NCBI RefSeq assembly: GCF_007830055.1
Contig: NZ_VLLE01000003.1
Location: 310,001-374,000 of the forward strand
Source of the DNA: Lacibacter cauensis
GTDB lineage: Bacteria; Bacteroidota; Bacteroidia; Chitinophagales; Chitinophagaceae
Reading direction: 5' to 3'
DNA: 64,000 nucleotides
The notes beneath the pieces are model-generated. The model saw only the letters and a list, made by a program, of their open reading frames with translations, did no database searches and had not been told where the DNA came from. The first letter of the stretch is position 1. The number at the start of each line of letters is the position of its first letter. The translations under genes and the position numbers were made by a program. Positions 1 to 64,000 of the stretch are shown one piece after another.

Positions 1-858
1 CAGATGTATCGCCACGACCAGCTGGCAGAGTACGGCAGCGGTAAAGAAAAAGACCAGCATTACTGGAACTCAATCATTAGGCAAATGTTGCTGCATGGGT
101 TGATCCAGAAAGATATTGAAGAATACGGTTTGCTCAAGTTTACCAAAGCAGGTGAAGCCTTTCTGAAAAAACCAAAGAGCTTTAAGATTGTACTCAACAA
201 TTTATACGAAGAAGCCAATGCCGATGATGATGAAGGTGCAGATGCAGGTGCTGGCGGGTTGGCATCGGACGAGAAATTGTTTGAGATGCTGAAAGAGCTT
301 CGCCAGAAAGAGGCCAAGAAAAAAGGCTTACCTCCTTTTGTAATCTTCCTCGAAAACTCATTGCTCGATATGGCAACCCTTTATCCAACCACTTTAGAAG
401 AGTTGGAAAAATGCCAGGGTGTAAGCAAGGGCAAAGCCATCCGTTACGGCAAACCGTTTGTTGAAATGGTGGCGAAGTATGTAGAGGAGAACGAAATTGA
501 AAAGCCCGATGAGTTTGTGATGAAAAGTGTGGTGAACAAGAGCGGCAACAAAGTATTCCTCATCCAGAATATCGATAAGCGCATACCACTCGAAACCATT
601 GCCAAAAACAAAGGTTGGCGCATGGATGAAATGCTGGAAGAAATGGAAACCATTGCAGCCAGCGGTACCAAGCTGCGTTTAGACTATGCGATAGATGAAT
701 GGCTGGATGAATACGAGCAGGAAGAAATTATGGACTACTTCAAAACCTGCAGCACCAGCGATTTAAAAGTAGCGCAGCAGGAACTGGAAGATGGTGGCTA
801 TAACTGGGAGCAGCTGAAGATTATGCGCATTAAGTTTTTGAGTGAATACGGCATGTAA
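1..858 (+). CDS. recQ: RecQ ATP-dependent DNA helicase, C-terminal part (gene starts before the window)
   Basis: Open reading frame enters from the left edge in frame 1; the first ATG at base 4 is internal, not a start. Only about the last 285 residues are present. They begin in the winged-helix RQC region (to about residue 60), have an acidic Asp/Glu/Gly linker (about 70-85), then an HRDC domain (about 88-165, with the pattern GLPPFVIF...MATLYPTTLEEL) and a C-terminal helix-turn-helix of the HTH_40 type (about 190-284). RecQ unwinds DNA 3'-5' in recombination and fork repair; RQC and HRDC bind DNA. The helicase motor domains must lie upstream. The HRDC plus HTH_40 tail is also found in the Pif1-like helicase at 52653-55127. 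Confident family call, partial gene. Confidence 0.9.
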   Translation, partial: QMYRHDQLAEYGSGKEKDQHYWNSIIRQMLLHGLIQKDIEEYGLLKFTKAGEAFLKKPKSFKIVLNNLYEEANADDDEGADAGAGGLASDEKLFEMLKELRQKEAKKKGLPPFVIFLENSLLDMATLYPTTLEELEKCQGVSKGKAIRYGKPFVEMVAKYVEENEIEKPDEFVMKSVVNKSGNKVFLIQNIDKRIPLETIAKNKGWRMDEMLEEMETIAASGTKLRLDYAIDEWLDEYEQEEIMDYFKTCSTSDLKVAQQELEDGGYNWEQLKIMRIKFLSEYGM

Positions 859-869
859 GCCCGAAGGAA

Positions 870-1566
870 AAGTACAAGGCACAAGGGGTGAAAAACCAAG
901 GCACAAAATCCAAGGTACAAGGTTGAAAACCCAAGGAGCAAAATCCAAGGTACAAGAGTTAAGCGCAGCGTTCTCTCTAACCTCTGCGTGTAACAATAAT
1001 GAGCGAAGCGAATTTTCTCTGTGTAAATCGGTGCAATCTGTGAGCAACAACACGAGCGCAGCGAGCCAATGAACAAGGCACAAAGTGAAAACCCAAGGAG
1101 CAAAATCCAAGGTACAAGAGTAAAGCTCAGCGTTCTCTCTAACCTCTGCGTGTAACAAAAACGAGCGAAGCAGATTTTCTCTGTGTAAATCGGTGCAATC
1201 TGTGAGCAACAGCACGAGCGCAGTGAGCCAATGAACAAGGTACAAGGTTGAAAACCCAAGGAGCAAAATCCAAAGTACAAGAGTTAAGCTCAGCGTTCTC
1301 TATAACCTCTGCGTGTAACAAAAACGAGCGAAGCGAATTTTCTCTGTGCAAGTCTGTGCAAGTCTGTGCAATCTGTGAGCAACAGCACGAGCGCAGCGAG
1401 CCAATGAACAAGGTACAAGGTTGAAAACCCAAGTACCAAAATCCAAGGTACAAGAGTAAAGCTCAGCGTTCTCTATAACCTCTGCGTGTAACAAAAACGA
1501 GCGAAGCGAATTTTCTCTGTGTAAATCTGTGCAATCTGTGAGCAACAGCACTAGCGCAACGAGCCA
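870..1566. repeat. Tandem intergenic repeat, four copies, period about 162-173 bp
   Basis: No credible gene. The same block occurs four times: an oligopurine part with repeated CAAGGTACAAGG-like words, then AAGCTCAGCGTTCTCT, CCTCTGCGTGTAACAA, GAGCGAAGCGAATTTTCTC, and GAGCAACAGCACGAGCGCAG. The AAGC(G/T)CAGCG landmark falls at 961, 1123, 1286 and 1459, giving periods of 162, 163 and 173; the last interval is longer because the word AAGTCTGTGC is duplicated near 1350. Copies are about 90-95% alike by eye. Long minus-strand ORFs across it only read through the repeat. A similar CAAGG-rich stretch lies at 43692-43770. Confidence 0.9.
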
Positions 1567-1643
1567 ATGAACAAGCTTCAGGAAAAAAGACACCAGCTCT
1601 TTACTCGCAGAACCGAACAGTTATCAAGTAAATCAACACACAT

Positions 1644-1674
1644 AAGCAGAAGGTTCTTTCCTTCTGCTTTTTTT
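1644..1674 (+). terminator. Rho-independent terminator
   Basis: Perfect 10-bp stem AAGCAGAAGG / CCTTCTGCTT (1644-1653 and 1660-1669) with a 6-base loop TTCTTT, followed by a T-run. It lies after the tandem repeat and before the small membrane protein gene, so it ends transcription coming from upstream (recQ or a transcript through the repeats). Confidence 0.8.
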
Positions 1675-1719
1675 ATGCAGCGGAGTTTTATATTTAGTAA
1701 CGAAACCAAACTTAACTGT

Positions 1720-2010
1720 ATGCTTGAAATTCTCGGACTTATTTATTTTACTCGCCAGATCGGTCCCATTGCCGATCGGAAAGGCGTCAACGCTACCGGT
1801 TGGAAAGTAATGGCGGTGCTTGCCTGGCTCATTACAGAAATTACTGTTGCGGTGTTGCTTACCCTCAACGGTGTTGAACAAATGGCGTTATTCTTTTTAG
1901 GACCACTCTCCGGCTTGTTGGGGTATTTTATTGTGCGGCAGATCCTGAGCAGCAAACCCGATAAAGACGATGAACTGCTGGCTGAGTTTGGCAAAGACGT
2001 ACAGCCTTAA
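1720..2010 (+). CDS. Small two-helix membrane protein, unknown function
   Basis: 96-residue protein. I chose the ATG at 1720: the reading frame is open upstream to 1567, but that extension passes through a terminator hairpin and repeat sequence, and its translation is not protein-like. Residues about 27-45 (VMAVLAWLITEITVAVLL) and 51-70 (MALFFLGPLSGLLGYFIV) look like two transmembrane helices with a short turn; the N-terminus has a conserved-looking GPIADRKG segment and the C-terminus is acidic (DKDDELLAEFGKD). No family recognised. It stands alone between terminators on both sides. Confidence 0.65.
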   Translation: MLEILGLIYFTRQIGPIADRKGVNATGWKVMAVLAWLITEITVAVLLTLNGVEQMALFFLGPLSGLLGYFIVRQILSSKPDKDDELLAEFGKDVQP

Positions 2011-2033
2011 CAGTGCAAAACCCAACTGAAAAT

Positions 2034-2069
2034 AAAAAACCGATCGCTGTAATAACGATCGGTTTTTTT
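2034..2069. terminator. Bidirectional rho-independent terminator
   Basis: Stem CGATCG with an ACC/GGT extension (CCGATCG / CGATCGG), 9-base loop CTGTAATAA, flanked by an A-run on the left and a T-run on the right. It sits between two convergent genes (membrane protein ending 2010, TonB receptor ending 2099 on the minus strand) and can serve both. Confidence 0.85.
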
Positions 2070-2098
2070 ATGTGTTGCAGTATGCAACAGCGTAAGGC

Positions 2099-5000
2099 TT
2101 AGTTATTGAAGATATAACGGATACCAAGCTGTACCTGGTACACATCATCAATGGTTAAGGAGTTAATGAACGCATCACGCAGCAAAACAGTAGAACCGTT
2201 TACCACCTGTGTAGCTAAACGGTAGATGGGTTCGCCACCTGCAGTTCTGCCACGATAGTTCAAAGGCTGTGTGGTAGTAGACGCATAACCTACACCCCAT
2301 TTGCTGTTGATGAGGTTGCCGAAGTTTAAGATATCGGCACGCACACGGATGATGTTCATCTTTTTCGACTTACCCACTTTCACAAAGAAATCCTGCTCTG
2401 CACTTAAATCGAAACGGGTTAACCAGGGCAGTTGTGCGCCATTCCGTTCTGCATACGTACCTCTGCGTGTTTTGAGGTAAGGATGGTTGTTGATGTAGGT
2501 ATCGTAAGCAGCCTGTTGCTGTGCAGCTGTAAAGGTTACACCACTGGTGGTATAATCCTGGAAGGTAAGGTTGCTTCCTTTTGCCGGAACATAAATGAGG
2601 TCGTTGATCTGTCCATCGCCATTCATATCGTTGCTGGCAGTGTACGATAATTTGCTGCCGCTTGCAGAAACCATACCCAGGGTAATGGTTGTTCCGCCAC
2701 CGTATGTTTTACCATACAGGATGCGGTAGCTGATGTTACCGATAAAACGGTGACGGAGATCGTTATCGCTGAAACTGTTGCGCACATAGTTTAAACCATA
2801 AACAGAAGGCACGTTGGCATTTACCGTACTGGCTACAAAAGCTACATCCGTTGCTTTCGCATACGTGTATGCTAACAAACCACCCCAGTTTTTCGTAATG
2901 GGTTTTTCCAGTTTACCGGTAAACGAATACGAATAACCATCATTGTTGTTGGTTAACACAAATACGTTACCAATACCGCTGTTGAAGAAACGTGCATTGG
3001 TAGCAGCACTTCCGCTTAAATCCAGTGCAGGATAAATATCACGGTTATCGGCACCGCTGAATTTGCCCGAAGGCAGTTTCATATTCACATCTACATAGTT
3101 CAGGGCATTTACGTTCTGGTTGTAGATGTATTCTACAGTTGCCACAACACCCCATGGTAATTTGTAGTCAACCGCAATATTGCTCTTCCATGTTTGCGGG
3201 AACTTCAGGTTCGGATCGCCATAGTTTACGTTGTAACCACGTAACAACGTAACATCCGTAGAGGTAGGTGTGTAACGGGTAGGGTCGAGCGTAAACGGAT
3301 ACGCATTGGCTGCGGTACCGGTTACATTCACCAAACCAATATTTACACCGTTATTACCCAGCTGGTTGCTGATGAGTACATAGGGCATACGTGAAAGGAA
3401 CAAACCTGTACCACCACGCACCTGCAACTTACGGTTGCCATACGCATCCCAGTTAAAACCTAAACGGGGCGACATGTACAAACGTGATTTCGGCATCTGG
3501 TCGGTATTCACTTTATACTCCCTGTACTCCGGTGTACGGAAACTTAAACCGGCCACATACGTATTGGTATAATCGGTAGCGGTGTTCGGAATCGCAATGT
3601 AATCCAAACGGAAACCGGCAGTAATACGCAGGCGGTTGGTCATCTTGTATTCGTCCTGGCCATACACACTGTAGGTTTGTGTTTTAAATACCTGCCAGGG
3701 CAATTTACCATCAGGTAAAAGGGTATAACGATAGTTGAAACGGTTGAGTACAACAGGCGATGTTGTTAAGTTAGGGTTTGTCTTGTACGCCAACGCTGCT
3801 GTTTTAAAATCGTCGATGCTGTTAAACGTCCACACACCGTTGGATGCATAGAAGAACAGGTTGTTCGATTTGAATGCTTCAAACGATGCACCTGCTGTAA
3901 ACGTATGCTGGTTTTTGACAAACGTGAGGTTGTTGGTGATGTTGAACGTATAATAATCGAGACGGTTGTTCGGCGTAAACGGATCGAAACCTAAAGACGT
4001 GTACGTACTGCCATCTTTTAAGATATCAATCGTTGGAAACACGCCTGTGCGGTAAGCACGGTCTTCGATCTGTTTGTTGTACGTAATCAAAAACTGGTTC
4101 GATACACGTTTGCGGAAGCTTGAGTTCAACTCGGCTACAATCGAACGGGTGTTGTCCTGGATTTTGTAACCGGTGTTCTGACCCGAAATAGCCAGGGCCA
4201 GGTTCTGGCGGTTACCGTTACCTGCTGTATTACCCGAGCTGCTGTTGCTGATGATCACATCACTCTGTGAGTTGTGATGCGAGTAACGCACGGTAAGCTT
4301 GTGTTTATCGTTGATGTTGTAATCGATACGGGCAAGAAACTTGCGACTGAAAGCTTCGTTGTTGAAGTTATCGGTAGCGCCCATATCCCAGTCGAAGTTG
4401 GTCTTCATAAAGTTCTTCAGATCTTCCAGGTCGGCAGCGGTGGTACGGCTTACGTTACCTGCTGCGCCGGGGCGGTTGGCTACCCAGTCGAGAGCCGGAC
4501 GGGTGCTGCTGCTGAACTCGCCATTCACAAAGAAGAAGAGTTTGTTTTTAATAATGGGACCACCCACACGGAAACCGGTTGTGTTTACTTCAAACGGTGT
4601 AGCCGGTACCTTACCGCCTTTGGCATTTTTACCGGCGAGGTTACGGTTGTTGAGGAAGTGAAATACCGATCCGGAATAGTCGTTGGTACCACTGCGTGTA
4701 ACCGCATTAATGGCTGCGCCTACAAAACCCGACTGGCGGATATCGTACGGTGCAATATTGATCTGCAGTTCTTCGATGGCATCGAGCGAAATAGCACCCG
4801 AGTTGGTACGGCCACCGGCCTGTGCCTGGCTACCCAAACCAAAACCATTGTTGAACACCGAACCATCGATGGTGAAGTTGTTCAGACGACTGTCTTGACC
4901 TGCAAAAGAACGGCCGTTGCTGTACGCATTGTACTTGGTGATATCGTTGACTGTACGACCGATGGTAGGCGTACGGTTCAATGCTTCTTTGTTAATGGTG

Positions 5001-5410
5001 GCCGATGCACCCGTGTTTTTGGTATTCAGCACCGGGTTGCGGTTGGCCGTAACAGTAATGGCACTCAGCTCCTGTGCACTGGCACTGAGCGCTACCTCTA
5101 CGTTGGCCGTGTTACCCAGCGAAGCATACACATCATTTTGCACCCCTTCGCTGTAGCCGGTGTACGAAACCGTAATCCGGTAAGGACCACCTACCCGTAC
5201 ACTGGGTAAAATAAACTGTCCGTTTTTGGTAGTGGTGGTAACATAACGTGTGCCCGATGGAACGTGGAGGGCGGTTACCGTTGCACCTTCAAGCGGTGCT
5301 TTGTTATCGCCGGTTACCAAACCGGTAATACTACTGGTTGTTACCTGTGCATTTGCAAGCAACAGGAAGAAACTGAAAGCAAGTGTAAAGAGAACACTCA
5401 ATTTTCTCAT
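2099..5410 (-). CDS. TonB-dependent receptor, Oar-like, with N-terminal carboxypeptidase-regulatory domain
   Basis: 1103-residue outer-membrane protein. Residues 1-21 are a signal peptide (MRKLSVLFTLAFSFFLLLANA). A carboxypeptidase-regulatory-like beta-sandwich follows (about 25-110, SITGLVTGDNKAPLEGATV), then a plug (about 118-240, LNNFTIDGSVFNNGFG and IEELQINIAPYDIRQSGFVGAAINAVTRSG) and a long beta-barrel ending in the aromatic-terminal strand VQLGIRYIFNN. The plug resembles the Oar/OmpA-related TonB receptors common in Bacteroidota rather than SusC, and no SusD partner is adjacent. It probably imports a ligand powered by TonB-ExbBD; the substrate cannot be told. The gene is monocistronic, with a terminator just beyond its 3' end. 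Confidence 0.88.
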   Translation of the reverse strand: MRKLSVLFTLAFSFFLLLANAQVTTSSITGLVTGDNKAPLEGATVTALHVPSGTRYVTTTTKNGQFILPSVRVGGPYRITVSYTGYSEGVQNDVYASLGNTANVEVALSASAQELSAITVTANRNPVLNTKNTGASATINKEALNRTPTIGRTVNDITKYNAYSNGRSFAGQDSRLNNFTIDGSVFNNGFGLGSQAQAGGRTNSGAISLDAIEELQINIAPYDIRQSGFVGAAINAVTRSGTNDYSGSVFHFLNNRNLAGKNAKGGKVPATPFEVNTTGFRVGGPIIKNKLFFFVNGEFSSSTRPALDWVANRPGAAGNVSRTTAADLEDLKNFMKTNFDWDMGATDNFNNEAFSRKFLARIDYNINDKHKLTVRYSHHNSQSDVIISNSSSGNTAGNGNRQNLALAISGQNTGYKIQDNTRSIVAELNSSFRKRVSNQFLITYNKQIEDRAYRTGVFPTIDILKDGSTYTSLGFDPFTPNNRLDYYTFNITNNLTFVKNQHTFTAGASFEAFKSNNLFFYASNGVWTFNSIDDFKTAALAYKTNPNLTTSPVVLNRFNYRYTLLPDGKLPWQVFKTQTYSVYGQDEYKMTNRLRITAGFRLDYIAIPNTATDYTNTYVAGLSFRTPEYREYKVNTDQMPKSRLYMSPRLGFNWDAYGNRKLQVRGGTGLFLSRMPYVLISNQLGNNGVNIGLVNVTGTAANAYPFTLDPTRYTPTSTDVTLLRGYNVNYGDPNLKFPQTWKSNIAVDYKLPWGVVATVEYIYNQNVNALNYVDVNMKLPSGKFSGADNRDIYPALDLSGSAATNARFFNSGIGNVFVLTNNNDGYSYSFTGKLEKPITKNWGGLLAYTYAKATDVAFVASTVNANVPSVYGLNYVRNSFSDNDLRHRFIGNISYRILYGKTYGGGTTITLGMVSASGSKLSYTASNDMNGDGQINDLIYVPAKGSNLTFQDYTTSGVTFTAAQQQAAYDTYINNHPYLKTRRGTYAERNGAQLPWLTRFDLSAEQDFFVKVGKSKKMNIIRVRADILNFGNLINSKWGVGYASTTTQPLNYRGRTAGGEPIYRLATQVVNGSTVLLRDAFINSLTIDDVYQVQLGIRYIFNN

Positions 5411-5538
5411 GTTTACGTTTTTTGGTTGAATAATAAATGAGTGGCCGGCAGGTACTACCCCGCATTTGTACTGCTGAAGGGTAATGGGATGCTGCCGCCG
5501 GGCATTTTTATACGTTAGCAGTTTTTTTTACAAGGCGG

Positions 5539-5546
5539 CAAAGGTA
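5539..5546 (-). promoter_or_regulatory. Candidate -7 element for the TonB receptor gene (leader 5411-5538)
   Basis: On the minus strand this reads TACCTTTG, fitting the Bacteroidota -7 consensus TAnnTTTG. No clear TTG lies 19-21 bp upstream, so support is moderate. A second match, TAATTTTG, is at 5595-5602. The 5411-5538 stretch would be a leader of about 120 nt and includes a GC-rich segment (CCCGGCGGCAGC) but no riboswitch I recognise. Confidence 0.35.
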
Positions 5547-5649
5547 TTGCAAGGTAGAAAAGAAAGCGAAAACCTTACTTTAAATTAAGGTTAGCAAAAT
5601 TAAGCGGTCTTTTTTCAATCTTATATTTCATCGTTTGCAGAGATACCTC

Positions 5650-5657
5650 TATATTTG
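5650..5657 (+). promoter_or_regulatory. -7 promoter element for tRNA-Phe
   Basis: TATATTTG matches TAnnTTTG, 60 bp before the tRNA start. The expected -33 position has TTC rather than TTG, so the -33 match is imperfect. Confidence 0.5.
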
Positions 5658-5717
5658 CAACCCCGAAGCACAAAAGGAGGATAGGCTTCCACTTACCAAA
5701 TAGCGTGTTTCAGGAAT

Positions 5718-5790
5718 GGTGCGGTAGCTCAGTCGGTAGAGCAAAGGACTGAAAATCCTTGTGTCGCCGGTTCGATCCCGGCCCACACCA
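5718..5790 (+). tRNA. tRNA-Phe (anticodon GAA)
   Basis: A 73-nt cloverleaf: acceptor GGTGCGG, then TA, D-arm GCTCAGTCGGTAGAGC, anticodon arm AGGACTGAAAATCCT with GAA at 5751-5753, variable GTGTC, T-arm GCCGG-TTCGATC-CCGGC, acceptor CCACACC and discriminator A. The 3' CCA is not encoded (CAG follows). Position 5 (C) faces position 68 (A), a single mismatch in the acceptor stem. A strong hairpin terminator follows. Confidence 0.95.
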
Positions 5791-5801
5791 CAGTGAAGCA
5801 G

Positions 5802-5834
5802 AAAAGCCTGAACGAAATTTCGTTCAGGCTTTTT
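5802..5834 (+). terminator. Terminator after tRNA-Phe
   Basis: A perfect palindrome: AAAAGCCTGAACGAAA followed directly by its complement TTTCGTTCAGGCTTTT. It begins 11 bp after the tRNA and ends in a T-run; the A-run at the other side would also let it work in reverse. Confidence 0.85.
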
Positions 5835-5859
5835 GTTTATCCGGGCTTTTCGCTTCACT

Positions 5860-6300
5860 GTGTCCTGAAGCGACGGAGGAGGAACGACGACGTCTGCTTC
5901 TGGACACTGCAGCAGTTGTTGGTCTGCAGACCAACAAACAATTCCTTCAATACCTCATCTGTATTTCGTTCGTGTCCATTCGTGTTATTCGTGGTCCATT
6001 CAGTTCATTCCTCATCTGTGTTTTTCTGCGTCCATTTGTGGCTAAATCTTCTTCATCTTTTTTGGTCTTTAGACCAACACAAATTTTCTTCGAGAACTTA
6101 TCTGTATCTCGTTCGTGTCCATTCGTGCTATTCGTGGTCCACAAGTTAAGTCCGGTCGCAACCACCTGCGTCCTCTAAAATTGTAAGCGCAGCGCACGAT
6201 CCATCTGTGTTCTCTGTGTAATCCGTGAGCAATCACATTGCAAGCGCAGCGCCGCATCCATTGCCGCCGTTGTTGGTCGCCGACCAACCAACACACATCT
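5860..6300. repeat. Dispersed intergenic repeats and three related palindromes
   Basis: No gene seen. The stretch holds two copies of a unit reading CGTTCGTGTCCATTCGTG(T/C)TATTCGTGGTCC (near 5968 and 6111), a TCTGTGTTCTCTGTGTAATC unit near 6205, and GCAAGCGCAGCGC words near 6185 and 6240. Three palindromes share a TTGGTC...GACCAA core: 5916-5937 (perfect, 22 bp), 6062-6077 and 6272-6288. The reverse complements of these words recur at 9205-9350 and 16618-17130. Confidence 0.8.
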
Positions 6301-6303
6301 GCA

Positions 6304-7020
6304 TCATTCACTTTGTGCCTTAAAAAACGCTTGCAACATTTCTGCATGCAATTGCTGCAAATCCATCGAACCATAAGGCAGCCATTCATCGGCTAACCGG
6401 TTGTATACTTCGGTACACTGCAGATCGGGAAATAATTTATAATCGAACTTGTTGTTGTGGATGCTGATATAGCCGGGGTAGAAAAACGTTTTGCCCTGCC
6501 GCAGTGTTTCTTCCAGTTTCAGCAGCACCAGCACTTTGCCCAGGCTGTATTTTTTATACGCCGGATCGTAGATGTTGAGGATGCCCATGGTGCTTTGTTC
6601 CCCTTCATCGTAACAGCCGGCAGCAATCAATGTTCCTTCGTGGCGGATGGTAATTGCCTTGGTGGGAAACACCGATGCCGAACGGTCGCCCAGTAAATAG
6701 CCCTGCACCGTATCACTCATATCAAAAGCAATGGCGCTGCGGTAACGGGTAAACAATGCTTCCAGTTCCTCATTCAGCTGCAGGTCTTCTATCGCAATGC
6801 TGAAATGTGCAGCCGCCTTCAACAGCTTTTTGCTTTTTGTACTGTGTGCATAGGTTGCCAGGCGGTACCGCAGCCAGAACACAGCCAGGAACTCATTTTC
6901 TTTGGTAATGAGATCGGTGGTGATCAACATCTGCTGAATACGGTACCAGCCTTTGCTGAGGTAAGCATCCAGCAGGGCAGGGGTAATGAACTCCGGGTAA
7001 AAATGTTGGTAATAAATCAT
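6304..7020 (-). CDS. Arginyl/leucyl-tRNA--protein transferase-like protein (Ate1/Bpt superfamily)
   Basis: 238 residues from the ATG at 7020; the frame extends to 7053 but the extra residues (MNCCVTCRLRC) look non-native. The C-terminal half has the GNAT-like signature of Ate1/Bpt enzymes: an AAGCYDEGEQSTMGILNIYDP block, then YSLGKVLVLLKLEETLRQGKTFFYPGY and FDYKLFPD, matching the family pattern 'S..Y.FYDP...SLG...L..E......YLGY......M.YK'. These enzymes transfer an amino acid from aminoacyl-tRNA to a protein N-terminus to mark it for degradation. The N-terminal half (LLDAYLSKGWYRIQQ) fits too, but the Cys pairs seen in many Ate1/Bpt proteins are absent, so the amino acid transferred is unknown. 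Probably co-transcribed with the gene at 7071-7424. Confidence 0.68.
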   Translation of the reverse strand: MIYYQHFYPEFITPALLDAYLSKGWYRIQQMLITTDLITKENEFLAVFWLRYRLATYAHSTKSKKLLKAAAHFSIAIEDLQLNEELEALFTRYRSAIAFDMSDTVQGYLLGDRSASVFPTKAITIRHEGTLIAAGCYDEGEQSTMGILNIYDPAYKKYSLGKVLVLLKLEETLRQGKTFFYPGYISIHNNKFDYKLFPDLQCTEVYNRLADEWLPYGSMDLQQLHAEMLQAFFKAQSE

Positions 7021-7070
7021 ACACCGCAGGCGGCAAGTTACGCAACAGTTCATTCGGTTATACCGTGTCG

Positions 7071-7424
7071 TCAGGCAGGCGTATCAATCTCCAGCAACAC
7101 CGTTACCTGTTCATCGGGCTGTAACACATAGTTGCCCGTGTGTACACAAATTTCCTTGAGGTTGTGCGTGCCCTTTTGCTGTACCGCCGTGAGTGGTTGC
7201 AGCTGGTATACCGGGTCGGTTGCATCGGCATCGGCCAGTACGAGGCAATCGGGTGAAGCAGCTGTGTGCGAACGGTCGATCATGCGCCAGCCGATGCTGA
7301 GCGGCGCCTGTTCTTTAGCCGTTGTTTGCAGCAAGCTGCTCAGCAAAACGGCGTTAACGGTTGCACCCGGTACCAGCAGTTTCAGTTCGGGTGTGGCGGC
7401 GGTGAGTTGTACAAGTAAGAGCAT
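7071..7424 (-). CDS. Hypothetical protein
   Basis: 117 residues from an ATG at 7424; no signal peptide or transmembrane helix. Composition is hydrophobic/beta-rich (MLLLVQLTAATPELKLLVPG at the start, YVLQPDEQVTVLLEID at the end), consistent with a small beta-sandwich. Stops 50 bp before the Ate1-like gene on the same strand, so the two likely form an operon. Family not recognised. Confidence 0.5.
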   Translation of the reverse strand: MLLLVQLTAATPELKLLVPGATVNAVLLSSLLQTTAKEQAPLSIGWRMIDRSHTAASPDCLVLADADATDPVYQLQPLTAVQQKGTHNLKEICVHTGNYVLQPDEQVTVLLEIDTPA

Positions 7425-7598
7425 AACATTTTAGTTTATGCATCGAAAGTAGAAGGCCACATCGCAGTGTATTTGCGGAGTGAAAAATAACGGGAAAAAT
7501 TAAGCAGCGAATACCACGCATGAACAGTAAGGGAATGGTGGTTCATTGACTGGTGGTGCATGCTGTCCTGTTGTTGTATTTAGCGGTGCCTGTATATA

Positions 7599-7660
7599 CG
7601 CTCTATATACGCAGTATGTATTTTTCGCTCTATTTGCTACCAGCCATCAAAAACGCTCTA
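7599..7660. repeat. Three direct CGCTCTA repeats spaced 27-28 bp, in gap 7425-7824
   Basis: CGCTCTA occurs at 7599, 7626 and 7654, each followed by an A/T-rich pair and a GC (CGCTCTATATACGC, CGCTCTATTTGCT, CGCTCTAATTGCT). The first overlaps a direct repeat TATATACGC at 7593 and 7604. The even spacing, in front of the cassette starting at 7825, fits regulator binding sites, but this is inference. The rest of the 400-bp gap shows nothing I can name. Confidence 0.45.
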
Positions 7661-7824
7661 ATTGCTCAAAAGCGGTAAAAACGCCCGGTTGATTTTCATT
7701 CGCTTTTTTGTGTTTGTACTCTTGTAGTGTCGTTGCAACGGACGGGTTTTACCAAGATGTACCCAAGAGCTTTTTAACAAGCTTTGAAAACATTTCCATT
7801 TTTCCAGTTTTAAATTTTCATCCG

Positions 7825-8580
7825 ATGGCACAACAAAAAGGTATCCTGCCATTAAAAGGAACGATCGGTAACATTAATTTTTACAAAACGAAAGACGGTT
7901 ACCTCGCCCGAGAAAAAACAAGCGTGAACAAAGACCGTATTGCCAATGATCCTGCTTTTGCCCGTACCCGTGAGAACGGTGCGGAATTTGGCCGGGCAGG
8001 GGCAGCAGGTAAGGTGTTGCGTACGGCCCTGCGCTCGTTATTACTGAACACCGCCGACAGTCGTATGCTGAGTCGACTTACCCGTGAGATGATGAAGGTG
8101 ATCCAGGCAGATGCGGTGAATGAACGTGGTTTACGCAATGTGATTGATGGTGAAGCAACACTGCTGGAAGGTTTTGATTTTAATGCCGGCAGTAAACTGA
8201 GTACTTCATTGTTTGCACCGTATACGACCAACATTGATCGTGTAAGTGGTGCACTGAGTATTTCCATTCCCTCTTTTGTTCCGGTGAACATGGTGGCTGC
8301 GCCGAGCGGTGCCACGCATTTTAAAATCGTTACGGCAGGTGTTGAAATTGATTTTGAAAACAAAACGTACGTGGTTGATTTTGGTAACAGTAACTCGTTG
8401 CCGATTAACTCTACTGCTACGGCTGTTTTGAATCTCAGTCACCAGGTAACAGCGAACAGCACGAAGCCTTTGTTTCTTGCAATGGGTATTGAGTTTTACC
8501 AGGAGGTGAATGGTAACCAATACAGTTTGAAGAATGGTGCGTTTAATGCGTTGAGCCTTGTTAAGGTGAGTGGGTCTTAA
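7825..8580 (+). CDS. Conserved Bacteroidota protein of unknown function, first gene of a small cassette
   Basis: 251 residues from the ATG at 7825 (MAQQKGILPLKGTIGN); upstream in-frame sequence to 7708 is not protein-like. The N-terminal 70 residues have a stereotyped pattern I associate with uncharacterised Bacteroidota proteins: a glycine-rich GTIGNINFYKTKDGY strand pair, then KDRIANDPAFARTRENGAEFGRAG and an Arg-rich helix (LRTALRSLLLNTADSRMLSRLTREM). The C-terminal half (about 120-250) is beta-rich. No signal peptide. Followed by a CCCTCTCCT hairpin and two small membrane-protein genes. The order structural-like protein, basic membrane peptide, holin-sized peptide recalls a phage-derived or secretion module, but no phage gene is present. 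Confidence 0.65.
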   Translation: MAQQKGILPLKGTIGNINFYKTKDGYLAREKTSVNKDRIANDPAFARTRENGAEFGRAGAAGKVLRTALRSLLLNTADSRMLSRLTREMMKVIQADAVNERGLRNVIDGEATLLEGFDFNAGSKLSTSLFAPYTTNIDRVSGALSISIPSFVPVNMVAAPSGATHFKIVTAGVEIDFENKTYVVDFGNSNSLPINSTATAVLNLSHQVTANSTKPLFLAMGIEFYQEVNGNQYSLKNGAFNALSLVKVSGS

Positions 8581-8612
8581 CCTCACCCCGACCCTCTCCT
8601 GAAGGAGAGGGC
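8581..8612. repeat. Dispersed hairpin element CCCTCTCCT-ga-AGGAGAGGG
   Basis: Begins directly after the stop codon at 8580. A perfect 9-bp stem (8592-8600 and 8603-8611) with a 2-base gap, preceded by CCTCACCCCGA. This CTCACCCC...CCCTCTCC hairpin is a known type of widely dispersed intergenic repeat. It may act as a transcript-end hairpin; T-runs are weak. Confidence 0.6.
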
Positions 8613-8768
8613 TAGTCAAAAAAGGGTATTCATTCTTCTCTGACGGAGCCATTTTTCTTAATAGAAATCACGCAATCATTTATTGCACTAATAACATTAC
8701 TCCTGAGCGGACGGGAATTGTATTACCCTTTTTATCTCCTGATTTTTTTACAAGACAATTTTCAAAAA

Positions 8769-8984
8769 ATGAAAAAGATTTTGAAACGTGCGAAGCGACG
8801 CACACCAAAGTTTTTTAAACAGGTGCGGACTATTGGTGTGGCACTGGCTGGTGTGAGTGCTGCAGTTCTTGCAGCGCCTGTTGCATTACCTGCAGTGCTG
8901 ATTAAGGTAGCCGGTTACTTAGCTGTAGCAGGTGCTGTTGCCGGTAGTGTGAGCCAGACGGCTGTTACCAACGAGCGGAATTAA
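8769..8984 (+). CDS. Small basic membrane protein of the 7825-9166 cassette
   Basis: 71 residues from the ATG at 8769 (MKKILKRAKRRTPKFFKQVR). The first 20 residues are strongly basic; residues about 22-60 form a long Ala/Val/Gly-rich hydrophobic stretch (GVALAGVSAAVLAAPVALPA, then VAGYLAVAGAVAGSV), enough for one long or two short membrane helices. Upstream frame to 8718 is open, but this start has the typical MKK beginning. It precedes another small membrane protein by 8 bp. A membrane-acting peptide (holin-like or effector-like) is possible; function unknown. Confidence 0.6.
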   Translation: MKKILKRAKRRTPKFFKQVRTIGVALAGVSAAVLAAPVALPAVLIKVAGYLAVAGAVAGSVSQTAVTNERN

Positions 8985-8992
8985 TTATTCCT

Positions 8993-9166
8993 ATGCAAGA
9001 CTCGTACTTTTTGAAAACAGGAACAGCCGGCGGAACGCTGACGATTCTTTTTGCAAACATTCACACAGATGATTTGGTGAAGACAGTGGTACTTGCTGCT
9101 GTGGGTGCAACGGTGAGTTTGGTTGTATCGTTTGTGTTGAAGAAGATGTTTGGGAGGAAGAAGTGA
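8993..9166 (+). CDS. 57-residue membrane peptide, third gene of the cassette
   Basis: ATG at 8993, stop TGA at 9164-9166. Starts MQDSYFLKTGTAGG, contains one transmembrane helix (about residues 31-49, VVLAAVGATVSLVVSFVL) and ends in a basic tail KKMFGRKK. Starts 8 bp after the previous stop and is followed within 10 bp by a strong terminator, which supports it as the last gene of a three-gene unit. Too short for many gene finders. Size and topology resemble small holins or phage-type membrane peptides, but no sequence match is claimed. Confidence 0.6.
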   Translation: MQDSYFLKTGTAGGTLTILFANIHTDDLVKTVVLAAVGATVSLVVSFVLKKMFGRKK

Positions 9167-9175
9167 GCCGGTTTG

Positions 9176-9204
9176 AAAGCCCCGAGATTATTCGGGGCTT
9201 TTTT
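9176..9204 (+). terminator. Terminator of the 7825-9166 cassette
   Basis: Stem GCCCCGA / TCGGGGC (9179-9185, 9192-9198), 6-base loop, AAA before and six T after. Confidence 0.88.
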
Positions 9205-9442
9205 GTACCACGAACTACACGAAATGACACGAAAGATTGCTGCGCTGCGCTTGCAATGAAGAAATAGAATCACGGATGACACAGATGGGACGGATGTACA
9301 CAGATGGATCGTGCGCTGCGCTTACGATTGTTTAAGGCCACAAATAGACGCTGATGAACACAGATGAAGTAATCTATGGGATTGTGCTCACACTTCGACT
9401 GCGCTCAGTGTTTTGCTACCTCATCCTTCGACTCCGCTCAGG
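9205..9442. repeat. Dispersed repeats: CACGAA-type, CACAGATGA-type and two CTTCGACTNCGCTCAG palindromes
   Basis: Holds CACGAACTACACGAAATGACACGA-like sequence (9210-9235), CACAGATGGGACGGATG (9281), AGACGCTGATGAACACAGATG (9346-9366), GTGCGCTGCGCTTACGATT (9309), then CACTTCGACTGCGCTCAGTG (9391-9410) and CCTTCGACTCCGCTCAGG (9425-9442). The last overlaps the 3' end of the minus-strand gene below. No gene otherwise. Confidence 0.75.
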
Positions 9443-9653
9443 ACTGCAGGAAGTCTTTGATGAGTTCTTCGTCGATGCCGGTGAAGTAGGAGAATTCCTG
9501 GATGGTGATGAATTCGTGTTTGGATTTACCGAGTGCTTCACGGATGCGCTGGATCAGTTTACGGGCGGTGCTTCCACGACGACCTGTAATGTTTTCGACA
9601 TCTTTGGGATAGAGCACAACACGTGCAGGGATGCGGTTGGAGTTTACTTTCAT
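9438..9653 (-). CDS. Small helical protein, possible DNA-binding, stop codon inside a repeat
   Basis: 71 residues from the ATG at 9653. Basic N-terminus (MKVNSNRIPARVVLYPKD), then SGRR-like segment (ITGRRGSTARKLIQRIREAL, about 22-41) and FITIQEFSYFTGIDEELIKDFL. The helix-turn-helix-like spacing and the phrase 'IQEFSYFTGIDEELI' recall small excisionase-type or structural DNA-binding proteins, but I cannot name the family. The stop codon TGA (9438-9440, minus strand) lies inside the CCTTCGACTCCGCTCAGG repeat, so the present C-terminus (LQS) may have been set by repeat insertion. Confidence 0.6.
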   Translation of the reverse strand: MKVNSNRIPARVVLYPKDVENITGRRGSTARKLIQRIREALGKSKHEFITIQEFSYFTGIDEELIKDFLQS

Positions 9654-9788
9654 GGTTGGGTGTTTTTTTAACAGGAATGGATCTACATTGCATTACTTCT
9701 TCACTAAACTAATCGAAATGCGTTAAGATAAACTTGATAAACATCAATTTTTTTGTCTTTAACTGCCGCTTCAGCCTTGCATCAATCT

Positions 9789-10355
9789 TCAGGAACGTTT
9801 TGCACGAATACGGCTTAAGGTTTCTTCTGTTACACAGAGATAGGTTGCGAGGTATTTTGCAGGAACACGTAATACCAAATCGGGATGATGCTGGAGCATG
9901 TAGTAATATCTTTCGGTTCCGTTTTTCATGCGGATCAGCTTTGCCCGGTTTTCACTCAGCAAATATGATTTTGTAGTTAAGGTAGCAGCAATTGTATTGA
10001 ACTCGGGGAATGTTTTATAGATATACTGCAGTTCATCGTAACAGATATACCAGACCACTGCATCTTCCAATGCCTGCACATATTCATTGCTGTATTGCTG
10101 CAAAAAGAAACTGGCTGCGGACACAAGTATATCTCCTTCTTTCATGAATTTAGAAGATACTTCATGGCCTGCTTCGAAATAATAACAGCGAAATAATCCT
10201 TTCTTGACAAAATAAATATGGCGACAGATATTTCCAGCTGTCAGCAAATGATCTCTTCTGGTAATTGTTTTTGATTTGAGGGTTGCTGACAGGTATTGCT
10301 GGAGCGCAAGGGATAATGGACAGATGCTATTGAGTAATGAAAGAAGTTCTTTCAT
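9789..10355 (-). CDS. Crp/Fnr family transcriptional regulator
   Basis: 188 residues: N-terminal cyclic-nucleotide-binding-like beta-roll (about 20-130; TITRRDHLLTAGNICRHIYFVKKGLFRCY, then SSKFMKEGDILVS and VWYICYDELQYI), a linking helix, and a C-terminal helix-turn-helix (about 160-188; VPAKYLATYLCVTEETLSRIRAK). The C-helix has RYYYMLQHHPDLVLRVP, the usual Bacteroidota variant. Cyclic-nucleotide contacts are not evident and no Fnr cysteines are seen, so the ligand is unknown. It lies divergently before fecR with 253 bp between (no clear operator). Confidence 0.85.
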   Translation of the reverse strand: MKELLSLLNSICPLSLALQQYLSATLKSKTITRRDHLLTAGNICRHIYFVKKGLFRCYYFEAGHEVSSKFMKEGDILVSAASFFLQQYSNEYVQALEDAVVWYICYDELQYIYKTFPEFNTIAATLTTKSYLLSENRAKLIRMKNGTERYYYMLQHHPDLVLRVPAKYLATYLCVTEETLSRIRAKRS

Positions 10356-10608
10356 GTTACAAAGATCAATGAAAGAAAGGGAGCAATTCTTTTCAATACA
10401 TCTGTAAACGGGATTTTTTTATTTGATATCGGGATTATTTTCTTTAACATGACCGACCGGGTAACGGTGCGAGTAATTTTGAAGTGACCTATTTATTGAC
10501 AGAGATCAACAGCGTCAAAAAAAAATATTTTCTACTTGTTTAGTCCTTTTACCTGTTTTGTGGATTATATGATTATAACAGGCGCTGAAAAAAAGATAAT
10601 TTAAGTGT

Positions 10609-11838
10609 ATGAAAAGCGGGAGCACCTTCAAGACAGAGGCAGAGGCGCAACGGATCGGCTGGCTGGTTGCAGGCTTTATACAGCAACGGCTGAACGAAGC
10701 GGAGCGGGATGAGCTTGATGCATGGATTACAGCATCGGATGATCATCAGCGTTTATTTGAAGAACTTCTTTCACCTGGTTTTATTGAAGAAGGAACAGCT
10801 GCCTATCGTTCTGTTGATGCGGAAGCAGCTTATCATCAATTAAAACAACGTATACAACAAAGTTCTGCGCCAAAGACAGTACGCATCAGGCGCATGCAGC
10901 TTATTTCTATCGCCGCATCCATTGTGTTCGTTGTATGCGTTCTTGTGTTTTATCAAATGACTTACAGAAAAACCAAACCATTGATGCCTGTTGCAGTTAC
11001 TGAAGGGATTACCCCCGGTGGAAATTATGCAGAGCTGATTACTGACAACGGAAAGCGTGTAACACTTGCCGGTTTAAAAAACGGATTGATTGATTCGCTG
11101 GATGGCGTTGAAGTATTAAAAACAACGGATGGACAATTAAGCTATCTGGACAATCAACATTCTGCGACCGTGTACCATACCTTACGCACACCTGTTGGCG
11201 GACAGTACCGGCTTGTGTTACCTGATGGCAGTCTTGTTTGGCTGAATGCAGGCTCCTCGCTTCGTTTTCCAGTTCGGTTTGATGGACCGGAAAGACGTGT
11301 TGAATTGATTGGAGAGGGCTATTTTGAAATTGTACCGGCCGCAAAGCTGTTGGCAGAAGGCAAACAAGCATCACTGCAACCTTTTATTGTGCGTATTAAT
11401 AATGTTGAAGTGGAAGTATTGGGAACACATTTCAATGTACATGGTTATGCAGATGAAGCGGCGATTAAAACAACCTTACTTGAAGGGAAAGTAAAGGTTG
11501 TGCGGGGATCGGAACAGGATGAAGTGATCTTACAACCAGGCGAGCAGGCTGTTGCCGGAAAAGGAAGACTACGTGTTGAGCGAGTGCAATCAACAGAAGC
11601 AATTGTTGCATGGAAGAACGGATGGTTTGATTTTAAGAATGCATCGATTGAGCAAATTATGCAACAGGCAAAGCGGTGGTATAACATTGACAGTGTTGTT
11701 TACACTGCTGCGATTGAAAAGAAGTTTGATGCAGAAGTGTTGCGCAGTGAATCGATTGAAAAATTATTATCGCTGCTTGAACAAACAGGCGGTGTTCATT
11801 TTACGATTAAAAACAAAACGATTTATGTATTACCGTGA
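10609..11838 (+). CDS. FecR family anti-sigma factor
   Basis: 409 residues. Cytoplasmic N-terminal part (1-95) would bind an ECF sigma factor; one transmembrane helix at about 97-117 (QLISIAASIVFVVCVLVF); periplasmic FecR domain at about 190-300 (TPVGGQYRLVLPDGSLVWLNAGSS, EGYFEIV, VEVLGTHFNVHGY, TTLLEGKVKV) and C-terminal DUF4974 domain at about 335-409 (WKNGWFDFKNASIEQIM). FecR relays signal from an STN-bearing outer-membrane receptor to a sigma factor; such a receptor follows at 11976. The usual ECF sigma gene is not next to it. Confidence 0.93.
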   Translation: MKSGSTFKTEAEAQRIGWLVAGFIQQRLNEAERDELDAWITASDDHQRLFEELLSPGFIEEGTAAYRSVDAEAAYHQLKQRIQQSSAPKTVRIRRMQLISIAASIVFVVCVLVFYQMTYRKTKPLMPVAVTEGITPGGNYAELITDNGKRVTLAGLKNGLIDSLDGVEVLKTTDGQLSYLDNQHSATVYHTLRTPVGGQYRLVLPDGSLVWLNAGSSLRFPVRFDGPERRVELIGEGYFEIVPAAKLLAEGKQASLQPFIVRINNVEVEVLGTHFNVHGYADEAAIKTTLLEGKVKVVRGSEQDEVILQPGEQAVAGKGRLRVERVQSTEAIVAWKNGWFDFKNASIEQIMQQAKRWYNIDSVVYTAAIEKKFDAEVLRSESIEKLLSLLEQTGGVHFTIKNKTIYVLP

Positions 11839-11868
11839 CGGCTAACTAAGGCGGTTACCCAACAAAAC

Positions 11869-11890
11869 AGGAAGTGGTGGAACACTTCCT
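11869..11890 (+). other. Intergenic hairpin between fecR and susC-like gene
   Basis: 8-bp stem AGGAAGTG / CACTTCCT with a 6-base loop, followed by AACCCGCAAAGCGGGG (second short stem). No T-run, so it is more likely an mRNA stability or processing element than a terminator. Confidence 0.4.
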
Positions 11891-11975
11891 GCAACCCGCA
11901 AAGCGGGGTCTGGGTTAACCCAATCAATTATTTGTGTGTGCAAAAACTGTTTAGTAACCCAAACAACGTAAAGTT

Positions 11976-14900
11976 ATGGAAATGTATCCGCTTTTATTCC
12001 TGTGGTACAGGAAAGTAGTGCCCGTACGAAAAACACTTTTCATCATGCGACTGCTTTCTCTCTTTCTTTTTGTTTTTCTTTTTAAAGTGAATGCCGGAGG
12101 ATATGCCCAAAGCATCCGGTTGAAGGTTTCGAATGTATCGCTGATCGAGGTATTTCAGCGGATTAAACAGCAAACAGATTTTCGGTTTATTTATGTACGT
12201 GACGAACTGCAACAGGCAAAACCTGTGAGCATCGATGTAAAAGATGCGTCTCTGAAAGAAGTATTGGATTTATGTTTTGCGGAGCAGATGTTTACCTATG
12301 TGATCGAAGGAACGTATGTTATTGTGAAGCGTAAACCAGTCAACCAGTCCGTAACTACTTCTACTATTGTAACGCATGATGTGACGGGTTATGTAGTGGA
12401 TGAAGAAGGAGAACCTGCTGCAGGAATTACAGTACAGGTGAAGGGAAGTACAGTTGCGGTGAGCACCAATGCAGAAGGTTATTTTCAATTGAAAGCTGTT
12501 GAACCCAATGCTGTACTTGTTTTCAGCGGTGTGAATGTGGAAGAGAAAAGTGTTGCGCTAAAAGGTGCTACTGAACTAACGGTAAGGCTGCAACGAAAAG
12601 TAAATAAGCTGGATGAAGTACAGGTGATTGCCTATGGCAGTACAACAAAGCGATTGAATACAGGAAGTGTAAGTAAGATTGGCAGCAATGAAATTGAACA
12701 ACAACCCGTGCTGAATCCTGTTGCTGCCATCCAGGGAAGAGCACCCGGTGTGTTTGTAACCACACAGAACGGATTACCCGGTGGCAATATCAGTGTATTG
12801 ATCAGGGGAAAGGGTTCTATTAATTCCGGAACAGAACCTTTGTTTGTTGTAGATGGCGTTCCTTTTAATTCCACTCCGCTGAACAACAGTTTCGGGAGTC
12901 TGACCACCACTATTACGGGTAGTATCAGTCCGTTGAACAGTATTAACCCCAGTGATATTGAAAGTATTGAGATATTAAAAGATGCTGATGCCACAGCTAT
13001 CTATGGTTCACGTGCTGCAAACGGCGTAGTGCTGATTACAACCAAGAAAGCAAAGGCGGGAAAACCCAAGGTTGATGTTGGCATTTACGGTGGTGTTCAA
13101 ACGCTGAATGATTTTCCTGAAATGCTTGATCTGCAAGCGTATCTTTTACTGCGACGTGAAGGTTTCTTCAATGATAATTTAGTGCCAACCGTAACGAATG
13201 CGCCTGATCTTCTTGTATGGGATACGACCAAGCATACAGACTGGAGCAGGTATATGCTGGGCGGTACAGCAGGACTTATCAGCAGCCAGATCAGTATCAG
13301 CGGCGGTGGGCCTCTTGTTCAATTTTTACTGAGTGGTAATTACCGCAAAGAAGGTTCTATCCTTCCGGGGAAGCAACAATACCAACGTGGCGGTCTACAT
13401 GTATCACTTCATCAGCAAAGTGCGAATCATAAATTCAATATGGATTTTACATTCAGTCTGAGTGCTGATCAAAACCGTACGCTGAGTTCTTCGATCTTCA
13501 GCATTCTTACGTTGCCTCCTAATTTTCCATTGTATGATGCAGCCGGCAACACGAACTGGACAGGGATTTCGGATGTGCACCCTGAAGCGGTTTTAAAACG
13601 TAAAGCCAGCAATGAAACGATGAACTATGTTGGTAATCTGCAAATACGTTATCAATTATTTCCGGGACTTCGTTTAAAATTCAGTGCCGGTTATACCATG
13701 ACTGATATGGATCAACTGATGCTGTTTCCGAAAGCCAGTCTGAACCCCAGCAGTGCGAGTGAGAGTTATGCTTATTATGGTGATTTGCGCACCAAGGGGA
13801 TTGTGCTGGAGCCACAGGTAGAATATTCTTTCAGCAGAAAGCAACAACGTGTTGATGTACTGGGCGGTGGCAGCTGGCAACAGAACGACAACCGGCGGAA
13901 TTTATTTACGGGCAGAAATTACAGTAATGAAGGATTGCTTGAGTCGATCGGTGCAGCGGGAACGGTTACCGGCAGTAATCAGCTAAGCACTTATAAATAT
14001 GCATCTGCATTTACGAGAGTTACTTATGCGTATCGTGAACGTTATATATTGAATATGCAGGGAAGGCTTGACGGTTCTTCGAGGTTTGGACCTGGTAAAC
14101 GGACCGGCATGTTTGGAGCTGTTGGTGCAGCATGGATCTTCAGCAAAGAACGTTTCCTGCAGGATGTTGCGTGGATGAGTTTTGGTAAGCTGCGTGGCAG
14201 TTTTGGTATTACCGGAAATGACCAGATACCCGAGTATCAATATTTATCGACTTACCGCAACAGCAGCGTATTGTATCAGGGAGTTGCGGGTTTGACGCCT
14301 TCGAGAATTGCCAACGCTGCTTTTGGCTGGGAAAGCAATCAGAAAACGGAGCTTGCGCTTGAAACAGGTTTTTTGAATAACCGGTTGCTGCTTACCGCTG
14401 CTTATTATCATCAATTAAGCGGTAACCAGCTGATTGATTATCCGCTTCCTTATATGAGCGGTCCGTTTGGCTCTTACCTTGCTAACCTGCCTGCCAAGGT
14501 TTTGAATTATGGATGGGAGTTTGAGTTCAGCGGAACTGTATTGCAAAAAGAAGCGATGCAGGTACAGGTTCATGGCAATATCAGTTTGCCGAAAAACAAA
14601 CTGCTCAGTTATCCGGGTTTAGCGGCATCGAGTTTTGCGAACACTTATGTTGAAGGCGAAGATATCTCGATCCGTAAAGGGTTGAAGTATCTCGGCGCTG
14701 ATGTGCAAACCGGTCTGCCCCGTTTTGAAGATGTTAATGGTGATGGTGTTATCAGCTTACCTGAAGATTATGTTATCATCGGTAAAGTTTCTCCCATCTG
14801 TTACGGTGGATTTGGCTGCGATGTGCGTTACCGGCAATTTGAGGTTTCTGTTTTCTTTCAATACAGCAGTCAGTCTGCACAGGGAACAAGTACCATACCC

Positions 14901-15251
14901 GGTACAAGAAGTAATAAATTCAGCACAGCCATTGACAGATGGACGAAGGCCGGTGAAGAACGATGGATTCCAAAGGCCACTACTGTGCCATCGGGCAACT
15001 ACAGTTTACTTTCTCTATCGGATGCTGCTTTTTACAATGCCAGTTATGTGCGCTTTAAAACGATGCATGTTTCGTACCGTTTACCTGAGAAGCTGTTGCA
15101 GCGTATGAAGCTTGGCACCGGAAGAATTTATGCGGAGGGGCAAAATGTATTTACCTGGCGAAAGCGAGGCAATCTGTATGATCCTGAAACGGCGAATACG
15201 GGTATACCACCGCTGCGTACACTTGCAGCCGGCTTTCAATTCACTTTTTAA
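11976..15251 (+). CDS. SusC/RagA family TonB-linked outer-membrane protein with STN signalling domain
   Basis: 1091 residues. A signal peptide with a long N-terminal extension (about 1-45), then an STN (secretin/TonB short N-terminal) domain (about 46-115; IRLKVSNVSLIEVFQRIKQQ...DVKDASLKEVLDLCF), a carboxypeptidase-regulatory-like domain (about 130-210; VTGYVVDEEGEPAAGITVQV), the plug (about 215-350; LDEVQVIAYGSTTKRLNTGSV, SVLIRGKGSINSGTEPLFVVDGVPF, IESIEILKDADATAIYGSRAANGV) and a 22-strand barrel. The STN domain is the part that talks to FecR. With susD directly behind (10 bp), it forms an uptake complex; the substrate is not evident and no glycosidase or sulfatase is nearby. Confidence 0.95.
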   Translation: MEMYPLLFLWYRKVVPVRKTLFIMRLLSLFLFVFLFKVNAGGYAQSIRLKVSNVSLIEVFQRIKQQTDFRFIYVRDELQQAKPVSIDVKDASLKEVLDLCFAEQMFTYVIEGTYVIVKRKPVNQSVTTSTIVTHDVTGYVVDEEGEPAAGITVQVKGSTVAVSTNAEGYFQLKAVEPNAVLVFSGVNVEEKSVALKGATELTVRLQRKVNKLDEVQVIAYGSTTKRLNTGSVSKIGSNEIEQQPVLNPVAAIQGRAPGVFVTTQNGLPGGNISVLIRGKGSINSGTEPLFVVDGVPFNSTPLNNSFGSLTTTITGSISPLNSINPSDIESIEILKDADATAIYGSRAANGVVLITTKKAKAGKPKVDVGIYGGVQTLNDFPEMLDLQAYLLLRREGFFNDNLVPTVTNAPDLLVWDTTKHTDWSRYMLGGTAGLISSQISISGGGPLVQFLLSGNYRKEGSILPGKQQYQRGGLHVSLHQQSANHKFNMDFTFSLSADQNRTLSSSIFSILTLPPNFPLYDAAGNTNWTGISDVHPEAVLKRKASNETMNYVGNLQIRYQLFPGLRLKFSAGYTMTDMDQLMLFPKASLNPSSASESYAYYGDLRTKGIVLEPQVEYSFSRKQQRVDVLGGGSWQQNDNRRNLFTGRNYSNEGLLESIGAAGTVTGSNQLSTYKYASAFTRVTYAYRERYILNMQGRLDGSSRFGPGKRTGMFGAVGAAWIFSKERFLQDVAWMSFGKLRGSFGITGNDQIPEYQYLSTYRNSSVLYQGVAGLTPSRIANAAFGWESNQKTELALETGFLNNRLLLTAAYYHQLSGNQLIDYPLPYMSGPFGSYLANLPAKVLNYGWEFEFSGTVLQKEAMQVQVHGNISLPKNKLLSYPGLAASSFANTYVEGEDISIRKGLKYLGADVQTGLPRFEDVNGDGVISLPEDYVIIGKVSPICYGGFGCDVRYRQFEVSVFFQYSSQSAQGTSTIPGTRSNKFSTAIDRWTKAGEERWIPKATTVPSGNYSLLSLSDAAFYNASYVRFKTMHVSYRLPEKLLQRMKLGTGRIYAEGQNVFTWRKRGNLYDPETANTGIPPLRTLAAGFQFTF

Positions 15252-15261
15252 AACTGCTATT

Positions 15262-16617
15262 ATGAAAAAAATCCTGTTTGGTCTTTTACTTCTACTAAGC
15301 ATCGTTTTAGGATTCAGCGCCTGTAAAAAACTTATACATGTTGATGCACCTAAAACGCAATTGAGTACAGATAAACTATTCTCCAATGCTGAAACTGCCA
15401 ATGCAGCAATGGCAGCAATCTACAGTCAGTTTAACAGTTCCATCGGATTAAACATCAGTTTGTTTGGCGGACTGTATGCTGATGAACTGCAGACAAGCAG
15501 TGCCTCGCAACCAACACTTGAATTTGCACAAAGTACCATTGGTGTAAGTAATGGGGTTAACTTAAATATCTGGCGGGGGCTTTATGGTGTGATTTATCAA
15601 TGCAATCATTTTCTTGAAGGACTAGAAGAAGGTACAGGGATGAGTGAGCAAGCGAAGAACGGTTTTAAAGGTGAGTTACTTTTTATACGTGCTGCGTGCT
15701 ACTATTATCTTACCCAGTTGTATGATGATGTACCCTTTCTGACAACTACTGATGTGCGCTACAGTTCGATTGCAGCACGTATGCAGGTGGGTACTATCCA
15801 CAGCCGATTGCTTACTGATTTGCTGGAAGCCAAGTTGCTGTTGCCCAAAACCTACAGTGATGCAGAACGTGTACGGGTGAATTACTGGGGAGCCTGTGTG
15901 CTGCTGAGCAGGTTGTATTTACTTGGCGGAAATTTTCAAGCTGCTGAACAACATGCAACCGAGGTGATCTCATCGGGGTTGTTTTCACTGGCTTCCACTA
16001 CCGGTTCTGTTTTTGTTAAAGGGAGTAGTGAGACGATTTTGCAATTCTGGACACAAAACGGTTTTACACAGATGGGTGTTTCCTGTATTCCCAGCGGAAC
16101 GGCTTTACCTGTGTACCTGCTACATCCGAAACTTCTTGAACGATTTGAACCAGGTGATACCAGAAAGAGCAACTGGATTAAAACAGCTGTGATTAACGGG
16201 CAGAGTTATCTGTATCCATTTAAGTATAAGAACCGGGTGAGTACCAGCGGAACGAACGGCGAGTATTTTGGTTTTCTTCGGTTGGCTGAGTTATATCTTA
16301 TCCGGAGTGAAGCCAGGGCCATGCAGGGAACTCTTGCTGATGCGCTCGCTGATCTTAATGTTGTACGCAGCAGGGCCGGTTTAACGGCTTTATCGCTACA
16401 GGCAGGTGAAGCTTTGTTGGCTGCCATTGAACAGGAACGTTCGCTGGAGTTGTTTTGTGAATGGGGCGAACGTTTTATTGACCTGAAACGAAGACAACGA
16501 TTAACTGCTGTACTGGGTGTTTTGAAGCCGGGGTGGAAATCATCCGCTGCTTTGTTTCCATTGCCACAGTATGAGTTATTGAATAATCCGAACCTGGTAC
16601 AGAACCCGGGGTATTAG
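15262..16617 (+). CDS. SusD/RagB family nutrient-binding outer-membrane lipoprotein
   Basis: 451 residues from the ATG at 15262; the longer open frame to 15112 lies inside susC. Lipoprotein signal ending at Cys21 (LGFSAC). SusD features: TPR-like helices (FSNAETANAAMAAIYSQF), YDDVPFLTT, LSRLYLLGGNFQAAEQHATEVI, FGFLRLAELYLIRSEARA and the C-terminal ERSLELFCEWGERFIDLKRRQR and NPNLVQNPGY. It forms the lid over the SusC-like channel. Begins 10 bp after that gene. Confidence 0.94.
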   Translation: MKKILFGLLLLLSIVLGFSACKKLIHVDAPKTQLSTDKLFSNAETANAAMAAIYSQFNSSIGLNISLFGGLYADELQTSSASQPTLEFAQSTIGVSNGVNLNIWRGLYGVIYQCNHFLEGLEEGTGMSEQAKNGFKGELLFIRAACYYYLTQLYDDVPFLTTTDVRYSSIAARMQVGTIHSRLLTDLLEAKLLLPKTYSDAERVRVNYWGACVLLSRLYLLGGNFQAAEQHATEVISSGLFSLASTTGSVFVKGSSETILQFWTQNGFTQMGVSCIPSGTALPVYLLHPKLLERFEPGDTRKSNWIKTAVINGQSYLYPFKYKNRVSTSGTNGEYFGFLRLAELYLIRSEARAMQGTLADALADLNVVRSRAGLTALSLQAGEALLAAIEQERSLELFCEWGERFIDLKRRQRLTAVLGVLKPGWKSSAALFPLPQYELLNNPNLVQNPGY

Positions 16618-17200
16618 TGCCACGAATTGGCACGACCCTTCGGCTCTCCCCTGCACTTTGTTACGGAGAGCAAGTCGCTCAGGGTTTTGTAGCCACGAAT
16701 TGCACGAATGGACACGAACGATTTATAGCCACGATTTGCACGAATGGACACGACCCTTCGGCTTCGCTCAGGATTTTATGGCCGCAGATGAACACTGATG
16801 CACACAGACTTCTTTAAGCCACGAATTGCACGAATAGACACGAACGATTTGTAGCCACGAATTAACACAGATGAACGCAGATTTTTTAGGTCACGAATTC
16901 CCTCCTTCGTTAAAACTTCTGAGGGCAGGGCACGAATGGACACGACCCTTCGGCTCTCCCCTGCACTTTGTTACGGAGAGCAAGTCGCTCAGGGTTTTAT
17001 GACCACGAATTGCACGAATAGACACGATCCTTCGGCTTCGCTCAGGATTTTATGGCCACGAATTAACACAGATGAACGCAGATGCGCACAGATAAATTTT
17101 TATAGTCCACAGATGGAGTCTGATTTAAATCAATAACCAGCGACCCTTCGACTCTACTCTGCACTTCGTTACGGAGAGCAGGTCGCTCAGGGTTTCAACA
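16618..17200. repeat. Mosaic of dispersed repeats, including three long nested palindromes
   Basis: No gene. At least five copies of a CACGAATTGCACGAATGG-like unit alternate with CACAGATGAACGCAGAT units. Three copies of a ~49-bp nested palindrome lie at 16636-16684, 16946-16994 and 17144-17192: outer arms CCCTTCG(G/A)C...GTCGCTCAGGG, inner arms GCTCTCC-type...GGAGAGC. Short forms CCTTCGGCTTCGCTCAGG lie near 16757 and 17031. The two blocks 16630-16700 and 16940-17010 are near-identical, suggesting duplication. Confidence 0.85.
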
Positions 17201-17233
17201 ACTTTTATTCTTAAAATTTTTAATTCATTTTTT

Positions 17234-18532
17234 ATGAAAGGGATATTCTTTGCCATGTGTGTATTGTTTGCTTATGTGAACAGTACAGCACAAACAATAA
17301 AGCCATTGGGTATTGGTGATACAGTACCTGACGTTCGCCTACACTTGCTGGAAGCAAACGGATTGAAAACAGTGAAGCTTGCTGACTACTACCGGGAGAA
17401 GCCATTGATCCTTGACTTTTGGGCGAGCTGGTGTGCGGCCTGTATTAAGGGTATGACGAAGGCGGATTCGTTGCTGCAACGTACCGGTGCTGCTGTTAAC
17501 GTGTTGCCGATTACGTATGAAGATGAAGCAACGGTGAGACGATTTATCGGCCGGCAGAAATCAATGCAAGGACTTCGTTTGCCCTTTGCCGTTAGTGACG
17601 ATGTATTGATGGGTAAGCTGTTTGCTTTCCGGACATTGCCTCATGCGGTGTGGATTGGTACGGATGGAGTTGTGCAAGCGATTACGTATGCCGAGGAAAT
17701 GAATGCAGTTAACTTAACAGCCTTTGCTGATAACCGACTACCTGTTTTAAGGGAGAAGAAAGACAATGTGGATTATAATCCGCAAAATCCTTTGCCGGTG
17801 GAAGAGGGTAGCTATGTGTACCGATCGGTTCTTACAAAATACCAGCCGGGGCTGCAGTCTATTATCGGGGCATATACGTCCGCTTACAGTAAGGGAGCGG
17901 TTTACAAACGGTTTATCGGCATTAATACTCCCGTGGTATCCTATTATTATTACTGTTATTCCAAAGGAAGATCGGGTTCGGTGCAGATGCAACGAATAGA
18001 GTTATCTGTGAAAGACAGCATGGCGGTGAATCCTTACAGAGCGGAAGATGCAACAAGGGTGATGATTGAGCCATACCTGTATTGTTTTGAACTGACCTTG
18101 CCTGAGAAAGTAACTGCTGCTGACTTTTTTCCGTGGCTGCTCAATGATCTGAACCGATGTCTGCCATATAAGGGAAGTATTGAAAAAAGAGAACGCTTGT
18201 GTTGGGTAGTGAAAGCTGTTGATGCAACAAAACACCCGACAGCATCAAAAGGAACTGAAGGAATAAAATGGAAGAAGGGAATTGTGCAGGCATTCATCAA
18301 CCAGCCTATGGAAGTTGTGTGTGATTATTTTAACTGGAACCTGGAGTATCCTGTAGTGAATGAAACGGGCATTGGTTACAATGTGGATCTGGACGTAACT
18401 ATCAAAGAAGGTAGTGGTAAGGAAAGCCGGTTTCTTAATGCTGCATCCGTAAAGGAAAGTTTAGAACGCTATGGCTTTACGTTAAGTCTTGAACGAAGAT
18501 TGGTTGATATTTTGGTTATCAGGGACAGATAA
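17234..18532 (+). CDS. TlpA-like thioredoxin-domain secreted protein with extra C-terminal domain
   Basis: 432 residues with signal peptide (1-19, ending STAQ). Thioredoxin/TlpA domain at about 25-165 with the active site WCAAC (Cys67, Cys70) in LILDFWASWCAACIKGMTK and the cis-Pro region RTLPHAVWIGTDG. The C-terminal ~250 residues resemble the DUF3738-like tails on Bacteroidota redoxins (repeated beta-alpha units ending FLNAASVKESLERYGFTLSLERR). A periplasmic thiol-disulfide oxidoreductase. Such proteins often follow SusC/SusD pairs, but 615 bp of repeats separate it from susD, so it likely has its own promoter. Confidence 0.85.
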   Translation: MKGIFFAMCVLFAYVNSTAQTIKPLGIGDTVPDVRLHLLEANGLKTVKLADYYREKPLILDFWASWCAACIKGMTKADSLLQRTGAAVNVLPITYEDEATVRRFIGRQKSMQGLRLPFAVSDDVLMGKLFAFRTLPHAVWIGTDGVVQAITYAEEMNAVNLTAFADNRLPVLREKKDNVDYNPQNPLPVEEGSYVYRSVLTKYQPGLQSIIGAYTSAYSKGAVYKRFIGINTPVVSYYYYCYSKGRSGSVQMQRIELSVKDSMAVNPYRAEDATRVMIEPYLYCFELTLPEKVTAADFFPWLLNDLNRCLPYKGSIEKRERLCWVVKAVDATKHPTASKGTEGIKWKKGIVQAFINQPMEVVCDYFNWNLEYPVVNETGIGYNVDLDVTIKEGSGKESRFLNAASVKESLERYGFTLSLERRLVDILVIRDR

Positions 18533-18565
18533 AAAAAGGACCGGTGTTGTTGATTGCACCGGTCC
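18531..18565 (-). terminator. Terminator for the DUF6520-like gene
   Basis: Stem GGACCGGTG / CACCGGTCC (18538-18546, 18557-18565), 10-base loop, and seven A at 18531-18537 that are a U-run on the minus strand. It can also end the convergent TlpA-like transcript, though there is no T-run on that side. Confidence 0.8.
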
Positions 18566-18577
18566 ACCCTGTTTTAC

Positions 18578-18865
18578 TTAAGGCAACGCCTTCATGATAT
18601 AAATATCAAGTGGCTGGCCTTCTTCATCGTAGGCCCGGGCACAGATTGTTTCATTGTCTTCGGGACAACCGAAGAAGTTGCGGGCCTGTACATCGGAGCC
18701 CGTGTATACAACTGCCGGAGATAACTCCGCAGTGCCTGCTGTATTGTATTTGTGCCAGGTGTACACGGTTTCTTTTGCTGCCGGTTTTGGTTTGTTCACC
18801 AGGTGCCAGGCGCTGAGTGAGATGACGAATAAGAGGGCGAAGATGCCCAACAGTAATTTTTTCAT
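18578..18865 (-). CDS. Small secreted protein, DUF6520-like
   Basis: 95 residues with a signal peptide (MKKLLLGIFALLFVISLSAW). Then KPAAKETVYTWHKYNTAGT, a Cys-containing FFGCPEDNETICARAYDEEGQPLDI block. The two cysteines (CPEDNETIC) and the 'W..YN..GT' and 'CARAYDE' pattern match the short DUF6520-type proteins often found in Bacteroidota. Function unknown. Closed by the terminator at 18531-18565. Confidence 0.7.
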   Translation of the reverse strand: MKKLLLGIFALLFVISLSAWHLVNKPKPAAKETVYTWHKYNTAGTAELSPAVVYTGSDVQARNFFGCPEDNETICARAYDEEGQPLDIYIMKALP

Positions 18866-19060
18866 TTTGTTTAATTTAAATGATGTGTGTGCTTACTTTT
18901 TTCTACAGGTGTTCAGCATCTCCTGTTTATTGCAATAAAGCGTTTAGTCGTAACGGTTAGTGTAGTGTTTTTTTGTTACCACTAAGTTGCTATAATTTTT
19001 GCCCTGCTTCCAAATGAAAGGCTTTTGATAACGGGATTATCTCTTTCGATAACGGGCCTG

Positions 19061-20005
19061 TTATTTATTGCTGTTTCGAAATTCGCTGGGATACATGTTG
19101 AAATGCTGAAAGAAGACCATGGTTAGATCAGATGGACGATAGCCAACAATTGCAGCTACTTCTTTTACGCTTTTATTCTGCAGCAGTAATTCTTTTGCTT
19201 TCTGCATCCGTTGGTACACGAGGAATTCGTAGATACTTTTACCATGCAACTGCCGGAAGTATTTTTTCAGTTTGAATTCGTTGAGCTGTACTTTTCTGGC
19301 GAGCTCGGGTATGGTTAGGTGCACAGCCAGATCGGCTGTAATTATTTCTGCTGCTTTGTTGATGGCTATGATATCGGCCTCTTTTATGTGGTGGTGCTTA
19401 TGCGTTGCAGCAGTAAGGTTGTTGCAGGTATGAAAGAGTATATCTCTGATGCGGGCCTGGAGAAAGTAGTTCCATAGATTACCCGACATTCTTGCAGTGC
19501 GTATTGCGTGTATGTTCTGCTGCAATTCTGTATCGATTGCGGTTGTTTGTTCAGCAGCCTGTTTTATGATTGAGGGGAAGAGTGCAGTGAATTCGTTGAC
19601 CAATGTTTCAGCCGGAAGGATTTCTACCAGTGTGTAATTGCCGGGTGTTTGAAAGGAAGTAATGTAAGCCTGTTGCAGCAACGGTGTAAAGCATACCTGA
19701 TTTTTTAAAAGAGTACCGGGGTGCTGCAGTTGTTCTGTCATTGTTTTATCGCCTTCGATGAGGGCCTGCAGTAACCAGTTGTGCGTATGCTGTGCTGTAT
19801 ACAGCTGAACGGGAACAGTTGAGCTGCATTGTTTGAGGAGGAAGGTACAGGAAGTGGTTTTGATTTGCTGTACAACGATTGAAGTTTCTGCGTTGGTGAA
19901 TGTATATAGTGCTGCCTCCGACAGCAGGGTTCCTTTGATGTTGTTGGGTAAAGCTGTAGCGGGTGCAAGTATTCCCAGGTTGCGTGCTTCATAGCTGATG
20001 GTCAT
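19061..20005 (-). CDS. AraC family transcriptional regulator
   Basis: 314 residues from the ATG at 20005 (an in-frame TTG at 20011 is less likely). The C-terminal 100 residues carry the double helix-turn-helix: ITADLAVHLTIPELARKVQLNEFKLKKYF, then GKSIYEFLVYQRMQKAKELL and the second HTH NKSVKEVAAIVGYRPSDLTMVFFQHFNMYPSEFR. The N-terminal ~200 residues have no ligand-binding motif I recognise. Gene is solitary; nearest divergent gene is the kinase at 20229. Its target is not evident. Confidence 0.9.
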   Translation of the reverse strand: MTISYEARNLGILAPATALPNNIKGTLLSEAALYTFTNAETSIVVQQIKTTSCTFLLKQCSSTVPVQLYTAQHTHNWLLQALIEGDKTMTEQLQHPGTLLKNQVCFTPLLQQAYITSFQTPGNYTLVEILPAETLVNEFTALFPSIIKQAAEQTTAIDTELQQNIHAIRTARMSGNLWNYFLQARIRDILFHTCNNLTAATHKHHHIKEADIIAINKAAEIITADLAVHLTIPELARKVQLNEFKLKKYFRQLHGKSIYEFLVYQRMQKAKELLLQNKSVKEVAAIVGYRPSDLTMVFFQHFNMYPSEFRNSNK

Positions 20006-20166
20006 AAGCAAGTGGACCTTCTATTCTTTGGGTAAGATAGAAAAAAATCAGGATGGTTTTTTATTTCGTGTGTACGGTGCCGTTGGAATTTGATAAAGGT
20101 CAATTATAAGCCTCAAAAAAATGTAACAAACAGTTAGAAGATGCTATAAGTTAAATAAGAATAAAT

Positions 20167-20174
20167 TATATTTG
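20167..20174 (+). promoter_or_regulatory. -7 element for the kinase operon
   Basis: TATATTTG (TAnnTTTG consensus), about 55 bp before the ATG at 20229; no good TTG at the -33 position. Confidence 0.4.
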
Positions 20175-20228
20175 ACTTGCTTATAATAGTGAAAAGCATA
20201 ATTACCCAATTTTCGAAAACACCTGCTT

Positions 20229-21023
20229 ATGGGATCATCCTCTCTGACGTTTGAATTTCTAACCCATTTTGGTATACAATCCTTTTTTAAGAACGAAAAA
20301 CGTGGCGGGCAAAAGAACGTCTATTTTGTTGTAAGAGCAGATGGCAGCAAGCAAGTAATGAAGATACTTGTTGGGGGTATTGATGCAAGATTTACCCGTG
20401 AAATGAAAATATATGAAAAATACAAGGAGCATCCATGTATACCAGTCGTATATGAAGTACATGAGTATCAAAAGGAAACTGTGATTTTTGAAGAATACAT
20501 CGAAGGACATAGCTTAGATGAAATTGAAAGCACTTACAAGGGCGATAATGATAAGATTAAACAACTTTTACGTGCAATTTTTGATTTGATGACCCCTATA
20601 TGGAAAGATGGAGTTGTACATAGAGATATAAAACCCGCAAATATTATTGTAAGACCTGATGGAACCCCTGTTTTAATTGATTTTGGTGTTGCCCGGGATT
20701 TAAATGAGGAATCAATCACCGCTGCCGGAGGTTTGCAGCCAGGAACTTGGAAATGGGCAGCTCCCGAACAATATGCAGCTAAAAAGGAGATGATCAATTA
20801 CAGGACAGACTTTTTCAGTTTGGGCGTTTTAGCCTACTACCTATATCATCAAGCCCTTCCGTTTGGAAAAACAATTGATGAAATCAACCAAAAGTTCACA
20901 AGTGGTGATGAAACATTTAATCATGATGCGAACTGTACATTTGCTGACTTTTTAATTGAAACCTTACACTTTAAAGTTGCAAACCGCCCCAGAAGTATTG
21001 AAGAACTTGTAAAACTTATTTAA
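20229..21023 (+). CDS. Serine/threonine protein kinase (Hanks-type)
   Basis: 264-residue cytoplasmic kinase, essentially catalytic domain only. Catalytic Lys in VMKIL (Lys45), Glu58 in the C-helix, HRDIKPAN loop (131-138, Asp133), DFG (151-153) and APE (178-180) are all present, so it should be active. The Gly-rich loop is weak (KNEKRGGQKNVYF). There is no transmembrane helix or sensor domain, unlike PknB-type kinases; small soluble kinases of this sort are frequent in defence or toxin systems. The stop codon abuts the next ATG (21024), so the two are co-expressed. A PP2C phosphatase lies 1.8 kb away on the other strand. Confidence 0.9.
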   Translation: MGSSSLTFEFLTHFGIQSFFKNEKRGGQKNVYFVVRADGSKQVMKILVGGIDARFTREMKIYEKYKEHPCIPVVYEVHEYQKETVIFEEYIEGHSLDEIESTYKGDNDKIKQLLRAIFDLMTPIWKDGVVHRDIKPANIIVRPDGTPVLIDFGVARDLNEESITAAGGLQPGTWKWAAPEQYAAKKEMINYRTDFFSLGVLAYYLYHQALPFGKTIDEINQKFTSGDETFNHDANCTFADFLIETLHFKVANRPRSIEELVKLI

Positions 21024-22205
21024 ATGAAAGTACTGCACCTGACCGGCCATTTTCAGAAATGGAATCTGGATTCTTATTTTCAAAATTCAATTGGTGATGG
21101 ATTTGTATTCTGCGCTTATAGCTTTGAAGAAGGTTTTTTTGCAAAGGACAAGGTAAACGGCTATGTAACCGATGAAATTTTGGCACATTCATTTTTTGAT
21201 CTGCAATATTATGGAAAGAAGGAAGGCGGTAATATTCAAAAGGGAAAGCTTGGAACCTATCCTTTTCACCCTACAGCAAACGCTGAAAGTGAAGAGCAGA
21301 CAAACGTTTTAATCGAAAGCCTGATTAAGCAGGGGATAACTTATCAAATTGACAACCTTGGGTTAAAGAATGTTATCATTCCAAATTATTATGAAAATGA
21401 GCGACCCAATGATTTCATTGCAATAATTAAAAGTATCAATAAATGGCTGACAGCTAATAAGGTTGATGGAATAAAATATTTTATGACCTTACCAATAGCT
21501 AACCATACAATCATCGATGAGGCAAAGATTGATGAACTTTTATTTCATTTAACTGATCTTCCAATTGTTTTTGATGGGTATTATATTGTTTGTGAAGCTA
21601 AGCCCGATGCAAGGCAAAAAATAAGCACCGATTTCAAATACCTGCGTAATCTTGCAACCATTTTCAAGACTTTAAAAAAGCAAAAGTTTGAAACTATTTA
21701 TGCTTATGCCAATTGGGATGCCTTGGTATTTCTGTCATTAACTGATATTGACTATATCACAATCGGTACTTATGAGAACTTACGGAATTTTACTATTAAA
21801 CGATTTACAACACAGGAAGACGGCGGTCCTTCAAAAGGCTGGTATTTCTCTGAAGCATTACTCAATTTTGTAAAGGCGCAGTTCCTGGATCTGATTCGTA
21901 ATCAGAAAGGGATTGATATTATAAAAAATGAGCGTAATGTTTTTTCAGATGCAATACTTGTTGAAGGGTATCCATGGAGTAATCAAAAGCCTGAGGTGCA
22001 TAAGAATTATCTTTTAACGATAACAAGGTTGTTAAAAGAACTCGCTTCTGAAAAAGACCTGGAAAAACGGAAAAAATTGTTGATTGCCAAGATTGATCAG
22101 GCTGTAAAAAATTATGAGCAACTTGAACGGTTACATATCACTTTAACAGATGAAAGTAAAAACTACCACCTCGGCATGTGGAAATCATTTTTACTTACAC
22201 AGTAA
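21024..22205 (+). CDS. Unknown protein, second gene of kinase operon, possible TIM-barrel
   Basis: 393 residues, no signal peptide or membrane helix. Family not recognised. Alternating hydrophobic strands and helices (GIKYFMTLPI, LPIVFDGYYIVCEA, FETIYAYANWDALVFLSL, IDYITIGTYENLRNF) suggest an alpha/beta barrel; ends in a charged helical region (KELASEKDLEKRKKLLIAK). N-terminus MKVLHLTGHFQKWNLDSYF. It starts at the base after the kinase stop, so it is likely the kinase's partner or substrate. Its 3' end overlaps the convergent gene below by 15 bp. Confidence 0.75.
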   Translation: MKVLHLTGHFQKWNLDSYFQNSIGDGFVFCAYSFEEGFFAKDKVNGYVTDEILAHSFFDLQYYGKKEGGNIQKGKLGTYPFHPTANAESEEQTNVLIESLIKQGITYQIDNLGLKNVIIPNYYENERPNDFIAIIKSINKWLTANKVDGIKYFMTLPIANHTIIDEAKIDELLFHLTDLPIVFDGYYIVCEAKPDARQKISTDFKYLRNLATIFKTLKKQKFETIYAYANWDALVFLSLTDIDYITIGTYENLRNFTIKRFTTQEDGGPSKGWYFSEALLNFVKAQFLDLIRNQKGIDIIKNERNVFSDAILVEGYPWSNQKPEVHKNYLLTITRLLKELASEKDLEKRKKLLIAKIDQAVKNYEQLERLHITLTDESKNYHLGMWKSFLLTQ

Positions 22206-22850
22206 ATTTTTCTTAAGACTTTCATTCAATAAAATCCACATTTTCATGTCGACAGGGTTGCTCTTTTGCGGGTTAAAATGAAGGATGAGCTTTCCATCTT
22301 TATTTATTTCTGCAAGGCCTACGTTCAATTGTTTAAACTCCTGAATGTTTTTAAGTGCAGGGTTTATATAGTGACTGTCGAGAACGACAATTGATTTTTC
22401 TGCGAACCATTTATACCGAAAGGCCTGATTTAAGGCTCTTTTCCAATTTTTCAGTTTTGCTTCAATTGCAATCGTATTTGTAGAAATACCCTTATACGAT
22501 TTACGGAATTTAATTAATGAATCAGTTTTGTTGATATAGCTGTCTTTGATCAATTTATTCAGTGATCTATTCAGCGCAACCGTATCGGCTTTCGTTATTT
22601 CTTTTAACTGATTTAAAGTTACAGTTCTGTTAGTTTCGATAATTCTGTAGATAACGGTATCGAAATAAGTCAGTTTTTCCGTTGTTTGTGCTGCCTGTTT
22701 CTGCAATTTTGCAATTACCAAATCAGCCACTCCAAAACCCAAATCAACTTCCTCCAGTACGCTGGTATTGGAAGTTTTTGTTTTCCAATCACAAATTGAT
22801 GCGTAATTGGCTTTCAGTGAGTTAACAAGCTCTTTTTCGGATGTGAACAT
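22191..22850 (-). CDS. PD-(D/E)XK-like protein with inserted winged helix
   Basis: 219 residues. The N-terminal part has EEVDLGFGVADLVI (about 33-46, Asp43 as the candidate nuclease Asp), then a winged-helix-like section (about 62-115; IIETNRTVTLNQLKEITKADTVALNRSLNKLI), and then TIAIEAKLKNWKRALNQAFRYK (Glu130-Ala-Lys132) followed by SIVVLDSHYI, a typical E-x-K plus helix pattern. This split layout, nuclease core interrupted by a DNA-reading domain, is inference from motif spacing. It lies 5 bp behind the PP2C gene and is co-transcribed with it; its 3' end overlaps the convergent 21024 gene. Confidence 0.6.
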   Translation of the reverse strand: MFTSEKELVNSLKANYASICDWKTKTSNTSVLEEVDLGFGVADLVIAKLQKQAAQTTEKLTYFDTVIYRIIETNRTVTLNQLKEITKADTVALNRSLNKLIKDSYINKTDSLIKFRKSYKGISTNTIAIEAKLKNWKRALNQAFRYKWFAEKSIVVLDSHYINPALKNIQEFKQLNVGLAEINKDGKLILHFNPQKSNPVDMKMWILLNESLKKNLLCK

Positions 22851-22855
22851 GGCAG

Positions 22856-23509
22856 TTATTTCACAAAAATAAACGTGGAATCATCAATGTTCTTGCCTTT
22901 TATCAAAGAATTTATTTTTTCGCTTATCGTTTTCAGCGATTTTTTCTGGAATACCTCAAAAAAAGCAAGCTTATCTTTTTCCAATACACGTGAAAAGCCA
23001 TCCGTACAAAGTAACAGATGCAGGTTATTTTTCAGTTTTTCTTCCTGTCTAAAATCGCTTATATGCAACTGGGGGTCTCCCAAATATTTCGTGAGTACAT
23101 TTTCTGAATAGTTATCATCTAATGTTATTTGCTCCATAAACTGATTACTAATGATATACAATCTTGAATCGCCCAACCAGGAGTACGTAAAGCTGCTGTT
23201 TGTTTTATTCTGGTATACTAAACAAAAAGTTGTAAACGGCTCTTTGGTGCCTGTTTTTAACAGGTGGGAATTTGTATCATACATGAGCTGTTTCAGTTTT
23301 ATTTCATTGCCGAGGTATTTTTTATGATTTGCTTTTATAAAGTCGGCTGCATTTTTAGAAGCTTCACCGCCACCGATGGCTGAACTTACTCCATCAAAGA
23401 CTGCAAATACGTTGTAATCCGGCTCTTCTATCAGGAGCAAGTTATCTTTATTTATTTCTCGTTTTTCACCCTTAATGGAGGCAAAAACATGTCTGGTCTT
23501 TGTCGTCAT
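22856..23509 (-). CDS. PP2C-family serine/threonine protein phosphatase
   Basis: 217 residues from the ATG at 23509; a TTG at 23524 would extend it by five residues but would fall within the candidate promoter. Metal-binding motifs of PP2C are intact: INKDN (Asp22), AVFDGVSS (Asp39, Gly40), the WLGDSRLYI block, LLLCTDGFSRVL and DDSTFIFV near the C-terminus. It would reverse phosphorylation by the nearby kinase. Encoded divergently from the PIN-like gene and in operon with the PD-(D/E)XK-like gene. Confidence 0.88.
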   Translation of the reverse strand: MTTKTRHVFASIKGEKREINKDNLLLIEEPDYNVFAVFDGVSSAIGGGEASKNAADFIKANHKKYLGNEIKLKQLMYDTNSHLLKTGTKEPFTTFCLVYQNKTNSSFTYSWLGDSRLYIISNQFMEQITLDDNYSENVLTKYLGDPQLHISDFRQEEKLKNNLHLLLCTDGFSRVLEKDKLAFFEVFQKKSLKTISEKINSLIKGKNIDDSTFIFVK

Positions 23510-23521
23510 ATTTACGTACTG

Positions 23522-23529
23522 CAAAATTA
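23522..23529 (-). promoter_or_regulatory. -7 element for PP2C gene
   Basis: Minus strand reads TAATTTTG (TAnnTTTG), only 13 bp before the ATG at 23509, implying a very short leader; no TTG at -33. It supports that ATG over the TTG at 23524. Confidence 0.35.
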
Positions 23530-23591
23530 ATACCCAATATAGAACTTCTGTTACTGTATTTTACCAGGAGTTTTATTGTTTTGTAACTGCT

Positions 23592-24566
23592 ATGGGTAAA
23601 TATATTCCTGACAAACATCTTATTTATCTTGATCAGTTTGCATTGAGCAGGCTGGTAACATCTGAGCCTGGAACAATTTGGGAGCGGTTACGACAATTGT
23701 TGGAGCAAGGCGTTGAGCAGGAGAAAATCATTGTGCCTTATTCGCTTGACCATTCGATGGATTCCTCTACTTCTAATATGGAGCTTGCTGAAAAGGAAGA
23801 TTCTTTTCTTTTTAATTTAAGCAGCGGTTTTATGTTTGATGTTGAAGCGAAGATTGCGGCAAAGTATATCATGCACCTTGTCAGGTGTAAAAGGATTGGG
23901 GTTACGATTTTTAAAAAAGTAGCATCCCATAAAGCTTTCGGAACAAAAGAAGCCCAAGAGCAATTTGCTGAACGAAGGGCAACTTATGAGCGAATGATTA
24001 ATGAAGGCACTTCCCAGCTTAATGCTTTTCGTACTATAACCAGAGATGGTAAGAAGCCAGATAAGAACTTGGTAGAAACCTCTTTGCAGATGCTTATTGC
24101 AAACTATGAACAGAACTTGGTCTTACGCCTTAGACAATATAGCCGTTATGGATTCTACGAGAAGCGGAAAATAGAATTCAGTTTTAAGACCATACACTTT
24201 TGGGCAGATGTGCTTATGGAACTAATGATAGGTGAGTACCAGCTTACAAAGGCCGAGGCTAAAAAGGCTGTTTTGTTATTTGAAAGGGAGGGATTAAAAA
24301 AAGTTATGCCTACTCAATATATACGTGCTGCTATTGAAGCAATGATGATGGTTAAACAACAAGCTGAAAAAGTAAATGATCATGTTGATATTATACGACT
24401 TTGCACAGCTTTGCCATTTTGCGACATTGTTTTAACTGACAAGATGCGGCTTTATGATGTACAAACAATGAAGCTTGATAAGGAGTTTAATACAGCAGTG
24501 TATAGTGGTACTAAAGAACAGTTGGCTCTATTTGAAGAGAAACTAACAACTATTGTAGAAAATTAG
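23592..24566 (+). CDS. PIN-like domain protein, predicted RNase
   Basis: 324 residues from the ATG at 23592 (earlier frame from 23475 overlaps the PP2C gene). PIN-like acidic residues: Asp14 in HLIYLDQFALSRL, an acidic cluster at NMELAEKED (about 63-70), and VDIIRLCTALPFCDIVLTDKMRL (Asp266, Asp278, Asp283), which has the PIN spacing 'D....A.....D...T.D'. About 180 residues of helix sit in between, so it is a large PIN protein rather than a VapC toxin. No antitoxin-like gene is attached. It begins 82 bp from the divergent PP2C gene and may belong to the same locus. Confidence 0.65.
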   Translation: MGKYIPDKHLIYLDQFALSRLVTSEPGTIWERLRQLLEQGVEQEKIIVPYSLDHSMDSSTSNMELAEKEDSFLFNLSSGFMFDVEAKIAAKYIMHLVRCKRIGVTIFKKVASHKAFGTKEAQEQFAERRATYERMINEGTSQLNAFRTITRDGKKPDKNLVETSLQMLIANYEQNLVLRLRQYSRYGFYEKRKIEFSFKTIHFWADVLMELMIGEYQLTKAEAKKAVLLFEREGLKKVMPTQYIRAAIEAMMMVKQQAEKVNDHVDIIRLCTALPFCDIVLTDKMRLYDVQTMKLDKEFNTAVYSGTKEQLALFEEKLTTIVEN

Positions 24567-24584
24567 GCTGTTTTATTACCTCAC

Positions 24585-24665
24585 TTTCTTTTTTACCTGC
24601 GTCCGCTCTTTCTTAAATTACATCTATAATGATTTGGATATCTATTTAGCAGATTGGAAAGGTTG
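24585..24665 (-). pseudogene. Degenerate remnant of the XRE-type gene at 25638
   Basis: About 75 bases align with the 3' end of the XRE gene (25650-25725) at roughly 80% identity: TTTACCTGCG, CTCTTTCTT, ATTACATC, ATGAT.TGGATATC and TTTAGCAGATTGG occur in order in both, with small indels that break the frame. The reading frame is lost and no start remains. The surrounding gap 24567-24813 otherwise holds only dispersed-repeat fragments. Confidence 0.7.
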
Positions 24666-24813
24666 CTAACAGATAACACAGACGATTTTTGATGGTATTA
24701 GCGACGAATACCTCCTTTGCTTAACGCTACGGAAGACAAGCACGAATGAAAATACTTTGCTGCTGTGTGATGTACTTGTTGATTGGTAAGGCTACCAACA
24801 ACGGCGTAGAAAT

Positions 24814-24846
24814 AAAAAAGGGCAGTATTATGTACTGCCCTTTTTT
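24814..24846. terminator. Bidirectional terminator
   Basis: AAAAAAGGGCAGTA and its complement TACTGCCCTTTTTT around a 5-base loop TTATG. It follows the minus-strand gene ending at 24868 and faces the plus-strand gene ending at 24566. Confidence 0.88.
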
Positions 24847-24867
24847 ATTAGAAAGGTTTAAGAGAAA

Positions 24868-25056
24868 TTATGCATGTACAACTTCTTTGGATCTTTTCGG
24901 CTCCCTGTGCATGTTTTTTCCACTTTTCTCAAATTCCTCTTTTTTCTTATTGAGTGAACGTAAGCTTCGCCTAGACTCCTTGCTTACAAAATATCCAATA
25001 AAAATTCCAATTGAAATTATTACCAGAGCGATTAGTATGTTATAATCGGGGGTCAT
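24868..25056 (-). CDS. 62-residue membrane-anchored basic protein
   Basis: ATG at 25056. One transmembrane helix at about residues 6-24 (NILIALVIISIGIFIGYFV) followed by a highly charged basic tail (SKESRRSLRSLNKKKEEFEK...). Start overlaps the end of the 25040-25501 gene by 17 bp, so translation is coupled. No family recognised. Confidence 0.6.
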   Translation of the reverse strand: MTPDYNILIALVIISIGIFIGYFVSKESRRSLRSLNKKKEEFEKSGKNMHREPKRSKEVVHA

Positions 25057-25501
25057 TGTTTAAATCCTCCTTTATGTATAAATCAGTTTTTACGAATAGT
25101 ATGTACAAGATAGACAACGAAACTGTCCATAAAGTTGTACTGGATGTTAATAGAAATCTCGAATTACTTATTATGTTAAATTTAATTAACAAAAAATTTG
25201 TACCTGCTGCAAATAAAACAACCAGTGGGAACAGGTAAATAACGAATCTTGCTACGCCCATTGGTCTAAATCCCGAAAGAATATAATCTACAAGAACTGC
25301 ACCAACCAACGATATAGAAACGAAAAAAATTGCTCCATCGTATATCAATAAATCAATTTCATCTCCTCCAATCTTTTTTTCAGAAGCAAAATAAAGAACA
25401 CATAATATCCATAGAGGAGCGGTTGCAAAAACGGCATTTAAAATAATCCATTTAGTTGACTTCCATAGGTATGCGAAGTAAGACGGTCTTTTTTTTGACA
25501 T
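25040..25501 (-). CDS. Four-helix membrane protein, unknown function
   Basis: 153 residues from an ATG at 25501. Predicted transmembrane helices at about 17-38, 52-70, 83-103 and 118-137; short polar ends (MSKKRPSYFAYLWK at the start, IKEDLNNDPRL at the end). Paired by overlap with the 62-residue gene downstream. Function unknown; upstream lies a small XRE regulator on the same strand (137 bp gap), so a regulated membrane-protein unit is possible. Confidence 0.6.
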   Translation of the reverse strand: MSKKRPSYFAYLWKSTKWIILNAVFATAPLWILCVLYFASEKKIGGDEIDLLIYDGAIFFVSISLVGAVLVDYILSGFRPMGVARFVIYLFPLVVLFAAGTNFLLIKFNIISNSRFLLTSSTTLWTVSLSILYILFVKTDLYIKEDLNNDPRL

Positions 25502-25637
25502 GTAAATAATGACGAAAAATTGGGTTTTGATTTTTACAGCATTAAGGTAATTAATGTAGCGTGCAAATGCAAGACCTTAGGCCACTTTCTGTTTATATCA
25601 AAAGTTATAAAATAGGACGGACGTTGTAGAAAGGTTC

Positions 25638-25871
25638 TTACCTAGCTTTTTTCTTTACCTGCGCCAACTCTTTCTTGATTACATCAATGATGATCTGGAT
25701 ATCAATGTTTAGCAGATTGGCTAAGCCCTGGATGTGTTTAAATTTAAACTCCTCCGGATTATTTAGTTTGGCGATATACCGGCTGTGATTAATGCCTAAA
25801 GCCTTTGCTATGTTTGTTGGCTCGATTTCTTCGATGTCTTTCATCTTAGAAACTGTGTTCGCAAGAAACAT
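25638..25871 (-). CDS. Small XRE-type helix-turn-helix protein
   Basis: 77 residues from the ATG at 25871; a TTG start at 25913 would add 14 residues (starting PKASKNNFIAVRA) and is equally possible. HTH-like core: EPTNIAKALGINHSRYIAKLNN, then FKFKHIQGLANLLNIDIQIIIDVI. The C-terminus is basic (KKELAQVKKKAR). A decayed copy of its 3' end lies 1 kb downstream (24585-24665). Likely a repressor of nearby genes, which is inference. Confidence 0.6.
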   Translation of the reverse strand: MFLANTVSKMKDIEEIEPTNIAKALGINHSRYIAKLNNPEEFKFKHIQGLANLLNIDIQIIIDVIKKELAQVKKKAR

Positions 25872-26104
25872 TGCTCTTACAGCTATAAAATTATTTTTGG
25901 AAGCTTTCGGCAAGTTAATAATGTATTGTACCGAAAGTTATTCTGGAGAATTTTAAATGTCTTTTAATAATTACACTACGTAAATTAAAACTTACAAAAC
26001 GTACATTTTTATGTATTTTTATTAACGTTAAAATAATTTGCGAATTCTTCAACGCATTTGAAGCTTTCGCTTTGAGTCTTGTTCTGAAACGTCGAAATTT
26101 TCAT

Positions 26105-26161
26105 GTACACAAGATGATAAGCAAGGGCTCACGTTCCGGCGTGGGCTCCCTTATTGTGTAC
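26105..26161 (+). ncRNA. Large imperfect hairpin in the leader of the ECF sigma gene
   Basis: GTACACAA (26105-26112) pairs with TTGTGTAC (26154-26161); inside, AAGGG..CACG (about 26123) pairs with CGTG..CCCTT around loop TTCCGG. It is followed by a GC-rich stretch (GGGCTTTCGACGGCC) and another possible stem GGTAAGCGG...CTACGCC before T-rich sequence. It lies 92 bp before the ATG at 26253. The 25872-26104 part of the gap holds AT-rich sequence with no named feature. It may be a cis-regulatory RNA; no known riboswitch class is recognised. Confidence 0.45.
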
Positions 26162-26252
26162 GGGCTTTCGACGGCCTCAGAACGGTAAGCGGAGACCTAC
26201 GCCTTTTTCTTCCTTACAGAGACTCTTTTTGTTCACCATTAAACCTGAAGCT

Positions 26253-26822
26253 ATGCTGAAGGGGATGGCGGCTAACGAAGAGAGCGCCTTAGCCGCATTT
26301 ACTGCGGGTGATGAAGCAGGACTTGCTTTCCTGTTCAGGGTGTATTATCCTGTGCTGGTAGTGTTTGCCTGTAAGTTTACAAGCAAGGCAATAGCAGAAG
26401 AAATTGTAAATGAAGCCTTTTATAAAATTTGGGAGAAACGCAGCATGTTCAATTCTCTTTCTCACTTCCGGAGTTACCTGTATAAGATTGTTTACCATGA
26501 TTGCCTGAAAGCAAAACAGGTTGCCATACCTGATGAGTTGCCGTCTGAAGCTATTGATGCATTTGACTACAATGCTGAACTGATTAAGAGTGAAACCTTA
26601 CGGCATTTATACCAAGCTATTGAAAGTTTACCTGCACAATGCAAAGCTGTGTTTACACAACTTTATGTTGAAGGCAAAACGGTGCGTGAAACAGCTGATG
26701 AGATGGGCATTGCTGTAAGTACGGTGAAGGCGCAGAAGGCGAGGGGGCTTGTACTACTAAAGGCGAAGCTTGGGACTATTGAACCGGGAATGCTTTTGTT
26801 GTCTTTTTTTCTTCTCAGATAA
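26253..26822 (+). CDS. ECF-type RNA polymerase sigma factor (sigma-70 family)
   Basis: 189 residues from the ATG at 26253 (GTG/ATG alternatives: an ATG at 26265 is also good). Region 2 (about 15-85; FLFRVYYPVLVVFACKFTSKAIAEEIVNEAFYKIW, SLSHFRSYLYKIVYHDCL) and region 4 (about 120-175; IESLPAQCKAVFTQLYVEGKTVRETADEMGIAVSTVKAQKARG) are present. Region 3 is absent, as usual for ECF factors. No anti-sigma gene is beside it; the fecR gene at 10609 has none either. Its targets are unknown. Confidence 0.92.
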   Translation: MLKGMAANEESALAAFTAGDEAGLAFLFRVYYPVLVVFACKFTSKAIAEEIVNEAFYKIWEKRSMFNSLSHFRSYLYKIVYHDCLKAKQVAIPDELPSEAIDAFDYNAELIKSETLRHLYQAIESLPAQCKAVFTQLYVEGKTVRETADEMGIAVSTVKAQKARGLVLLKAKLGTIEPGMLLLSFFLLR

Positions 26823-26881
26823 ATTGATGTTTGTCAAGTTGCTTTCGGATATTTCTTCTTTTCTTCAGCAAAACTTATGAT

Positions 26882-27244
26882 ATGCAATTACTGACTGTAT
26901 TCTTATTTTTTGTTGCCTTAACCGGTACTGCTTATGCACAGCAAACTATTTCTTTAGAAGAGGTATCGAAGCATATTGGTGACAGTGTAAAAGTTTGTGG
27001 TGTTGTGCGGGGAGGGCGTTTTCTGGAACAGGCGAAGAACAGTCCAACACTTTTAAATATCGGTGCCGCATTTCCGAATCAACAGTTGACCGTTGTTATC
27101 TGGGGTGATGTGCGTAAGCAGTTTGAACAGGCGCCTGAGGAATTATTCAAAGACAAAGAAGTTTGTATTGTTGGAAAGGTGGAATTGTATAAGGAGAAAC
27201 CGCAGATTGTATTGAAGCGAAAAGAGCAGCTATTGTTGAAATAA
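26882..27244 (+). CDS. Small secreted OB-fold-like protein
   Basis: 120 residues from the ATG at 26882 (the frame is open to 26831). Signal peptide 1-19 (MQLLTVFLFFVALTGTAYAQ). The mature part, KVCGVVRGGRFLEQAKNSPTLLNIGAAFPNQQLTVVIWGDVRKQF...VCIVGKVELYKEKPQIVLKRK, has the five-strand spacing of an OB fold (VxxxGxV...VVIW.....GkVelY.gkPqIvl), like those of nuclease-associated OB proteins. Starts 60 bp after the sigma gene. Function unknown. Confidence 0.65.
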   Translation: MQLLTVFLFFVALTGTAYAQQTISLEEVSKHIGDSVKVCGVVRGGRFLEQAKNSPTLLNIGAAFPNQQLTVVIWGDVRKQFEQAPEELFKDKEVCIVGKVELYKEKPQIVLKRKEQLLLK

Positions 27245-27332
27245 CGCAGTAGCTCATTGAATCGATACAGATAAAAGCAATGGTTTACAAAATCAGGTTT
27301 CTTTTCTTATTTTTAGCGACGAGCTAACGCCC

Positions 27333-30014
27333 ATGAACCACAACGAACCCGAAAAAGTAACCCGCAAAAAGCGCATTGATACTAACCTGAAAAATTTGGG
27401 TTGGAATATTGTGCCCTACGAAGCCGGGTTAAATACGAGTACGCTTACAAAACACGCAGTAGAAGAATACCCTACCAGTAACGGACCTGCTGATTATGCC
27501 TTGTTTGTAAACGGGCAGCTGCTCGGTATTGTTGAAGCCAAAAAATACGGAATCGGTGCACAGAATGTTTTAGAGCAGGCCAAGCGCTATGCCCGTGGTG
27601 TAGTGCACTCAATCGGGCGGTGGGGTGAGTACATGGTGCCCTTTCTTTTTTCTTCGAGTGGTGAACAGGTTTATTTTCTTGATGTACGACAGCCCCAAAA
27701 CCTTAGCAGGTCTTTACAGGATTTTTATTCGCCACATGCTCTTTCGGAGTTTTTTCAACGAAATGAAACAGCTGCCAATGAATGGTTTCAACAAACTCCG
27801 ATTGATAACCCCCGCCTGCGTCCTTATCAAATAAAAGCTATTGCTGCGGTAGAAAAAGAAATAATTGCCGGAAAGCGGAAAATGCTGCTGGCTATGGCAA
27901 CCGGTACAGGTAAAACCTTTACTACTGTAAACCAGATTTACCGGCTACTGAAATCAAAAAAGGCAAAGCGTATTCTGTTTCTTGTTGACCGTAAGGCATT
28001 GGCTGCACAGGCAGCAACTGCTTTTGCATCATTTGAAACGGCCTCCGGTCTTAAACTGAACCAGGAGTATGAACTGTACAGTCAACGGTTTAAAAAAGAA
28101 GATCTTGATGAGAACGAGAAGTTTGATGTGAATGTATTGCCCAATGAATACCTGACCAAACCTGATGCCAGCAAAACATTTGTGTATGTTGCCACGATTC
28201 AGCGGATGGCGATTAACCTGTTAGGCAAAGATGCTGTGATGGGAAATGATGATAACGATAACGATGATGAGAGCGATGCTGCAAAACTGGATATACCTGT
28301 ACATGCTTTTGATGTGATTATAGCAGATGAATGTCATCGTGGTTATACTTCGAAAGAAAGCAATGTGTGGCGGGCTGTGCTGGAGTATTTTGATGCGGTA
28401 AAAATTGGTTTAACCGCTACGCCGGCTATGCATACGGTAAGTTATTTTGGTGAGCCTGTTTACAGATACACTGTGAAAGAAGCTGAGCTGGATGGATACC
28501 TCGTTGGTTATGATGCCGTGAAAATTAAATCGGGGGTACTCATCAATGGGGTGTTTTTAAAAGAGGGCGAGCAAGTAGGTAAAGTAGATACGCTAAGCGG
28601 ACAGCTTACCATTGAAGGACTGGAAGATGAACGGCAATTTGATGCGAGCCAGGTAGAACGCAAGATAACGGTACCCGATACCAATAAAAAAATTGTGGAG
28701 GAGCTAGCGAAGTATTGTTTTGCATTTGAGGAAGAGTATGGCCGTTTTCCCAAGACATTAATTTTTGCGAGTAACGATATCAATAATATTTCGCATGCCG
28801 ATAACCTGGTTACGTTTTGCAAACAAACCTTTAACCGGGGTGATGATTTCGTGATGAAGATCACTGGTAATGCAAATGTTGACCGGCCACTTGAAAAGAT
28901 CCGGAAATTCCGCAACCGGCCTGAACCAAAGGTGGTGATTTCGGTGGATATGCTGAGTACGGGTGTGGATATACCGCAACTGGAGTTTATTGTTTTTTTA
29001 CGGCCTGTTAAGTCGAGAATTTTGTGGGAACAGATGCTTGGGCGTGGGACAAGACTTTGTCCGGATATCAATAAAGAAAAGTTTACGGTCTTTGATTGTT
29101 TTGATGGCACACTCATCAAGTACTTTAAAAATGTGAGCAATTTTGCTTTTGATGAACCCGGCAGCGATCCCCTACCAATTGAGGAAGTGATACGACGGAT
29201 TGATAATAATGAAGACCGTGATCATCATGTAACTGTATTCATTAAGCGGCTGCGACGAATTGAAAAACGCATCAGCAGTGAAGGAAGAAGAGAATTTGAA
29301 CCGTGGATCAAGGATGGTGATATTGGCAAATTTGCCGGTGGTTTCCGGAAGCTGCTCGACAATCAATTCGGTGATACGATGCGTATATTGAACGACAAAC
29401 AATTTCAGAAGCTGCTGTACAATTATAAAAAGTCGAAACCTTATTTTGTAGTGGCGCATAATGTGCAGGATGAAGTAAGTTCGGAAGTGGTGTTTGAAGC
29501 AGGTGAGCAATACCTGAAGCCGGTGGAATACCTGGAAGCCTTTGCAGCGTTTGTGGAAGAGAACAAAGAGCGTATTGAGGCTATGAAGATTGTACTGGAG
29601 AAACCAAAAGAATGGCGAACGGAAGTATTAAAGGAATTACGAACAGAGTTGCTTCGGCATCATTTCCCCGAGGCGAGTCTGAAGCATGCTGCTCAATTGG
29701 TACACAAGAAGCATTTGCCGGATATTATTTCGCTGATAAAAACAGCCGCCAATAAGGAAGAGCTTTTAGAAGTGCATGAACGTGTGGGCAAGGCTATTGA
29801 AAAACTGTTTGCCGTCAAGCAACTGAATGCAGAACAGGATGCATGGATAGCGTATATTAAAGAGCATTTGATCCAGAACCTTACATTGGATAAAGAGGAT
29901 TTTGATTATTCGCCAATTCTTGAAAGGCATGGTGGCTGGGGTAAGTTTAAGAAGGTGTTTAGTGCTGAAGCGGAAACGATTATACGTGAAATAAATACTG
30001 CCATTGCTGCATAA
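27333..30014 (+). CDS. hsdR: Type I restriction enzyme, R subunit (EcoEI-like)
   Basis: 893 residues. N-terminal PD-(D/E)XK nuclease (Asp54 in ADYALFVNGQLLGIVEAKK, Glu68-Ala-Lys70), then SF2 translocase: Q-tip RLRPYQIKAI (161-170), Walker A ATGTGKT (189-195), Walker B DECH (332-335), TATP motif, and the ...MLGRGTRLCPD motif VI region. The C-terminal ~250 residues are helical. It cuts unmodified DNA when bound to M and S. Stop codon is 2 bp before the next ATG (30017). The order R-x-x-M-S is less common than R-M-S. Confidence 0.95.
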   Translation: MNHNEPEKVTRKKRIDTNLKNLGWNIVPYEAGLNTSTLTKHAVEEYPTSNGPADYALFVNGQLLGIVEAKKYGIGAQNVLEQAKRYARGVVHSIGRWGEYMVPFLFSSSGEQVYFLDVRQPQNLSRSLQDFYSPHALSEFFQRNETAANEWFQQTPIDNPRLRPYQIKAIAAVEKEIIAGKRKMLLAMATGTGKTFTTVNQIYRLLKSKKAKRILFLVDRKALAAQAATAFASFETASGLKLNQEYELYSQRFKKEDLDENEKFDVNVLPNEYLTKPDASKTFVYVATIQRMAINLLGKDAVMGNDDNDNDDESDAAKLDIPVHAFDVIIADECHRGYTSKESNVWRAVLEYFDAVKIGLTATPAMHTVSYFGEPVYRYTVKEAELDGYLVGYDAVKIKSGVLINGVFLKEGEQVGKVDTLSGQLTIEGLEDERQFDASQVERKITVPDTNKKIVEELAKYCFAFEEEYGRFPKTLIFASNDINNISHADNLVTFCKQTFNRGDDFVMKITGNANVDRPLEKIRKFRNRPEPKVVISVDMLSTGVDIPQLEFIVFLRPVKSRILWEQMLGRGTRLCPDINKEKFTVFDCFDGTLIKYFKNVSNFAFDEPGSDPLPIEEVIRRIDNNEDRDHHVTVFIKRLRRIEKRISSEGRREFEPWIKDGDIGKFAGGFRKLLDNQFGDTMRILNDKQFQKLLYNYKKSKPYFVVAHNVQDEVSSEVVFEAGEQYLKPVEYLEAFAAFVEENKERIEAMKIVLEKPKEWRTEVLKELRTELLRHHFPEASLKHAAQLVHKKHLPDIISLIKTAANKEELLEVHERVGKAIEKLFAVKQLNAEQDAWIAYIKEHLIQNLTLDKEDFDYSPILERHGGWGKFKKVFSAEAETIIREINTAIAA

Positions 30015-30016
30015 TC

Positions 30017-30403
30017 ATGACTTACTTACCTCAACATATCTGGGCTGATATTGCAGCCACTCAAGAATTAAAAACGGATTGGGCTAAGCGAATGTTTACG
30101 ATTTCTGAAGGGTTGATTGATGAAGAAATTGACAGACAGGCAGCTTTTTTCAGCAGCCTGGGTTTTACAAATAAAATAGTGTTGGCTTTTTTGCAGTTTA
30201 TGCCCCTACTATTGGAGCAAAAAGCAATATCAAGTTATATTAACAATAAGGAATTGCCTGAGCTAAGAAGTGTTTTGCCTGAAATACAAGATGCGGGCGA
30301 GGCTGTTCTTTATGTAAAGAACGAACATATTCTTAGCGACTATGAAACTAAGGCCTTATACTGTTTATTTAAAGCAATCGAAAACAGCCAAATGATTAGT
30401 TAA
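30017..30403 (+). CDS. Hypothetical protein in hsd operon
   Basis: 128-residue helical, acidic protein starting 2 bp after hsdR. No motifs recognised. SSLGFTNKIVLAFLQFMPLLLEQKAISSYI is a hydrophobic helix pair but not an obvious membrane span. Placed between hsdR and hsdM with 2-bp spacing on both sides, so it is a translationally linked member of the operon rather than a chance ORF. Confidence 0.6.
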   Translation: MTYLPQHIWADIAATQELKTDWAKRMFTISEGLIDEEIDRQAAFFSSLGFTNKIVLAFLQFMPLLLEQKAISSYINNKELPELRSVLPEIQDAGEAVLYVKNEHILSDYETKALYCLFKAIENSQMIS

Positions 30404-30405
30404 GC

Positions 30406-31338
30406 ATGCTTGGAGAACTTCTTAAAATATTAGCTGATGAGCCAGAAAAAATATCCAAAATATTTATCCGGTTATTTAAAATTATTCTAAGCATCCTGTT
30501 GACCGATTTTCTTTACAGGTACTTATTTCACAGTACTCCATTTTTTGATATCCGGCTTTCGAATAACTGGATCAGCTTCTTTGAACAGGGTAAATTATTT
30601 GTTTATCTTTTCCTGTATTTTGTATGCGAGATTTTTTTATTTCATGTATTCAGCCCGATCAGTTCATTTATTCCTGAGTTGCTAAGTAAAATCAAATTTG
30701 CAAAAGTTGAAAAGCAGGAGTTAAACCTGATACTTAAGATTACCGGCGTTATTAAATACGATGAAACAATAAAAAAAATAATGCCAGGAAAAAACTTCAG
30801 TTTATTTCATAGTATCGTCGATATTTTTTCAAATCAAGAAAGTAAAGAACAAATAATCGACTTGAAAGGCAGTTTTATTGAAAACATCTGGCAATTATAC
30901 ACTGCCTCATTATTTATCTTCTTTTTAACAGGCGCCTATATTTACTGGCCCAATGAAATATATGTGTATTTTTTTATCGGACTGGGACTTCTGATTCTAT
31001 TCTACTATATTATTCATAATGCCATTGAATACTTTATAAAAAATGAGCCGCAATTAAGTTTTAGTGCAGCAAAACTAAGGGCACAAAAAATAGTATATGA
31101 TGCACTTGCCAAACATTTTATTATTCCTCTAGCCGCTGAACCTGACAACGATTTAAAGCGGGGAGTTACTTTTTATATTCATGGCAGAGAGTATGTATTG
31201 AATTTTATTTATTCAACTAATGAACCGCATGTTAATGGATTCAGGAAATACGTTAACACAAACGAAAATGACAAAAGATACTTCCTGTTTGTTACCAATC
31301 TTTATCCTGCGGGTGAATTAACAGCATTGGATTGCTGA
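30406..31338 (+). CDS. Four-helix membrane protein inserted in hsd operon
   Basis: 310 residues. Predicted transmembrane helices at about 22-40, 63-84, 165-181 and 185-205. The rest is cytosolic: a middle section of about 80 residues and a C-terminal 105-residue domain (AKLRAQKIVYDALAKHFIIPLA ... VTFYIHGREYVLNFIYSTN ... RYFLFVTNLYP). Family not recognised. A membrane protein is unusual within a type I restriction operon and may be an abortive-infection or anchoring component. Confidence 0.65.
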   Translation: MLGELLKILADEPEKISKIFIRLFKIILSILLTDFLYRYLFHSTPFFDIRLSNNWISFFEQGKLFVYLFLYFVCEIFLFHVFSPISSFIPELLSKIKFAKVEKQELNLILKITGVIKYDETIKKIMPGKNFSLFHSIVDIFSNQESKEQIIDLKGSFIENIWQLYTASLFIFFLTGAYIYWPNEIYVYFFIGLGLLILFYYIIHNAIEYFIKNEPQLSFSAAKLRAQKIVYDALAKHFIIPLAAEPDNDLKRGVTFYIHGREYVLNFIYSTNEPHVNGFRKYVNTNENDKRYFLFVTNLYPAGELTALDC

Positions 31339-31340
31339 AT

Positions 31341-31436
31341 ATGGATATTATTGCATTTGATAGCGAGGATGATTTATCTGTTAAAGTTGAACAGTTTTTA
31401 AAGGCACATACAAGAAGTAAAACAAGAATACAATAA
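31341..31436 (+). CDS. 31-codon small ORF before hsdM
   Basis: ATG at 31341, TAA at 31434-31436. Translates to MDIIAFDSEDDLSVKVEQFL followed by a basic tail (KAHTRSKTRIQ). It starts 2 bp after the previous stop and ends 7 bp before hsdM, with AAGGA in that gap. Spacing favours a real peptide or a coupling leader; composition also allows a truncated gene. Low confidence. Confidence 0.35.
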   Translation: MDIIAFDSEDDLSVKVEQFLKAHTRSKTRIQ

Positions 31437-31443
31437 GGATATT

Positions 31444-32856
31444 ATGGCAGATATTGTAAATAAACTCTGGGGGTTTTGTCACACATTAAGGCATGATGGT
31501 GTGGACTATGGCGATTATATTGAACAGCTAACCTATTTGCTGTTTTTGAAAATGGCCGATGAAAAAGAAATTGATGTTGATAAGAAATACAACTGGAACA
31601 GTTTAAAAGATTTGAGTGGTACAGAGCTGACCGACCATTATGCAGAAACCTTACGCAAACTCCGTGAAGGCAAGGGTATACTCGGGAAAATTTTTACACA
31701 GGCCATGCCACGTATTACCAACCCTGTAAACCTGAAGCGCCTCATTAATATGATTGATGAGGAGGACTGGAGCAGTATGGACGTGGATGTAAAAGGAGAA
31801 GCGTTTGAAGGTTTGCTGGAAAAGAGTGCCAATGAAGGGAAGAAAGGAGCCGGACAATATTTTACACCAAGGGAACTGATCCGCAGCATTATCAGGGTGA
31901 TGAAGCCCGACCCGAGAGCAAAAAAAGATTTTACCATTTGCGACCCCAGCTGTGGTACCGGTGGTTTTCTTGTGCTGGCTTACGACTGGCTGATGGATGT
32001 AACGAAGGGCGGTGCCTTAGACCGTGAAGATGCGAAGCGTATAAAAAGCAAAACCTATTTTGGTAATGAGCTGGTGCCACGGCCTGCCCGTTTGGCGATG
32101 ATGAATCTGTTTCTGCATGGCGTAACCACCGAAATAAAAATTGGTGATACCATCTATGAACCGTTTGACGGAAAACAATACGATTGTATTCTTACCAATC
32201 CACCATTTGGTACCAAGGGTGCCAACCAGGCACCGGAACGGGAAGACTTTACCATTGCCACCAGTAACAAGCAGTTGAATTTTGTGCAGCATTATTTAAG
32301 TGCCTTGAAACCCGGAGGCAGGGCTGCCATTGTGTTGCCCGATAATGTGTTGTTTGAAGACAAGGCTGCCGAAGTGTTTAAGATATTGATGCAGGATTGT
32401 AACCTGCATACCATTTTACGTTTGCCCCGAGGTACGTTTACGCCCTATGCACAAGGTGTAAAGGCGAATGTGGTGTTTATCCAGAGAGGGTTGCCTACTG
32501 AAAATGTGTGGATTTATGATGCCCGGAGTAATGTGGAAGGGATTACCAAAAAGGACCGGCCACTCACTGCCAAACATTTTGAAGAGTTTGAACAATGCTA
32601 TGGTAAAGACCCAAACGGGCAAAGCAAACGGAAAGACCTTGGGCCTGAAGGCCGCTTCCGCAAATTTCATATTAGTGAAATAAAAGAACGGGATTACAAG
32701 CTGGATATTACATGGCTGAAAGATGAAACGCTGGAAGACAGTGATAGCCTGCCCGAACCACAGGTGTTGGCAACTGAAGCCATTACTGAGCTTGAATTTG
32801 TAGTAGATGAATTGAAAGAAATTTTGAATTTACTGGAAACAGAAAGTGAAGAATAA
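31444..32856 (+). CDS. hsdM: Type I restriction-modification, M subunit (N6-adenine methyltransferase)
   Basis: 470 residues. N-terminal HsdM-type helical domain (about 1-125; LWGFCHTLRHDGVDYGDYIEQLTYLLFLKMADE), then the methyltransferase core: GQYFTPRELI (138-146), motif I DPSCGTGGF (167-175) and motif IV NPPF (252-255). It methylates the recognition site and, with S, targets R. The gene begins 7 bp after the preceding 31-codon ORF and ends 75 bp before hsdS. Confidence 0.96.
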   Translation: MADIVNKLWGFCHTLRHDGVDYGDYIEQLTYLLFLKMADEKEIDVDKKYNWNSLKDLSGTELTDHYAETLRKLREGKGILGKIFTQAMPRITNPVNLKRLINMIDEEDWSSMDVDVKGEAFEGLLEKSANEGKKGAGQYFTPRELIRSIIRVMKPDPRAKKDFTICDPSCGTGGFLVLAYDWLMDVTKGGALDREDAKRIKSKTYFGNELVPRPARLAMMNLFLHGVTTEIKIGDTIYEPFDGKQYDCILTNPPFGTKGANQAPEREDFTIATSNKQLNFVQHYLSALKPGGRAAIVLPDNVLFEDKAAEVFKILMQDCNLHTILRLPRGTFTPYAQGVKANVVFIQRGLPTENVWIYDARSNVEGITKKDRPLTAKHFEEFEQCYGKDPNGQSKRKDLGPEGRFRKFHISEIKERDYKLDITWLKDETLEDSDSLPEPQVLATEAITELEFVVDELKEILNLLETESEE

Positions 32857-32931
32857 TTATGTACTTAACTGCAGGACTACTATGATGCTTCAGTTGCGTT
32901 GCACTCTTGTACTGCAGTAATTTTATTGAGC

Positions 32932-34407
32932 ATGGATAGTAACTTACCTAAAGGTTGGATTGAAATTTCATTTACTGAATTGTTAGATGTGCAAGGAGGA
33001 ACTCAACCTCCTAAAAGCACTTTTATATATGTTCCAAAGAAAGATTACATAAGATTGCTACAAATTAGAGATTTTGGAGAAAAACCTCATCCAACATTTA
33101 TTCCCTTCAGAACACAATTAAAAACTTGCACGAAAGAAGACATACTTATTGCAAGATATGGAGCATCATTAGGGAGAATTGTAACAGGAATGGAAGGAGC
33201 TTACAATGTTGCTCTTGCTAAAGTTGTCATTCCCGAAGAAATTAATAAGAAATTTGTATATCATTTATTGAGGTCTGAAATATTTCAAAGACCTATACTG
33301 GCTAATGAAAGAAGTGCACAAGATGGTTTCAATAAAGATGACCTAGAGAGAATACAAATTCCTCTTCCACCACTTCCCGAACAGCAACGCATAGTTGAAA
33401 AGCTGGATGCATTGATGACCAGAATTAATAACAGCAAAGAAAGGCTGGAAAAAATACCAACACTGCTTAAAAATTTCCGTCAGTCTGTATTGGCTGATGC
33501 AGTAAATGGAGAGTTGACAAAGGAATGGAGGGAGGAGAATGATAATATAACCGAAGCAAAAACAAAAACTAATAAAAAAGAACGGAAGAATATACTTGAT
33601 GACAAGGTTGACGATTACGAGTTATTTGAATTGCCTGCTAAATGGAATTGGAAAACAATTTCAGATATATCAGACGTAAAAGGCGGTAAAAGAATTCCAA
33701 AAGGGCATCAGTTAGTTTCTTATGATACTGGCCTCCCATACATTAAAGCAGGAGATTTAAAGAAAGGAACAGTTATAAAAGATAAACTTGAATTTCTTTT
33801 ACCTGAAACACAAAAAATAATTAAGCGATATATAGTTTCAAAAGGGGATGTGTATATAACAAATGTAGGTGCGAAAATTGGTGACGCAGGTGTTATTCCA
33901 GATGATATGGATGGCGCAAATCTTACAGAGAATGCTTTAAAAATGTGTAACCTTGATGGAGTAATAAATCTTTATTTATCTATTTGGTTGCAGTCTCCAA
34001 TTGCACAAAGATTTATACAGAAAACAATTTTATCAGCAGCTCAAGGTAAGTTAGCACTGGGTAGAGTTGAAGTATTTCCGATTCCATTGCCACCAATCCA
34101 AGAGCAAAATGAAATCGTCCGAAAAGTAGAAGAATTATTTCATTTTGCTGACAGCATTGAAGCACGTTACCAAAAAGCCAAAGCGTGGTTTGATAAATTA
34201 CCACAGGCAATACTTGCGAAAGCATTTCGTGGAGAACTTGTGCCGCAGGATGAAAGTGATGAACCGGCAAGTGAATTATTGAAACGTATACAACAAGAAA
34301 AACATACTATTTCTAAACAGCCCAAAACTATTGCCCTCAAAGCCAAACGTAGGAAGAGTTATAAGATTGATGAGGATGAGGAGTTGAGGATGGTGGCGGA
34401 GGGGTAA
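32932..34407 (+). CDS. hsdS: Type I restriction-modification, S (specificity) subunit
   Basis: 491 residues from the ATG at 32932; the open frame begins at 32899. Two target-recognition domains, each followed by a conserved helix: first TRD about 8-155, with LPPLPEQQRIVEKLDALMTRI closing it; second TRD about 210-390, with IPLPPIQEQNEIVRKVEELFHFAD. The two halves define a bipartite DNA target. The C-terminus is basic. Ends 11 bp before the reverse-transcriptase gene, so the RT is likely on the hsd transcript. Confidence 0.93.
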   Translation: MDSNLPKGWIEISFTELLDVQGGTQPPKSTFIYVPKKDYIRLLQIRDFGEKPHPTFIPFRTQLKTCTKEDILIARYGASLGRIVTGMEGAYNVALAKVVIPEEINKKFVYHLLRSEIFQRPILANERSAQDGFNKDDLERIQIPLPPLPEQQRIVEKLDALMTRINNSKERLEKIPTLLKNFRQSVLADAVNGELTKEWREENDNITEAKTKTNKKERKNILDDKVDDYELFELPAKWNWKTISDISDVKGGKRIPKGHQLVSYDTGLPYIKAGDLKKGTVIKDKLEFLLPETQKIIKRYIVSKGDVYITNVGAKIGDAGVIPDDMDGANLTENALKMCNLDGVINLYLSIWLQSPIAQRFIQKTILSAAQGKLALGRVEVFPIPLPPIQEQNEIVRKVEELFHFADSIEARYQKAKAWFDKLPQAILAKAFRGELVPQDESDEPASELLKRIQQEKHTISKQPKTIALKAKRRKSYKIDEDEELRMVAEG

Positions 34408-34418
34408 AAAAGAACTAT

Positions 34419-37400
34419 ATGAATAACATCATGGATTTAACATTAGATGATTTACGTTTAGCATTCAGAAAAGCTAAAATTGATGCGTATTACGAAAATG
34501 GCGATAATAGCGTCAGGAAGTTTATTGATTATGAACTTCAGTTGGATAAAAACCTGAATAGTCTTTTACTGAATATTTTATTAGATCAAGCTGACAATGA
34601 TATTGAAAAAAGTGTAGGTTCTTTCACTTACATGATTAAATCAATAAAGCGAGACAAGGAGTCACTAACAAATTTTTATTATTCAAATGCTGATGAAGAT
34701 TGGAATAACCTTGAAAATGAGCAGATCGAAATTCAGTATAGAGTTATTGGACAACTTGAAGTAGAAATGCATGTAATTGCTTCACTATGGATAATGAAAA
34801 CAGGGCATAAACTGGAAAGACATTTAAGCGAGAATAGTTATGGTTGCAGGCTTAGGAGAACAAATCAAAAGGAGTGTTTTTTTAAACCAGGCTCAACGGA
34901 ATACAGCGAATTTGATAAGGGCAACTTCAGACCCTATTTTGTAGATTACAAAAGCTGGCAGAACAAAGGGATAGATACTCTGAAGCATGAAATTCGTAAC
35001 GGCAAAGATGTAATAGCCATTACACTGGACATTGAGAGGTTTTATCACAGGGTTAATCCTGATTTTATTAATTCTAAAGAGTTCCTTGATTTGATTGGGG
35101 AAGCTGATTTGTACAACGATCCTTACACAATCTTACTCCTTAAGAGGCTTGAAATATGGACAAAGAAAGTTATTGATGAAGGAATTTTTGATTTTGATAT
35201 GTTGAGAATTCGGCATTGTGGAATTCCTATTGGTTATAGTGCATCGAAGATAATTGCCAATCTTTTATTATTTGAATTTGACAAATTAATTGAAAAGCAT
35301 ATTGACCCGCCTTATTACGGACGATATGTTGATGATATTTTTTTAATTATTAACAATACAGGCGAAATCACCAATAGCGAAGATTTTTGGAATTTTATTC
35401 AAAAAAGAATTGGAACAGATAAAATAGAGAAAGTTATTGATGAGGATAACTATAAATTAAGTATATACTATAGTAAACAGAGCGAGGTTATTTTTTCTCC
35501 AAAAAAGCAAAGATTTTTTGTATTAGCCGGAAAAAGCGGCGAAGCATTTATTGAAAGCGTACAGGACTCTATTAATGAAAACAGTAGTGAATGGAGAATG
35601 TTACCTGATACAGATAAGGATCTGGAGGCGTTAACAAAAGAGATGGCTTCTCCAACAACCGATAGTTCGGAACACGTCAATTCAATCAGAAAGTCAGATG
35701 GATTAAGTATTCAACGCCTAAAATTCGCTTTGCATTTAAGAAACTTTGAAGCAATTGTTCACTCGCTAAATGCACATTACTGGAAAGACGGATTAACGAA
35801 ATTTCTTGATCTTTCACTTGATTTTGTAGTTACACCCTTGAATATTGATGTTTACCAAAAGTATTATGCAAGACTGGTAAGACTAGCTATTTTATCCTCA
35901 CGGATAGACTATGCAATCAAAATTATCAACAAAATAAATAATTCATTTGACCTGTTACAATCAAGAAGTGACAATGACGTCCAATTTGAATTATGCAGAA
36001 AGCATATTAATGAGACTTTAACGGAAGCAATTATAACGGGACTAAACCCAGATTTGTTGGCTGGTAAAAAATATGAGCAATATGAACCATTGTTTAAAAT
36101 GCTTAACCAGAGCAGTAATGAAATTGTAAAGTATCACAGATATGCGATCTACTCAGATTGGCATGTAGTTCCGTATAAACGTTTTTTAATTGATGATATT
36201 GAGTTTAGAAAAAGTGGATTGAAGCATGATAAATTTGTTTTAGATAGTGCGGTGCTAAGTAATAATAGCAAACTGTCTCATCAATTCAATTCATTACTTG
36301 AATTTTGGTATACTTACATTAAACGAACTAATGCTGGATTTCCCAGTGCTCTTTTTTATTACACCAGACCTTTTGATACACTTGAACTAACACTTCTATT
36401 TAGTGACTGGTTAACTAATGAATCGAAATTCGATCTACTGTTATTGCTTAATAGAATATTTGGCAACCCAGAAATTGAAGGCTACATAAAGAAACCCAGA
36501 CAGCATAAAGAACTTGCAAACTATTTGTATGTTGATATTAAAGCAGAGTATAAGACTATTGACAGATATTTTTGTTTGAGTAATTTTTATACGAGTGAGG
36601 ATAGCTGGATTGCAGATGTGAGAGATGATCATCAGGAGCCCGATACCGGTCGATTGCAAAGGCTTTATAGATTAATTAATAATGTGCTAAGGGTGAAGGA
36701 AAAGGAAATCGATTATATCGTATTTCCTGAATTGAGTTTGCCCAGAAGTGAAATTAGTTATGTTGCAAAAAAATTAAAAAACAAGGGTATCTCATTAATT
36801 GCGGGGGTTGGTTATCAAAAAAAAGAATTAAGAAATGAATTACAACCATTAAAAGGATCTGTATCAAATCAACTGATCTATATTTTAAATATTGGAAGTA
36901 GTGATAAAGAGCAACAAATCTCAATAATACAGGAAAAGGTATTTCCTGCCATACATGAAGAAAGTAATCTTATGCAAGTAGGAGGGAAAATTCTAATCCC
37001 TCATTCAGATAAGAAATACATTATTAATCATGACGGGTTATACTTATCGGGTCTAATTTGTAATGATGTTTTAAATATTAATAACCGATACCCGCTTAGA
37101 GGCGAAATAGATTGCCTTGTTTTAGTTGAATGGAATCCCGATACGGAAACATATGATGGCTTAATAAAAGCTACAGCAAATGATTTGCATTGTTTTGTTA
37201 TTCAAGTAAATGATCGATTGTATGGTGATACCAGAATACGAGCACCCTATAAGGAACACTATATGAGAGATGTGGTTAGAATAAAGGGAGGTGAAATTGA
37301 TTATTTTGTTGTGTCTAAGATTGAGGTGGAAAGTTTACGTGAATTTCAAAGAGATTTTCGATCCTCTCCAAAAGGAAAGTTTAAGCCTGTGCCTACTGGA

Positions 37401-37445
37401 TATGAAATATCAGATGAAAGAAGGCACTATAAACATAAGCAATGA
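34419..37445 (+). CDS. Defence-associated reverse transcriptase-nitrilase fusion (DRT class 1-type)
   Basis: 1008 residues. RT palm: motif A ITLDIERFY (201-209, Asp204), GIPIGYSAS (268-276, motif B-like) and motif C YVDD (303-306). About 430 residues of helix follow. The C-terminal ~250 residues are a carbon-nitrogen hydrolase (nitrilase) domain with an intact-looking triad: Glu771 in IVFPEL, Lys840 in IQEKVFP and Cys881 in LICND. RT-nitrilase fusions are known in the UG1/UG5/UG6 groups of defence-associated RTs (DRT class 1) and protect against phage. No group II intron or retron msr/msd is seen. Lies 11 bp after hsdS; its last 4 bases (ATGA) overlap the next gene. Confidence 0.9.
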   Translation: MNNIMDLTLDDLRLAFRKAKIDAYYENGDNSVRKFIDYELQLDKNLNSLLLNILLDQADNDIEKSVGSFTYMIKSIKRDKESLTNFYYSNADEDWNNLENEQIEIQYRVIGQLEVEMHVIASLWIMKTGHKLERHLSENSYGCRLRRTNQKECFFKPGSTEYSEFDKGNFRPYFVDYKSWQNKGIDTLKHEIRNGKDVIAITLDIERFYHRVNPDFINSKEFLDLIGEADLYNDPYTILLLKRLEIWTKKVIDEGIFDFDMLRIRHCGIPIGYSASKIIANLLLFEFDKLIEKHIDPPYYGRYVDDIFLIINNTGEITNSEDFWNFIQKRIGTDKIEKVIDEDNYKLSIYYSKQSEVIFSPKKQRFFVLAGKSGEAFIESVQDSINENSSEWRMLPDTDKDLEALTKEMASPTTDSSEHVNSIRKSDGLSIQRLKFALHLRNFEAIVHSLNAHYWKDGLTKFLDLSLDFVVTPLNIDVYQKYYARLVRLAILSSRIDYAIKIINKINNSFDLLQSRSDNDVQFELCRKHINETLTEAIITGLNPDLLAGKKYEQYEPLFKMLNQSSNEIVKYHRYAIYSDWHVVPYKRFLIDDIEFRKSGLKHDKFVLDSAVLSNNSKLSHQFNSLLEFWYTYIKRTNAGFPSALFYYTRPFDTLELTLLFSDWLTNESKFDLLLLLNRIFGNPEIEGYIKKPRQHKELANYLYVDIKAEYKTIDRYFCLSNFYTSEDSWIADVRDDHQEPDTGRLQRLYRLINNVLRVKEKEIDYIVFPELSLPRSEISYVAKKLKNKGISLIAGVGYQKKELRNELQPLKGSVSNQLIYILNIGSSDKEQQISIIQEKVFPAIHEESNLMQVGGKILIPHSDKKYIINHDGLYLSGLICNDVLNINNRYPLRGEIDCLVLVEWNPDTETYDGLIKATANDLHCFVIQVNDRLYGDTRIRAPYKEHYMRDVVRIKGGEIDYFVVSKIEVESLREFQRDFRSSPKGKFKPVPTGYEISDERRHYKHKQ

Positions 37446-38296
37446 AAACTTACGGAAAAACAATTCGATTATTCCTAAGCGAAGGTACACCAAACGGACT
37501 AACAACTGCCGAACTTAGTAATTGGACAGGCCTTGGTATAAAAGTACCCCGCATAAAAGTAAAGGATAGCAGCAAGCGCCCTGAGTTTCAAAAGCCAGGT
37601 ATTTACATTCTCTTGGGAAAAGATGAAGCAAATAATGAAGCTGCCTATATTGGTGAGGCGGAAGTTATTGCAGACCGTTTAAATAGCCATCTTGCAACGA
37701 AAGAGTTCTGGAATGAAGTCGTCTTCTTTACAAGTAAGGATAAGTATCTAAACAAAGCGAGTGTAAAATATTTAGAGCATCGTTTACATGATACGGCCAT
37801 TAAAGCCGAACGAGTAAAGCTTTTAAACGGTAATACGCCAACACGATCTGAGCTGTCGGAAGCAGAGCAAGCAGAGCTTGAAGAGTTTCTTTCAAATATT
37901 AAACTGCTTACTTCCACTCTTGGTCATAAATTGTTTGAAGCGATTGAAGACACGTTGGAAACAACTGCAGATAACGTAACTCAACTTTTTTACTGTAAAA
38001 ATGCAGCCGGAGCCAATGCAACAGGCAGTCCATCTACCGAAGGGTTTATTGTATTTAAAGATTCCTTGTTTCTGAAAGAACATATGACCTCAGTTAACGA
38101 AAGTATACGACTTGAAAAGGCCAAGATGATAGAGGATGGTTACTTTAGTATTGAAGGTGAGTTGTTGCGTTTAACCCGTCATTATACGTTTACCTCATCT
38201 TCCCGTGCAGCTGCGATGGTATTGGGGCGTTCATCGAACGGGCGGACAGAATGGAAAACAGAAAAGGGGGTAATGTTAAAACAACTGGAAGAATAA
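37442..38296 (+). CDS. GIY-YIG nuclease family protein with DUF4357-like C-terminus
   Basis: 284 residues. GIY-YIG core: GIY (53-55), YIG (69-71), Arg79 in ADRLNSHL, with KYLEHRLHD further on. A C-terminal DUF4357-like segment (about 225-280; LTRHYTFTSSSRAAAMVLGRSSNGRTEWKTEKG). This combination is frequent in Bacteroidota and often sits beside restriction systems. Starts with ATGA overlap with the RT gene, indicating translational coupling. Confidence 0.88.
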   Translation: MKTYGKTIRLFLSEGTPNGLTTAELSNWTGLGIKVPRIKVKDSSKRPEFQKPGIYILLGKDEANNEAAYIGEAEVIADRLNSHLATKEFWNEVVFFTSKDKYLNKASVKYLEHRLHDTAIKAERVKLLNGNTPTRSELSEAEQAELEEFLSNIKLLTSTLGHKLFEAIEDTLETTADNVTQLFYCKNAAGANATGSPSTEGFIVFKDSLFLKEHMTSVNESIRLEKAKMIEDGYFSIEGELLRLTRHYTFTSSSRAAAMVLGRSSNGRTEWKTEKGVMLKQLEE

Positions 38297-38305
38297 TTAC
38301 ACGCT

Positions 38306-38962
38306 ATGATACCTAAGGAAATCACTAAACAAAACATACTGCAGGCTATTCACTATATTGATCAATATGGTGTACCCAAAATGCGTGTTTCTAAAGATTG
38401 GGATTTGATTTATAAAGACAGAGCCTATCCTCCCAAATACCTTATCTCTATTGCAAATTTATTTTCTAGAAACAAAGTGTTCTGGTCGCATGATAAGTTT
38501 GTTTCTACCGCCGCAGTTCGATTTTTGAAACGAGATTTCATTGTTATTCGACGAAGCGATCGTTTAGACAACTATGCCAATAAAAAGGGTACAATTTCTG
38601 AACGCTTATTTAGTGCGCTTGAAACATTAAGTGCAGATGCCCCTAAGACTAAAAAAATCCTTGTTGAACAAACCATACGAAACGATTCACCTATTATCAA
38701 AGCGTTAAAGCAAAAGCATCATTACAAATGCCAGTTTCCAAATTGCAATTCAATTATTAAAAAGGTAAATGGTGATTTGTATGTTGAGGTAGCCCATATT
38801 AAAGCTGTACATAAAGGCGGTAAAAGTGTAGCAGGCAACTTGTTAGTATTATGCCCCAATCATCATAAAGAATTTGATTATGGCGCACGGGAGATAGAGG
38901 TAATTAGTGCAAAAGAAGTTAAGGGAAGTTTAAACGGGAAAAAATTTCATATTCTTTTTTAA
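38306..38962 (+). CDS. HNH endonuclease
   Basis: 218 residues. The HNH/zinc region: Cys142..Cys147 (YKCQFPNCNSI), His164 in VEVAHIKAVHKGG, Asn178 in GNLLVLCPNHHKEFD with Cys183 and His186/His187. The N-terminal ~85 residues (PKEITKQNILQAIHYID ... FWSHDKFVSTAAVRFLKRDF) resemble the recognition domain found on restriction-type HNH proteins. Starts 9 bp after the GIY-YIG gene. Confidence 0.88.
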   Translation: MIPKEITKQNILQAIHYIDQYGVPKMRVSKDWDLIYKDRAYPPKYLISIANLFSRNKVFWSHDKFVSTAAVRFLKRDFIVIRRSDRLDNYANKKGTISERLFSALETLSADAPKTKKILVEQTIRNDSPIIKALKQKHHYKCQFPNCNSIIKKVNGDLYVEVAHIKAVHKGGKSVAGNLLVLCPNHHKEFDYGAREIEVISAKEVKGSLNGKKFHILF

Positions 38963-38978
38963 TAAAAATCAAATAAAC

Positions 38979-39374
38979 ATGCCTGAAATTCAACCAAGCA
39001 GTACCGGGCTTTCCGGTGAGTATTTTGTAGCAGCCGAACTGTTACGCAGAGGTTTTAGTGTTGGTATTACCATGGGTAATGCCAAAGCCATTGATATCCT
39101 TGCAGAAAAAGATAATAAACAGTTCATTATCCAGGTTAAATCAATTTACAAGAAAAAGAATGTTGGCTGGCCAATGATGAAGGACAAAGTGAATATCAAT
39201 ATTCTTTATGTGTTTGTGAATCTTAACGGTGACAAAATGAGTACTCCCGATTATTTTATAGCTACAGGGAAGGAAGCTAAAGCTAAAGTAAAGCAATACA
39301 CAACGAGAGGTATTATTGATCTTTCAACTTTGAACAATGAAGATTACTTGGGGAGATGGGATAAGATAAAATAG
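38979..39374 (+). CDS. PD-(D/E)XK nuclease-like protein
   Basis: 131 residues. Motifs: Glu14 in GEYFVAAELLRRGFSV, Asp39 in KAIDILAE, and Gln52-Val-Lys54 in FIIQVKSI, the usual E...D...(E/Q)xK pattern of small restriction-like folds. The QxK variant is tolerated in the family. Starts 16 bp after the HNH gene. Confidence 0.75.
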   Translation: MPEIQPSSTGLSGEYFVAAELLRRGFSVGITMGNAKAIDILAEKDNKQFIIQVKSIYKKKNVGWPMMKDKVNINILYVFVNLNGDKMSTPDYFIATGKEAKAKVKQYTTRGIIDLSTLNNEDYLGRWDKIK

Positions 39375-39422
39375 TAGTCTATTATTTACACCTTTATACA
39401 AAATACAAGCAAACAAAAAACC

Positions 39423-40523
39423 ATGAATCCTAACATCTTTTATGTTGCTACCAGTGAATTATCGCATGACGCTTTTTTTACTTGGTTATTGCAATGGGCC
39501 GATCCAAAGCATTCTGATACGAATCAAGAACTTCATTTATTGGGGAAGAGCTTTATAAAACTATTGCTACATGATCAATTTGCGGAAGAGATTAATACTC
39601 TTTCATCTATAAAAGCAGTAAGGCAATGGAAAAATATTGACGTTTGGGTAGAGATATTTTGCAGTAATACAAAAATCCTTTTGATTGTTGAGAATAAAAC
39701 TTTTACAGTTGAGCATTCAAACCAATTACTACGTTATAAAGAAACTGGCGAAACGTTTTGTGCGGAACAGGGATTTGAGCTCTCGTGTGCCTATGTGAAA
39801 GTAGGTAGTGAAACAAAAAAGCTTATCACTGCTATTCAAGAAAAAGGATACAAAACGGTGCATCGTCAAGCGTTGTTACAATTCTTTTCAACAATGCATT
39901 GCAAACATCCATTGGTTGCTGACTACGTTAATTACCTGCAAAAATTAGAAGACACGCAAAATGAATACAAAACCAAAGCAGTTAAAGATTGGGATGGTGC
40001 ATGTTGGGTTGGATTCTACCAACATATTGAATCAATGATACCAGTAAATATGTGGCATTATGTAAATAATCCAGGAGGCGGATTCTGGAATTTATCTTTA
40101 AACTGGAAAACCTGGGATGATATTCCGGTGTACACTCAAATTGAAGAACGTAAGATTACTTTTAAAGTTGCATTATCTGAAAATGAAACAGGTTTAGAGG
40201 ATAATGAAATAGATAAAAATGCAGTACAAAATTTTATTCATGACAAGCTTTTGGCATTTGGAAAACAAAGTGGATTTGCTGAAGTAGAATATCCGCCATA
40301 CATGCAACACCGAGGAGCCTACCGGGCTATTGGTGTAATCAAGTCGGAAAATTGGTTGGGCGATCTAAGTGAACCTGTGGAATTAAATCAAACAATACTT
40401 TTTTTAAAGCGATTAGAATCGTTTTACGAAGCATTTGTTGATCATCTAAGGAGTTTTTCATATGAGCAATTCATAATAAAGCAGGAAGAGGTTAGTTTAA
40501 GAAAAGTTGCGAGTGAAGAATAG
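39423..40523 (+). CDS. PD-(D/E)XK nuclease superfamily protein
   Basis: 366 residues. N-terminal restriction-like domain: SELSHDAFFTWLLQWAD (11-27), NIDVWVEI (Asp73), IVENKTFT (Glu90-Asn-Lys92), then SNQLLRYKE, as in the PDDEXK_4 group. C-terminal half (about 175-366) is unassigned. Starts 48 bp after the previous stop. Confidence 0.82.
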   Translation: MNPNIFYVATSELSHDAFFTWLLQWADPKHSDTNQELHLLGKSFIKLLLHDQFAEEINTLSSIKAVRQWKNIDVWVEIFCSNTKILLIVENKTFTVEHSNQLLRYKETGETFCAEQGFELSCAYVKVGSETKKLITAIQEKGYKTVHRQALLQFFSTMHCKHPLVADYVNYLQKLEDTQNEYKTKAVKDWDGACWVGFYQHIESMIPVNMWHYVNNPGGGFWNLSLNWKTWDDIPVYTQIEERKITFKVALSENETGLEDNEIDKNAVQNFIHDKLLAFGKQSGFAEVEYPPYMQHRGAYRAIGVIKSENWLGDLSEPVELNQTILFLKRLESFYEAFVDHLRSFSYEQFIIKQEEVSLRKVASEE

Positions 40524-40679
40524 CGCTGAAATAAACTAGCTTGTTATTATGATTATCCGGAACGATGTGATCTTTTGTTGCGTTTCCTTTTTAGTTAAAT
40601 ATAGGTCGGGGGCATTTACATATCAAGGATGATGATTTGCTTTTCGTTTCACGCATCAACAATAACACGTAACAATTCA

Positions 40680-41765
40680 ATGTGCAAGGTTCATAATTCT
40701 ATTGGCAGCTTAACCGCTGTGAAATCGCACTTAAAGCGGAACAATATTCATGACTTTACCTCTTTAAAAGAAGTATTGGATTTTCAGCATAACTTTTCGG
40801 CTTTAAGAAATCAAATCATTTCCAATCATGAGCAATTCATTGAGCAGGAAAAGGCTATACTTGATGCAGACATTTTACAGTTAGACAAAGCTATTCAGGC
40901 GAACAGAGCTTACTTTGAGAACTATTTACGTAAGGAGATTGAAGACATTAAACAAAAGCTAAACGGCTTATCAACTCCGGGCCAGTTTAATTATATCAAG
41001 CAAATTGTGAACTATGTAAAACAAAGGTCCTATAAAAAGAAAATTGAGGATTTGGAATTCAATCTGGATTTTAATGTAAACGACTCTGTCAGCGAATTAG
41101 TTCAACAATATCAAGATAAAATGAATCGTTCTCATTTTATCAGTTCCAATTTCAGAGGCGCTGTTAACGAGAGCAGTTCAAGCGAACTTACGCAGCTTGA
41201 AAAGAAGCTACGAGTAATTGATGAAGTAAAAAACTCCATTTATGGTGCATTGGGAGAACATAAGGTCGTTAAAGAATTAGAAAGTCTATCAGACGAAAAT
41301 ATTTTGATCAATGATTTTGCTTTAACCTTTCAGCCAGCTATTTATAACCGGCAAGAAAACGATTATATAAAGACCATTCAAATTGACCACTTGCTTATAA
41401 CAACTTCGGGCATCTTTCTGATTGAGACAAAAAACTGGAGTGAAAAGTCATTGAACAGATTGGATTTGCGATCTCCTGTACAACAAGTAAAAAGAACAAA
41501 TTTCGCTCTCTTCAGACTATTGACTGAAGGTATTGCCAGCCATAAATTTAAGCTTAATCAACATCATTGGGGAGACCGGAAAATACCCATCAGAAATCTG
41601 ATTGTATTGACCAATTCAAAGCCAAACGAGGAATTTCAGTATGTAAAGATTTTGACTTTGGATGAGCTACTTAGCTATGTGAAGTATTTCAAGCCTGTGT
41701 TTTCGAGTAAAGAAACAGAAGCCATTTCAACTTACCTGTTAGGGTTGAACGAGCGGAAGCGCTAA
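40680..41765 (+). CDS. NERD-domain (nuclease-related) protein
   Basis: 361 residues from the ATG at 40680 (frame open to 40629; the 40680 start gives MCKVHNSIGSLTAVKSHL, the familiar beginning). Long coiled-coil-like helix (about 45-190), then NERD: GALGEHKVVKELESL, FALTFQPA, IDHLLITTSGIFLIETKNWS and LRSPVQQVKRTN, a restriction-like fold. NERD proteins are thought to act on DNA in repair or defence. Last gene of the island; a 156-bp gap precedes it. Confidence 0.82.
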   Translation: MCKVHNSIGSLTAVKSHLKRNNIHDFTSLKEVLDFQHNFSALRNQIISNHEQFIEQEKAILDADILQLDKAIQANRAYFENYLRKEIEDIKQKLNGLSTPGQFNYIKQIVNYVKQRSYKKKIEDLEFNLDFNVNDSVSELVQQYQDKMNRSHFISSNFRGAVNESSSSELTQLEKKLRVIDEVKNSIYGALGEHKVVKELESLSDENILINDFALTFQPAIYNRQENDYIKTIQIDHLLITTSGIFLIETKNWSEKSLNRLDLRSPVQQVKRTNFALFRLLTEGIASHKFKLNQHHWGDRKIPIRNLIVLTNSKPNEEFQYVKILTLDELLSYVKYFKPVFSSKETEAISTYLLGLNERKR

Positions 41766-41809
41766 ACGCTAAGAAGAAGATGATGACTATAATGAGGCTA
41801 CTTATAGTT

Positions 41810-41866
41810 GAGATTGCTTCGGCGCAAAACAGCACACAGACCTTTCCCCTCGCAATGACGGGTGCT
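41810..41866. repeat. GATTGCTTCG...CTCGCAATGACGG dispersed element
   Basis: The words GAGATTGCTTCGGCG and CCCCTCGCAATGACGG match the arms of a common Bacteroidota intergenic element (GATTGCTTCG with CGAAGCAATC/TCGCAATGACG). A poorer copy lies at 43807-43843. Confidence 0.5.
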
Positions 41867-41874
41867 AATAGCGA

Positions 41875-42414
41875 TTAAAGCTGAATATACTGAGCAGGTA
41901 CGTGATCGGTTAACCATACTCCGTTATCGGATAAGAAGAAGGCGTAACTATCGGCATGCATTGCAGCGGCGTTGATTATTAAGATGACCGGCTTTCCTCT
42001 CCTGCTGCCTACTTTGGTTGCGGTTTCTTGATTGTTACTTAAATGCACATGCTGACGGCTCATTTTCTTTAGCCCTTCTTTTTGGATTGCTTCCATAAAT
42101 GCCTGAACAGTTCCGTGATACAGGAACTGCGGTGGTTGCATTTCTTTTAAATTCAATTCTACTTCCACACTATGCCCCTGGCTTGCACGGATCATGGTTT
42201 TATCCTCATTAAAAGCAAAGCGTTTTTTATCGTTTGTTTCAACGATATGGTTCAAGGTTTCACTATCTAATGCTGTATTGTGTTGATTGATTTTGCTGAT
42301 GAGCTCCTGTACATTGGCCCAGCCGTTTTCGTTTAGTTGTAGGCCGATGGTTTCGGGCTTGTGACGAAGGATGAGGCTGAGAAATTTGCTGAGATGTTTC
42401 AGGTTTTTTTCCAT
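41875..42414 (-). CDS. kptA: RNA 2'-phosphotransferase, Tpt1/KptA family
   Basis: 179 residues. KptA features: LSKFLSLILRHKPETIGL (8-25), KTMIRASQGHSVEV, FLYHGT (about 97-102), RQHVHLSNN and SDNGVWLTDHVPAQY. The enzyme transfers a 2'-phosphate from RNA to NAD; its role in bacteria is unclear. A short leader is likely since TAAATTTG (TAnnTTTG) lies 14 bp before the ATG. Upstream gap 42415-42621 holds nothing notable. Confidence 0.92.
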   Translation of the reverse strand: MEKNLKHLSKFLSLILRHKPETIGLQLNENGWANVQELISKINQHNTALDSETLNHIVETNDKKRFAFNEDKTMIRASQGHSVEVELNLKEMQPPQFLYHGTVQAFMEAIQKEGLKKMSRQHVHLSNNQETATKVGSRRGKPVILIINAAAMHADSYAFFLSDNGVWLTDHVPAQYIQL

Positions 42415-42621
42415 GGTTTATGGTTTGCAAATTTAAACCGTATGGTTACACAAATGCACGTGAACTTGAAGCAAGATAGATGTTGTTATTGGATGCGTTC
42501 ATAATGCAATTCAAATCTAAAGGATACAATTTGTACCTATTGGATAATGAAGAAGAGGTTGTCAATTGTTCAGACCAGCGGAGCCGGGCCGACCGGAGGG
42601 GTATAGGTTAGGCCGAAGCAG

Positions 42622-42912
42622 TTAAGGTTCTTTTTTGTTGCCTTTTTGATTTAAATAACTATCTATGGCATCCTGCATATCCCGTAACGCCATGGCAGCT
42701 TCCTGGTAATTGCTGGTATTGATATCGACCTTGGTGACTTTCCAAGGCTGGCGTTTAAGGTCTAGTCTTTTTTCCATTAAAATATAGCGGTCGTTTTTGC
42801 CTTTGATCTTGAAGCGTTCGACCTGCGCACTGCTGTAATAGTGTTCCACTTCCATGCGGAATTTGCCTTTGGTTTTCGTTTCAACCATGATATGGAAACT
42901 GTTACTGCTCAT
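42622..42912 (-). CDS. Small conserved protein coupled to SRAP gene
   Basis: 96 residues from the ATG at 42912 (a longer frame to 42993 lies inside the SRAP gene). Reads MSSNSFHIMVETKTKGKFRM...VERFKIKGKNDRYILMEKRL; lysine/arginine-rich, ends YLNQKGNKKEP. The ATG overlaps the stop of the SRAP gene by 4 bp (ATGA), so it is translationally coupled. Function unknown. Confidence 0.6.
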   Translation of the reverse strand: MSSNSFHIMVETKTKGKFRMEVEHYYSSAQVERFKIKGKNDRYILMEKRLDLKRQPWKVTKVDINTSNYQEAAMALRDMQDAIDSYLNQKGNKKEP

Positions 42913-43691
42913 AACAAGGATAGCTGCTGTTGGGGCGGTGGTGCTTGTTTTTCGGGATCGCTGCTCTGCAGAAAATTCTTTGCCACGGGCCATGCTTTCA
43001 TTTTATCTGCCGGAAAGCGATAGGTGGCGAGTTGTTGTATGCGTTCTTCGCTGAGGTTAGGCTGCAACCACTCCAGCGCCAGATCGGGGGGCAGTATGAC
43101 GGGCATGCGGCGCTTGGTATTGTGTATTTTCTGCATGAGCTCGTTTGCCTCTGTTGTTACCACGGCGAAGGTGGGGGCACGCTGATCCATTTCGAGGTTG
43201 TGCCATACACGGGAGACACCTGCCATGAAGAAATATTCTTCCGGTCCATCGACGGTGATGTAGTGCGGAATTTTTTCGGTGGCTTTTAATGCCTGTCCAC
43301 GTTTACCCAGTTTTGGCACATGCTGCCATTCGTAAAAACCGGTGGAGAGTACCAGGATACGGCCGAGCATAGCGCCTTCCCTGTACATGGAATGATTTCC
43401 TTTTTCGTTGACCAGAATGTTCTCACCTTTGGCGTTGAGCCAGGTAAAGTTTTTACGGGCAGCTATTAACTCATCGGCATCGTGTATACTGTCGGGGATG
43501 TATTCCCAATGCATCAGGCGGATATCGACATCGGTGCCGTTGTTTGCTGCAACAAGTACGGGCCAATCTTTGTACTCAAAACCGCTTTGCACGGGGCGGT
43601 TGAGGAAAAGAAGATTCTTGATTTCCTTTTCGATGGCCATGAGGCGGATGTATTCTGAGCGGGTGACCCGGCAGCCGTTGTAGTAACACAT
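42909..43691 (-). CDS. SOS response-associated peptidase (SRAP/YedK family)
   Basis: 260 residues from the ATG at 43691 (MCYYNGCRV); earlier frame runs into CAAGG-rich repeat sequence. Cys2 after Met removal is the residue that forms a DNA-protein crosslink with abasic sites; STGFYEW (Glu) and RRMPVILP are also present. It shields abasic sites in single-stranded DNA. Co-transcribed with the 96-residue gene. Confidence 0.92.
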   Translation of the reverse strand: MCYYNGCRVTRSEYIRLMAIEKEIKNLLFLNRPVQSGFEYKDWPVLVAANNGTDVDIRLMHWEYIPDSIHDADELIAARKNFTWLNAKGENILVNEKGNHSMYREGAMLGRILVLSTGFYEWQHVPKLGKRGQALKATEKIPHYITVDGPEEYFFMAGVSRVWHNLEMDQRAPTFAVVTTEANELMQKIHNTKRRMPVILPPDLALEWLQPNLSEERIQQLATYRFPADKMKAWPVAKNFLQSSDPEKQAPPPQQQLSLL

Positions 43692-43860
43692 GGGGTAAAG
43701 GTACAAGGGAGAAGGAACAAGGGACAAGGAAGAAAATCCAAGGGACAAAAAACAAGGTTCAAGGTAAAGGCAAAAGGCGAAAGGCGGAATGTTTGTGCCG
43801 TTTTAGATTGCTTCCTGCGTCGCTATGACGTAACGGCGAGTTTTTTGCAGGAGACATCGC
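43692..43860. repeat. CAAGG-rich purine repeat and GATTGCTTC element
   Basis: GTACAAGGGAGAAGGAACAA, CCAAGGGACAAAAAACAAGG and similar words repeat to about 43790; they match the oligopurine part of the 870-1566 tandem repeat. A GATTGCTTC...GCTATGACG word pair follows at 43807. Confidence 0.6.
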
Positions 43861-43896
43861 CTCAGGAAAAATGCATACCAATAAAGGAGTATTTTT

Positions 43897-45360
43897 TTGT
43901 TTCAGAAAAAAAAAGGGACAAAAAATTTCTACTTAAGTATTGAGGAATGTATCTTATTCAAAACATCCACCTTGTTAGTTCCAAAATTGCTATTATACAA
44001 TCTATTTTTTCTTGTTATCTGTTCAGACTTTGTAAAAGGACAACAGACAGTATGCGACCAAACCGAATTGTGTTTGTCTATCATAGGTGAAAAATATTCC
44101 GAATCTGAAAAGAAAATTCTTTTAGATAACTGGAACGACTTTTCGGGGGAAAATCTGAATGATCAGTTTCCTATAGATAAAAATATTAAGACCCGTGTAA
44201 TAAGTTTAAGATTTGATGGTATTGGGTGCATCTATCCATCTTTTATAAACGATACAGCATATAGAGCCCTGTTCTTGAATAATCAGAAAGATCAACGTGA
44301 TTATACCAAGCTGAGTTTTTTTGACTCGTATTATTCAGATACGGTTGATGGCAAATTTCGCAAGGCACTTCCTGGAATACTTTCTGAGAACCTGGTTCAA
44401 ACAATTGTTGGAAAACGAGAAAGTATAGAACGCAATGAAAGCGGAGCAAAAGAGATATATGCTTTCAGGAAGACATGGAATTCTTATTATTTGCCCGAAA
44501 TTGACCGGGCTTTTAAAGCGCAAATACAAAGCAGCCCGGTTAAGTATGTTTTCTTTTTTATACATGGATTTAATGTGCCCTATGCCCTTGCACATTTGCA
44601 AGGGAATAGAATGTTTAAGGAAATAATAGAGAATTTGCCCAAAAGCATCAGCGTTGATGAAGTACTCTTTGTACGTGTATTTTGGCCAGCGCTTTCGGAG
44701 AAAAAATCTGACTTTATGAACAACCGGTGCGATATAACAAATAATAAGCTTAAGGTACATAAATCAAAGGCGTATTATTTTGGCACTAATCGTGCATACC
44801 TAGCCGGTAATACATTGAATAACATTATTGCTAAGTTTCCAACTGAGGTAAGCATTCAAATCATGACGCATTCATTCGGATCGGTGGTTGCGAGCTCTAC
44901 AATTCTATGTCCAAAGCCTAAAATTTCTGAGCGACAACAAGCTTATCCTCTTAATTCGGAATTATTAAAAGCATTTAAGGAGTCTGAGGATTTATCTAAG
45001 CACCAACTTCATTTTTTTATGAATGCAGCAGGAATGCCGGGTGTTTCAACGTTTTCAAAAATTAATCAACAAAAAAATCAAAATCATTATTTCTATATAG
45101 GACACAACAGGAAGGATAAAACGTTATTGAAAGCATTTATTCCATTGATACGGTTTCCCACAACAAAAAATTCGAGCTCGTTGGGTTGTAACTACAGAAA
45201 GGAAGTGAGTAAAGTAAAACATCTGTTTGCGAGAGAGATGTTAAGTGATCATTTTTACGAAGCCCGAACAAGCAATGATAAAGAACACGATTTTTTTTGC
45301 TATGTACAGCAACCACAATACAGACAGTTTTTGATTACCTATTTACATAGCTTGAAATAG
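43897..45360 (+). CDS. Secreted alpha/beta-hydrolase-like protein
   Basis: 487 residues starting at TTG (43897), preceded 8 bp earlier by AAAGGAG (43882-43888), which decides the start; no ATG is in frame for 230 codons. Residues about 26-48 (LLVPKLLLYNLFFLVICSDF) form the signal peptide. Hydrolase signs: VFFFIHGFNVPYALAHLQG (His-Gly oxyanion strand, about 219-236) and IQIMTHSFGSVV with nucleophile Ser326 in T-H-S-F-G-S. Likely periplasmic or surface esterase/lipase, substrate unknown. First of three genes transcribed together (26-bp gap). Confidence 0.7.
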   Translation: MFQKKKGTKNFYLSIEECILFKTSTLLVPKLLLYNLFFLVICSDFVKGQQTVCDQTELCLSIIGEKYSESEKKILLDNWNDFSGENLNDQFPIDKNIKTRVISLRFDGIGCIYPSFINDTAYRALFLNNQKDQRDYTKLSFFDSYYSDTVDGKFRKALPGILSENLVQTIVGKRESIERNESGAKEIYAFRKTWNSYYLPEIDRAFKAQIQSSPVKYVFFFIHGFNVPYALAHLQGNRMFKEIIENLPKSISVDEVLFVRVFWPALSEKKSDFMNNRCDITNNKLKVHKSKAYYFGTNRAYLAGNTLNNIIAKFPTEVSIQIMTHSFGSVVASSTILCPKPKISERQQAYPLNSELLKAFKESEDLSKHQLHFFMNAAGMPGVSTFSKINQQKNQNHYFYIGHNRKDKTLLKAFIPLIRFPTTKNSSSLGCNYRKEVSKVKHLFAREMLSDHFYEARTSNDKEHDFFCYVQQPQYRQFLITYLHSLK

Positions 45361-45386
45361 CAGTACAAATAACCAAAACTATTCAG

Positions 45387-46463
45387 ATGCTTCAAAAAAA
45401 CAAATGGAAAATTTTTACCCTGTTAATGCTGTTGCTCAACCTCAATGAGGCTGCTGCTCAAAGTAAACTTGTAACGTACAGTAGTAAATCATCGTTGCAA
45501 TATGGCTTTAGCCTGAAGGTGCTGGTTGGTATTGGTGTTATTAATCCGGAAAGAAGAAATACTATTAGCAATAAATCTAAAAAAGAAGAGGTAAAGATTA
45601 AAAATTCGCTGAGTGAGTATATGAACTGGCGAATAGGAGCATCTGCCGGCGTAGGTTCGTTTGCAGGAGATAATAACTGGTTTTATCCCTCGCTTAATAT
45701 CGATTTTATGTGGTATCAGGGAGGAATTGGGAGTAAATGGCCGGGACATAAAAGAAGTAAATCCTGGATGTTCCAAAATGATTTAGAAATTATTGGATCT
45801 TATTCCTTAACCGGAGGCATTAATCACCGGCTTAGGCGAAACTGGTTTAATGAAAAAACATTTATCAATAAGCCCTATTACTATTTCAATACATTTAATC
45901 AACCAACACTTCAAAACCCCTTTGATTATTCTGTTACACTTGGAGGAAATATGATTTGGTTTCCTACAAGGAAGGAGACTAAATTTCAGAGGGTAGGTTT
46001 TTTAAACCTGAACCTGAACCGGATTCAACTTTCCTATCTCAACGATGGACCTCCATTTAAAATGCCATTTGGGGATGAGTATGACCGATTGCATACGGGA
46101 GGCGGATATATCAGTTATCATGGAAGACAAAGCGATTTTATAAGTTTAGTTGAAGTAGGCTTTGACAAATTCACAGGATATAGCAAAAATGCTTATGAAC
46201 TAGGTAATCGTCTTGGCAACGGGTTTGTCTATCACCAGGATTCAGCACAACAATTTTATAACAAAGGAAGAATTTATATAAACGTAGCGAGTTTACGGAA
46301 TAACGCAGGCGTATCACTAAGTTTTAATGATTTCCCGAAGTTGGATGTTCAACATATGATTCATCTGTCAAACAAGTATCCGCTACATGCTGTTCCTAAT
46401 GAAAAGTTTGTTTCTATAGCGCCCCTATATTATATGAATCATTTAAAACTTGGATTACAATGA
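45387..46463 (+). CDS. Hypothetical outer-membrane protein
   Basis: 358 residues; signal peptide 1-25 (MLQKNKWKIFTLLMLLLNLNEAAAQS). The mature part is rich in alternating aromatic beta strands (NWRIGASAGVGSF, NWFYPSLNIDFMWYQGG, NPFDYSVTLGGNMIWF), fitting an outer-membrane beta-barrel or beta-propeller. It overlaps the next gene by 4 bp (ATGA). Function unknown. Confidence 0.65.
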   Translation: MLQKNKWKIFTLLMLLLNLNEAAAQSKLVTYSSKSSLQYGFSLKVLVGIGVINPERRNTISNKSKKEEVKIKNSLSEYMNWRIGASAGVGSFAGDNNWFYPSLNIDFMWYQGGIGSKWPGHKRSKSWMFQNDLEIIGSYSLTGGINHRLRRNWFNEKTFINKPYYYFNTFNQPTLQNPFDYSVTLGGNMIWFPTRKETKFQRVGFLNLNLNRIQLSYLNDGPPFKMPFGDEYDRLHTGGGYISYHGRQSDFISLVEVGFDKFTGYSKNAYELGNRLGNGFVYHQDSAQQFYNKGRIYINVASLRNNAGVSLSFNDFPKLDVQHMIHLSNKYPLHAVPNEKFVSIAPLYYMNHLKLGLQ

Positions 46464-47377
46464 AAATAAATTATCTACTATATGCTATTATTGTTTTTTT
46501 GTTTGTTTCATGTGGCACACAAAAGAAATTTGTAGAAAAAACGCAGGCTGAAATTGATCAAATGGGTGACAGGGTTAATGAGTTTTCATTTGATACTACA
46601 ACTACGGAGTTATATGTGCGTACGGTTGTGAAAGTTAGGTCTGTAAAGCAGATTGTAAAATATCAAAAGGCTAAGGATAAATATGGGGTTTTTTATGAAT
46701 TGAAAAATCTGGAATCCAATGTAGAATATGATAGTACTACTAAAATTGTGGAAGAACAATATTTGCTTTATAATCGGAAACTTAATAAAGTTCTAATAAT
46801 AAACAACGTACCAAATTACTTTGAAAAGCTATTTAGTGAGAAAGATTTGAAACAGGCTAAAGACGGTAAAGGCACATCTAAAGCGAAAGACCCCCAAAAA
46901 GTTGACACAATATTAACTTATGATATCTGGAGATTTAATCAATTCAGATTTGGGAATATTATGGAGGTGGGAAAAGATTCATCTATTTATACTTTCCATG
47001 ATGTGCTGGATTTCAAGAAAGATCATGTTTGGTATTTAAAAAAAGACACAATCGAAGGAGCAATTTACCTGAAAAGATTCGCCCAAAAAGATTCATTTAA
47101 TGAGGATATACAAGAAATAAGACCAACTTATCCTTTTGATATGAAATTCCGAAGAATCAATAATTTCAATTTTGTATTGAAAGATAATCGCAAAGGCTTT
47201 GCAAATAATCCAGAAAATGTAAAAAGCTCTGAAATAACGGGACAAACGATGAAGCTTTACAGGTATAATAAACAATGGTTTTTGGTATTTCAATTAACAA
47301 ACCCTCCTTTAGGGATGAACCCGTTTGTTGTATTTGAAAATGGCTCTATATATGCTGAGCCTTATTTTACGAATTGA
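46460..47377 (+). CDS. Hypothetical lipoprotein
   Basis: 305 residues with a lipoprotein signal: MKINYLLYAIIVFLFVSC (lipobox VSC, Cys18). The rest is a soluble domain (RVNEFSFDTTTTELYVRTV, then many KxDxx segments) with no recognised motif. Last gene of the hydrolase/barrel/lipoprotein trio; the three all carry export signals. Confidence 0.65.
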   Translation: MKINYLLYAIIVFLFVSCGTQKKFVEKTQAEIDQMGDRVNEFSFDTTTTELYVRTVVKVRSVKQIVKYQKAKDKYGVFYELKNLESNVEYDSTTKIVEEQYLLYNRKLNKVLIINNVPNYFEKLFSEKDLKQAKDGKGTSKAKDPQKVDTILTYDIWRFNQFRFGNIMEVGKDSSIYTFHDVLDFKKDHVWYLKKDTIEGAIYLKRFAQKDSFNEDIQEIRPTYPFDMKFRRINNFNFVLKDNRKGFANNPENVKSSEITGQTMKLYRYNKQWFLVFQLTNPPLGMNPFVVFENGSIYAEPYFTN

Positions 47378-47597
47378 TCTGATACCATTAAAGTTGAAGG
47401 CATAAGAGGTAGCCTGGAGACTTTGTTTAGGAATCAAAGTGCCGGAATATTATGAATCTTTTCCTCTCAGGCAAATCTCTGTAAGGGACTGGACGATCTC
47501 CAACTCACGATACTAATGTTTTAGTTTACTTATGATATGTTGAGTTTTTTCTTCCATCTCTGCGCCAAAGCAAAACTCAAAACCCAACTCCCAATCC

Positions 47598-48737
47598 CTA
47601 ATTCCCCATCAGCTTCTTCACCGCCTCCACCGCAAATCGAATTTCCTCTTCCCTTGTAAACCGTCCCAAACTAAAGCGGATACTCCCCGCCGCCGCTGCA
47701 TCGCTGCAGCCCATAGCTTTGAGCACATGCGAAGGTTCGGCTAAGGCACTGCTGCAGGCCGAGCCGGAAGAGAGGGCCAGCTGCGGCTGTAAGCGGGTAA
47801 TCAGTTGATTGGCACCCGGGATGGAAAAAGAGAGATTGGCCACATGTGGCAACAAGGCCGATCGATTACCGTTGAGGCTGCAACTGCCCGTTTCCAGCAG
47901 TCCATCGAGTAGCTGATTGCGCAGGGCCGAAAGCCGTTCGGTTTCGCTGTGCAGCAGCTGTCCTGCCAGGGCACAGGCTTTGCCAAGGCCCACAATACCG
48001 GGCACATTAAGGGTGCCGCTGCGCAGTCCTTTTTCATGACCGCCGCCGTAGAGCAGGGGCTTCAGTTTCACCCGTGGATTTTTGCGGCGCACATAGAGGG
48101 CGCCCACACCCTTGGGTCCGTAGAGTTTATGCGCCGAAAGGGCCAGCAGGTCAATGCCGTCGGCCTGTACATCCATCGGCAGTTTGCCCGCTGCCTGTGT
48201 GGCATCGGTAAAAAAGAGCACCTGTTTTTCTTTGGCCAGCGCTCCTATTTGCTGAATGGGGAAGACAACCCCTGTTTCGTTGTTGGCATACATCGCCGCA
48301 ATCAGCACCGTATCGGGACGGATGCTTTCGGCCAGCAGGTCCAGGTCGGGCAGTCCCTCGTTGTTCACCGGCAGATAGCTTAGCTCGGCACCTTGCTTTT
48401 CCAGGGCAGCACAGGTATCCAGCACCGCTTTGTGTTCGGTTTGCCAGGTAATGATATGCCGGCCTTTTGTGTGGTAGGTATGAAACACCCCTTGGATAGC
48501 GAGGTTCACCGCCTCGGTGGCCCCGGAGGTGAAAATAATTTCGCTGGCGTCGGCTTTTAGTAAATGCGCCACCTGCTCCCGGCCAATGGTCACCGCTTCT
48601 TCGGCCACCCAGCCATAGGCATGGGTTTTACTGGCGGCATTGCCAAAGTTTTGGGTAAACCAGGGCAGCATCGCTTCCAGCACCTGCGGGTCGCAGGGCG
48701 TAGTGGCATTGTAATCGAGATAAACAGGTAACTGCAT
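47598..48737 (-). CDS. Cysteine desulfurase (NifS/IscS-like)
   Basis: 379 residues from the ATG at 48737 (MQLPVYLDYNATTPCDPQVL); the frame runs on to 48980 through repeat sequence that is not coding. PLP lysine in LLALSAHKLYGPKGVGALYV, the HIITWQTEHKAVLDTC motif (H of N-terminal part), and the catalytic Cys in SSGSACSSALAEPSHVL. It removes sulfur from cysteine for Fe-S clusters or other thio-cofactors. No IscU/SufS partner is adjacent, so its pathway is not certain. Confidence 0.93.
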   Translation of the reverse strand: MQLPVYLDYNATTPCDPQVLEAMLPWFTQNFGNAASKTHAYGWVAEEAVTIGREQVAHLLKADASEIIFTSGATEAVNLAIQGVFHTYHTKGRHIITWQTEHKAVLDTCAALEKQGAELSYLPVNNEGLPDLDLLAESIRPDTVLIAAMYANNETGVVFPIQQIGALAKEKQVLFFTDATQAAGKLPMDVQADGIDLLALSAHKLYGPKGVGALYVRRKNPRVKLKPLLYGGGHEKGLRSGTLNVPGIVGLGKACALAGQLLHSETERLSALRNQLLDGLLETGSCSLNGNRSALLPHVANLSFSIPGANQLITRLQPQLALSSGSACSSALAEPSHVLKAMGCSDAAAAGSIRFSLGRFTREEEIRFAVEAVKKLMGN

Positions 48738-48773
48738 AGTAAGTGGTTGCAAATTACGGCTTATTACGTGAGT

Positions 48774-48894
48774 CCTGAGCGAAGTCGAAGGACGTTTACC
48801 CAAGCCTGAGCGCCGTCGAAGGATGGGTTTCGAAGCATGAAGCAAGTCCTGAGCGCCCTGCTCTCCGCAACGCAGTAAAGGAGAGCGTCGAAGG
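48774..48894. repeat. CCTGAGCG..GTCGAAGG palindromes (two short, one long)
   Basis: Short copies CCTGAGCGAAGTCGAAGG (48774-48791) and CCTGAGCGCCGTCGAAGG (48805-48822); a long nested copy at 48848-48894 has CTGCTCTCC and GGAGAGC arms inside, the reverse-oriented counterpart of the 49-bp units at 16636, 16946 and 17144. The remaining gap 48895-49228 holds CACTCACTACTC repeats near 48960-48990 and a promoter candidate. Confidence 0.85.
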
Positions 48895-49062
48895 ACGGTT
48901 TTCCCTTCTTGTCCCGGCAAACCCTCGGAGTACAAAAGCACAGTTAAGAAACTCACTACTCGCCACTCACTACTCACCACTCACCACCTCTCCCCACCCA
49001 ATACAGGCAGATTCTTGTCGCATCCGGCCCGTCTTTTAACATTTTGCGCAAAGCTTTCGGCC

Positions 49063-49070
49063 TAACTTTG
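49063..49070 (+). promoter_or_regulatory. -7 element for L,D-transpeptidase gene
   Basis: TAACTTTG matches TAnnTTTG; TTTTG at 49042-49046 lies 16 bp upstream, shorter than the usual 19-21. A leader of about 150 nt would follow. Confidence 0.35.
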
Positions 49071-49228
49071 CAGCACTTCACCATCCAAAGCCATAGAAAC
49101 ACTTAGTTTCCCAATTCTGCTGCTGCGAGAGATACTATTCAACACTTAAAATCGTTAGAGCTATGCATTTGGTGAACCAAATCAAATTATTAATTTTACG
49201 TATCCTTTATCCGTTTAAAACCTATTCT

Positions 49229-50002
49229 ATGAAACTGTTACGTACCAACGTACTCTACATTGCGATCACTGCCCTCATTACTTTACAGATTCCCATTGCT
49301 ATTGCCGGTAACAGTCCCGACGCAGGTACCTTGTTGCATTTCGTCAACAAACCCGCAGCCGAAGAGGCCGCCGCTCCGGTACTGAGTGCCGAAGAACGGT
49401 TGCTGCAAACGGCCGACAGCATCTACGATACCCTGCACCTGCTCCATGCCGGTCTGGAAGAAGAAGCCTTTGAACTGGCCTATAAAGGCTATTACAAACT
49501 GAAAGAACTGGGACAGATCAGCAAGACGGATGTGTTAACCATTGCCGATTTTTCGCAACCTTCCTCCGCCAAGCGCCTCTTTGTGCTGGATATGGAAGCA
49601 GGGAAGATCCTGTTTCAAACACTGGTGGCACATGGCCGCAACAGCGGACTGATTTACGCCAAAGAGTTTTCCAACAAGCCCGAATCCAACAAAAGCAGTC
49701 TGGGTTTTTACCGTACCCTGCAGTCGTACTACGGCGATAAGGGCTATGCCATGCGTTTGGAAGGGTTGGAAAAAGGCATCAACGACAAGGCTTACCAGCG
49801 GGCCATCGTATTTCATGGCTCCGATTATGTAACCTCCAGCTTTTTGAACAGCAACGGTTACCTCGGCCGCAGCCTCGGTTGCCCGGCGGTACCCATGAAC
49901 CAGACAAAGCCCATCATCAACACCATTAAAGATGGCAGCCTCTTGTTTATTTACCATCCAACAGCACAATACAAAAGCAAATCAACCATTCTCAACAGTT
50001 GA
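49229..50002 (+). CDS. Murein L,D-transpeptidase catalytic-domain protein (YkuD_2 type)
   Basis: 257 residues from the ATG at 49229 (MKLLRTNVLYIAITALITLQ, signal peptide); an ATG at 49163 adds 22 residues. The catalytic region contains VAHGRNSGL, IVFHGSDYVTS and GRSLGCPAVPMNQ with the active-site Cys in the last, as in the YkuD_2 group. It would form or remodel 3-3 crosslinks in peptidoglycan, acting in the periplasm. Followed by a terminator. Confidence 0.85.
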   Translation: MKLLRTNVLYIAITALITLQIPIAIAGNSPDAGTLLHFVNKPAAEEAAAPVLSAEERLLQTADSIYDTLHLLHAGLEEEAFELAYKGYYKLKELGQISKTDVLTIADFSQPSSAKRLFVLDMEAGKILFQTLVAHGRNSGLIYAKEFSNKPESNKSSLGFYRTLQSYYGDKGYAMRLEGLEKGINDKAYQRAIVFHGSDYVTSSFLNSNGYLGRSLGCPAVPMNQTKPIINTIKDGSLLFIYHPTAQYKSKSTILNS

Positions 50003-50050
50003 TGTTGTAATAAAAGATTAACCTGTAAGATTCGGAATTGCTGATGATGA

Positions 50051-50080
50051 CAACCCTGGCTTTGCCGGGGTTTGTTGTTT
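50051..50080. terminator. Hairpin terminator between convergent genes
   Basis: Stem CAACCCTGGC / GCCGGGGTTTG with a TTT loop, followed by TTGTTGTTT. Lies between the L,D-transpeptidase and PAP2 genes. Confidence 0.65.
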
Positions 50081-50756
50081 AGTACACAATCATCCAGGCA
50101 ACCAACTGGATCAGGGCGCCAGCCAGCAGTCCAACGCTGATTTCTGCCGGTCTGTGATCGCTTACCAGTAAACGGCTGGTACAGGTAATACCGGTGATGA
50201 GGATAGCTACCAGCAAGGGCAAGGCATCATCAAGCTGGTTGCTGAACAGCAACAGCAGCATCAAGGCAAGCATACCACCCACGCCGGTTGCATGCATGCT
50301 TACTTTCATATAATTGTTGATGAGCAAGGAAGCCGAAGCTGCAATAAACGCACTCAACAAAAAGGCACGGAGGGCTAAGGGATCGTTGAGTTGTTTGGAA
50401 ACATAATAGCTCCAGAAGAAAAAGGTAATACTGGCTACGTAGGGTACAATGCGGTCCTTTTGCGTGCGTAGTTGTATCGACTGGATAAAGCCCAGTCCTT
50501 TCAACAGCAACACGGTAACCAGTGGCAGGAAAATGCTGGTGCTGAACACACGCAGGAACACCGTTAAGCGCATATCCTGCTCCATACCCACAAACACGGT
50601 GTTGTTCCTGTACAGCAGAAACAATACAACCCATGCAATTACAAATACAGGATGAAATAAGTACGAGAAAAAGACAGCGAACGCTTTTACAACAGGGTTG
50701 GTCTTGTTGTCTTTTACATCAAGATGCCCTTCTTCTGTAACCACCAGTTGTTCCAT
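50079..50756 (-). CDS. PAP2-superfamily membrane protein
   Basis: 225 residues, about six transmembrane helices (from 30-45, 65-85, 105-120, 130-145, 160-172, 182-200). PAP2-like motifs: QLRTQKDRIVP (C1-like), HATGVGG (C2-like His) and SRLLVSDHRP (SRx5H, C3). Likely a lipid phosphatase or related enzyme at the inner membrane; Bacteroidota homologues are uncharacterised. It lies 6 bp after rpoN on the same strand, so it is probably co-transcribed with it. Confidence 0.75.
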   Translation of the reverse strand: MEQLVVTEEGHLDVKDNKTNPVVKAFAVFFSYLFHPVFVIAWVVLFLLYRNNTVFVGMEQDMRLTVFLRVFSTSIFLPLVTVLLLKGLGFIQSIQLRTQKDRIVPYVASITFFFWSYYVSKQLNDPLALRAFLLSAFIAASASLLINNYMKVSMHATGVGGMLALMLLLLFSNQLDDALPLLVAILITGITCTSRLLVSDHRPAEISVGLLAGALIQLVAWMIVY

Positions 50757-50762
50757 AACAGC

Positions 50763-52259
50763 TTATAATTGTTTACGCAAACGGGCAACCGGTATATTCA
50801 GTTGCTCACGGTACTTGGCTACCGTACGTCGTGCAATATTATAGCCTTTTTCCTGAAGTAACTCAGTCAAACGCTCATCGCTGAGCGGCTTGCGTTTTTC
50901 TTCTGCTTCCACCAGGTCGAAGAGGATCTTTTTCACCTCACGGGTCGATACTTCTTCGCCGCTTTCGGTACTCAATGATTCACTGAAGAAGAATTTCAAA
51001 CGGTACGTGCCAAACTCGGTTTGTACAAACTTGCTGTTGGCCACACGGCTCACGGTGGAAATATCGAGATCGGTCTTTTCAGCAATGTCTTTTAAGATCA
51101 TCGGCTTCAGGTTGGTTTCATCGCCGGTGAGGAAGAACTCCTCCTGGTGATACATGATGGCATTCATGGTGTGCAGCAGGGTGTTCTGCCGTTGTTTGAT
51201 GGCATCAATAAACCATTTGGCCGCATCAATCTTTTGTTTGATGAAGAGAACGGCTTCTTTCTGACGCTTGTCTTTTTTACTGCCCCGGTCGTATTCCTTC
51301 AGCATATCCCGGTAGCCTTCGCTGATGCGCAGATCGGGGGCGTTGCGGGAGTTGAGCGTAAGTTCCAGCTTGCCGTTGTTGTTGAGGATAAAAAAGTCGG
51401 GAACGATATAGGTTTCCGCTTTGTTGACTTCCCCTACATTGCCGCCCGGCTTGGGGTTGAGTTTAATGATTTGCTGGATGATGGCTTTGAGATCATCATC
51501 GTTCAACGAGAGACTGCGTTGTATTTTCTCGTAATGCTTCTTGGTAAACTCATCGAAGTATTTTTCGAGAATAACAATGGCCTGCTCAATATCTTTTGAG
51601 CTGTTCGTTTTCTGTTTATGCCGTAACTGGATGAGTAAACATTCCTGCAGATCTCTTGCACAGATGCCCGGCGGGTCAAACTGCTGGATCAGGTGAATGA
51701 TGTCTTCCACTTCCTGCTCCGACGATTCAATGTTCTGCCGGAAAGCAAGATCATTCACGATGGCACTGTTTTCACGACGCAGGTAACCGTCATCGTCAAT
51801 ACTGCCAACAATCTGCTCGGCAATCACGCTGCGCTTTTCATCCAGCTTCAGCATGCCCAGCTGCTGTAACAGGAGTTCGTAAAAACTGGTCTCCAGTTTA
51901 ACGGGGGTTGTCTTTTGCTCTTCATGATCGCCATAATTATCATCTCGTGTACGATAATCAGCAACATCGTCATCGCTGTCGCTTACGTATTCGGCAATAT
52001 CAATATTGTCGTACTCATCTTCGCTGCCATCGAGTTCATAGTCTTCTTCGTCAGACGAATCAAACTCATCCCTGGGCTCATCCAGCACCTGCTCGTCGGT
52101 TTCTTCGTTCGATTGTTCCAGCGCAGGGTTCTCTTCCAGCTCCTCCTTAATCCGTTCTTCGAGATTTGCCGTAGGTACCTGCAGCAGCTTCATGAGCTGA
52201 ATTTGCTGGGGCGATAATTTTTGCAGTAATTTTTGATGTAGTCCCTGACTCAGTGCCAT
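50763..52259 (-). CDS. rpoN: RNA polymerase sigma-54 factor
   Basis: 498 residues from the ATG at 52259 (MALSQGLHQKLLQKLSPQQI; an upstream ATG at 52289 is less likely). Region I Gln/Leu-rich activator-interacting helices (1-50), long acidic region II (55-115), then core-binding and DNA-binding domains, and near the end the RpoN box (ARRTVAKYRE). Needs enhancer-binding activators, none of which is in the window. Confidence 0.97.
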   Translation of the reverse strand: MALSQGLHQKLLQKLSPQQIQLMKLLQVPTANLEERIKEELEENPALEQSNEETDEQVLDEPRDEFDSSDEEDYELDGSEDEYDNIDIAEYVSDSDDDVADYRTRDDNYGDHEEQKTTPVKLETSFYELLLQQLGMLKLDEKRSVIAEQIVGSIDDDGYLRRENSAIVNDLAFRQNIESSEQEVEDIIHLIQQFDPPGICARDLQECLLIQLRHKQKTNSSKDIEQAIVILEKYFDEFTKKHYEKIQRSLSLNDDDLKAIIQQIIKLNPKPGGNVGEVNKAETYIVPDFFILNNNGKLELTLNSRNAPDLRISEGYRDMLKEYDRGSKKDKRQKEAVLFIKQKIDAAKWFIDAIKQRQNTLLHTMNAIMYHQEEFFLTGDETNLKPMILKDIAEKTDLDISTVSRVANSKFVQTEFGTYRLKFFFSESLSTESGEEVSTREVKKILFDLVEAEEKRKPLSDERLTELLQEKGYNIARRTVAKYREQLNIPVARLRKQL

Positions 52260-52296
52260 TTTCTCAATACATTTAGGTTTACAATGCAATGTTCGT

Positions 52297-52650
52297 ATGG
52301 CTAAATTAGGAAAAAATCACACCTGTTTTAAAAATTGGAACAATTTTTGCTGTTTGGTACTGGTCTGCTTGCTGTACTGGGCTCCTTTAGCTGCACAAAA
52401 CGCTGATTCTGTTAAAGTTAAACCAATTGTAAGGAATCCGTCAGTTTTTCAGCATTTTAACAGTTCCGGTTCATTTTTACCGCTCAACTCCGAACCGGGT
52501 AAAAAAATTCAAATAAATTTTGGAAGTCCTTTTGCGCATTGGGGTTTTATGTGCGTAGGCGAATACAAACTCGAACAAAAGACGGGTCTTCCGCTCCGTT
52601 TACGGCTGGGTTCGCTGGAGTATGTGAACAAGCTGGAAGGGAAACGGTAA
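52297..52650 (+). CDS. Hypothetical secreted protein
   Basis: 117 residues, ATG at 52297; signal-like hydrophobic stretch (about 17-32, CCLVLVCLLYWAPLAAQ). Mature part ends in an aromatic LGSLEYVNKLEGKR. Divergent to rpoN with 37 bp between starts, and convergent with the helicase gene. Family not recognised. Confidence 0.55.
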   Translation: MAKLGKNHTCFKNWNNFCCLVLVCLLYWAPLAAQNADSVKVKPIVRNPSVFQHFNSSGSFLPLNSEPGKKIQINFGSPFAHWGFMCVGEYKLEQKTGLPLRLRLGSLEYVNKLEGKR

Positions 52651-52652
52651 GC

Positions 52653-55127
52653 TTATACTTCACTTTCTTTTAAATAGGCCAGGTGATTTTGTACGGCACG
52701 TACATCGGCAAAACTATAGGCATCGCCTAATGCCAGTTTGTGTTCGGTATTGCTTTGTTCGGGGTAGAGTTCAATGTGGTTGAGAATGGTTTGCAGCTTT
52801 TCTGCAGTTAAAAGTTGCTCCACTTTTACGCTGCCTGTTTTTACAAGATCTACCAAATGCCCTTCAACGGTTCCCGGAGTAATGTTGCGTAAAGCCGCAA
52901 TTTCTGTAATGGATTTTCCTTCGTTAAAGTAAGTAAGCGTAATGGTCTTGGTATCTACTTTGGGTGCTGTTGATTTTTCTTGCCGTTCTTTTTTAGGGCT
53001 TGCCTGCTTGGCGGCAATATTGGTAGATAAATTGTGTTCTGTACAGTAATCGGTTACCAGTTCCAGAATCTCATCGCCATACTTCTCTACTTTGGCTTTG
53101 CCAAAACCGGAAAGCAACAGGAGATGCTCTTTCGTAAAAGGCAGATAGGTACAAATATCCTGCAGGCTGTTGCTGTTGGCAACCATGTAAATGGGTTGGT
53201 TGCTTTCGTCGCACACACGGTCACGCCATTCTTTTAACAGAAAATACAGTTCGGGGTGAACGAGGCCGGCAGCAGTTTGCTTTTTATTGGCAGCATAGCT
53301 CGTAAGATTTGCCCTCGGTAGGGTGAGATTTAGTTTGTGTTGCAGGTGTGCGGTAATACCAAAGGGTTCTCTGCCCGATTGCAGGTTATAGATTTCGGTA
53401 TGCAGTGCAACAAAAAGTGCATTGAGGTATTCGTTTACTTCGTCGGCAACGGTTTTGTGTTCGGTAATGAGCGGATGTTGTTTCAACTGTTGCTGCAATT
53501 CTTCCAGCCGTGGAATAAAATAATTACTCGCATCCTGTACCCGTTTTTGCAAAGCAGTATTTTCTTCTACCAAGGGATGTTGCTTGCTGAGTTCATTCAG
53601 TTGTAGCAGAAATTTTTGTCCCAGCCTATTCAGGTTGAGTAATTGTTGCTGCCAGTTGCTGATCCAGCTTTCGGCATCTTCCTGTAAATCGAACTTGTGT
53701 TTGGTAATACTTTGCTGCAGTTGTTTGCCTGCAAGATTGGTTTGTGCAAAGGAGAACAACTCTTCGAGTAATTGTTGCACAAATACTTTGCGTGCTTCTT
53801 CAAAACGTTGGGGTAAAGAACCTTTGGGCAGTAAGGCTTTTTGTCCGTCGACCACCTGTTGGTTACTGAAGATAACCGATGGTTGAATTTTCGACAGCAG
53901 TACAATACCCTCCAGGCTGGTACAACGGCTCAGTGCCACATACACCTGTCCGCTGGTAAAAGACAGACCGGCATCGATCATTACTTTTTCAAACGTAAGC
54001 CCCTGGCTTTTGTGAATGGTGATGGCCCAGGCAAGCCGCAACGGGTATTGTTCAAACGTACCCAACACATCCTGCTCCAGTTTGCCATCTGCACGGTTTA
54101 AGGTATAACGGGAGTGATCCCAGGTCTCTTTTTCTACCCGGATGTTTTCCTTGCCGCAGCGTACCACAATCTCCTCTTCGGTTAACGAATGCACTACACC
54201 GATCTTGCCGTTAAAGAATCGTCTGCCTTGTGTATCGTTCTTTAAAAACATCACCTGTGCACCTTCACGTAATACGAGTTCGGCATCAGCAGGATAACTG
54301 TTCTCGGGAAAGTCGCCATCAATTTTTGCAGTGTAGGTATAGGGTGGGGCAGTTAAACGTTGCAACTGCTGACGATTGATGAGCTCTGCCTGGTTATTAT
54401 GCGATGTGAGTGTAATGTATGTTTCATCCCGATCGGGTTGAAAGCCCGGGCTATACCGTTCATTCAATATTTCGAGATCCTCCGCTTCGAGCTGGTTGTT
54501 ACGTACTTTATTGAGCAGCTTTACAAACAACTCTTCTTTTTGTCTGTAGATAGTAGTGAGTTCGATCAACAATGGCATTTGTTCCTGTATCACCTTGCTG
54601 TCAAAAAAGAAAGTAGAATTATAATATTCCTGTAATACCTGCCATTCCTGATTTTGTGCAACAGGTGGTAACTGAAACAGATCGCCAATGAATAGCAACT
54701 GTACACCACCAAACGGAACCTCATGTTGCCAACGCACACTCCGTAGAATGGTATCAATCGCATCCATTACATCGCAACGCACCATACTTACTTCATCAAT
54801 GACCAATACTTCCATTTTACGCAGCAGTTGCAGGCGTTGTTTGTTGTAACGGATTTTGGCCAGTAGTTCCTGTTTACCTGCAGCGGTTGGTAAAAACGGA
54901 TGAAAGGGTAGGTGAAACAAACTATGCAGTGTTACACCACCGGCATTGATGGCAGCTACACCTGTAGGTGCAGCAACAATGGTATTCTTGGCGCTGTGTG
55001 CTTTGAGGTATTTGAGAAAAGTGGTTTTACCTGTACCTGCTTTACCGGTAAGGAAAATACTTTCCTGCGTTTCGGTTACAAAGCGATAAGCCAGTTCAAA
55101 CCGTTCGTTGCGTTCCACAGATTGCAT
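52653..55127 (-). CDS. Pif1-like ATP-dependent helicase with HRDC and HTH_40 domains
   Basis: 824 residues. SF1B helicase: Walker A GKAGTGKTT (28-36), Walker B VIDEVSM (108-114), QLPP motif, then motifs III-VI including VYVALSRCTSLEGIVLL (about 400). The C-terminal part holds an HRDC-like domain (FLLKEWRDRVCDESNQPIYMV...LPFTKEHLLLLSGFGKAKVEKYG, about 620-685) and an HTH_40-like segment (ITLTYFNEGKSITEIAALRNITPGTVEGHLVDLV, about 725-760), as in RecQ. 5'-3' unwinding in replication/recombination is likely. Confidence 0.9.
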   Translation of the reverse strand: MQSVERNERFELAYRFVTETQESIFLTGKAGTGKTTFLKYLKAHSAKNTIVAAPTGVAAINAGGVTLHSLFHLPFHPFLPTAAGKQELLAKIRYNKQRLQLLRKMEVLVIDEVSMVRCDVMDAIDTILRSVRWQHEVPFGGVQLLFIGDLFQLPPVAQNQEWQVLQEYYNSTFFFDSKVIQEQMPLLIELTTIYRQKEELFVKLLNKVRNNQLEAEDLEILNERYSPGFQPDRDETYITLTSHNNQAELINRQQLQRLTAPPYTYTAKIDGDFPENSYPADAELVLREGAQVMFLKNDTQGRRFFNGKIGVVHSLTEEEIVVRCGKENIRVEKETWDHSRYTLNRADGKLEQDVLGTFEQYPLRLAWAITIHKSQGLTFEKVMIDAGLSFTSGQVYVALSRCTSLEGIVLLSKIQPSVIFSNQQVVDGQKALLPKGSLPQRFEEARKVFVQQLLEELFSFAQTNLAGKQLQQSITKHKFDLQEDAESWISNWQQQLLNLNRLGQKFLLQLNELSKQHPLVEENTALQKRVQDASNYFIPRLEELQQQLKQHPLITEHKTVADEVNEYLNALFVALHTEIYNLQSGREPFGITAHLQHKLNLTLPRANLTSYAANKKQTAAGLVHPELYFLLKEWRDRVCDESNQPIYMVANSNSLQDICTYLPFTKEHLLLLSGFGKAKVEKYGDEILELVTDYCTEHNLSTNIAAKQASPKKERQEKSTAPKVDTKTITLTYFNEGKSITEIAALRNITPGTVEGHLVDLVKTGSVKVEQLLTAEKLQTILNHIELYPEQSNTEHKLALGDAYSFADVRAVQNHLAYLKESEV

Positions 55128-55136
55128 AGTCTGTAA

Positions 55137-55514
55137 TTAATAAATAAGACGTTTGTAATTAAGCGATGTTCCGCCAAAGTTAACAACCAGGCCCAACTTC
55201 ATTCCGGAAGCTTTTAAATAATTGAGCGTTTGCGCTACAGCAGCATCCGTAATGCCATCTTTGTTCACTTTTACTTCTACAATGATTTTATCGAATACGC
55301 TGAAGTCAATTCTAAACCTGCGGTTCAATGGAGTGTCTTTATACAGTACAACGATTGCATTTTCCCGTAAGTAATGTATGTTCCTTGCTTTGAACTCAAT
55401 TTCTATCGCATCTTTATACACCACTTCTGAAAATCCAAAACCAAGTGTTCGATAAACTTCCAGGCAAACAGCAACGATGTTGTATACGTCTACTTTGTAT
55501 AAAAGATCTGCCAT
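55137..55514 (-). CDS. GxxExxY protein (small PD-(D/E)XK-like protein)
   Basis: 125 residues. Signature Gly27-Phe-Ser-Glu30-Val-Val-Tyr33 (GFSEVVY), then IDFSVFDKIIVEVKVNKDG, and SGMKLGLVVNFGGTSLNYKRLIY at the end. This family is common in environmental bacteria; predicted restriction-like fold, function unknown. Its stop is 9 bp before the helicase start (55127), so they may share a transcript. Confidence 0.88.
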   Translation of the reverse strand: MADLLYKVDVYNIVAVCLEVYRTLGFGFSEVVYKDAIEIEFKARNIHYLRENAIVVLYKDTPLNRRFRIDFSVFDKIIVEVKVNKDGITDAAVAQTLNYLKASGMKLGLVVNFGGTSLNYKRLIY

Positions 55515-55533
55515 ATAACTGATTTAGTTAGGC

Positions 55534-55577
55534 CACGAATTACACGAACGACACGAATTTCATTCGTGTAATTCGTG
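55534..55577. repeat. CACGAATTACACGAA inverted repeat
   Basis: Perfect 15-bp arms CACGAATTACACGAA (55534-55548) and TTCGTGTAATTCGTG (55563-55577), 14-bp loop. Same family as the CACGAATTGCACGAAT repeats. It lies between ssb and the GxxExxY gene and could form a large hairpin or act as a terminator for ssb. Confidence 0.75.
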
Positions 55578-55594
55578 CAGTTAGTGGTTTGCAA

Positions 55595-55939
55595 TTAAGC
55601 GGTTGTTTTTTCCCCCAGCAACAACAACTCATTTACCTGCACTTCGCAGATGTATTTTTTGTTACCGTCTTTATCGTTGTAGCTGCGGTTAATGAGTTTG
55701 CCTTCCACCAGGATTTCTTTGCCTTTGGCTAAATATTTTTCGGCAATCTCTGCTATTTTACCCCAGGCCACCAAGGTATGCCATTGGGTTTCGGTTACTT
55801 TTTCACCTTTGGCATTGCGGTAGCTTTCGCTGGTGGCTAAACTGAAACGGGCCATTTTTTTACCGCTTTCCAGTGTTCTTACTTCGGGAGCATTGCCGAG
55901 GTTACCAATCAGCTGCACTTTGTTTTTTACTGCGTACAT
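55595..55939 (-). CDS. ssb: Single-stranded DNA-binding protein
   Basis: 114 residues from the ATG at 55939 (MYAVKNKVQLIGNLGNAPEVR). Complete OB fold: ESGKKMARFSLATSESYRNAKGEKVTETQWHTLVAWGKIAEIAEKYLAKGKEILVEGKL...YICEVQVNELLLL. It lacks the acidic tip tail (ends GEKTTA), so it may be a secondary or short SSB. Upstream 55940-56090 holds no named element. Confidence 0.93.
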   Translation of the reverse strand: MYAVKNKVQLIGNLGNAPEVRTLESGKKMARFSLATSESYRNAKGEKVTETQWHTLVAWGKIAEIAEKYLAKGKEILVEGKLINRSYNDKDGNKKYICEVQVNELLLLGEKTTA

Positions 55940-56090
55940 AGTGTTGAAATTTGCCGCCTGCAATTGCTGCAGACGAGGTTGTAAAATTTGTTATCTCAGT
56001 CAGCGGATGTTGATTGCCGTTGACAGCACAAAGTTGTTACAGCAGCAAAGTGCCAGTCGGTTGATAACCGTTTCTATGGCAATAATATAC

Positions 56091-56121
56091 TTGTTTACAC
56101 CAGCAGAAAGGCTTAATTTTG
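56091..56121 (+). promoter_or_regulatory. Promoter for dprA-like/PRTase genes
   Basis: TTG (56091-56093), 20 bp, TAATTTTG (56114-56121), fitting TTG-N20-TAnnTTTG. The start would be near 56128, leaving a leader of about 130 nt. A second -7-like TATTTTTG lies at 56213-56220 without a matching TTG. Confidence 0.5.
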
Positions 56122-56259
56122 TAATATGGATAGGTTAGTTTCTTATTTTTAGTTCCCTATGTTTATCAAACAATATCCCATAGAATTACACGTTCTTAAT
56201 TTACCGTTACTCTATTTTTGAAACAACCAACGTTACATCCAAAAACTTGCTTCACCGTT

Positions 56260-56913
56260 ATGTCTTACGAACGCTACTTATCCTTTTTGAGCCAAGCCGA
56301 GTTAAAAGCTGCTCCCAAAGAGTTATTTCATGAAGGTAATTTTGACTTGTTAATGAAAAGCCCTAAAGTCGCTGTTGTTGGTTCACGAGAAGTCAGTAAT
56401 GATGGAATTAGAAGAACTCAGATGATCGCAACGGAGCTTGTTAACAGGGGCGTTACAGTTGTAAGTGGCCTTGCACAAGGCGTTGACACTATTGCTCACA
56501 CTACCGCTTTATCGGGTAAGACAATTGCAGTACTTGGAACTCCGATAAGTATGGCAAGTCCTGTATCAAATACTGAATTGCTTAATGAGATTAAGAAGAA
56601 TCACTTAGCAATTACACAATTTAAGGAAGGAAGTAAAGTATATCCTTCTAACTTCCCTGCTCGTAATAAAACCATGGCATTAATAACTGATGCTACTATT
56701 ATAATTGAAGCATCCGAGCGTTCTGGTACACAGCACCAAGCTTGGGAAGCTATAAGACTTGGAAGGCAGGTTTTCTTAATGGAAAACATCATTAAGTCAG
56801 ACATTAAATGGGCTCATAAAGCGTTAGAATATGGAGCCGTAGTATTAACAAAGGATAACTACGGTTACATCTTAGATTCTATCGCCGAGTTCCATTTAGA
56901 GATTACTTTATGA
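56260..56913 (+). CDS. DprA/Smf-like (SLOG-fold) protein
   Basis: 217 residues from the ATG at 56260 (a TTG at 56218 extends the frame by 14). Rossmann-like DprA features: VAVVGSREVS (38-46), VVSGLAQGVDTIAHTTAL (67-84), IAVLGTPI (89-96), FPARNKTMA (132-140) and EASERSGTQHQAWEA (150-164). DprA loads RecA in natural transformation, but stand-alone short SLOG proteins also occur in defence. There is no winged-helix C-terminus. It overlaps the next gene by ATGA. Confidence 0.8.
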   Translation: MSYERYLSFLSQAELKAAPKELFHEGNFDLLMKSPKVAVVGSREVSNDGIRRTQMIATELVNRGVTVVSGLAQGVDTIAHTTALSGKTIAVLGTPISMASPVSNTELLNEIKKNHLAITQFKEGSKVYPSNFPARNKTMALITDATIIIEASERSGTQHQAWEAIRLGRQVFLMENIIKSDIKWAHKALEYGAVVLTKDNYGYILDSIAEFHLEITL

Positions 56914-57548
56914 CAATAGGAGCGTTTTCTATATATGAATGTGGCAAAAGGGGCGAAGAGCAAATAATTACCAATTCTAAAAGCATTATAGCCAATACAA
57001 AAGCCTGCCGTCTTAGCTTTTTTGAAAAATACCTGAACGAAACTATGGACGTTTCCATCCGAGATTCGTTGTCAAAACTTATTCCTCCAAATGCAACTTT
57101 AATTCCTTTACCAAAAAGTGCGCCTTTAGTTACTAATGCACAATGGCCCGGAAGAGATATATGCGAGATACTAATAGCAAATGGGTTCGGGAAAAATTAT
57201 AAGCCATTATTAAAAAGAACTAAAGCTGTTCCTAAAGCCGCTTTTCAACACGGCTCAGAGGATAGACCTACTGTGCAAACGCATTACGATTCTATTGTTT
57301 TTGAGGATGAACCTTTGTTTACTCGCTCAATAGAAACTATAGTATTGGTTGATGACGTAATAACGCAAGGAAGGATGTCTGCTGCGTGTTCTCTTAGAGT
57401 CATGGAGGCATTGCCAAACGTTACGGCTGGACTGTTTGGCTTAATTCGTACAAATACTTTTACCAACATCGAGAATGTCATAAATCCTAAGCATAGCAAC
57501 GTATTATATTTTCCTGACTCTGGAAAGACTTTTCACAAGATTTTGTAA
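56910..57548 (+). CDS. ComF-like phosphoribosyltransferase-domain protein
   Basis: 212 residues. PRTase signature VLVDDVITQGRMSAA (146-159, Asp148/Asp149) with an upstream IPLPKSAP loop (65-72) and LKRTKAVPKAAF (101-112). The ComF family has this same fold, usually with a zinc finger at the N-terminus; none is seen here. Overlaps the DprA-like gene by 4 bp. The pair suggests competence or nucleotide-linked defence. Confidence 0.75.
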   Translation: MTIGAFSIYECGKRGEEQIITNSKSIIANTKACRLSFFEKYLNETMDVSIRDSLSKLIPPNATLIPLPKSAPLVTNAQWPGRDICEILIANGFGKNYKPLLKRTKAVPKAAFQHGSEDRPTVQTHYDSIVFEDEPLFTRSIETIVLVDDVITQGRMSAACSLRVMEALPNVTAGLFGLIRTNTFTNIENVINPKHSNVLYFPDSGKTFHKIL

Positions 57549-57642
57549 CCTGCCGAAATAATAATACAATTCGAGAAGATTTTTACACTAAATCTTGTGT
57601 TTTTAATTTATTGAGCATATCTTTACACTATAATTAAAGGAT

Positions 57643-58560
57643 ATGTTACCAGAGTTTAAAAGCATCTTCGATTTACTGAAAGCCTTTCCTACTGAGCAAT
57701 CTTGCATTGACCATTTGGAAGGTTTGCGCTGGGAAGGGATTGTAGTTTCTCCTTTTGACGAATCGTCTAAGGTTTACAAATGTGCCGGAAACAAGTACAA
57801 GTGTAAGAATACTGGTAAATACTTTAACGTTCGTACAAACACCATCTTCGACAATACAAAGATTCCTTTACAGAAATGGTTCTTAGCCTTATATGTTTTT
57901 AGTTCACATAAGAAAGGAATCAGCAGCCACCAGTTAGCAAAGGATATATCTGTAACTCAAAAATCTGCATGGTTCATGTTGCACCGTTTGCGTTATGCTT
58001 TTGACCATCCAAATTTCAAAAAGACAGTTGGCGATATTGTTGAGATTGATGAAAGCGGAATTGGTGGTGATTCATCTAACAAGCACGAAAGCAAAAAGAC
58101 TAAGAATGAAGAAGGTAATACCATCAGCACAAAAACAACTGTATTAGGTTTCAGGGAGAGAGGCGGCAATGTAATTGCAAAAGTGGTATCAGACAGAACT
58201 AAAGATACTTTATTGCCAATCATTCACGAAACAGTTGAACCTAACAGCGTGATAATGACAGACGATTATAGCGGCTATAATGACCTTTCAAATCATTTTC
58301 AACACCACACAGTAAATCACAGCGCAAAACAGTATGTAAACGAAATGGCGCATACAAACGGTATCGAAAACTTTTGGTCACATTTGAAGCGTGGTATTGA
58401 TGGCATTTATCATTCAATCAGCAATCAACATTTACAGGCTTACGTCGATGAATTTACTTTGCGGTTTAATACACGTAAATTAGATACCCAAAGTAGATTC
58501 GATTTTGTACTTTCAGGAGTTGCGAATAGGCGTTTAACATATAAAAATTTAATCAAATAA
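57643..58560 (+). CDS. IS1595 family transposase (ISXO2-like)
   Basis: 305 residues. Catalytic DDE-type residues: EIDESGIGG (Asp), IMTDDYSGY (Asp), and NGIENFWSHLKRGI (Asn/Glu). The N-terminal part (LEGLRWEGIVVSPFDESSKVYKC...) includes the zinc-ribbon-like Cys pairs CAGNKYKC. IS1595 transposases insert into new sites by cut-and-paste. Complete length, no frameshift. Probably still functional. Confidence 0.9.
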   Translation: MLPEFKSIFDLLKAFPTEQSCIDHLEGLRWEGIVVSPFDESSKVYKCAGNKYKCKNTGKYFNVRTNTIFDNTKIPLQKWFLALYVFSSHKKGISSHQLAKDISVTQKSAWFMLHRLRYAFDHPNFKKTVGDIVEIDESGIGGDSSNKHESKKTKNEEGNTISTKTTVLGFRERGGNVIAKVVSDRTKDTLLPIIHETVEPNSVIMTDDYSGYNDLSNHFQHHTVNHSAKQYVNEMAHTNGIENFWSHLKRGIDGIYHSISNQHLQAYVDEFTLRFNTRKLDTQSRFDFVLSGVANRRLTYKNLIK

Positions 58561-58561
58561 A

Positions 58562-59680
58562 ATGATAGATTTAAGTAGACAAGGTGCATTTCTTTTTTAT
58601 AATGGTGCAGACGGGAAGATTCAGGCGCAAGTAATACTTGGCGATGAAACAGTCTGGCTAAGTCAAAAAGGAATGGCAGAAGTTTTTGGAGTTCAACGAC
58701 CAGCCATAACAAAACATTTGCAAAATATATTTCAAGAAGGCGAATTAAGCGAAGAGTCAGTTAGTTCCATTTTGGAACATACTGCCGATGATGGTAAAAA
58801 ATATAAAACGTCTTTTTACAACCTTGATGCAATTATTGCCGTAGGATATAGGGTAAGTTCTTACAAGGCAACTCAGTTTAGAATTTGGGCAAATAAAGTC
58901 ACAAAAGAGTATTTAGTAAAAGGGTTCGTTTTAGATGATGAACGATTGAAACAGGGCAATAAGCTATTTGGCAAAGACTATTTCAAAGAATTATTAGAGA
59001 GAATACGGGAGATTAGGGCATCAGAAAGGATGTTTTATGAAAAGATAACAGACCTTTATGCTACTGCTGTAGATTATAACAAGTCAGACCCAGAAACACA
59101 CAAGTTTTTTGCTAAAGTTCAAAATAAATTAGAATATGCAATTGTTGGTAAAACATCTGCCGAAATAATAAAAACAAGGGCAAATGCAACGCTTCCAAAC
59201 ATGGGATTAAAAACTTGGAAAAATGCAGGAAAACAAGGCAAGGTTCAAAAATTAGATGTTACAGTTGCTAAAAATTATTTACACGAAGAAGAGATAAGAA
59301 AATTGAATACACTGGTCAACATGTACTTAGATTATGCCGAGCTACAGGTGGAAAGGAATAAACTAATGACTATGAAAGACTGGTCTTCAAGATTAGATGC
59401 ATTTTTAAAGTTTAATGAATATGAAGTATTAGAGAACGCAGGAACGATAAGGAAAGACGTGGCAGATAATTTTGCAGAAAATGAATACATAAAGTTTAGA
59501 GTTGTTCAGGATAATAATTTTAAATCAGATTTCAATAATTTACTCGATCAAATCAAAGACCCTGCTAACTTACCAACAGAAGAAGATGTAAAAAAGCAAA
59601 AGGAAATCGTAAGTTCTTTTGATAAGCACTTGCAAGGGCTACTAAATACTCCGCCACCAACGAAAGACAATAAAAAATAA
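58562..59680 (+). CDS. RhuM family protein (virulence RhuM-like)
   Basis: 372 residues, starting 1 bp after the transposase stop. N-terminal HTH-containing domain (VWLSQKGMAEVFGVQRPAITKHLQNIF, 31-57), a YNLDAIIAVGYRVSS segment, then a long helical region and a C-terminal basic tail. RhuM proteins are widely spread on mobile elements; role is not settled, but a toxin-antitoxin or host-interaction function has been suggested. Placement inside a transposase operon fits passenger status. Confidence 0.85.
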   Translation: MIDLSRQGAFLFYNGADGKIQAQVILGDETVWLSQKGMAEVFGVQRPAITKHLQNIFQEGELSEESVSSILEHTADDGKKYKTSFYNLDAIIAVGYRVSSYKATQFRIWANKVTKEYLVKGFVLDDERLKQGNKLFGKDYFKELLERIREIRASERMFYEKITDLYATAVDYNKSDPETHKFFAKVQNKLEYAIVGKTSAEIIKTRANATLPNMGLKTWKNAGKQGKVQKLDVTVAKNYLHEEEIRKLNTLVNMYLDYAELQVERNKLMTMKDWSSRLDAFLKFNEYEVLENAGTIRKDVADNFAENEYIKFRVVQDNNFKSDFNNLLDQIKDPANLPTEEDVKKQKEIVSSFDKHLQGLLNTPPPTKDNKK

Positions 59681-59743
59681 GTGTTTACTCTTAGTAAAAA
59701 CACTCGATTAATGTTAAAGTGTTTAGTCTTATACCTAAGACGC

Positions 59744-59774
59744 TTGCAAATACAGGCATAAGATTATACATTTG
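59744..59774 (+). promoter_or_regulatory. Promoter for the abi gene
   Basis: TTG at 59744-59746, 20 bp, TACATTTG at 59767-59774: an exact match to the Bacteroidota consensus. A transcription start near 59781 leaves about a 60-nt leader. Confidence 0.65.
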
Positions 59775-59784
59775 TAGTAATAAT

Positions 59785-59824
59785 ACTCGCCACGCTTCCC
59801 GCAGAACAGCGCACCCGGGCGAGT
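59785..59824 (+). other. 5'-leader hairpin before abi gene
   Basis: ACTCGCC (59785-59791) and GGCGAGT (59818-59824) form a 7-bp stem at the expected start of the transcript; TTTTCTGTTTTTT follows, so it could act as an early terminator or attenuator. The Abi ATG is at 59844. Confidence 0.5.
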
Positions 59825-59843
59825 TTTCTGTTTTTTATAGAGT

Positions 59844-60815
59844 ATGAAATTCCCCAAAAACGCCACAACCATCCCAGAACAATTAGCCCTATTAAAAAAA
59901 AGAGGATTAAAAATTATTAATGATAATTCTGCGGCTAAAACTCTGAACAATATCAGCTATTACAGGCTTAGTGCTTATTTTTTATCGTTTCAAAAATTTG
60001 GTTCTCCTAGCCATGATTTTATGCCGTGGGCAGACTTTAAAAAAGTAGAAAAACTTTATATTTTTGACAGAGAGTTAAGAAGTATTCTTTTAGATGCAAT
60101 AGAAAGAATAGAGGTCGCACTTAGATGTCGAATCGTTTACGAGTATTGTCATAGACACGGTAACAATTGGTATGAAGACCCATCTTTATTTATAAGAGAG
60201 CATACTAAATTTCTGAAAAAAGTTCACACCGAATTAGGCAACTCAAAAGAGGTATTTATTTCACATTATTATTCAAAATATACCGTTCCGCAACATCCTC
60301 CCGCATGGATGTCTATGGAGATTTTGTCTTTCGGGCAAATTTCAATAATGTATAAGAATCTTCATAATAACGATGCAAAGAAGGCTGTTGCACGTCATTT
60401 TGGAGTAAGCCCTTCTGTTTTAGAATCTTGGCTTGAGCATTTAGTTTATATTAGAAACATTTGCGCTCACCATAGTAGATTATGGAATAGAATTATGACA
60501 GTGAAAGCAACCATACCTACTAAGGCAAGTGAACTTTGGATTTCATACCCACCATCAAAACCAGACAAAATTTATACTACTATATGTATAGCTGCTTATT
60601 TACTAGAAAGGGTTAATAGTAGTTCAATATTTGCTGGTAAAATTAGAAGTCTAATAAAAAGGTTTAATAATATTGACTTAAATGCTGCTGGATTTAATAA
60701 AAATTGGCAGTCCGATCCATTTTGGAAAAGCATATCATCGCCTTTTACTCACAAAATTAGAATTGTTATTTTTAGCTGTATAAATGCAATCAAAATCGAA
60801 AAACGATTAGCATAA
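59844..60815 (+). CDS. Abi_2-like abortive-infection protein (AbiD/F type)
   Basis: 323 residues. Abi_2 features: TTIPEQLALLKKRGLKI at the start, then YYRLSAYFLSFQ, YIFDRELRSILLDAIERIEVALRCRI, and RNICAHHSRLWNRIM, which is an R-x4-H motif typical of HEPN-type RNases. Such proteins kill or stall infected cells. Preceded by a good promoter and a leader hairpin. The 289-bp gap after it (60816-61104) holds nothing I can name. Confidence 0.85.
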   Translation: MKFPKNATTIPEQLALLKKRGLKIINDNSAAKTLNNISYYRLSAYFLSFQKFGSPSHDFMPWADFKKVEKLYIFDRELRSILLDAIERIEVALRCRIVYEYCHRHGNNWYEDPSLFIREHTKFLKKVHTELGNSKEVFISHYYSKYTVPQHPPAWMSMEILSFGQISIMYKNLHNNDAKKAVARHFGVSPSVLESWLEHLVYIRNICAHHSRLWNRIMTVKATIPTKASELWISYPPSKPDKIYTTICIAAYLLERVNSSSIFAGKIRSLIKRFNNIDLNAAGFNKNWQSDPFWKSISSPFTHKIRIVIFSCINAIKIEKRLA

Positions 60816-61104
60816 TTTAAATTTAATACCTTTACTTATACCGCACCAGTAGCACAAAGCGAAAAGTGGTTTTGTTCTGTTCTTTCTTTTACTCATTTGG
60901 TTTTTGATGCAGGTTAGCATCCTTTCTACCAGTCAAGTATTTCGAGACTTGAAAGCCAAATTGAGGTTCATTTTCAACTACATAGATTTTCCGTTTTGTC
61001 TGGTGTAAACAGGTATATTATTGCCGTTTCTATCCGAAGCTAAGCGTGTAGAAACGTTTGCACACGGATAAATTAATTGTATCTTATTGTCTAAATGCTT
61101 TACT

Positions 61105-61482
61105 ATGACTGCACTGGAAACCAAAACCTGCCTGGCCTGTGGCAAGCCGTTAAAGGGAAGAATTGATAAGAAGTTTTGTGATGATTACTGCCGGAATAAC
61201 TATAACAACCAGCAAAAAGCCAAAAGTAATTACAGCAGCCTGGTGCGTAACATCAACAACACGTTACTGAAGAACAGAAAGATCCTGGAAAGTATTTTAC
61301 CCGAAGCAGAAGAAACAGCAAAAGCCACAAAAGATAAACTGCAGCGCATGGGTTTTCATTTCAAATACATCACACACCTCTACACGACCAAAAACGGCAA
61401 GACGTATTTCTATTGTTACGATTATGGTTATCTGCCGCTCGAAAACGATTGGTACCTGGTTGTAAAGAAAAAGGAGGAGTAG
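61105..61482 (+). CDS. Small zinc-ribbon protein
   Basis: 125 residues from the ATG at 61105 (a TTG at 61087 is possible). N-terminal ribbon CLACGKPLKGRIDKKFCDDYCR (Cys-x2-Cys...Cys-x3-Cys). The rest (NNTLLKNRKILESILPEAEE ... LYTTKNGKTYFYCYDYGYLP) is conserved-looking in Bacteroidota. Function unknown. Convergent with the LacI gene. Confidence 0.65.
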   Translation: MTALETKTCLACGKPLKGRIDKKFCDDYCRNNYNNQQKAKSNYSSLVRNINNTLLKNRKILESILPEAEETAKATKDKLQRMGFHFKYITHLYTTKNGKTYFYCYDYGYLPLENDWYLVVKKKEE

Positions 61483-61484
61483 TG

Positions 61485-62516
61485 TTATCGTTTAATGGCC
61501 GATGCACGCACCTGTAACTCGGGTGTAAGCACACGTTTTTCAAATTCTTTTACAGGCCGTTTACTTTCTACCAGTTGCAGTAACAACTCTGTAGCAGCTT
61601 TGCCCATTTCTTCGGCAGGTTGACGGATAACCGTAAGCGGAGGATCTACCAATTCAGCAATATCGTAATTCGAAAAACCTATCATCCCTATTTCATCGGG
61701 TATAGAAATGCCTCTGCGTTTCAATGTACGCAAACAGCCGGTGGTTAATTTATCGCTGGTGGTAATAATGGCATCGGGTCGTTTCTTGAGTGTAAGCAAT
61801 TTGTTGACGGCTTCTTCTACTTCCGAAAAAACCATTCCGCCATAATAACAATGCTGTACATATTCTTTGCTGTATTCCAGTCCGTGTGCTTTTAAGGCAT
61901 CGTTGTAACCGGCTAAACGTTCGGAGGTGATGGATAAAAACTCGGAGCCTGCCAATGCAGCTATCCGTTTAAATCCATTTTTAATTAAATGTTCTGTAGC
62001 ATCGTATGCACCCCGGTAATTATCAACAATTACTTTGTGTGTATTGATCTCTTCAGTGATGCGATCGAACAACACAATGGGCATACCACGATCGTGCAAT
62101 GCTTTAATATGACTGAGATCGGTTGTTTCTGTTGCAAGTGAAATAATCAATCCATCTACCGAACGGGAGGAAAGAAACTGCAGATCCACTACTTCCCGAT
62201 CGTAACTCTCATGACTTTGCGATACGATGACATTGTAACCACGATCGTATGCAATCGATTCAATACCATTAATGACCTGCGAGAAAAAACTGTTGGCAAT
62301 TTCGCATACCACCACACCAATGGAGCGGCTGCGTTTTTCTTTTAAACTTAATGCAATGGGGTTGGGCTTGTAGTTGAGCTTTTCGGCACACTCCAATACC
62401 AGTTGTTTTGTTTCGGCACTGATCTCATGACTGTCACGCAATGCACGTGAAATAGTAGAGGTAGAAAGTCCCAATGCCTTGGCAATATCTTTAATGGTAA
62501 CAGCTTCAAATTTCAT
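61485..62516 (-). CDS. LacI family transcriptional regulator
   Basis: 343 residues. HTH at 6-28 (TIKDIAKALGLSTSTISRAL) and hinge about 45-60 (LNYKPNPIALSLKEKRS), then a periplasmic-binding-like sensor with VDGLIISLA, IVLFDRI, AGSEFLSITSERLAGY and IGFSNYDIAELVDPPLTVIRQP. Sugar effector likely. Divergent to the SusC-like gene (375 bp apart), whose upstream region contains a CG-centred palindrome. Confidence 0.94.
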   Translation of the reverse strand: MKFEAVTIKDIAKALGLSTSTISRALRDSHEISAETKQLVLECAEKLNYKPNPIALSLKEKRSRSIGVVVCEIANSFFSQVINGIESIAYDRGYNVIVSQSHESYDREVVDLQFLSSRSVDGLIISLATETTDLSHIKALHDRGMPIVLFDRITEEINTHKVIVDNYRGAYDATEHLIKNGFKRIAALAGSEFLSITSERLAGYNDALKAHGLEYSKEYVQHCYYGGMVFSEVEEAVNKLLTLKKRPDAIITTSDKLTTGCLRTLKRRGISIPDEIGMIGFSNYDIAELVDPPLTVIRQPAEEMGKAATELLLQLVESKRPVKEFEKRVLTPELQVRASAIKR

Positions 62517-62650
62517 AACTGCAATGTTGCGCTAAAGATAGATGATAAAAATCTTAAATGACAGGAGGCCCTCTTCAGTTTTTGCATAACCAATTGTGAA
62601 TCATTAAAAAGCAAAAAACAGACAGCACAGGATAGTTGCGGAAAAATGGC

Positions 62651-62668
62651 ATCGTTCTCGGGAACGAT
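62651..62668. promoter_or_regulatory. LacI-type operator candidate
   Basis: ATCGTTCT-CG-GGAACGAT: a near-perfect 18-bp palindrome with a central CG, 7 of 8 arm positions matching. This layout is typical of LacI-family sites. It lies 135 bp from lacI-type gene and 224 bp from the SusC-like gene. The rest of 62517-62891 holds an imperfect TTTACGATTCGTTAAA (62694-62709) and AT-rich sequence. Confidence 0.55.
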
Positions 62669-62891
62669 TGCGTAAATAAACCCTTCTGCAGGCCTTTACG
62701 ATTCGTTAAAATGTAGGTAGACTTGTTTTGTTAAACGAACGGATTTGCTTGTATTGAACGAAACCAAAACATAAGATTTTACATCGGCCATTAACCAGTT
62801 AACGATTCAAAACAATCACCAAAACATTCAACTTTTTTATTGCATCCCCTTGCAGTAAAAGTCTATTGATTATTTAAAAACTAAACACAGT

Positions 62892-64000
62892 ATGAAACAG
62901 TTTTTCTCCCTGTTTTTGCTTTGCATGTGTTGTACGATTGCAGTTGCCCAAACCCGCCAGATTAAAGGCAAGGTTACCGATGAAACCGGTGCCGGTTTAG
63001 CAGGTGTAAGTGTGCTGCTGAGCGGCGCCAATAACGGTGTGCAAACAGATGCAAATGGTAACTTTTCTATTGCTGCACCCGGTACCGGTGCAGTAACCTT
63101 AACCATCAGCTATTCCGGTTACAAACCGCAAACCATTAAAACCGATGGTAAATCGGAAGTAAACATCAGTCTTGAAAAAGATGTAGCCGCATTGGAAGAT
63201 GTGGTGGTGATCGGTTATGGTACTATTAAACGGAAAGATCTTACCGGTACTGTTTCTTCTATTGGCTCTGCTGAATTATCGAAGATACCTGTTGCCAGTG
63301 CTGCAGAAGCAATTACAGGCCGTTTACCCGGTGTACAGGTTACTACAACCGATGGCGCACCCGGTGCTGAAATTGTGATTCGTGTACGTGGTGGCGGTTC
63401 TGTAACACAGGATAACTCGCCCTTATATATCGTTGATGGTTTTCCGGTAAACAGTATCAATGATATTGCGCCTGCAGATATTGCTACCATCGATATCTTA
63501 AAAGATGCGGCTACTTCTGCTATTTATGGTGCACGTGGTGCAAATGGTGTAGTGATCATTACCACGAAATCTGCAAAGGCAGGTAAAACAACTATCTCTA
63601 TCAATTCTTTTGGTACTGCACGTACTTTACCCCGCACACTCGATGTATTATCGCCTTACGAATTTGTTTTGGCTAACTATGAGTATGCCCGTATACAAAA
63701 TCAGAGTGCGGTAGATAATTTCACCAAGTTTTTTGGTGTGTACGAAGATTTGGAATTGTACAAATACCAGAAAGGTACCAACTGGCAAAAGGAATTGTTT
63801 GGTAAACCTGTTTACTCGCAACAACATAACCTGAGTATTACAGGCGGAACATCAAAAACAAAATTCAGTTTAAGCGCTACCAACAATACCGATCAGGGAT
63901 TAATTAAAGGTTCGGGTTACATGCGCAACTATGTAAACTTTAAATTAAACCACGAAGTTTCAAAAGCATTGCGTTTCGATTATGCAACTCGTTTTGTGCA
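62892..64000 (+). CDS. SusC/RagA family TonB-linked receptor, N-terminal part (runs off the window)
   Basis: First 369 codons of a gene continuing past the right edge. Signal peptide MKQFFSLFLLCMCCTIAVAQ; carboxypeptidase-regulatory-like domain (about 23-100; QIKGKVTDETGAGLAGVSVL); plug with LEDVVVIGYGTIKRKDLTGTV (TonB box region and start), VIRVRGGGSVTQDNSPLYIV, DGFPVNSINDIAPADIATID and ILKDAATSAIYGARGANGV. No STN domain, unlike the 11976 receptor, so it is probably regulated by LacI rather than by FecR signalling. A SusD gene should follow outside the window. Confidence 0.93.
   Translation, partial: MKQFFSLFLLCMCCTIAVAQTRQIKGKVTDETGAGLAGVSVLLSGANNGVQTDANGNFSIAAPGTGAVTLTISYSGYKPQTIKTDGKSEVNISLEKDVAALEDVVVIGYGTIKRKDLTGTVSSIGSAELSKIPVASAAEAITGRLPGVQVTTTDGAPGAEIVIRVRGGGSVTQDNSPLYIVDGFPVNSINDIAPADIATIDILKDAATSAIYGARGANGVVIITTKSAKAGKTTISINSFGTARTLPRTLDVLSPYEFVLANYEYARIQNQSAVDNFTKFFGVYEDLELYKYQKGTNWQKELFGKPVYSQQHNLSITGGTSKTKFSLSATNNTDQGLIKGSGYMRNYVNFKLNHEVSKALRFDYATRFV

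What the first reader, a model, noticed from the sequence alone, without database searches (positions are those of the whole stretch)
20229..24566. Kinase / unknown barrel / PD-(D/E)XK-like / PP2C / PIN-like locus: candidate undescribed defence system
Seen: a soluble Ser/Thr kinase with intact catalytic residues; an unknown 393-residue protein starting at the base after its stop; convergent to them a PP2C phosphatase and a winged-helix protein with D...ExK residues, 5 bp apart and overlapping the 393-residue gene by 15 bp; and a divergent PIN-like nuclease. Known: matched kinase-phosphatase pairs can form stress or phage-response switches. Inferred: phosphorylation of the 393-residue protein, or of the nuclease, could be the trigger, with the phosphatase holding it off. 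I cannot name a described system with this set.
Basis: partly seen in the sequence, partly recalled or inferred. Interest (0 to 1): 0.75.

Follow-up and report, generated by a model that had tools for sequence, protein, structure and literature searches.

The report
Kinase, barrel and nuclease gene cassette
A small travelling set of genes, a protein kinase, a barrel-like protein of unknown kind and a DNA-cutting-type nuclease (here with a phosphatase as well), is kept together in distantly related bacteria and an archaeon, sometimes inside known virus-defence genes, and looks like an undescribed, phosphorylation-controlled defence system.

Summary
A soluble Ser/Thr kinase, a ~390-aa barrel-like protein and a PD-(D/E)XK-type nuclease lie together in 17 loci: the window, nine genomes of its phylum, two named Bacteroidota, and plasmids of Bacillota, Actinomycetota (2), Pseudomonadota and a haloarchaeon. 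Kinase and barrel are fused in 3 of 17. Ten have the nuclease on the opposite strand, 9 of them with overlapping 3' ends. Nuclease residues E5, E34, D43, E130, K132 and Q142 are identical in 17 of 17. PP2C is an accessory (4 of 17); the PIN-like gene is in none of the 16 other loci. In three loci the module lies inside or against restriction-modification genes. The barrel matched no family in the libraries scanned; tRNA-guanine transglycosylase (TGT) is its best, unproven, lead. The nuclease is remotely related to NCBIfam sce7726, whose genes can pair with barrel-type genes without a kinase. Best reading: a mobile defence module in which kinase and barrel control the nuclease, PP2C being an added brake. 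Function is untested, both structure models are poor, and eight literature searches with capped lists found no description.

The parts
20229..21023 (+). soluble Hanks-type Ser/Thr kinase, 264 aa, catalytic residues intact (K45, E58, H131-R132-D133, N138, D151-F-G153)
21024..22205 (+). 393-aa barrel-like protein of an unnamed family; (beta/alpha)8-like order of secondary structure in a low-confidence model; D59 and P120 invariant in 17 of 17; lacks the CxCxxC motif seen in 3 other members
22191..22850 (-). 219-aa PD-(D/E)XK-type nuclease with a winged-helix insert between D43 and E130; E5, E34, D43, E130-x-K132, Q142 invariant in 17 of 17; fold not confirmed
22856..23524 (-). PP2C-type phosphatase, 222 aa (or from ATG 23509); accessory found in 4 of 17 loci
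22191..22205 (.). 15-bp overlap of the convergent 3' ends of barrel and nuclease genes; 9 of 10 opposite-strand loci overlap, by 6 to 77 bp

Best explanation
A mobile defence module in which a protein kinase and a barrel partner act as one sensing and control unit for a PD-(D/E)XK nuclease. Shown by sequence: the three genes stay together through rearrangement, kinase and barrel can be one polypeptide, kinase and nuclease keep their catalytic-type residues, and the nuclease usually carries an insert of winged-helix size that could hold DNA. Inferred: the barrel binds the nuclease or the signal (compare the kinase-less barrel-type + sce7726 pairs), a phage- or restriction-derived signal activates the kinase, phosphorylation of barrel or nuclease (or release from it) lets the nuclease cut phage or cell DNA, and in the window's clade a PP2C, probably co-transcribed with the nuclease, keeps it off or resets it.
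For: Co-occurrence in 17 loci: opposite-strand nuclease in 10, nuclease-kinase-barrel in 5, kinase-barrel-nuclease in 2, kinase-barrel fusion in 3 (its profiles were built from these loci, but searches found the partners with smaller, earlier profiles). Kinase and barrel trees correlate (r 0.70, 0 of 5000 permutations reach it; 0.46, 2 of 5000 with the close clade thinned). Nuclease residues invariant in 17 of 17, kinase residues in 16 of 16. The module lies between hsdM and hsdS/hsdR in G773, directly after hsdM in G540, and between a DNA methylase gene and a ResIII gene in G467; a PD-Lambda-3_A-like gene follows it in G773. In the window it lies about 4 to 11 kb before type I restriction genes and an RT UG5-nitrilase gene. 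Five loci are on plasmids, two lie beside a recombinase gene (L005 by my reading; Kocuria as annotated), and hits are rare: 3 of 395, 4 of 245, 3 of 244, 2 of 278 genomes (different queries, overlapping draws, the first and last including the window's own genome).
Against: No functional data. No Ser/Thr is invariant in barrel or nuclease, so no conserved phosphosite is visible. The nuclease tree is only loosely coupled once the close clade is thinned (barrel-nuclease r 0.25, 223 of 5000; kinase-nuclease 0.19, 669 of 5000). Neither fold was confirmed. Restriction genes are common in islands and no background rate was measured. In L004, L005, L006, L007, L019 and L075 I recognised no defence gene by eye in the stretch held. 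Nuclease or barrel homologues also occur without the module (L008, L017, L034).
Confidence: 0.58

Rival explanations
1. The barrel is an active TGT-like base-exchange enzyme, and the module is a kinase-gated modification and restriction system that alters or inspects bases in DNA or tRNA and cuts with the nuclease.
For: Eight TGT proteins rank 1, 3, 6, 7, 9, 10, 32 and 81 of 232 templates in profile comparison with the barrel family, five of the six shown in one register (rank test p 2.9e-7, but the TGTs are relatives of one another). TGT profile E 0.0015 against 0.87 for its reverse. CxCxxC near the C-terminus in 3 of 17 members, about 188 to 202 residues after the aligned Gln, against about 175 in TGT by my reading. 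Foldseek lists TGT at ranks 23, 27 and 31.
Against: 0 of 12 members match Pfam TGT. hhalign probability is only 17 percent and the global alignment fails; with three TGT sequences, the first try, E was 0.041 against 0.16 reversed. The TGT set is 8 of 20 loci, picked by a motif filter that included CxCxxC. Few other TIM barrels were among the templates (one, folP, ranks 15th), so the ranking may show barrel-likeness rather than TGT ancestry. The Zn motif is missing from 14 of 17 including the window's protein.
Confidence: 0.12
2. A KKP-like toxin-antitoxin switch: the kinase is the toxin, acting on host proteins; the phosphatase is the antitoxin and the nuclease a secondary effector.
For: KKP (PMC11341870, abstract and passages seen) shows that kinase plus PP2C modules can be phage-activated toxin-antitoxin systems; the window has one kinase and one PP2C.
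Against: PP2C was found in 4 of 17 loci while the nuclease is in 17 (the PP2C profile came from four close sequences, so a divergent phosphatase could be missed). There is one kinase, without FHA or cold-shock domain.
Confidence: 0.12
3. A stress or gene-regulation cassette without defence role: the winged-helix protein is a transcription regulator with a degenerate nuclease core, controlled by phosphorylation.
For: The winged-helix region resembles MarR-type regulators; a plasmid member is annotated BadM/Rrf2 regulator; six loci show no defence gene that I recognised.
Against: Six nuclease residues are identical in 17 of 17 while the insert is absent from 4 of 17; plasmid and restriction-operon settings.
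Confidence: 0.14
4. Chance juxtaposition of unrelated genes in a defence island.
For: The window region holds other defence genes.
Against: 11 of 12 independent barrel loci have both partners.
Confidence: 0.01

Closest known systems
sce7725 / sce7726 families (NCBIfam NF033831, NF033832) and beta-family-like + sce7726 pairs
   Same: A PD-(D/E)XK-like protein next to a barrel-type protein; in two of six sce7726 loci fetched (L067, L068) the pair is convergent with overlapping ends, as here. Profile comparison of the nuclease with sce7726 E 0.00038 against 0.33 reversed, probability 36 percent; the G139 nuclease hits NF033832 at E 9.2e-4.
   Different: No kinase hit in those six loci. Our nucleases score far under the family cut-off (16.8 and 20.1 against 70 bits). 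The barrels show no sequence relation (hhalign E 0.16 or worse). Five papers hold these names, none in title or abstract (listing only). That sce7725 and beta-family proteins are barrels, and that L067 and L068 hold beta-family proteins, is recalled or my reading, not tested.
KKP kinase-kinase-phosphatase module (PMC11341870)
   Same: Ser/Thr kinase with PP2C partner in mobile DNA, phage defence.
   Different: Two kinases with CSD and FHA domains, and no nuclease or barrel in the module; here one kinase, and PP2C in 4 of 17.
MADS (kinase Mad6) and BREX type 2 (PglW) / DndF
   Same: Kinase tied to methylation-based defence; PglW and a subset of DndF proteins join a NERD-REase with kinases (PMC12839542, passages seen). 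Our module sits with restriction-modification genes in three loci.
   Different: Only the kinase domain matches: MAD6 82.1 of 460 bits, PglW 38.5 of 990. In the rows shown, the barrel part of three fused proteins gave no match of its own. MADS gene content is recalled; no paper about it was among the seven found.
PD-T4-6 kinase (PADLOC)
   Same: Kinase domain, E 7.5e-31.
   Different: Single-gene system (recalled); its models also match the kinase part of all three fused proteins scanned, so the match is not specific.
tRNA-guanine transglycosylase / DpdA
   Same: Best profile lead for the barrel; CxCxxC in 3 of 17.
   Different: No significant match; see rivals. DpdA as a DNA-modifying TGT relative is recalled; PMC6884629 was seen in a search listing only.

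Membership tests
PD-(D/E)XK nuclease superfamily | catalytic D ... E-x-K with helix Glu and following Gln (motif recalled) | tested here: met
   E5, E34, D43, E130, K132, Q142 identical in 17 of 17
PD-(D/E)XK nuclease superfamily | the alpha/beta core fold | tested here: inconclusive
   AlphaFold2 pLDDT 47.9, pTM 0.31, three sequences
sce7726 family (NF033832) | score over curated cut-off 70 bits | tested here: not met
   window protein not listed at E up to 1; L007 16.8 bits; G139 20.1 bits
sce7725 family (NF033831) | score over curated cut-off 60 bits | tested here: not met
   window, L014, L033 and L034 barrels have no NCBIfam hit; hhalign E 0.55
KKP | two kinases, one with CSD and one with FHA domain | tested here: not met
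   one kinase, no CSD or FHA among its Pfam matches
KKP | PP2C phosphatase (PF13672) | tested here: met
   E 3.3e-8, but in 4 of 17 loci only
MADS | MAD6 over curated cut-off 460 bits | tested here: not met
   82.1 bits, kinase domain only
BREX type 2 | PglW over curated cut-off 990 bits | tested here: not met
   38.5 bits
TGT (PF01702) | Pfam match | tested here: not met
   0 of 12 members at E up to 1
TGT (PF01702) | CxCxxC...H zinc site | tested here: inconclusive
   CxCxxC in 3 of 17, not in the window protein
TIM barrel fold | eight alternating strands and helices closing a barrel | tested here: inconclusive
   alternating order, but pLDDT 45.9, pTM 0.47; best Foldseek hits mostly TIM barrels, E 0.018 or worse
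anti-phage defence system | protects cells against phage | not testable with these tools
   context only

The most novel reading that the evidence does not exclude
A phospho-switched base-exchange and restriction system: a kinase licenses a TGT-like barrel that modifies or reads DNA or tRNA, and the dedicated PD-(D/E)XK nuclease destroys nucleic acid that fails the check. It would be a mechanism shared between bacteria and archaea, with no described counterpart known to me.
Probability: 0.12. Interest if true: 0.88.

Novelty: new variant of a known kind. Interest (0 to 1): 0.7.

Why it matters
It gives a compact unit, in five of 17 loci plasmid-borne, in which eukaryote-like phosphorylation appears coupled to a nuclease in both bacteria and archaea, and a barrel family outside the protein libraries scanned. 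Its link to kinase-less sce7726 pairs offers a way to ask how kinase control was added to a barrel-nuclease pair, and the natural variants (PP2C present or absent, insert present or absent, kinase-barrel fusions) make the mechanism directly testable.

Tried and rejected
PIN-like gene as a fifth part: rejected, no relative in the 16 other loci. Four genes as the obligate unit: rejected, PP2C in 4 of 17. Library scans of barrel and nuclease gave no confident family; set aside as weak: Orthopox_F6 (E 0.039) for the barrel; DNA_pol3_delta (E 0.00064), phrog_22231 of unknown function (E 0.00015, residues 146-201) and a helicase family (E 0.0013) for the nuclease; PDC-M64A (E 0.011) for the Priestia nuclease. 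PDB sequence search: barrel one hit at E 0.71, nuclease mostly winged-helix regulators over the insert. Relation of the barrel to sce7725 or the beta-family-like proteins: not supported. Nuclease profile in 395 genomes of the window's class: 11 matches; own and G773 are strong; the other 9 (E 1.4e-5 to 7.2e-4) have no kinase or barrel in the roughly 3 kb held of each and were dropped from the module count. Most match over the insert; two (L030, L031) match parts of the nuclease core and were not followed. Homologues without the module: nuclease in a phage contig (L008), Halorubrum (L017) and at a contig end where neighbours on one side cannot be seen (L079); barrel in Gordonia (L034). PF14350 in 99 genomes: 0, and the control rang nowhere, so uninformative. 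Window barrel against phage and plasmid records: 0 of 50,697 and 0 of 72,556; L007 barrel against plasmids 0; L018 nuclease against plasmids 0 and L008 nuclease against phages 0; barrel scans of viral contigs 0 confirmed. Literature: eight searches of the held library answered; lists were capped (25 of 32, 20 of 147 and 6 of 8 papers shown); none of the rows shown describes the set; preprints and most subscription papers are not held.
Full report
What is in the window. Kinase and PP2C have clear Pfam matches. The 393-aa and PIN-like proteins have no confident match in Pfam, NCBIfam, PADLOC or PHROGs, and the 219-aa protein only weak ones. The module is at about 34 to 37 percent G+C; the DNA to its left (12 to 20 kb) is at 44 to 46 percent, while to the right low and higher G+C alternate up to about 46 kb. 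Genes for a type I restriction enzyme and methylase and an RT UG5-nitrilase lie about 4 to 11 kb to the right.

The grouping is conserved. By my reading of the ORFs the cassette in L006 sits between housekeeping genes. None of the 16 other loci has a relative of the PIN-like protein in the stretch held. A more distant locus (L007, G255) has kinase, barrel and nuclease but neither PP2C nor the winged-helix insert.

It is widespread. The window nuclease matched six plasmid records: Priestia, Natribaculum (an archaeon), Kocuria, Kineococcus and, at E 0.05, Polaromonas have a kinase and a barrel beside it; Halorubrum has neither. Searches with the barrel found G440, G467 and G540, G143 and G974 and G1060; the nuclease profile found G773; all seven have the three genes, the kinase of G974 being incomplete at a contig end. 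In all, 17 loci carry the core. From the barrel side, 11 of 12 independent loci other than the window have both partners: G139, G255, G440, G467, G540, G143, G974, G1060, Chryseolinea, Pontibacter and Polaromonas do, Gordonia (two records of one plasmid) does not. Rates are low: 3 of 395, 4 of 245, 3 of 244 and 2 of 278 genomes (different queries, overlapping draws, and the first and last tallies include the window's own genome).

Layouts. Ten of 17 have barrel and nuclease on opposite strands, with overlapping 3' ends in 9 (6 to 77 bp) and a 6-bp gap in Kocuria; five are nuclease-kinase-barrel and two kinase-barrel-nuclease. Kinase and barrel are one protein in Priestia, Kocuria and G773. Persistence through rearrangement, with fusion, is strong evidence that the genes work together. 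Tree distances agree best between kinase and barrel (r 0.70, 0 of 5000 permutations; 0.46 with L004-L006 left out, 2 of 5000). The nuclease is more loosely coupled: barrel-nuclease r 0.54 (1 of 5000) falls to 0.25 (223 of 5000), and kinase-nuclease 0.42 (0 of 5000) to 0.19 (669 of 5000).

The nuclease. Across 17 sequences E5, E34, D43, E130, K132, Q142 and G178 are identical, the pattern expected of an active PD-(D/E)XK enzyme (recalled). In 13 of 17 an insert of 84 to 97 residues lies between D43 and E130; in the family profile and in single members it resembles MarR-type winged helices. In L007, L018, L019 and L033 the spacing is 13 to 29 residues. So the nuclease core, not the insert, is the constant part.

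The barrel. D59 and P120 are invariant in 17 of 17, Q108 in 14. The model is poor (pLDDT 45.9, pTM 0.47) but alternates strands and helices in (beta/alpha)8-like order, and the best Foldseek hits, all with E of 0.018 or more, are mostly TIM barrels as I recognise them, with TGT at ranks 23, 27 and 31. In profile comparison with 232 templates, eight TGT sequences rank 1, 3, 6, 7, 9, 10, 32 and 81, five of the six shown sharing one register. The best TGT profile comparison has probability 17 percent and E 0.0015 against 0.87 reversed; global alignment fails; earlier tries with fewer TGTs gave E 0.041 and 0.0017. The eight TGTs are those of 20 loci that passed a motif filter, and few other TIM barrels were among the templates. 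Priestia, Kineococcus and G773 members carry CxCxxC near the C-terminus, as TGT does; 14 of 17 do not. I treat TGT as a lead, not an identification.

Relation to named families. The nuclease is remotely related to sce7726. In the six sce7726 loci that I fetched, sce7725 follows it in two (L064, L065), and a protein that I read as beta-family lies convergent and overlapping in two more (L067, L068); none gave a kinase hit. Five papers hold these family names (listing only). This suggests that a barrel-type plus nuclease pair exists without a kinase and that the present system is a kinase-equipped counterpart; but the barrels themselves show no detectable relation.

Defence setting. In G773 the fusion and nuclease lie between hsdM and hsdS-hsdR, followed by a PD-Lambda-3_A-like gene. 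In G540 they follow hsdM, with hsdS further upstream. In G467 they lie between a DNA methylase gene and a ResIII gene. In Natribaculum an Eco57I-type methylase gene lies two ORFs before the module, and a metallophosphoesterase gene comes directly after the barrel, perhaps in place of PP2C. Five loci are on plasmids. Against this, in L004, L005, L006, L007, L019 and L075 I recognised no defence gene by eye in the stretch held. No background rate was measured, so the setting supports a defence role without proving it.

Mechanism. The commitment is to a kinase-barrel unit that controls the nuclease. What is shown: association, fusion, intact residues. What is inferred: signal, phosphorylation target, DNA cutting, PP2C as brake. 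The lack of any invariant Ser/Thr in barrel and nuclease warns that the phosphosite, if there, is not fixed, or that the kinase acts on itself or elsewhere. PP2C shares a strand with the nuclease while the kinase shares one with the barrel, which fits opposing actions, but in 13 of 17 loci no PP2C relative was found.

Comparison. KKP (abstract and passages of PMC11341870) shows that kinase and PP2C modules can be phage-triggered, but it has two kinases and no nuclease in the module. PglW and some DndF proteins join kinases with NERD nucleases (passages of PMC12839542) but are other proteins. DefensePredictor (passages of PMC13092281) holds neither 'sce7726' nor 'TIM barrel' in its main text. 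No described system's membership test was fully met, so the module is reported as a new variant of kinase-linked defence. Its absence from print rests on the searches listed under Tried and rejected, in an open-licence library without preprints and with capped lists.

Noticed in passing
L008 5728-6297 (IMG/VR contig) and L079 4941-5255: Nuclease homologues on viral contigs without kinase or barrel in the stretch held; in L008 it lies near a major head protein gene (7629-8630, E 7.5e-32). It could be a phage counter-defence decoy or a phage nuclease; L079 ends at the contig end.
   Followed up: partly
   Followed up: partly
L034 (Gordonia bronchialis plasmid) 4998-6245: A lone divergent barrel near a phosphotransferase, a DNA methyltransferase and a HEPN-associated gene; possibly a form with another type of kinase.
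   Followed up: partly
L014 8710-9399 (Natribaculum plasmid): Metallophosphoesterase (Metallophos_2, E 3.7e-27) directly after the barrel gene.
   Followed up: partly
window 23475-24566: PIN-like protein with no match in four libraries, divergent from the PP2C gene; not part of the cassette.
   Followed up: partly
window 27333-37445: Type I restriction genes with a 1008-aa RT UG5-nitrilase gene (PADLOC E 1.7e-241) downstream.
   Followed up: no
L032 8209-8700: 163-aa PD-Lambda-3_A-like gene (E 4.2e-14) between the module and hsdS in a type I operon.
   Followed up: no
   Followed up: no
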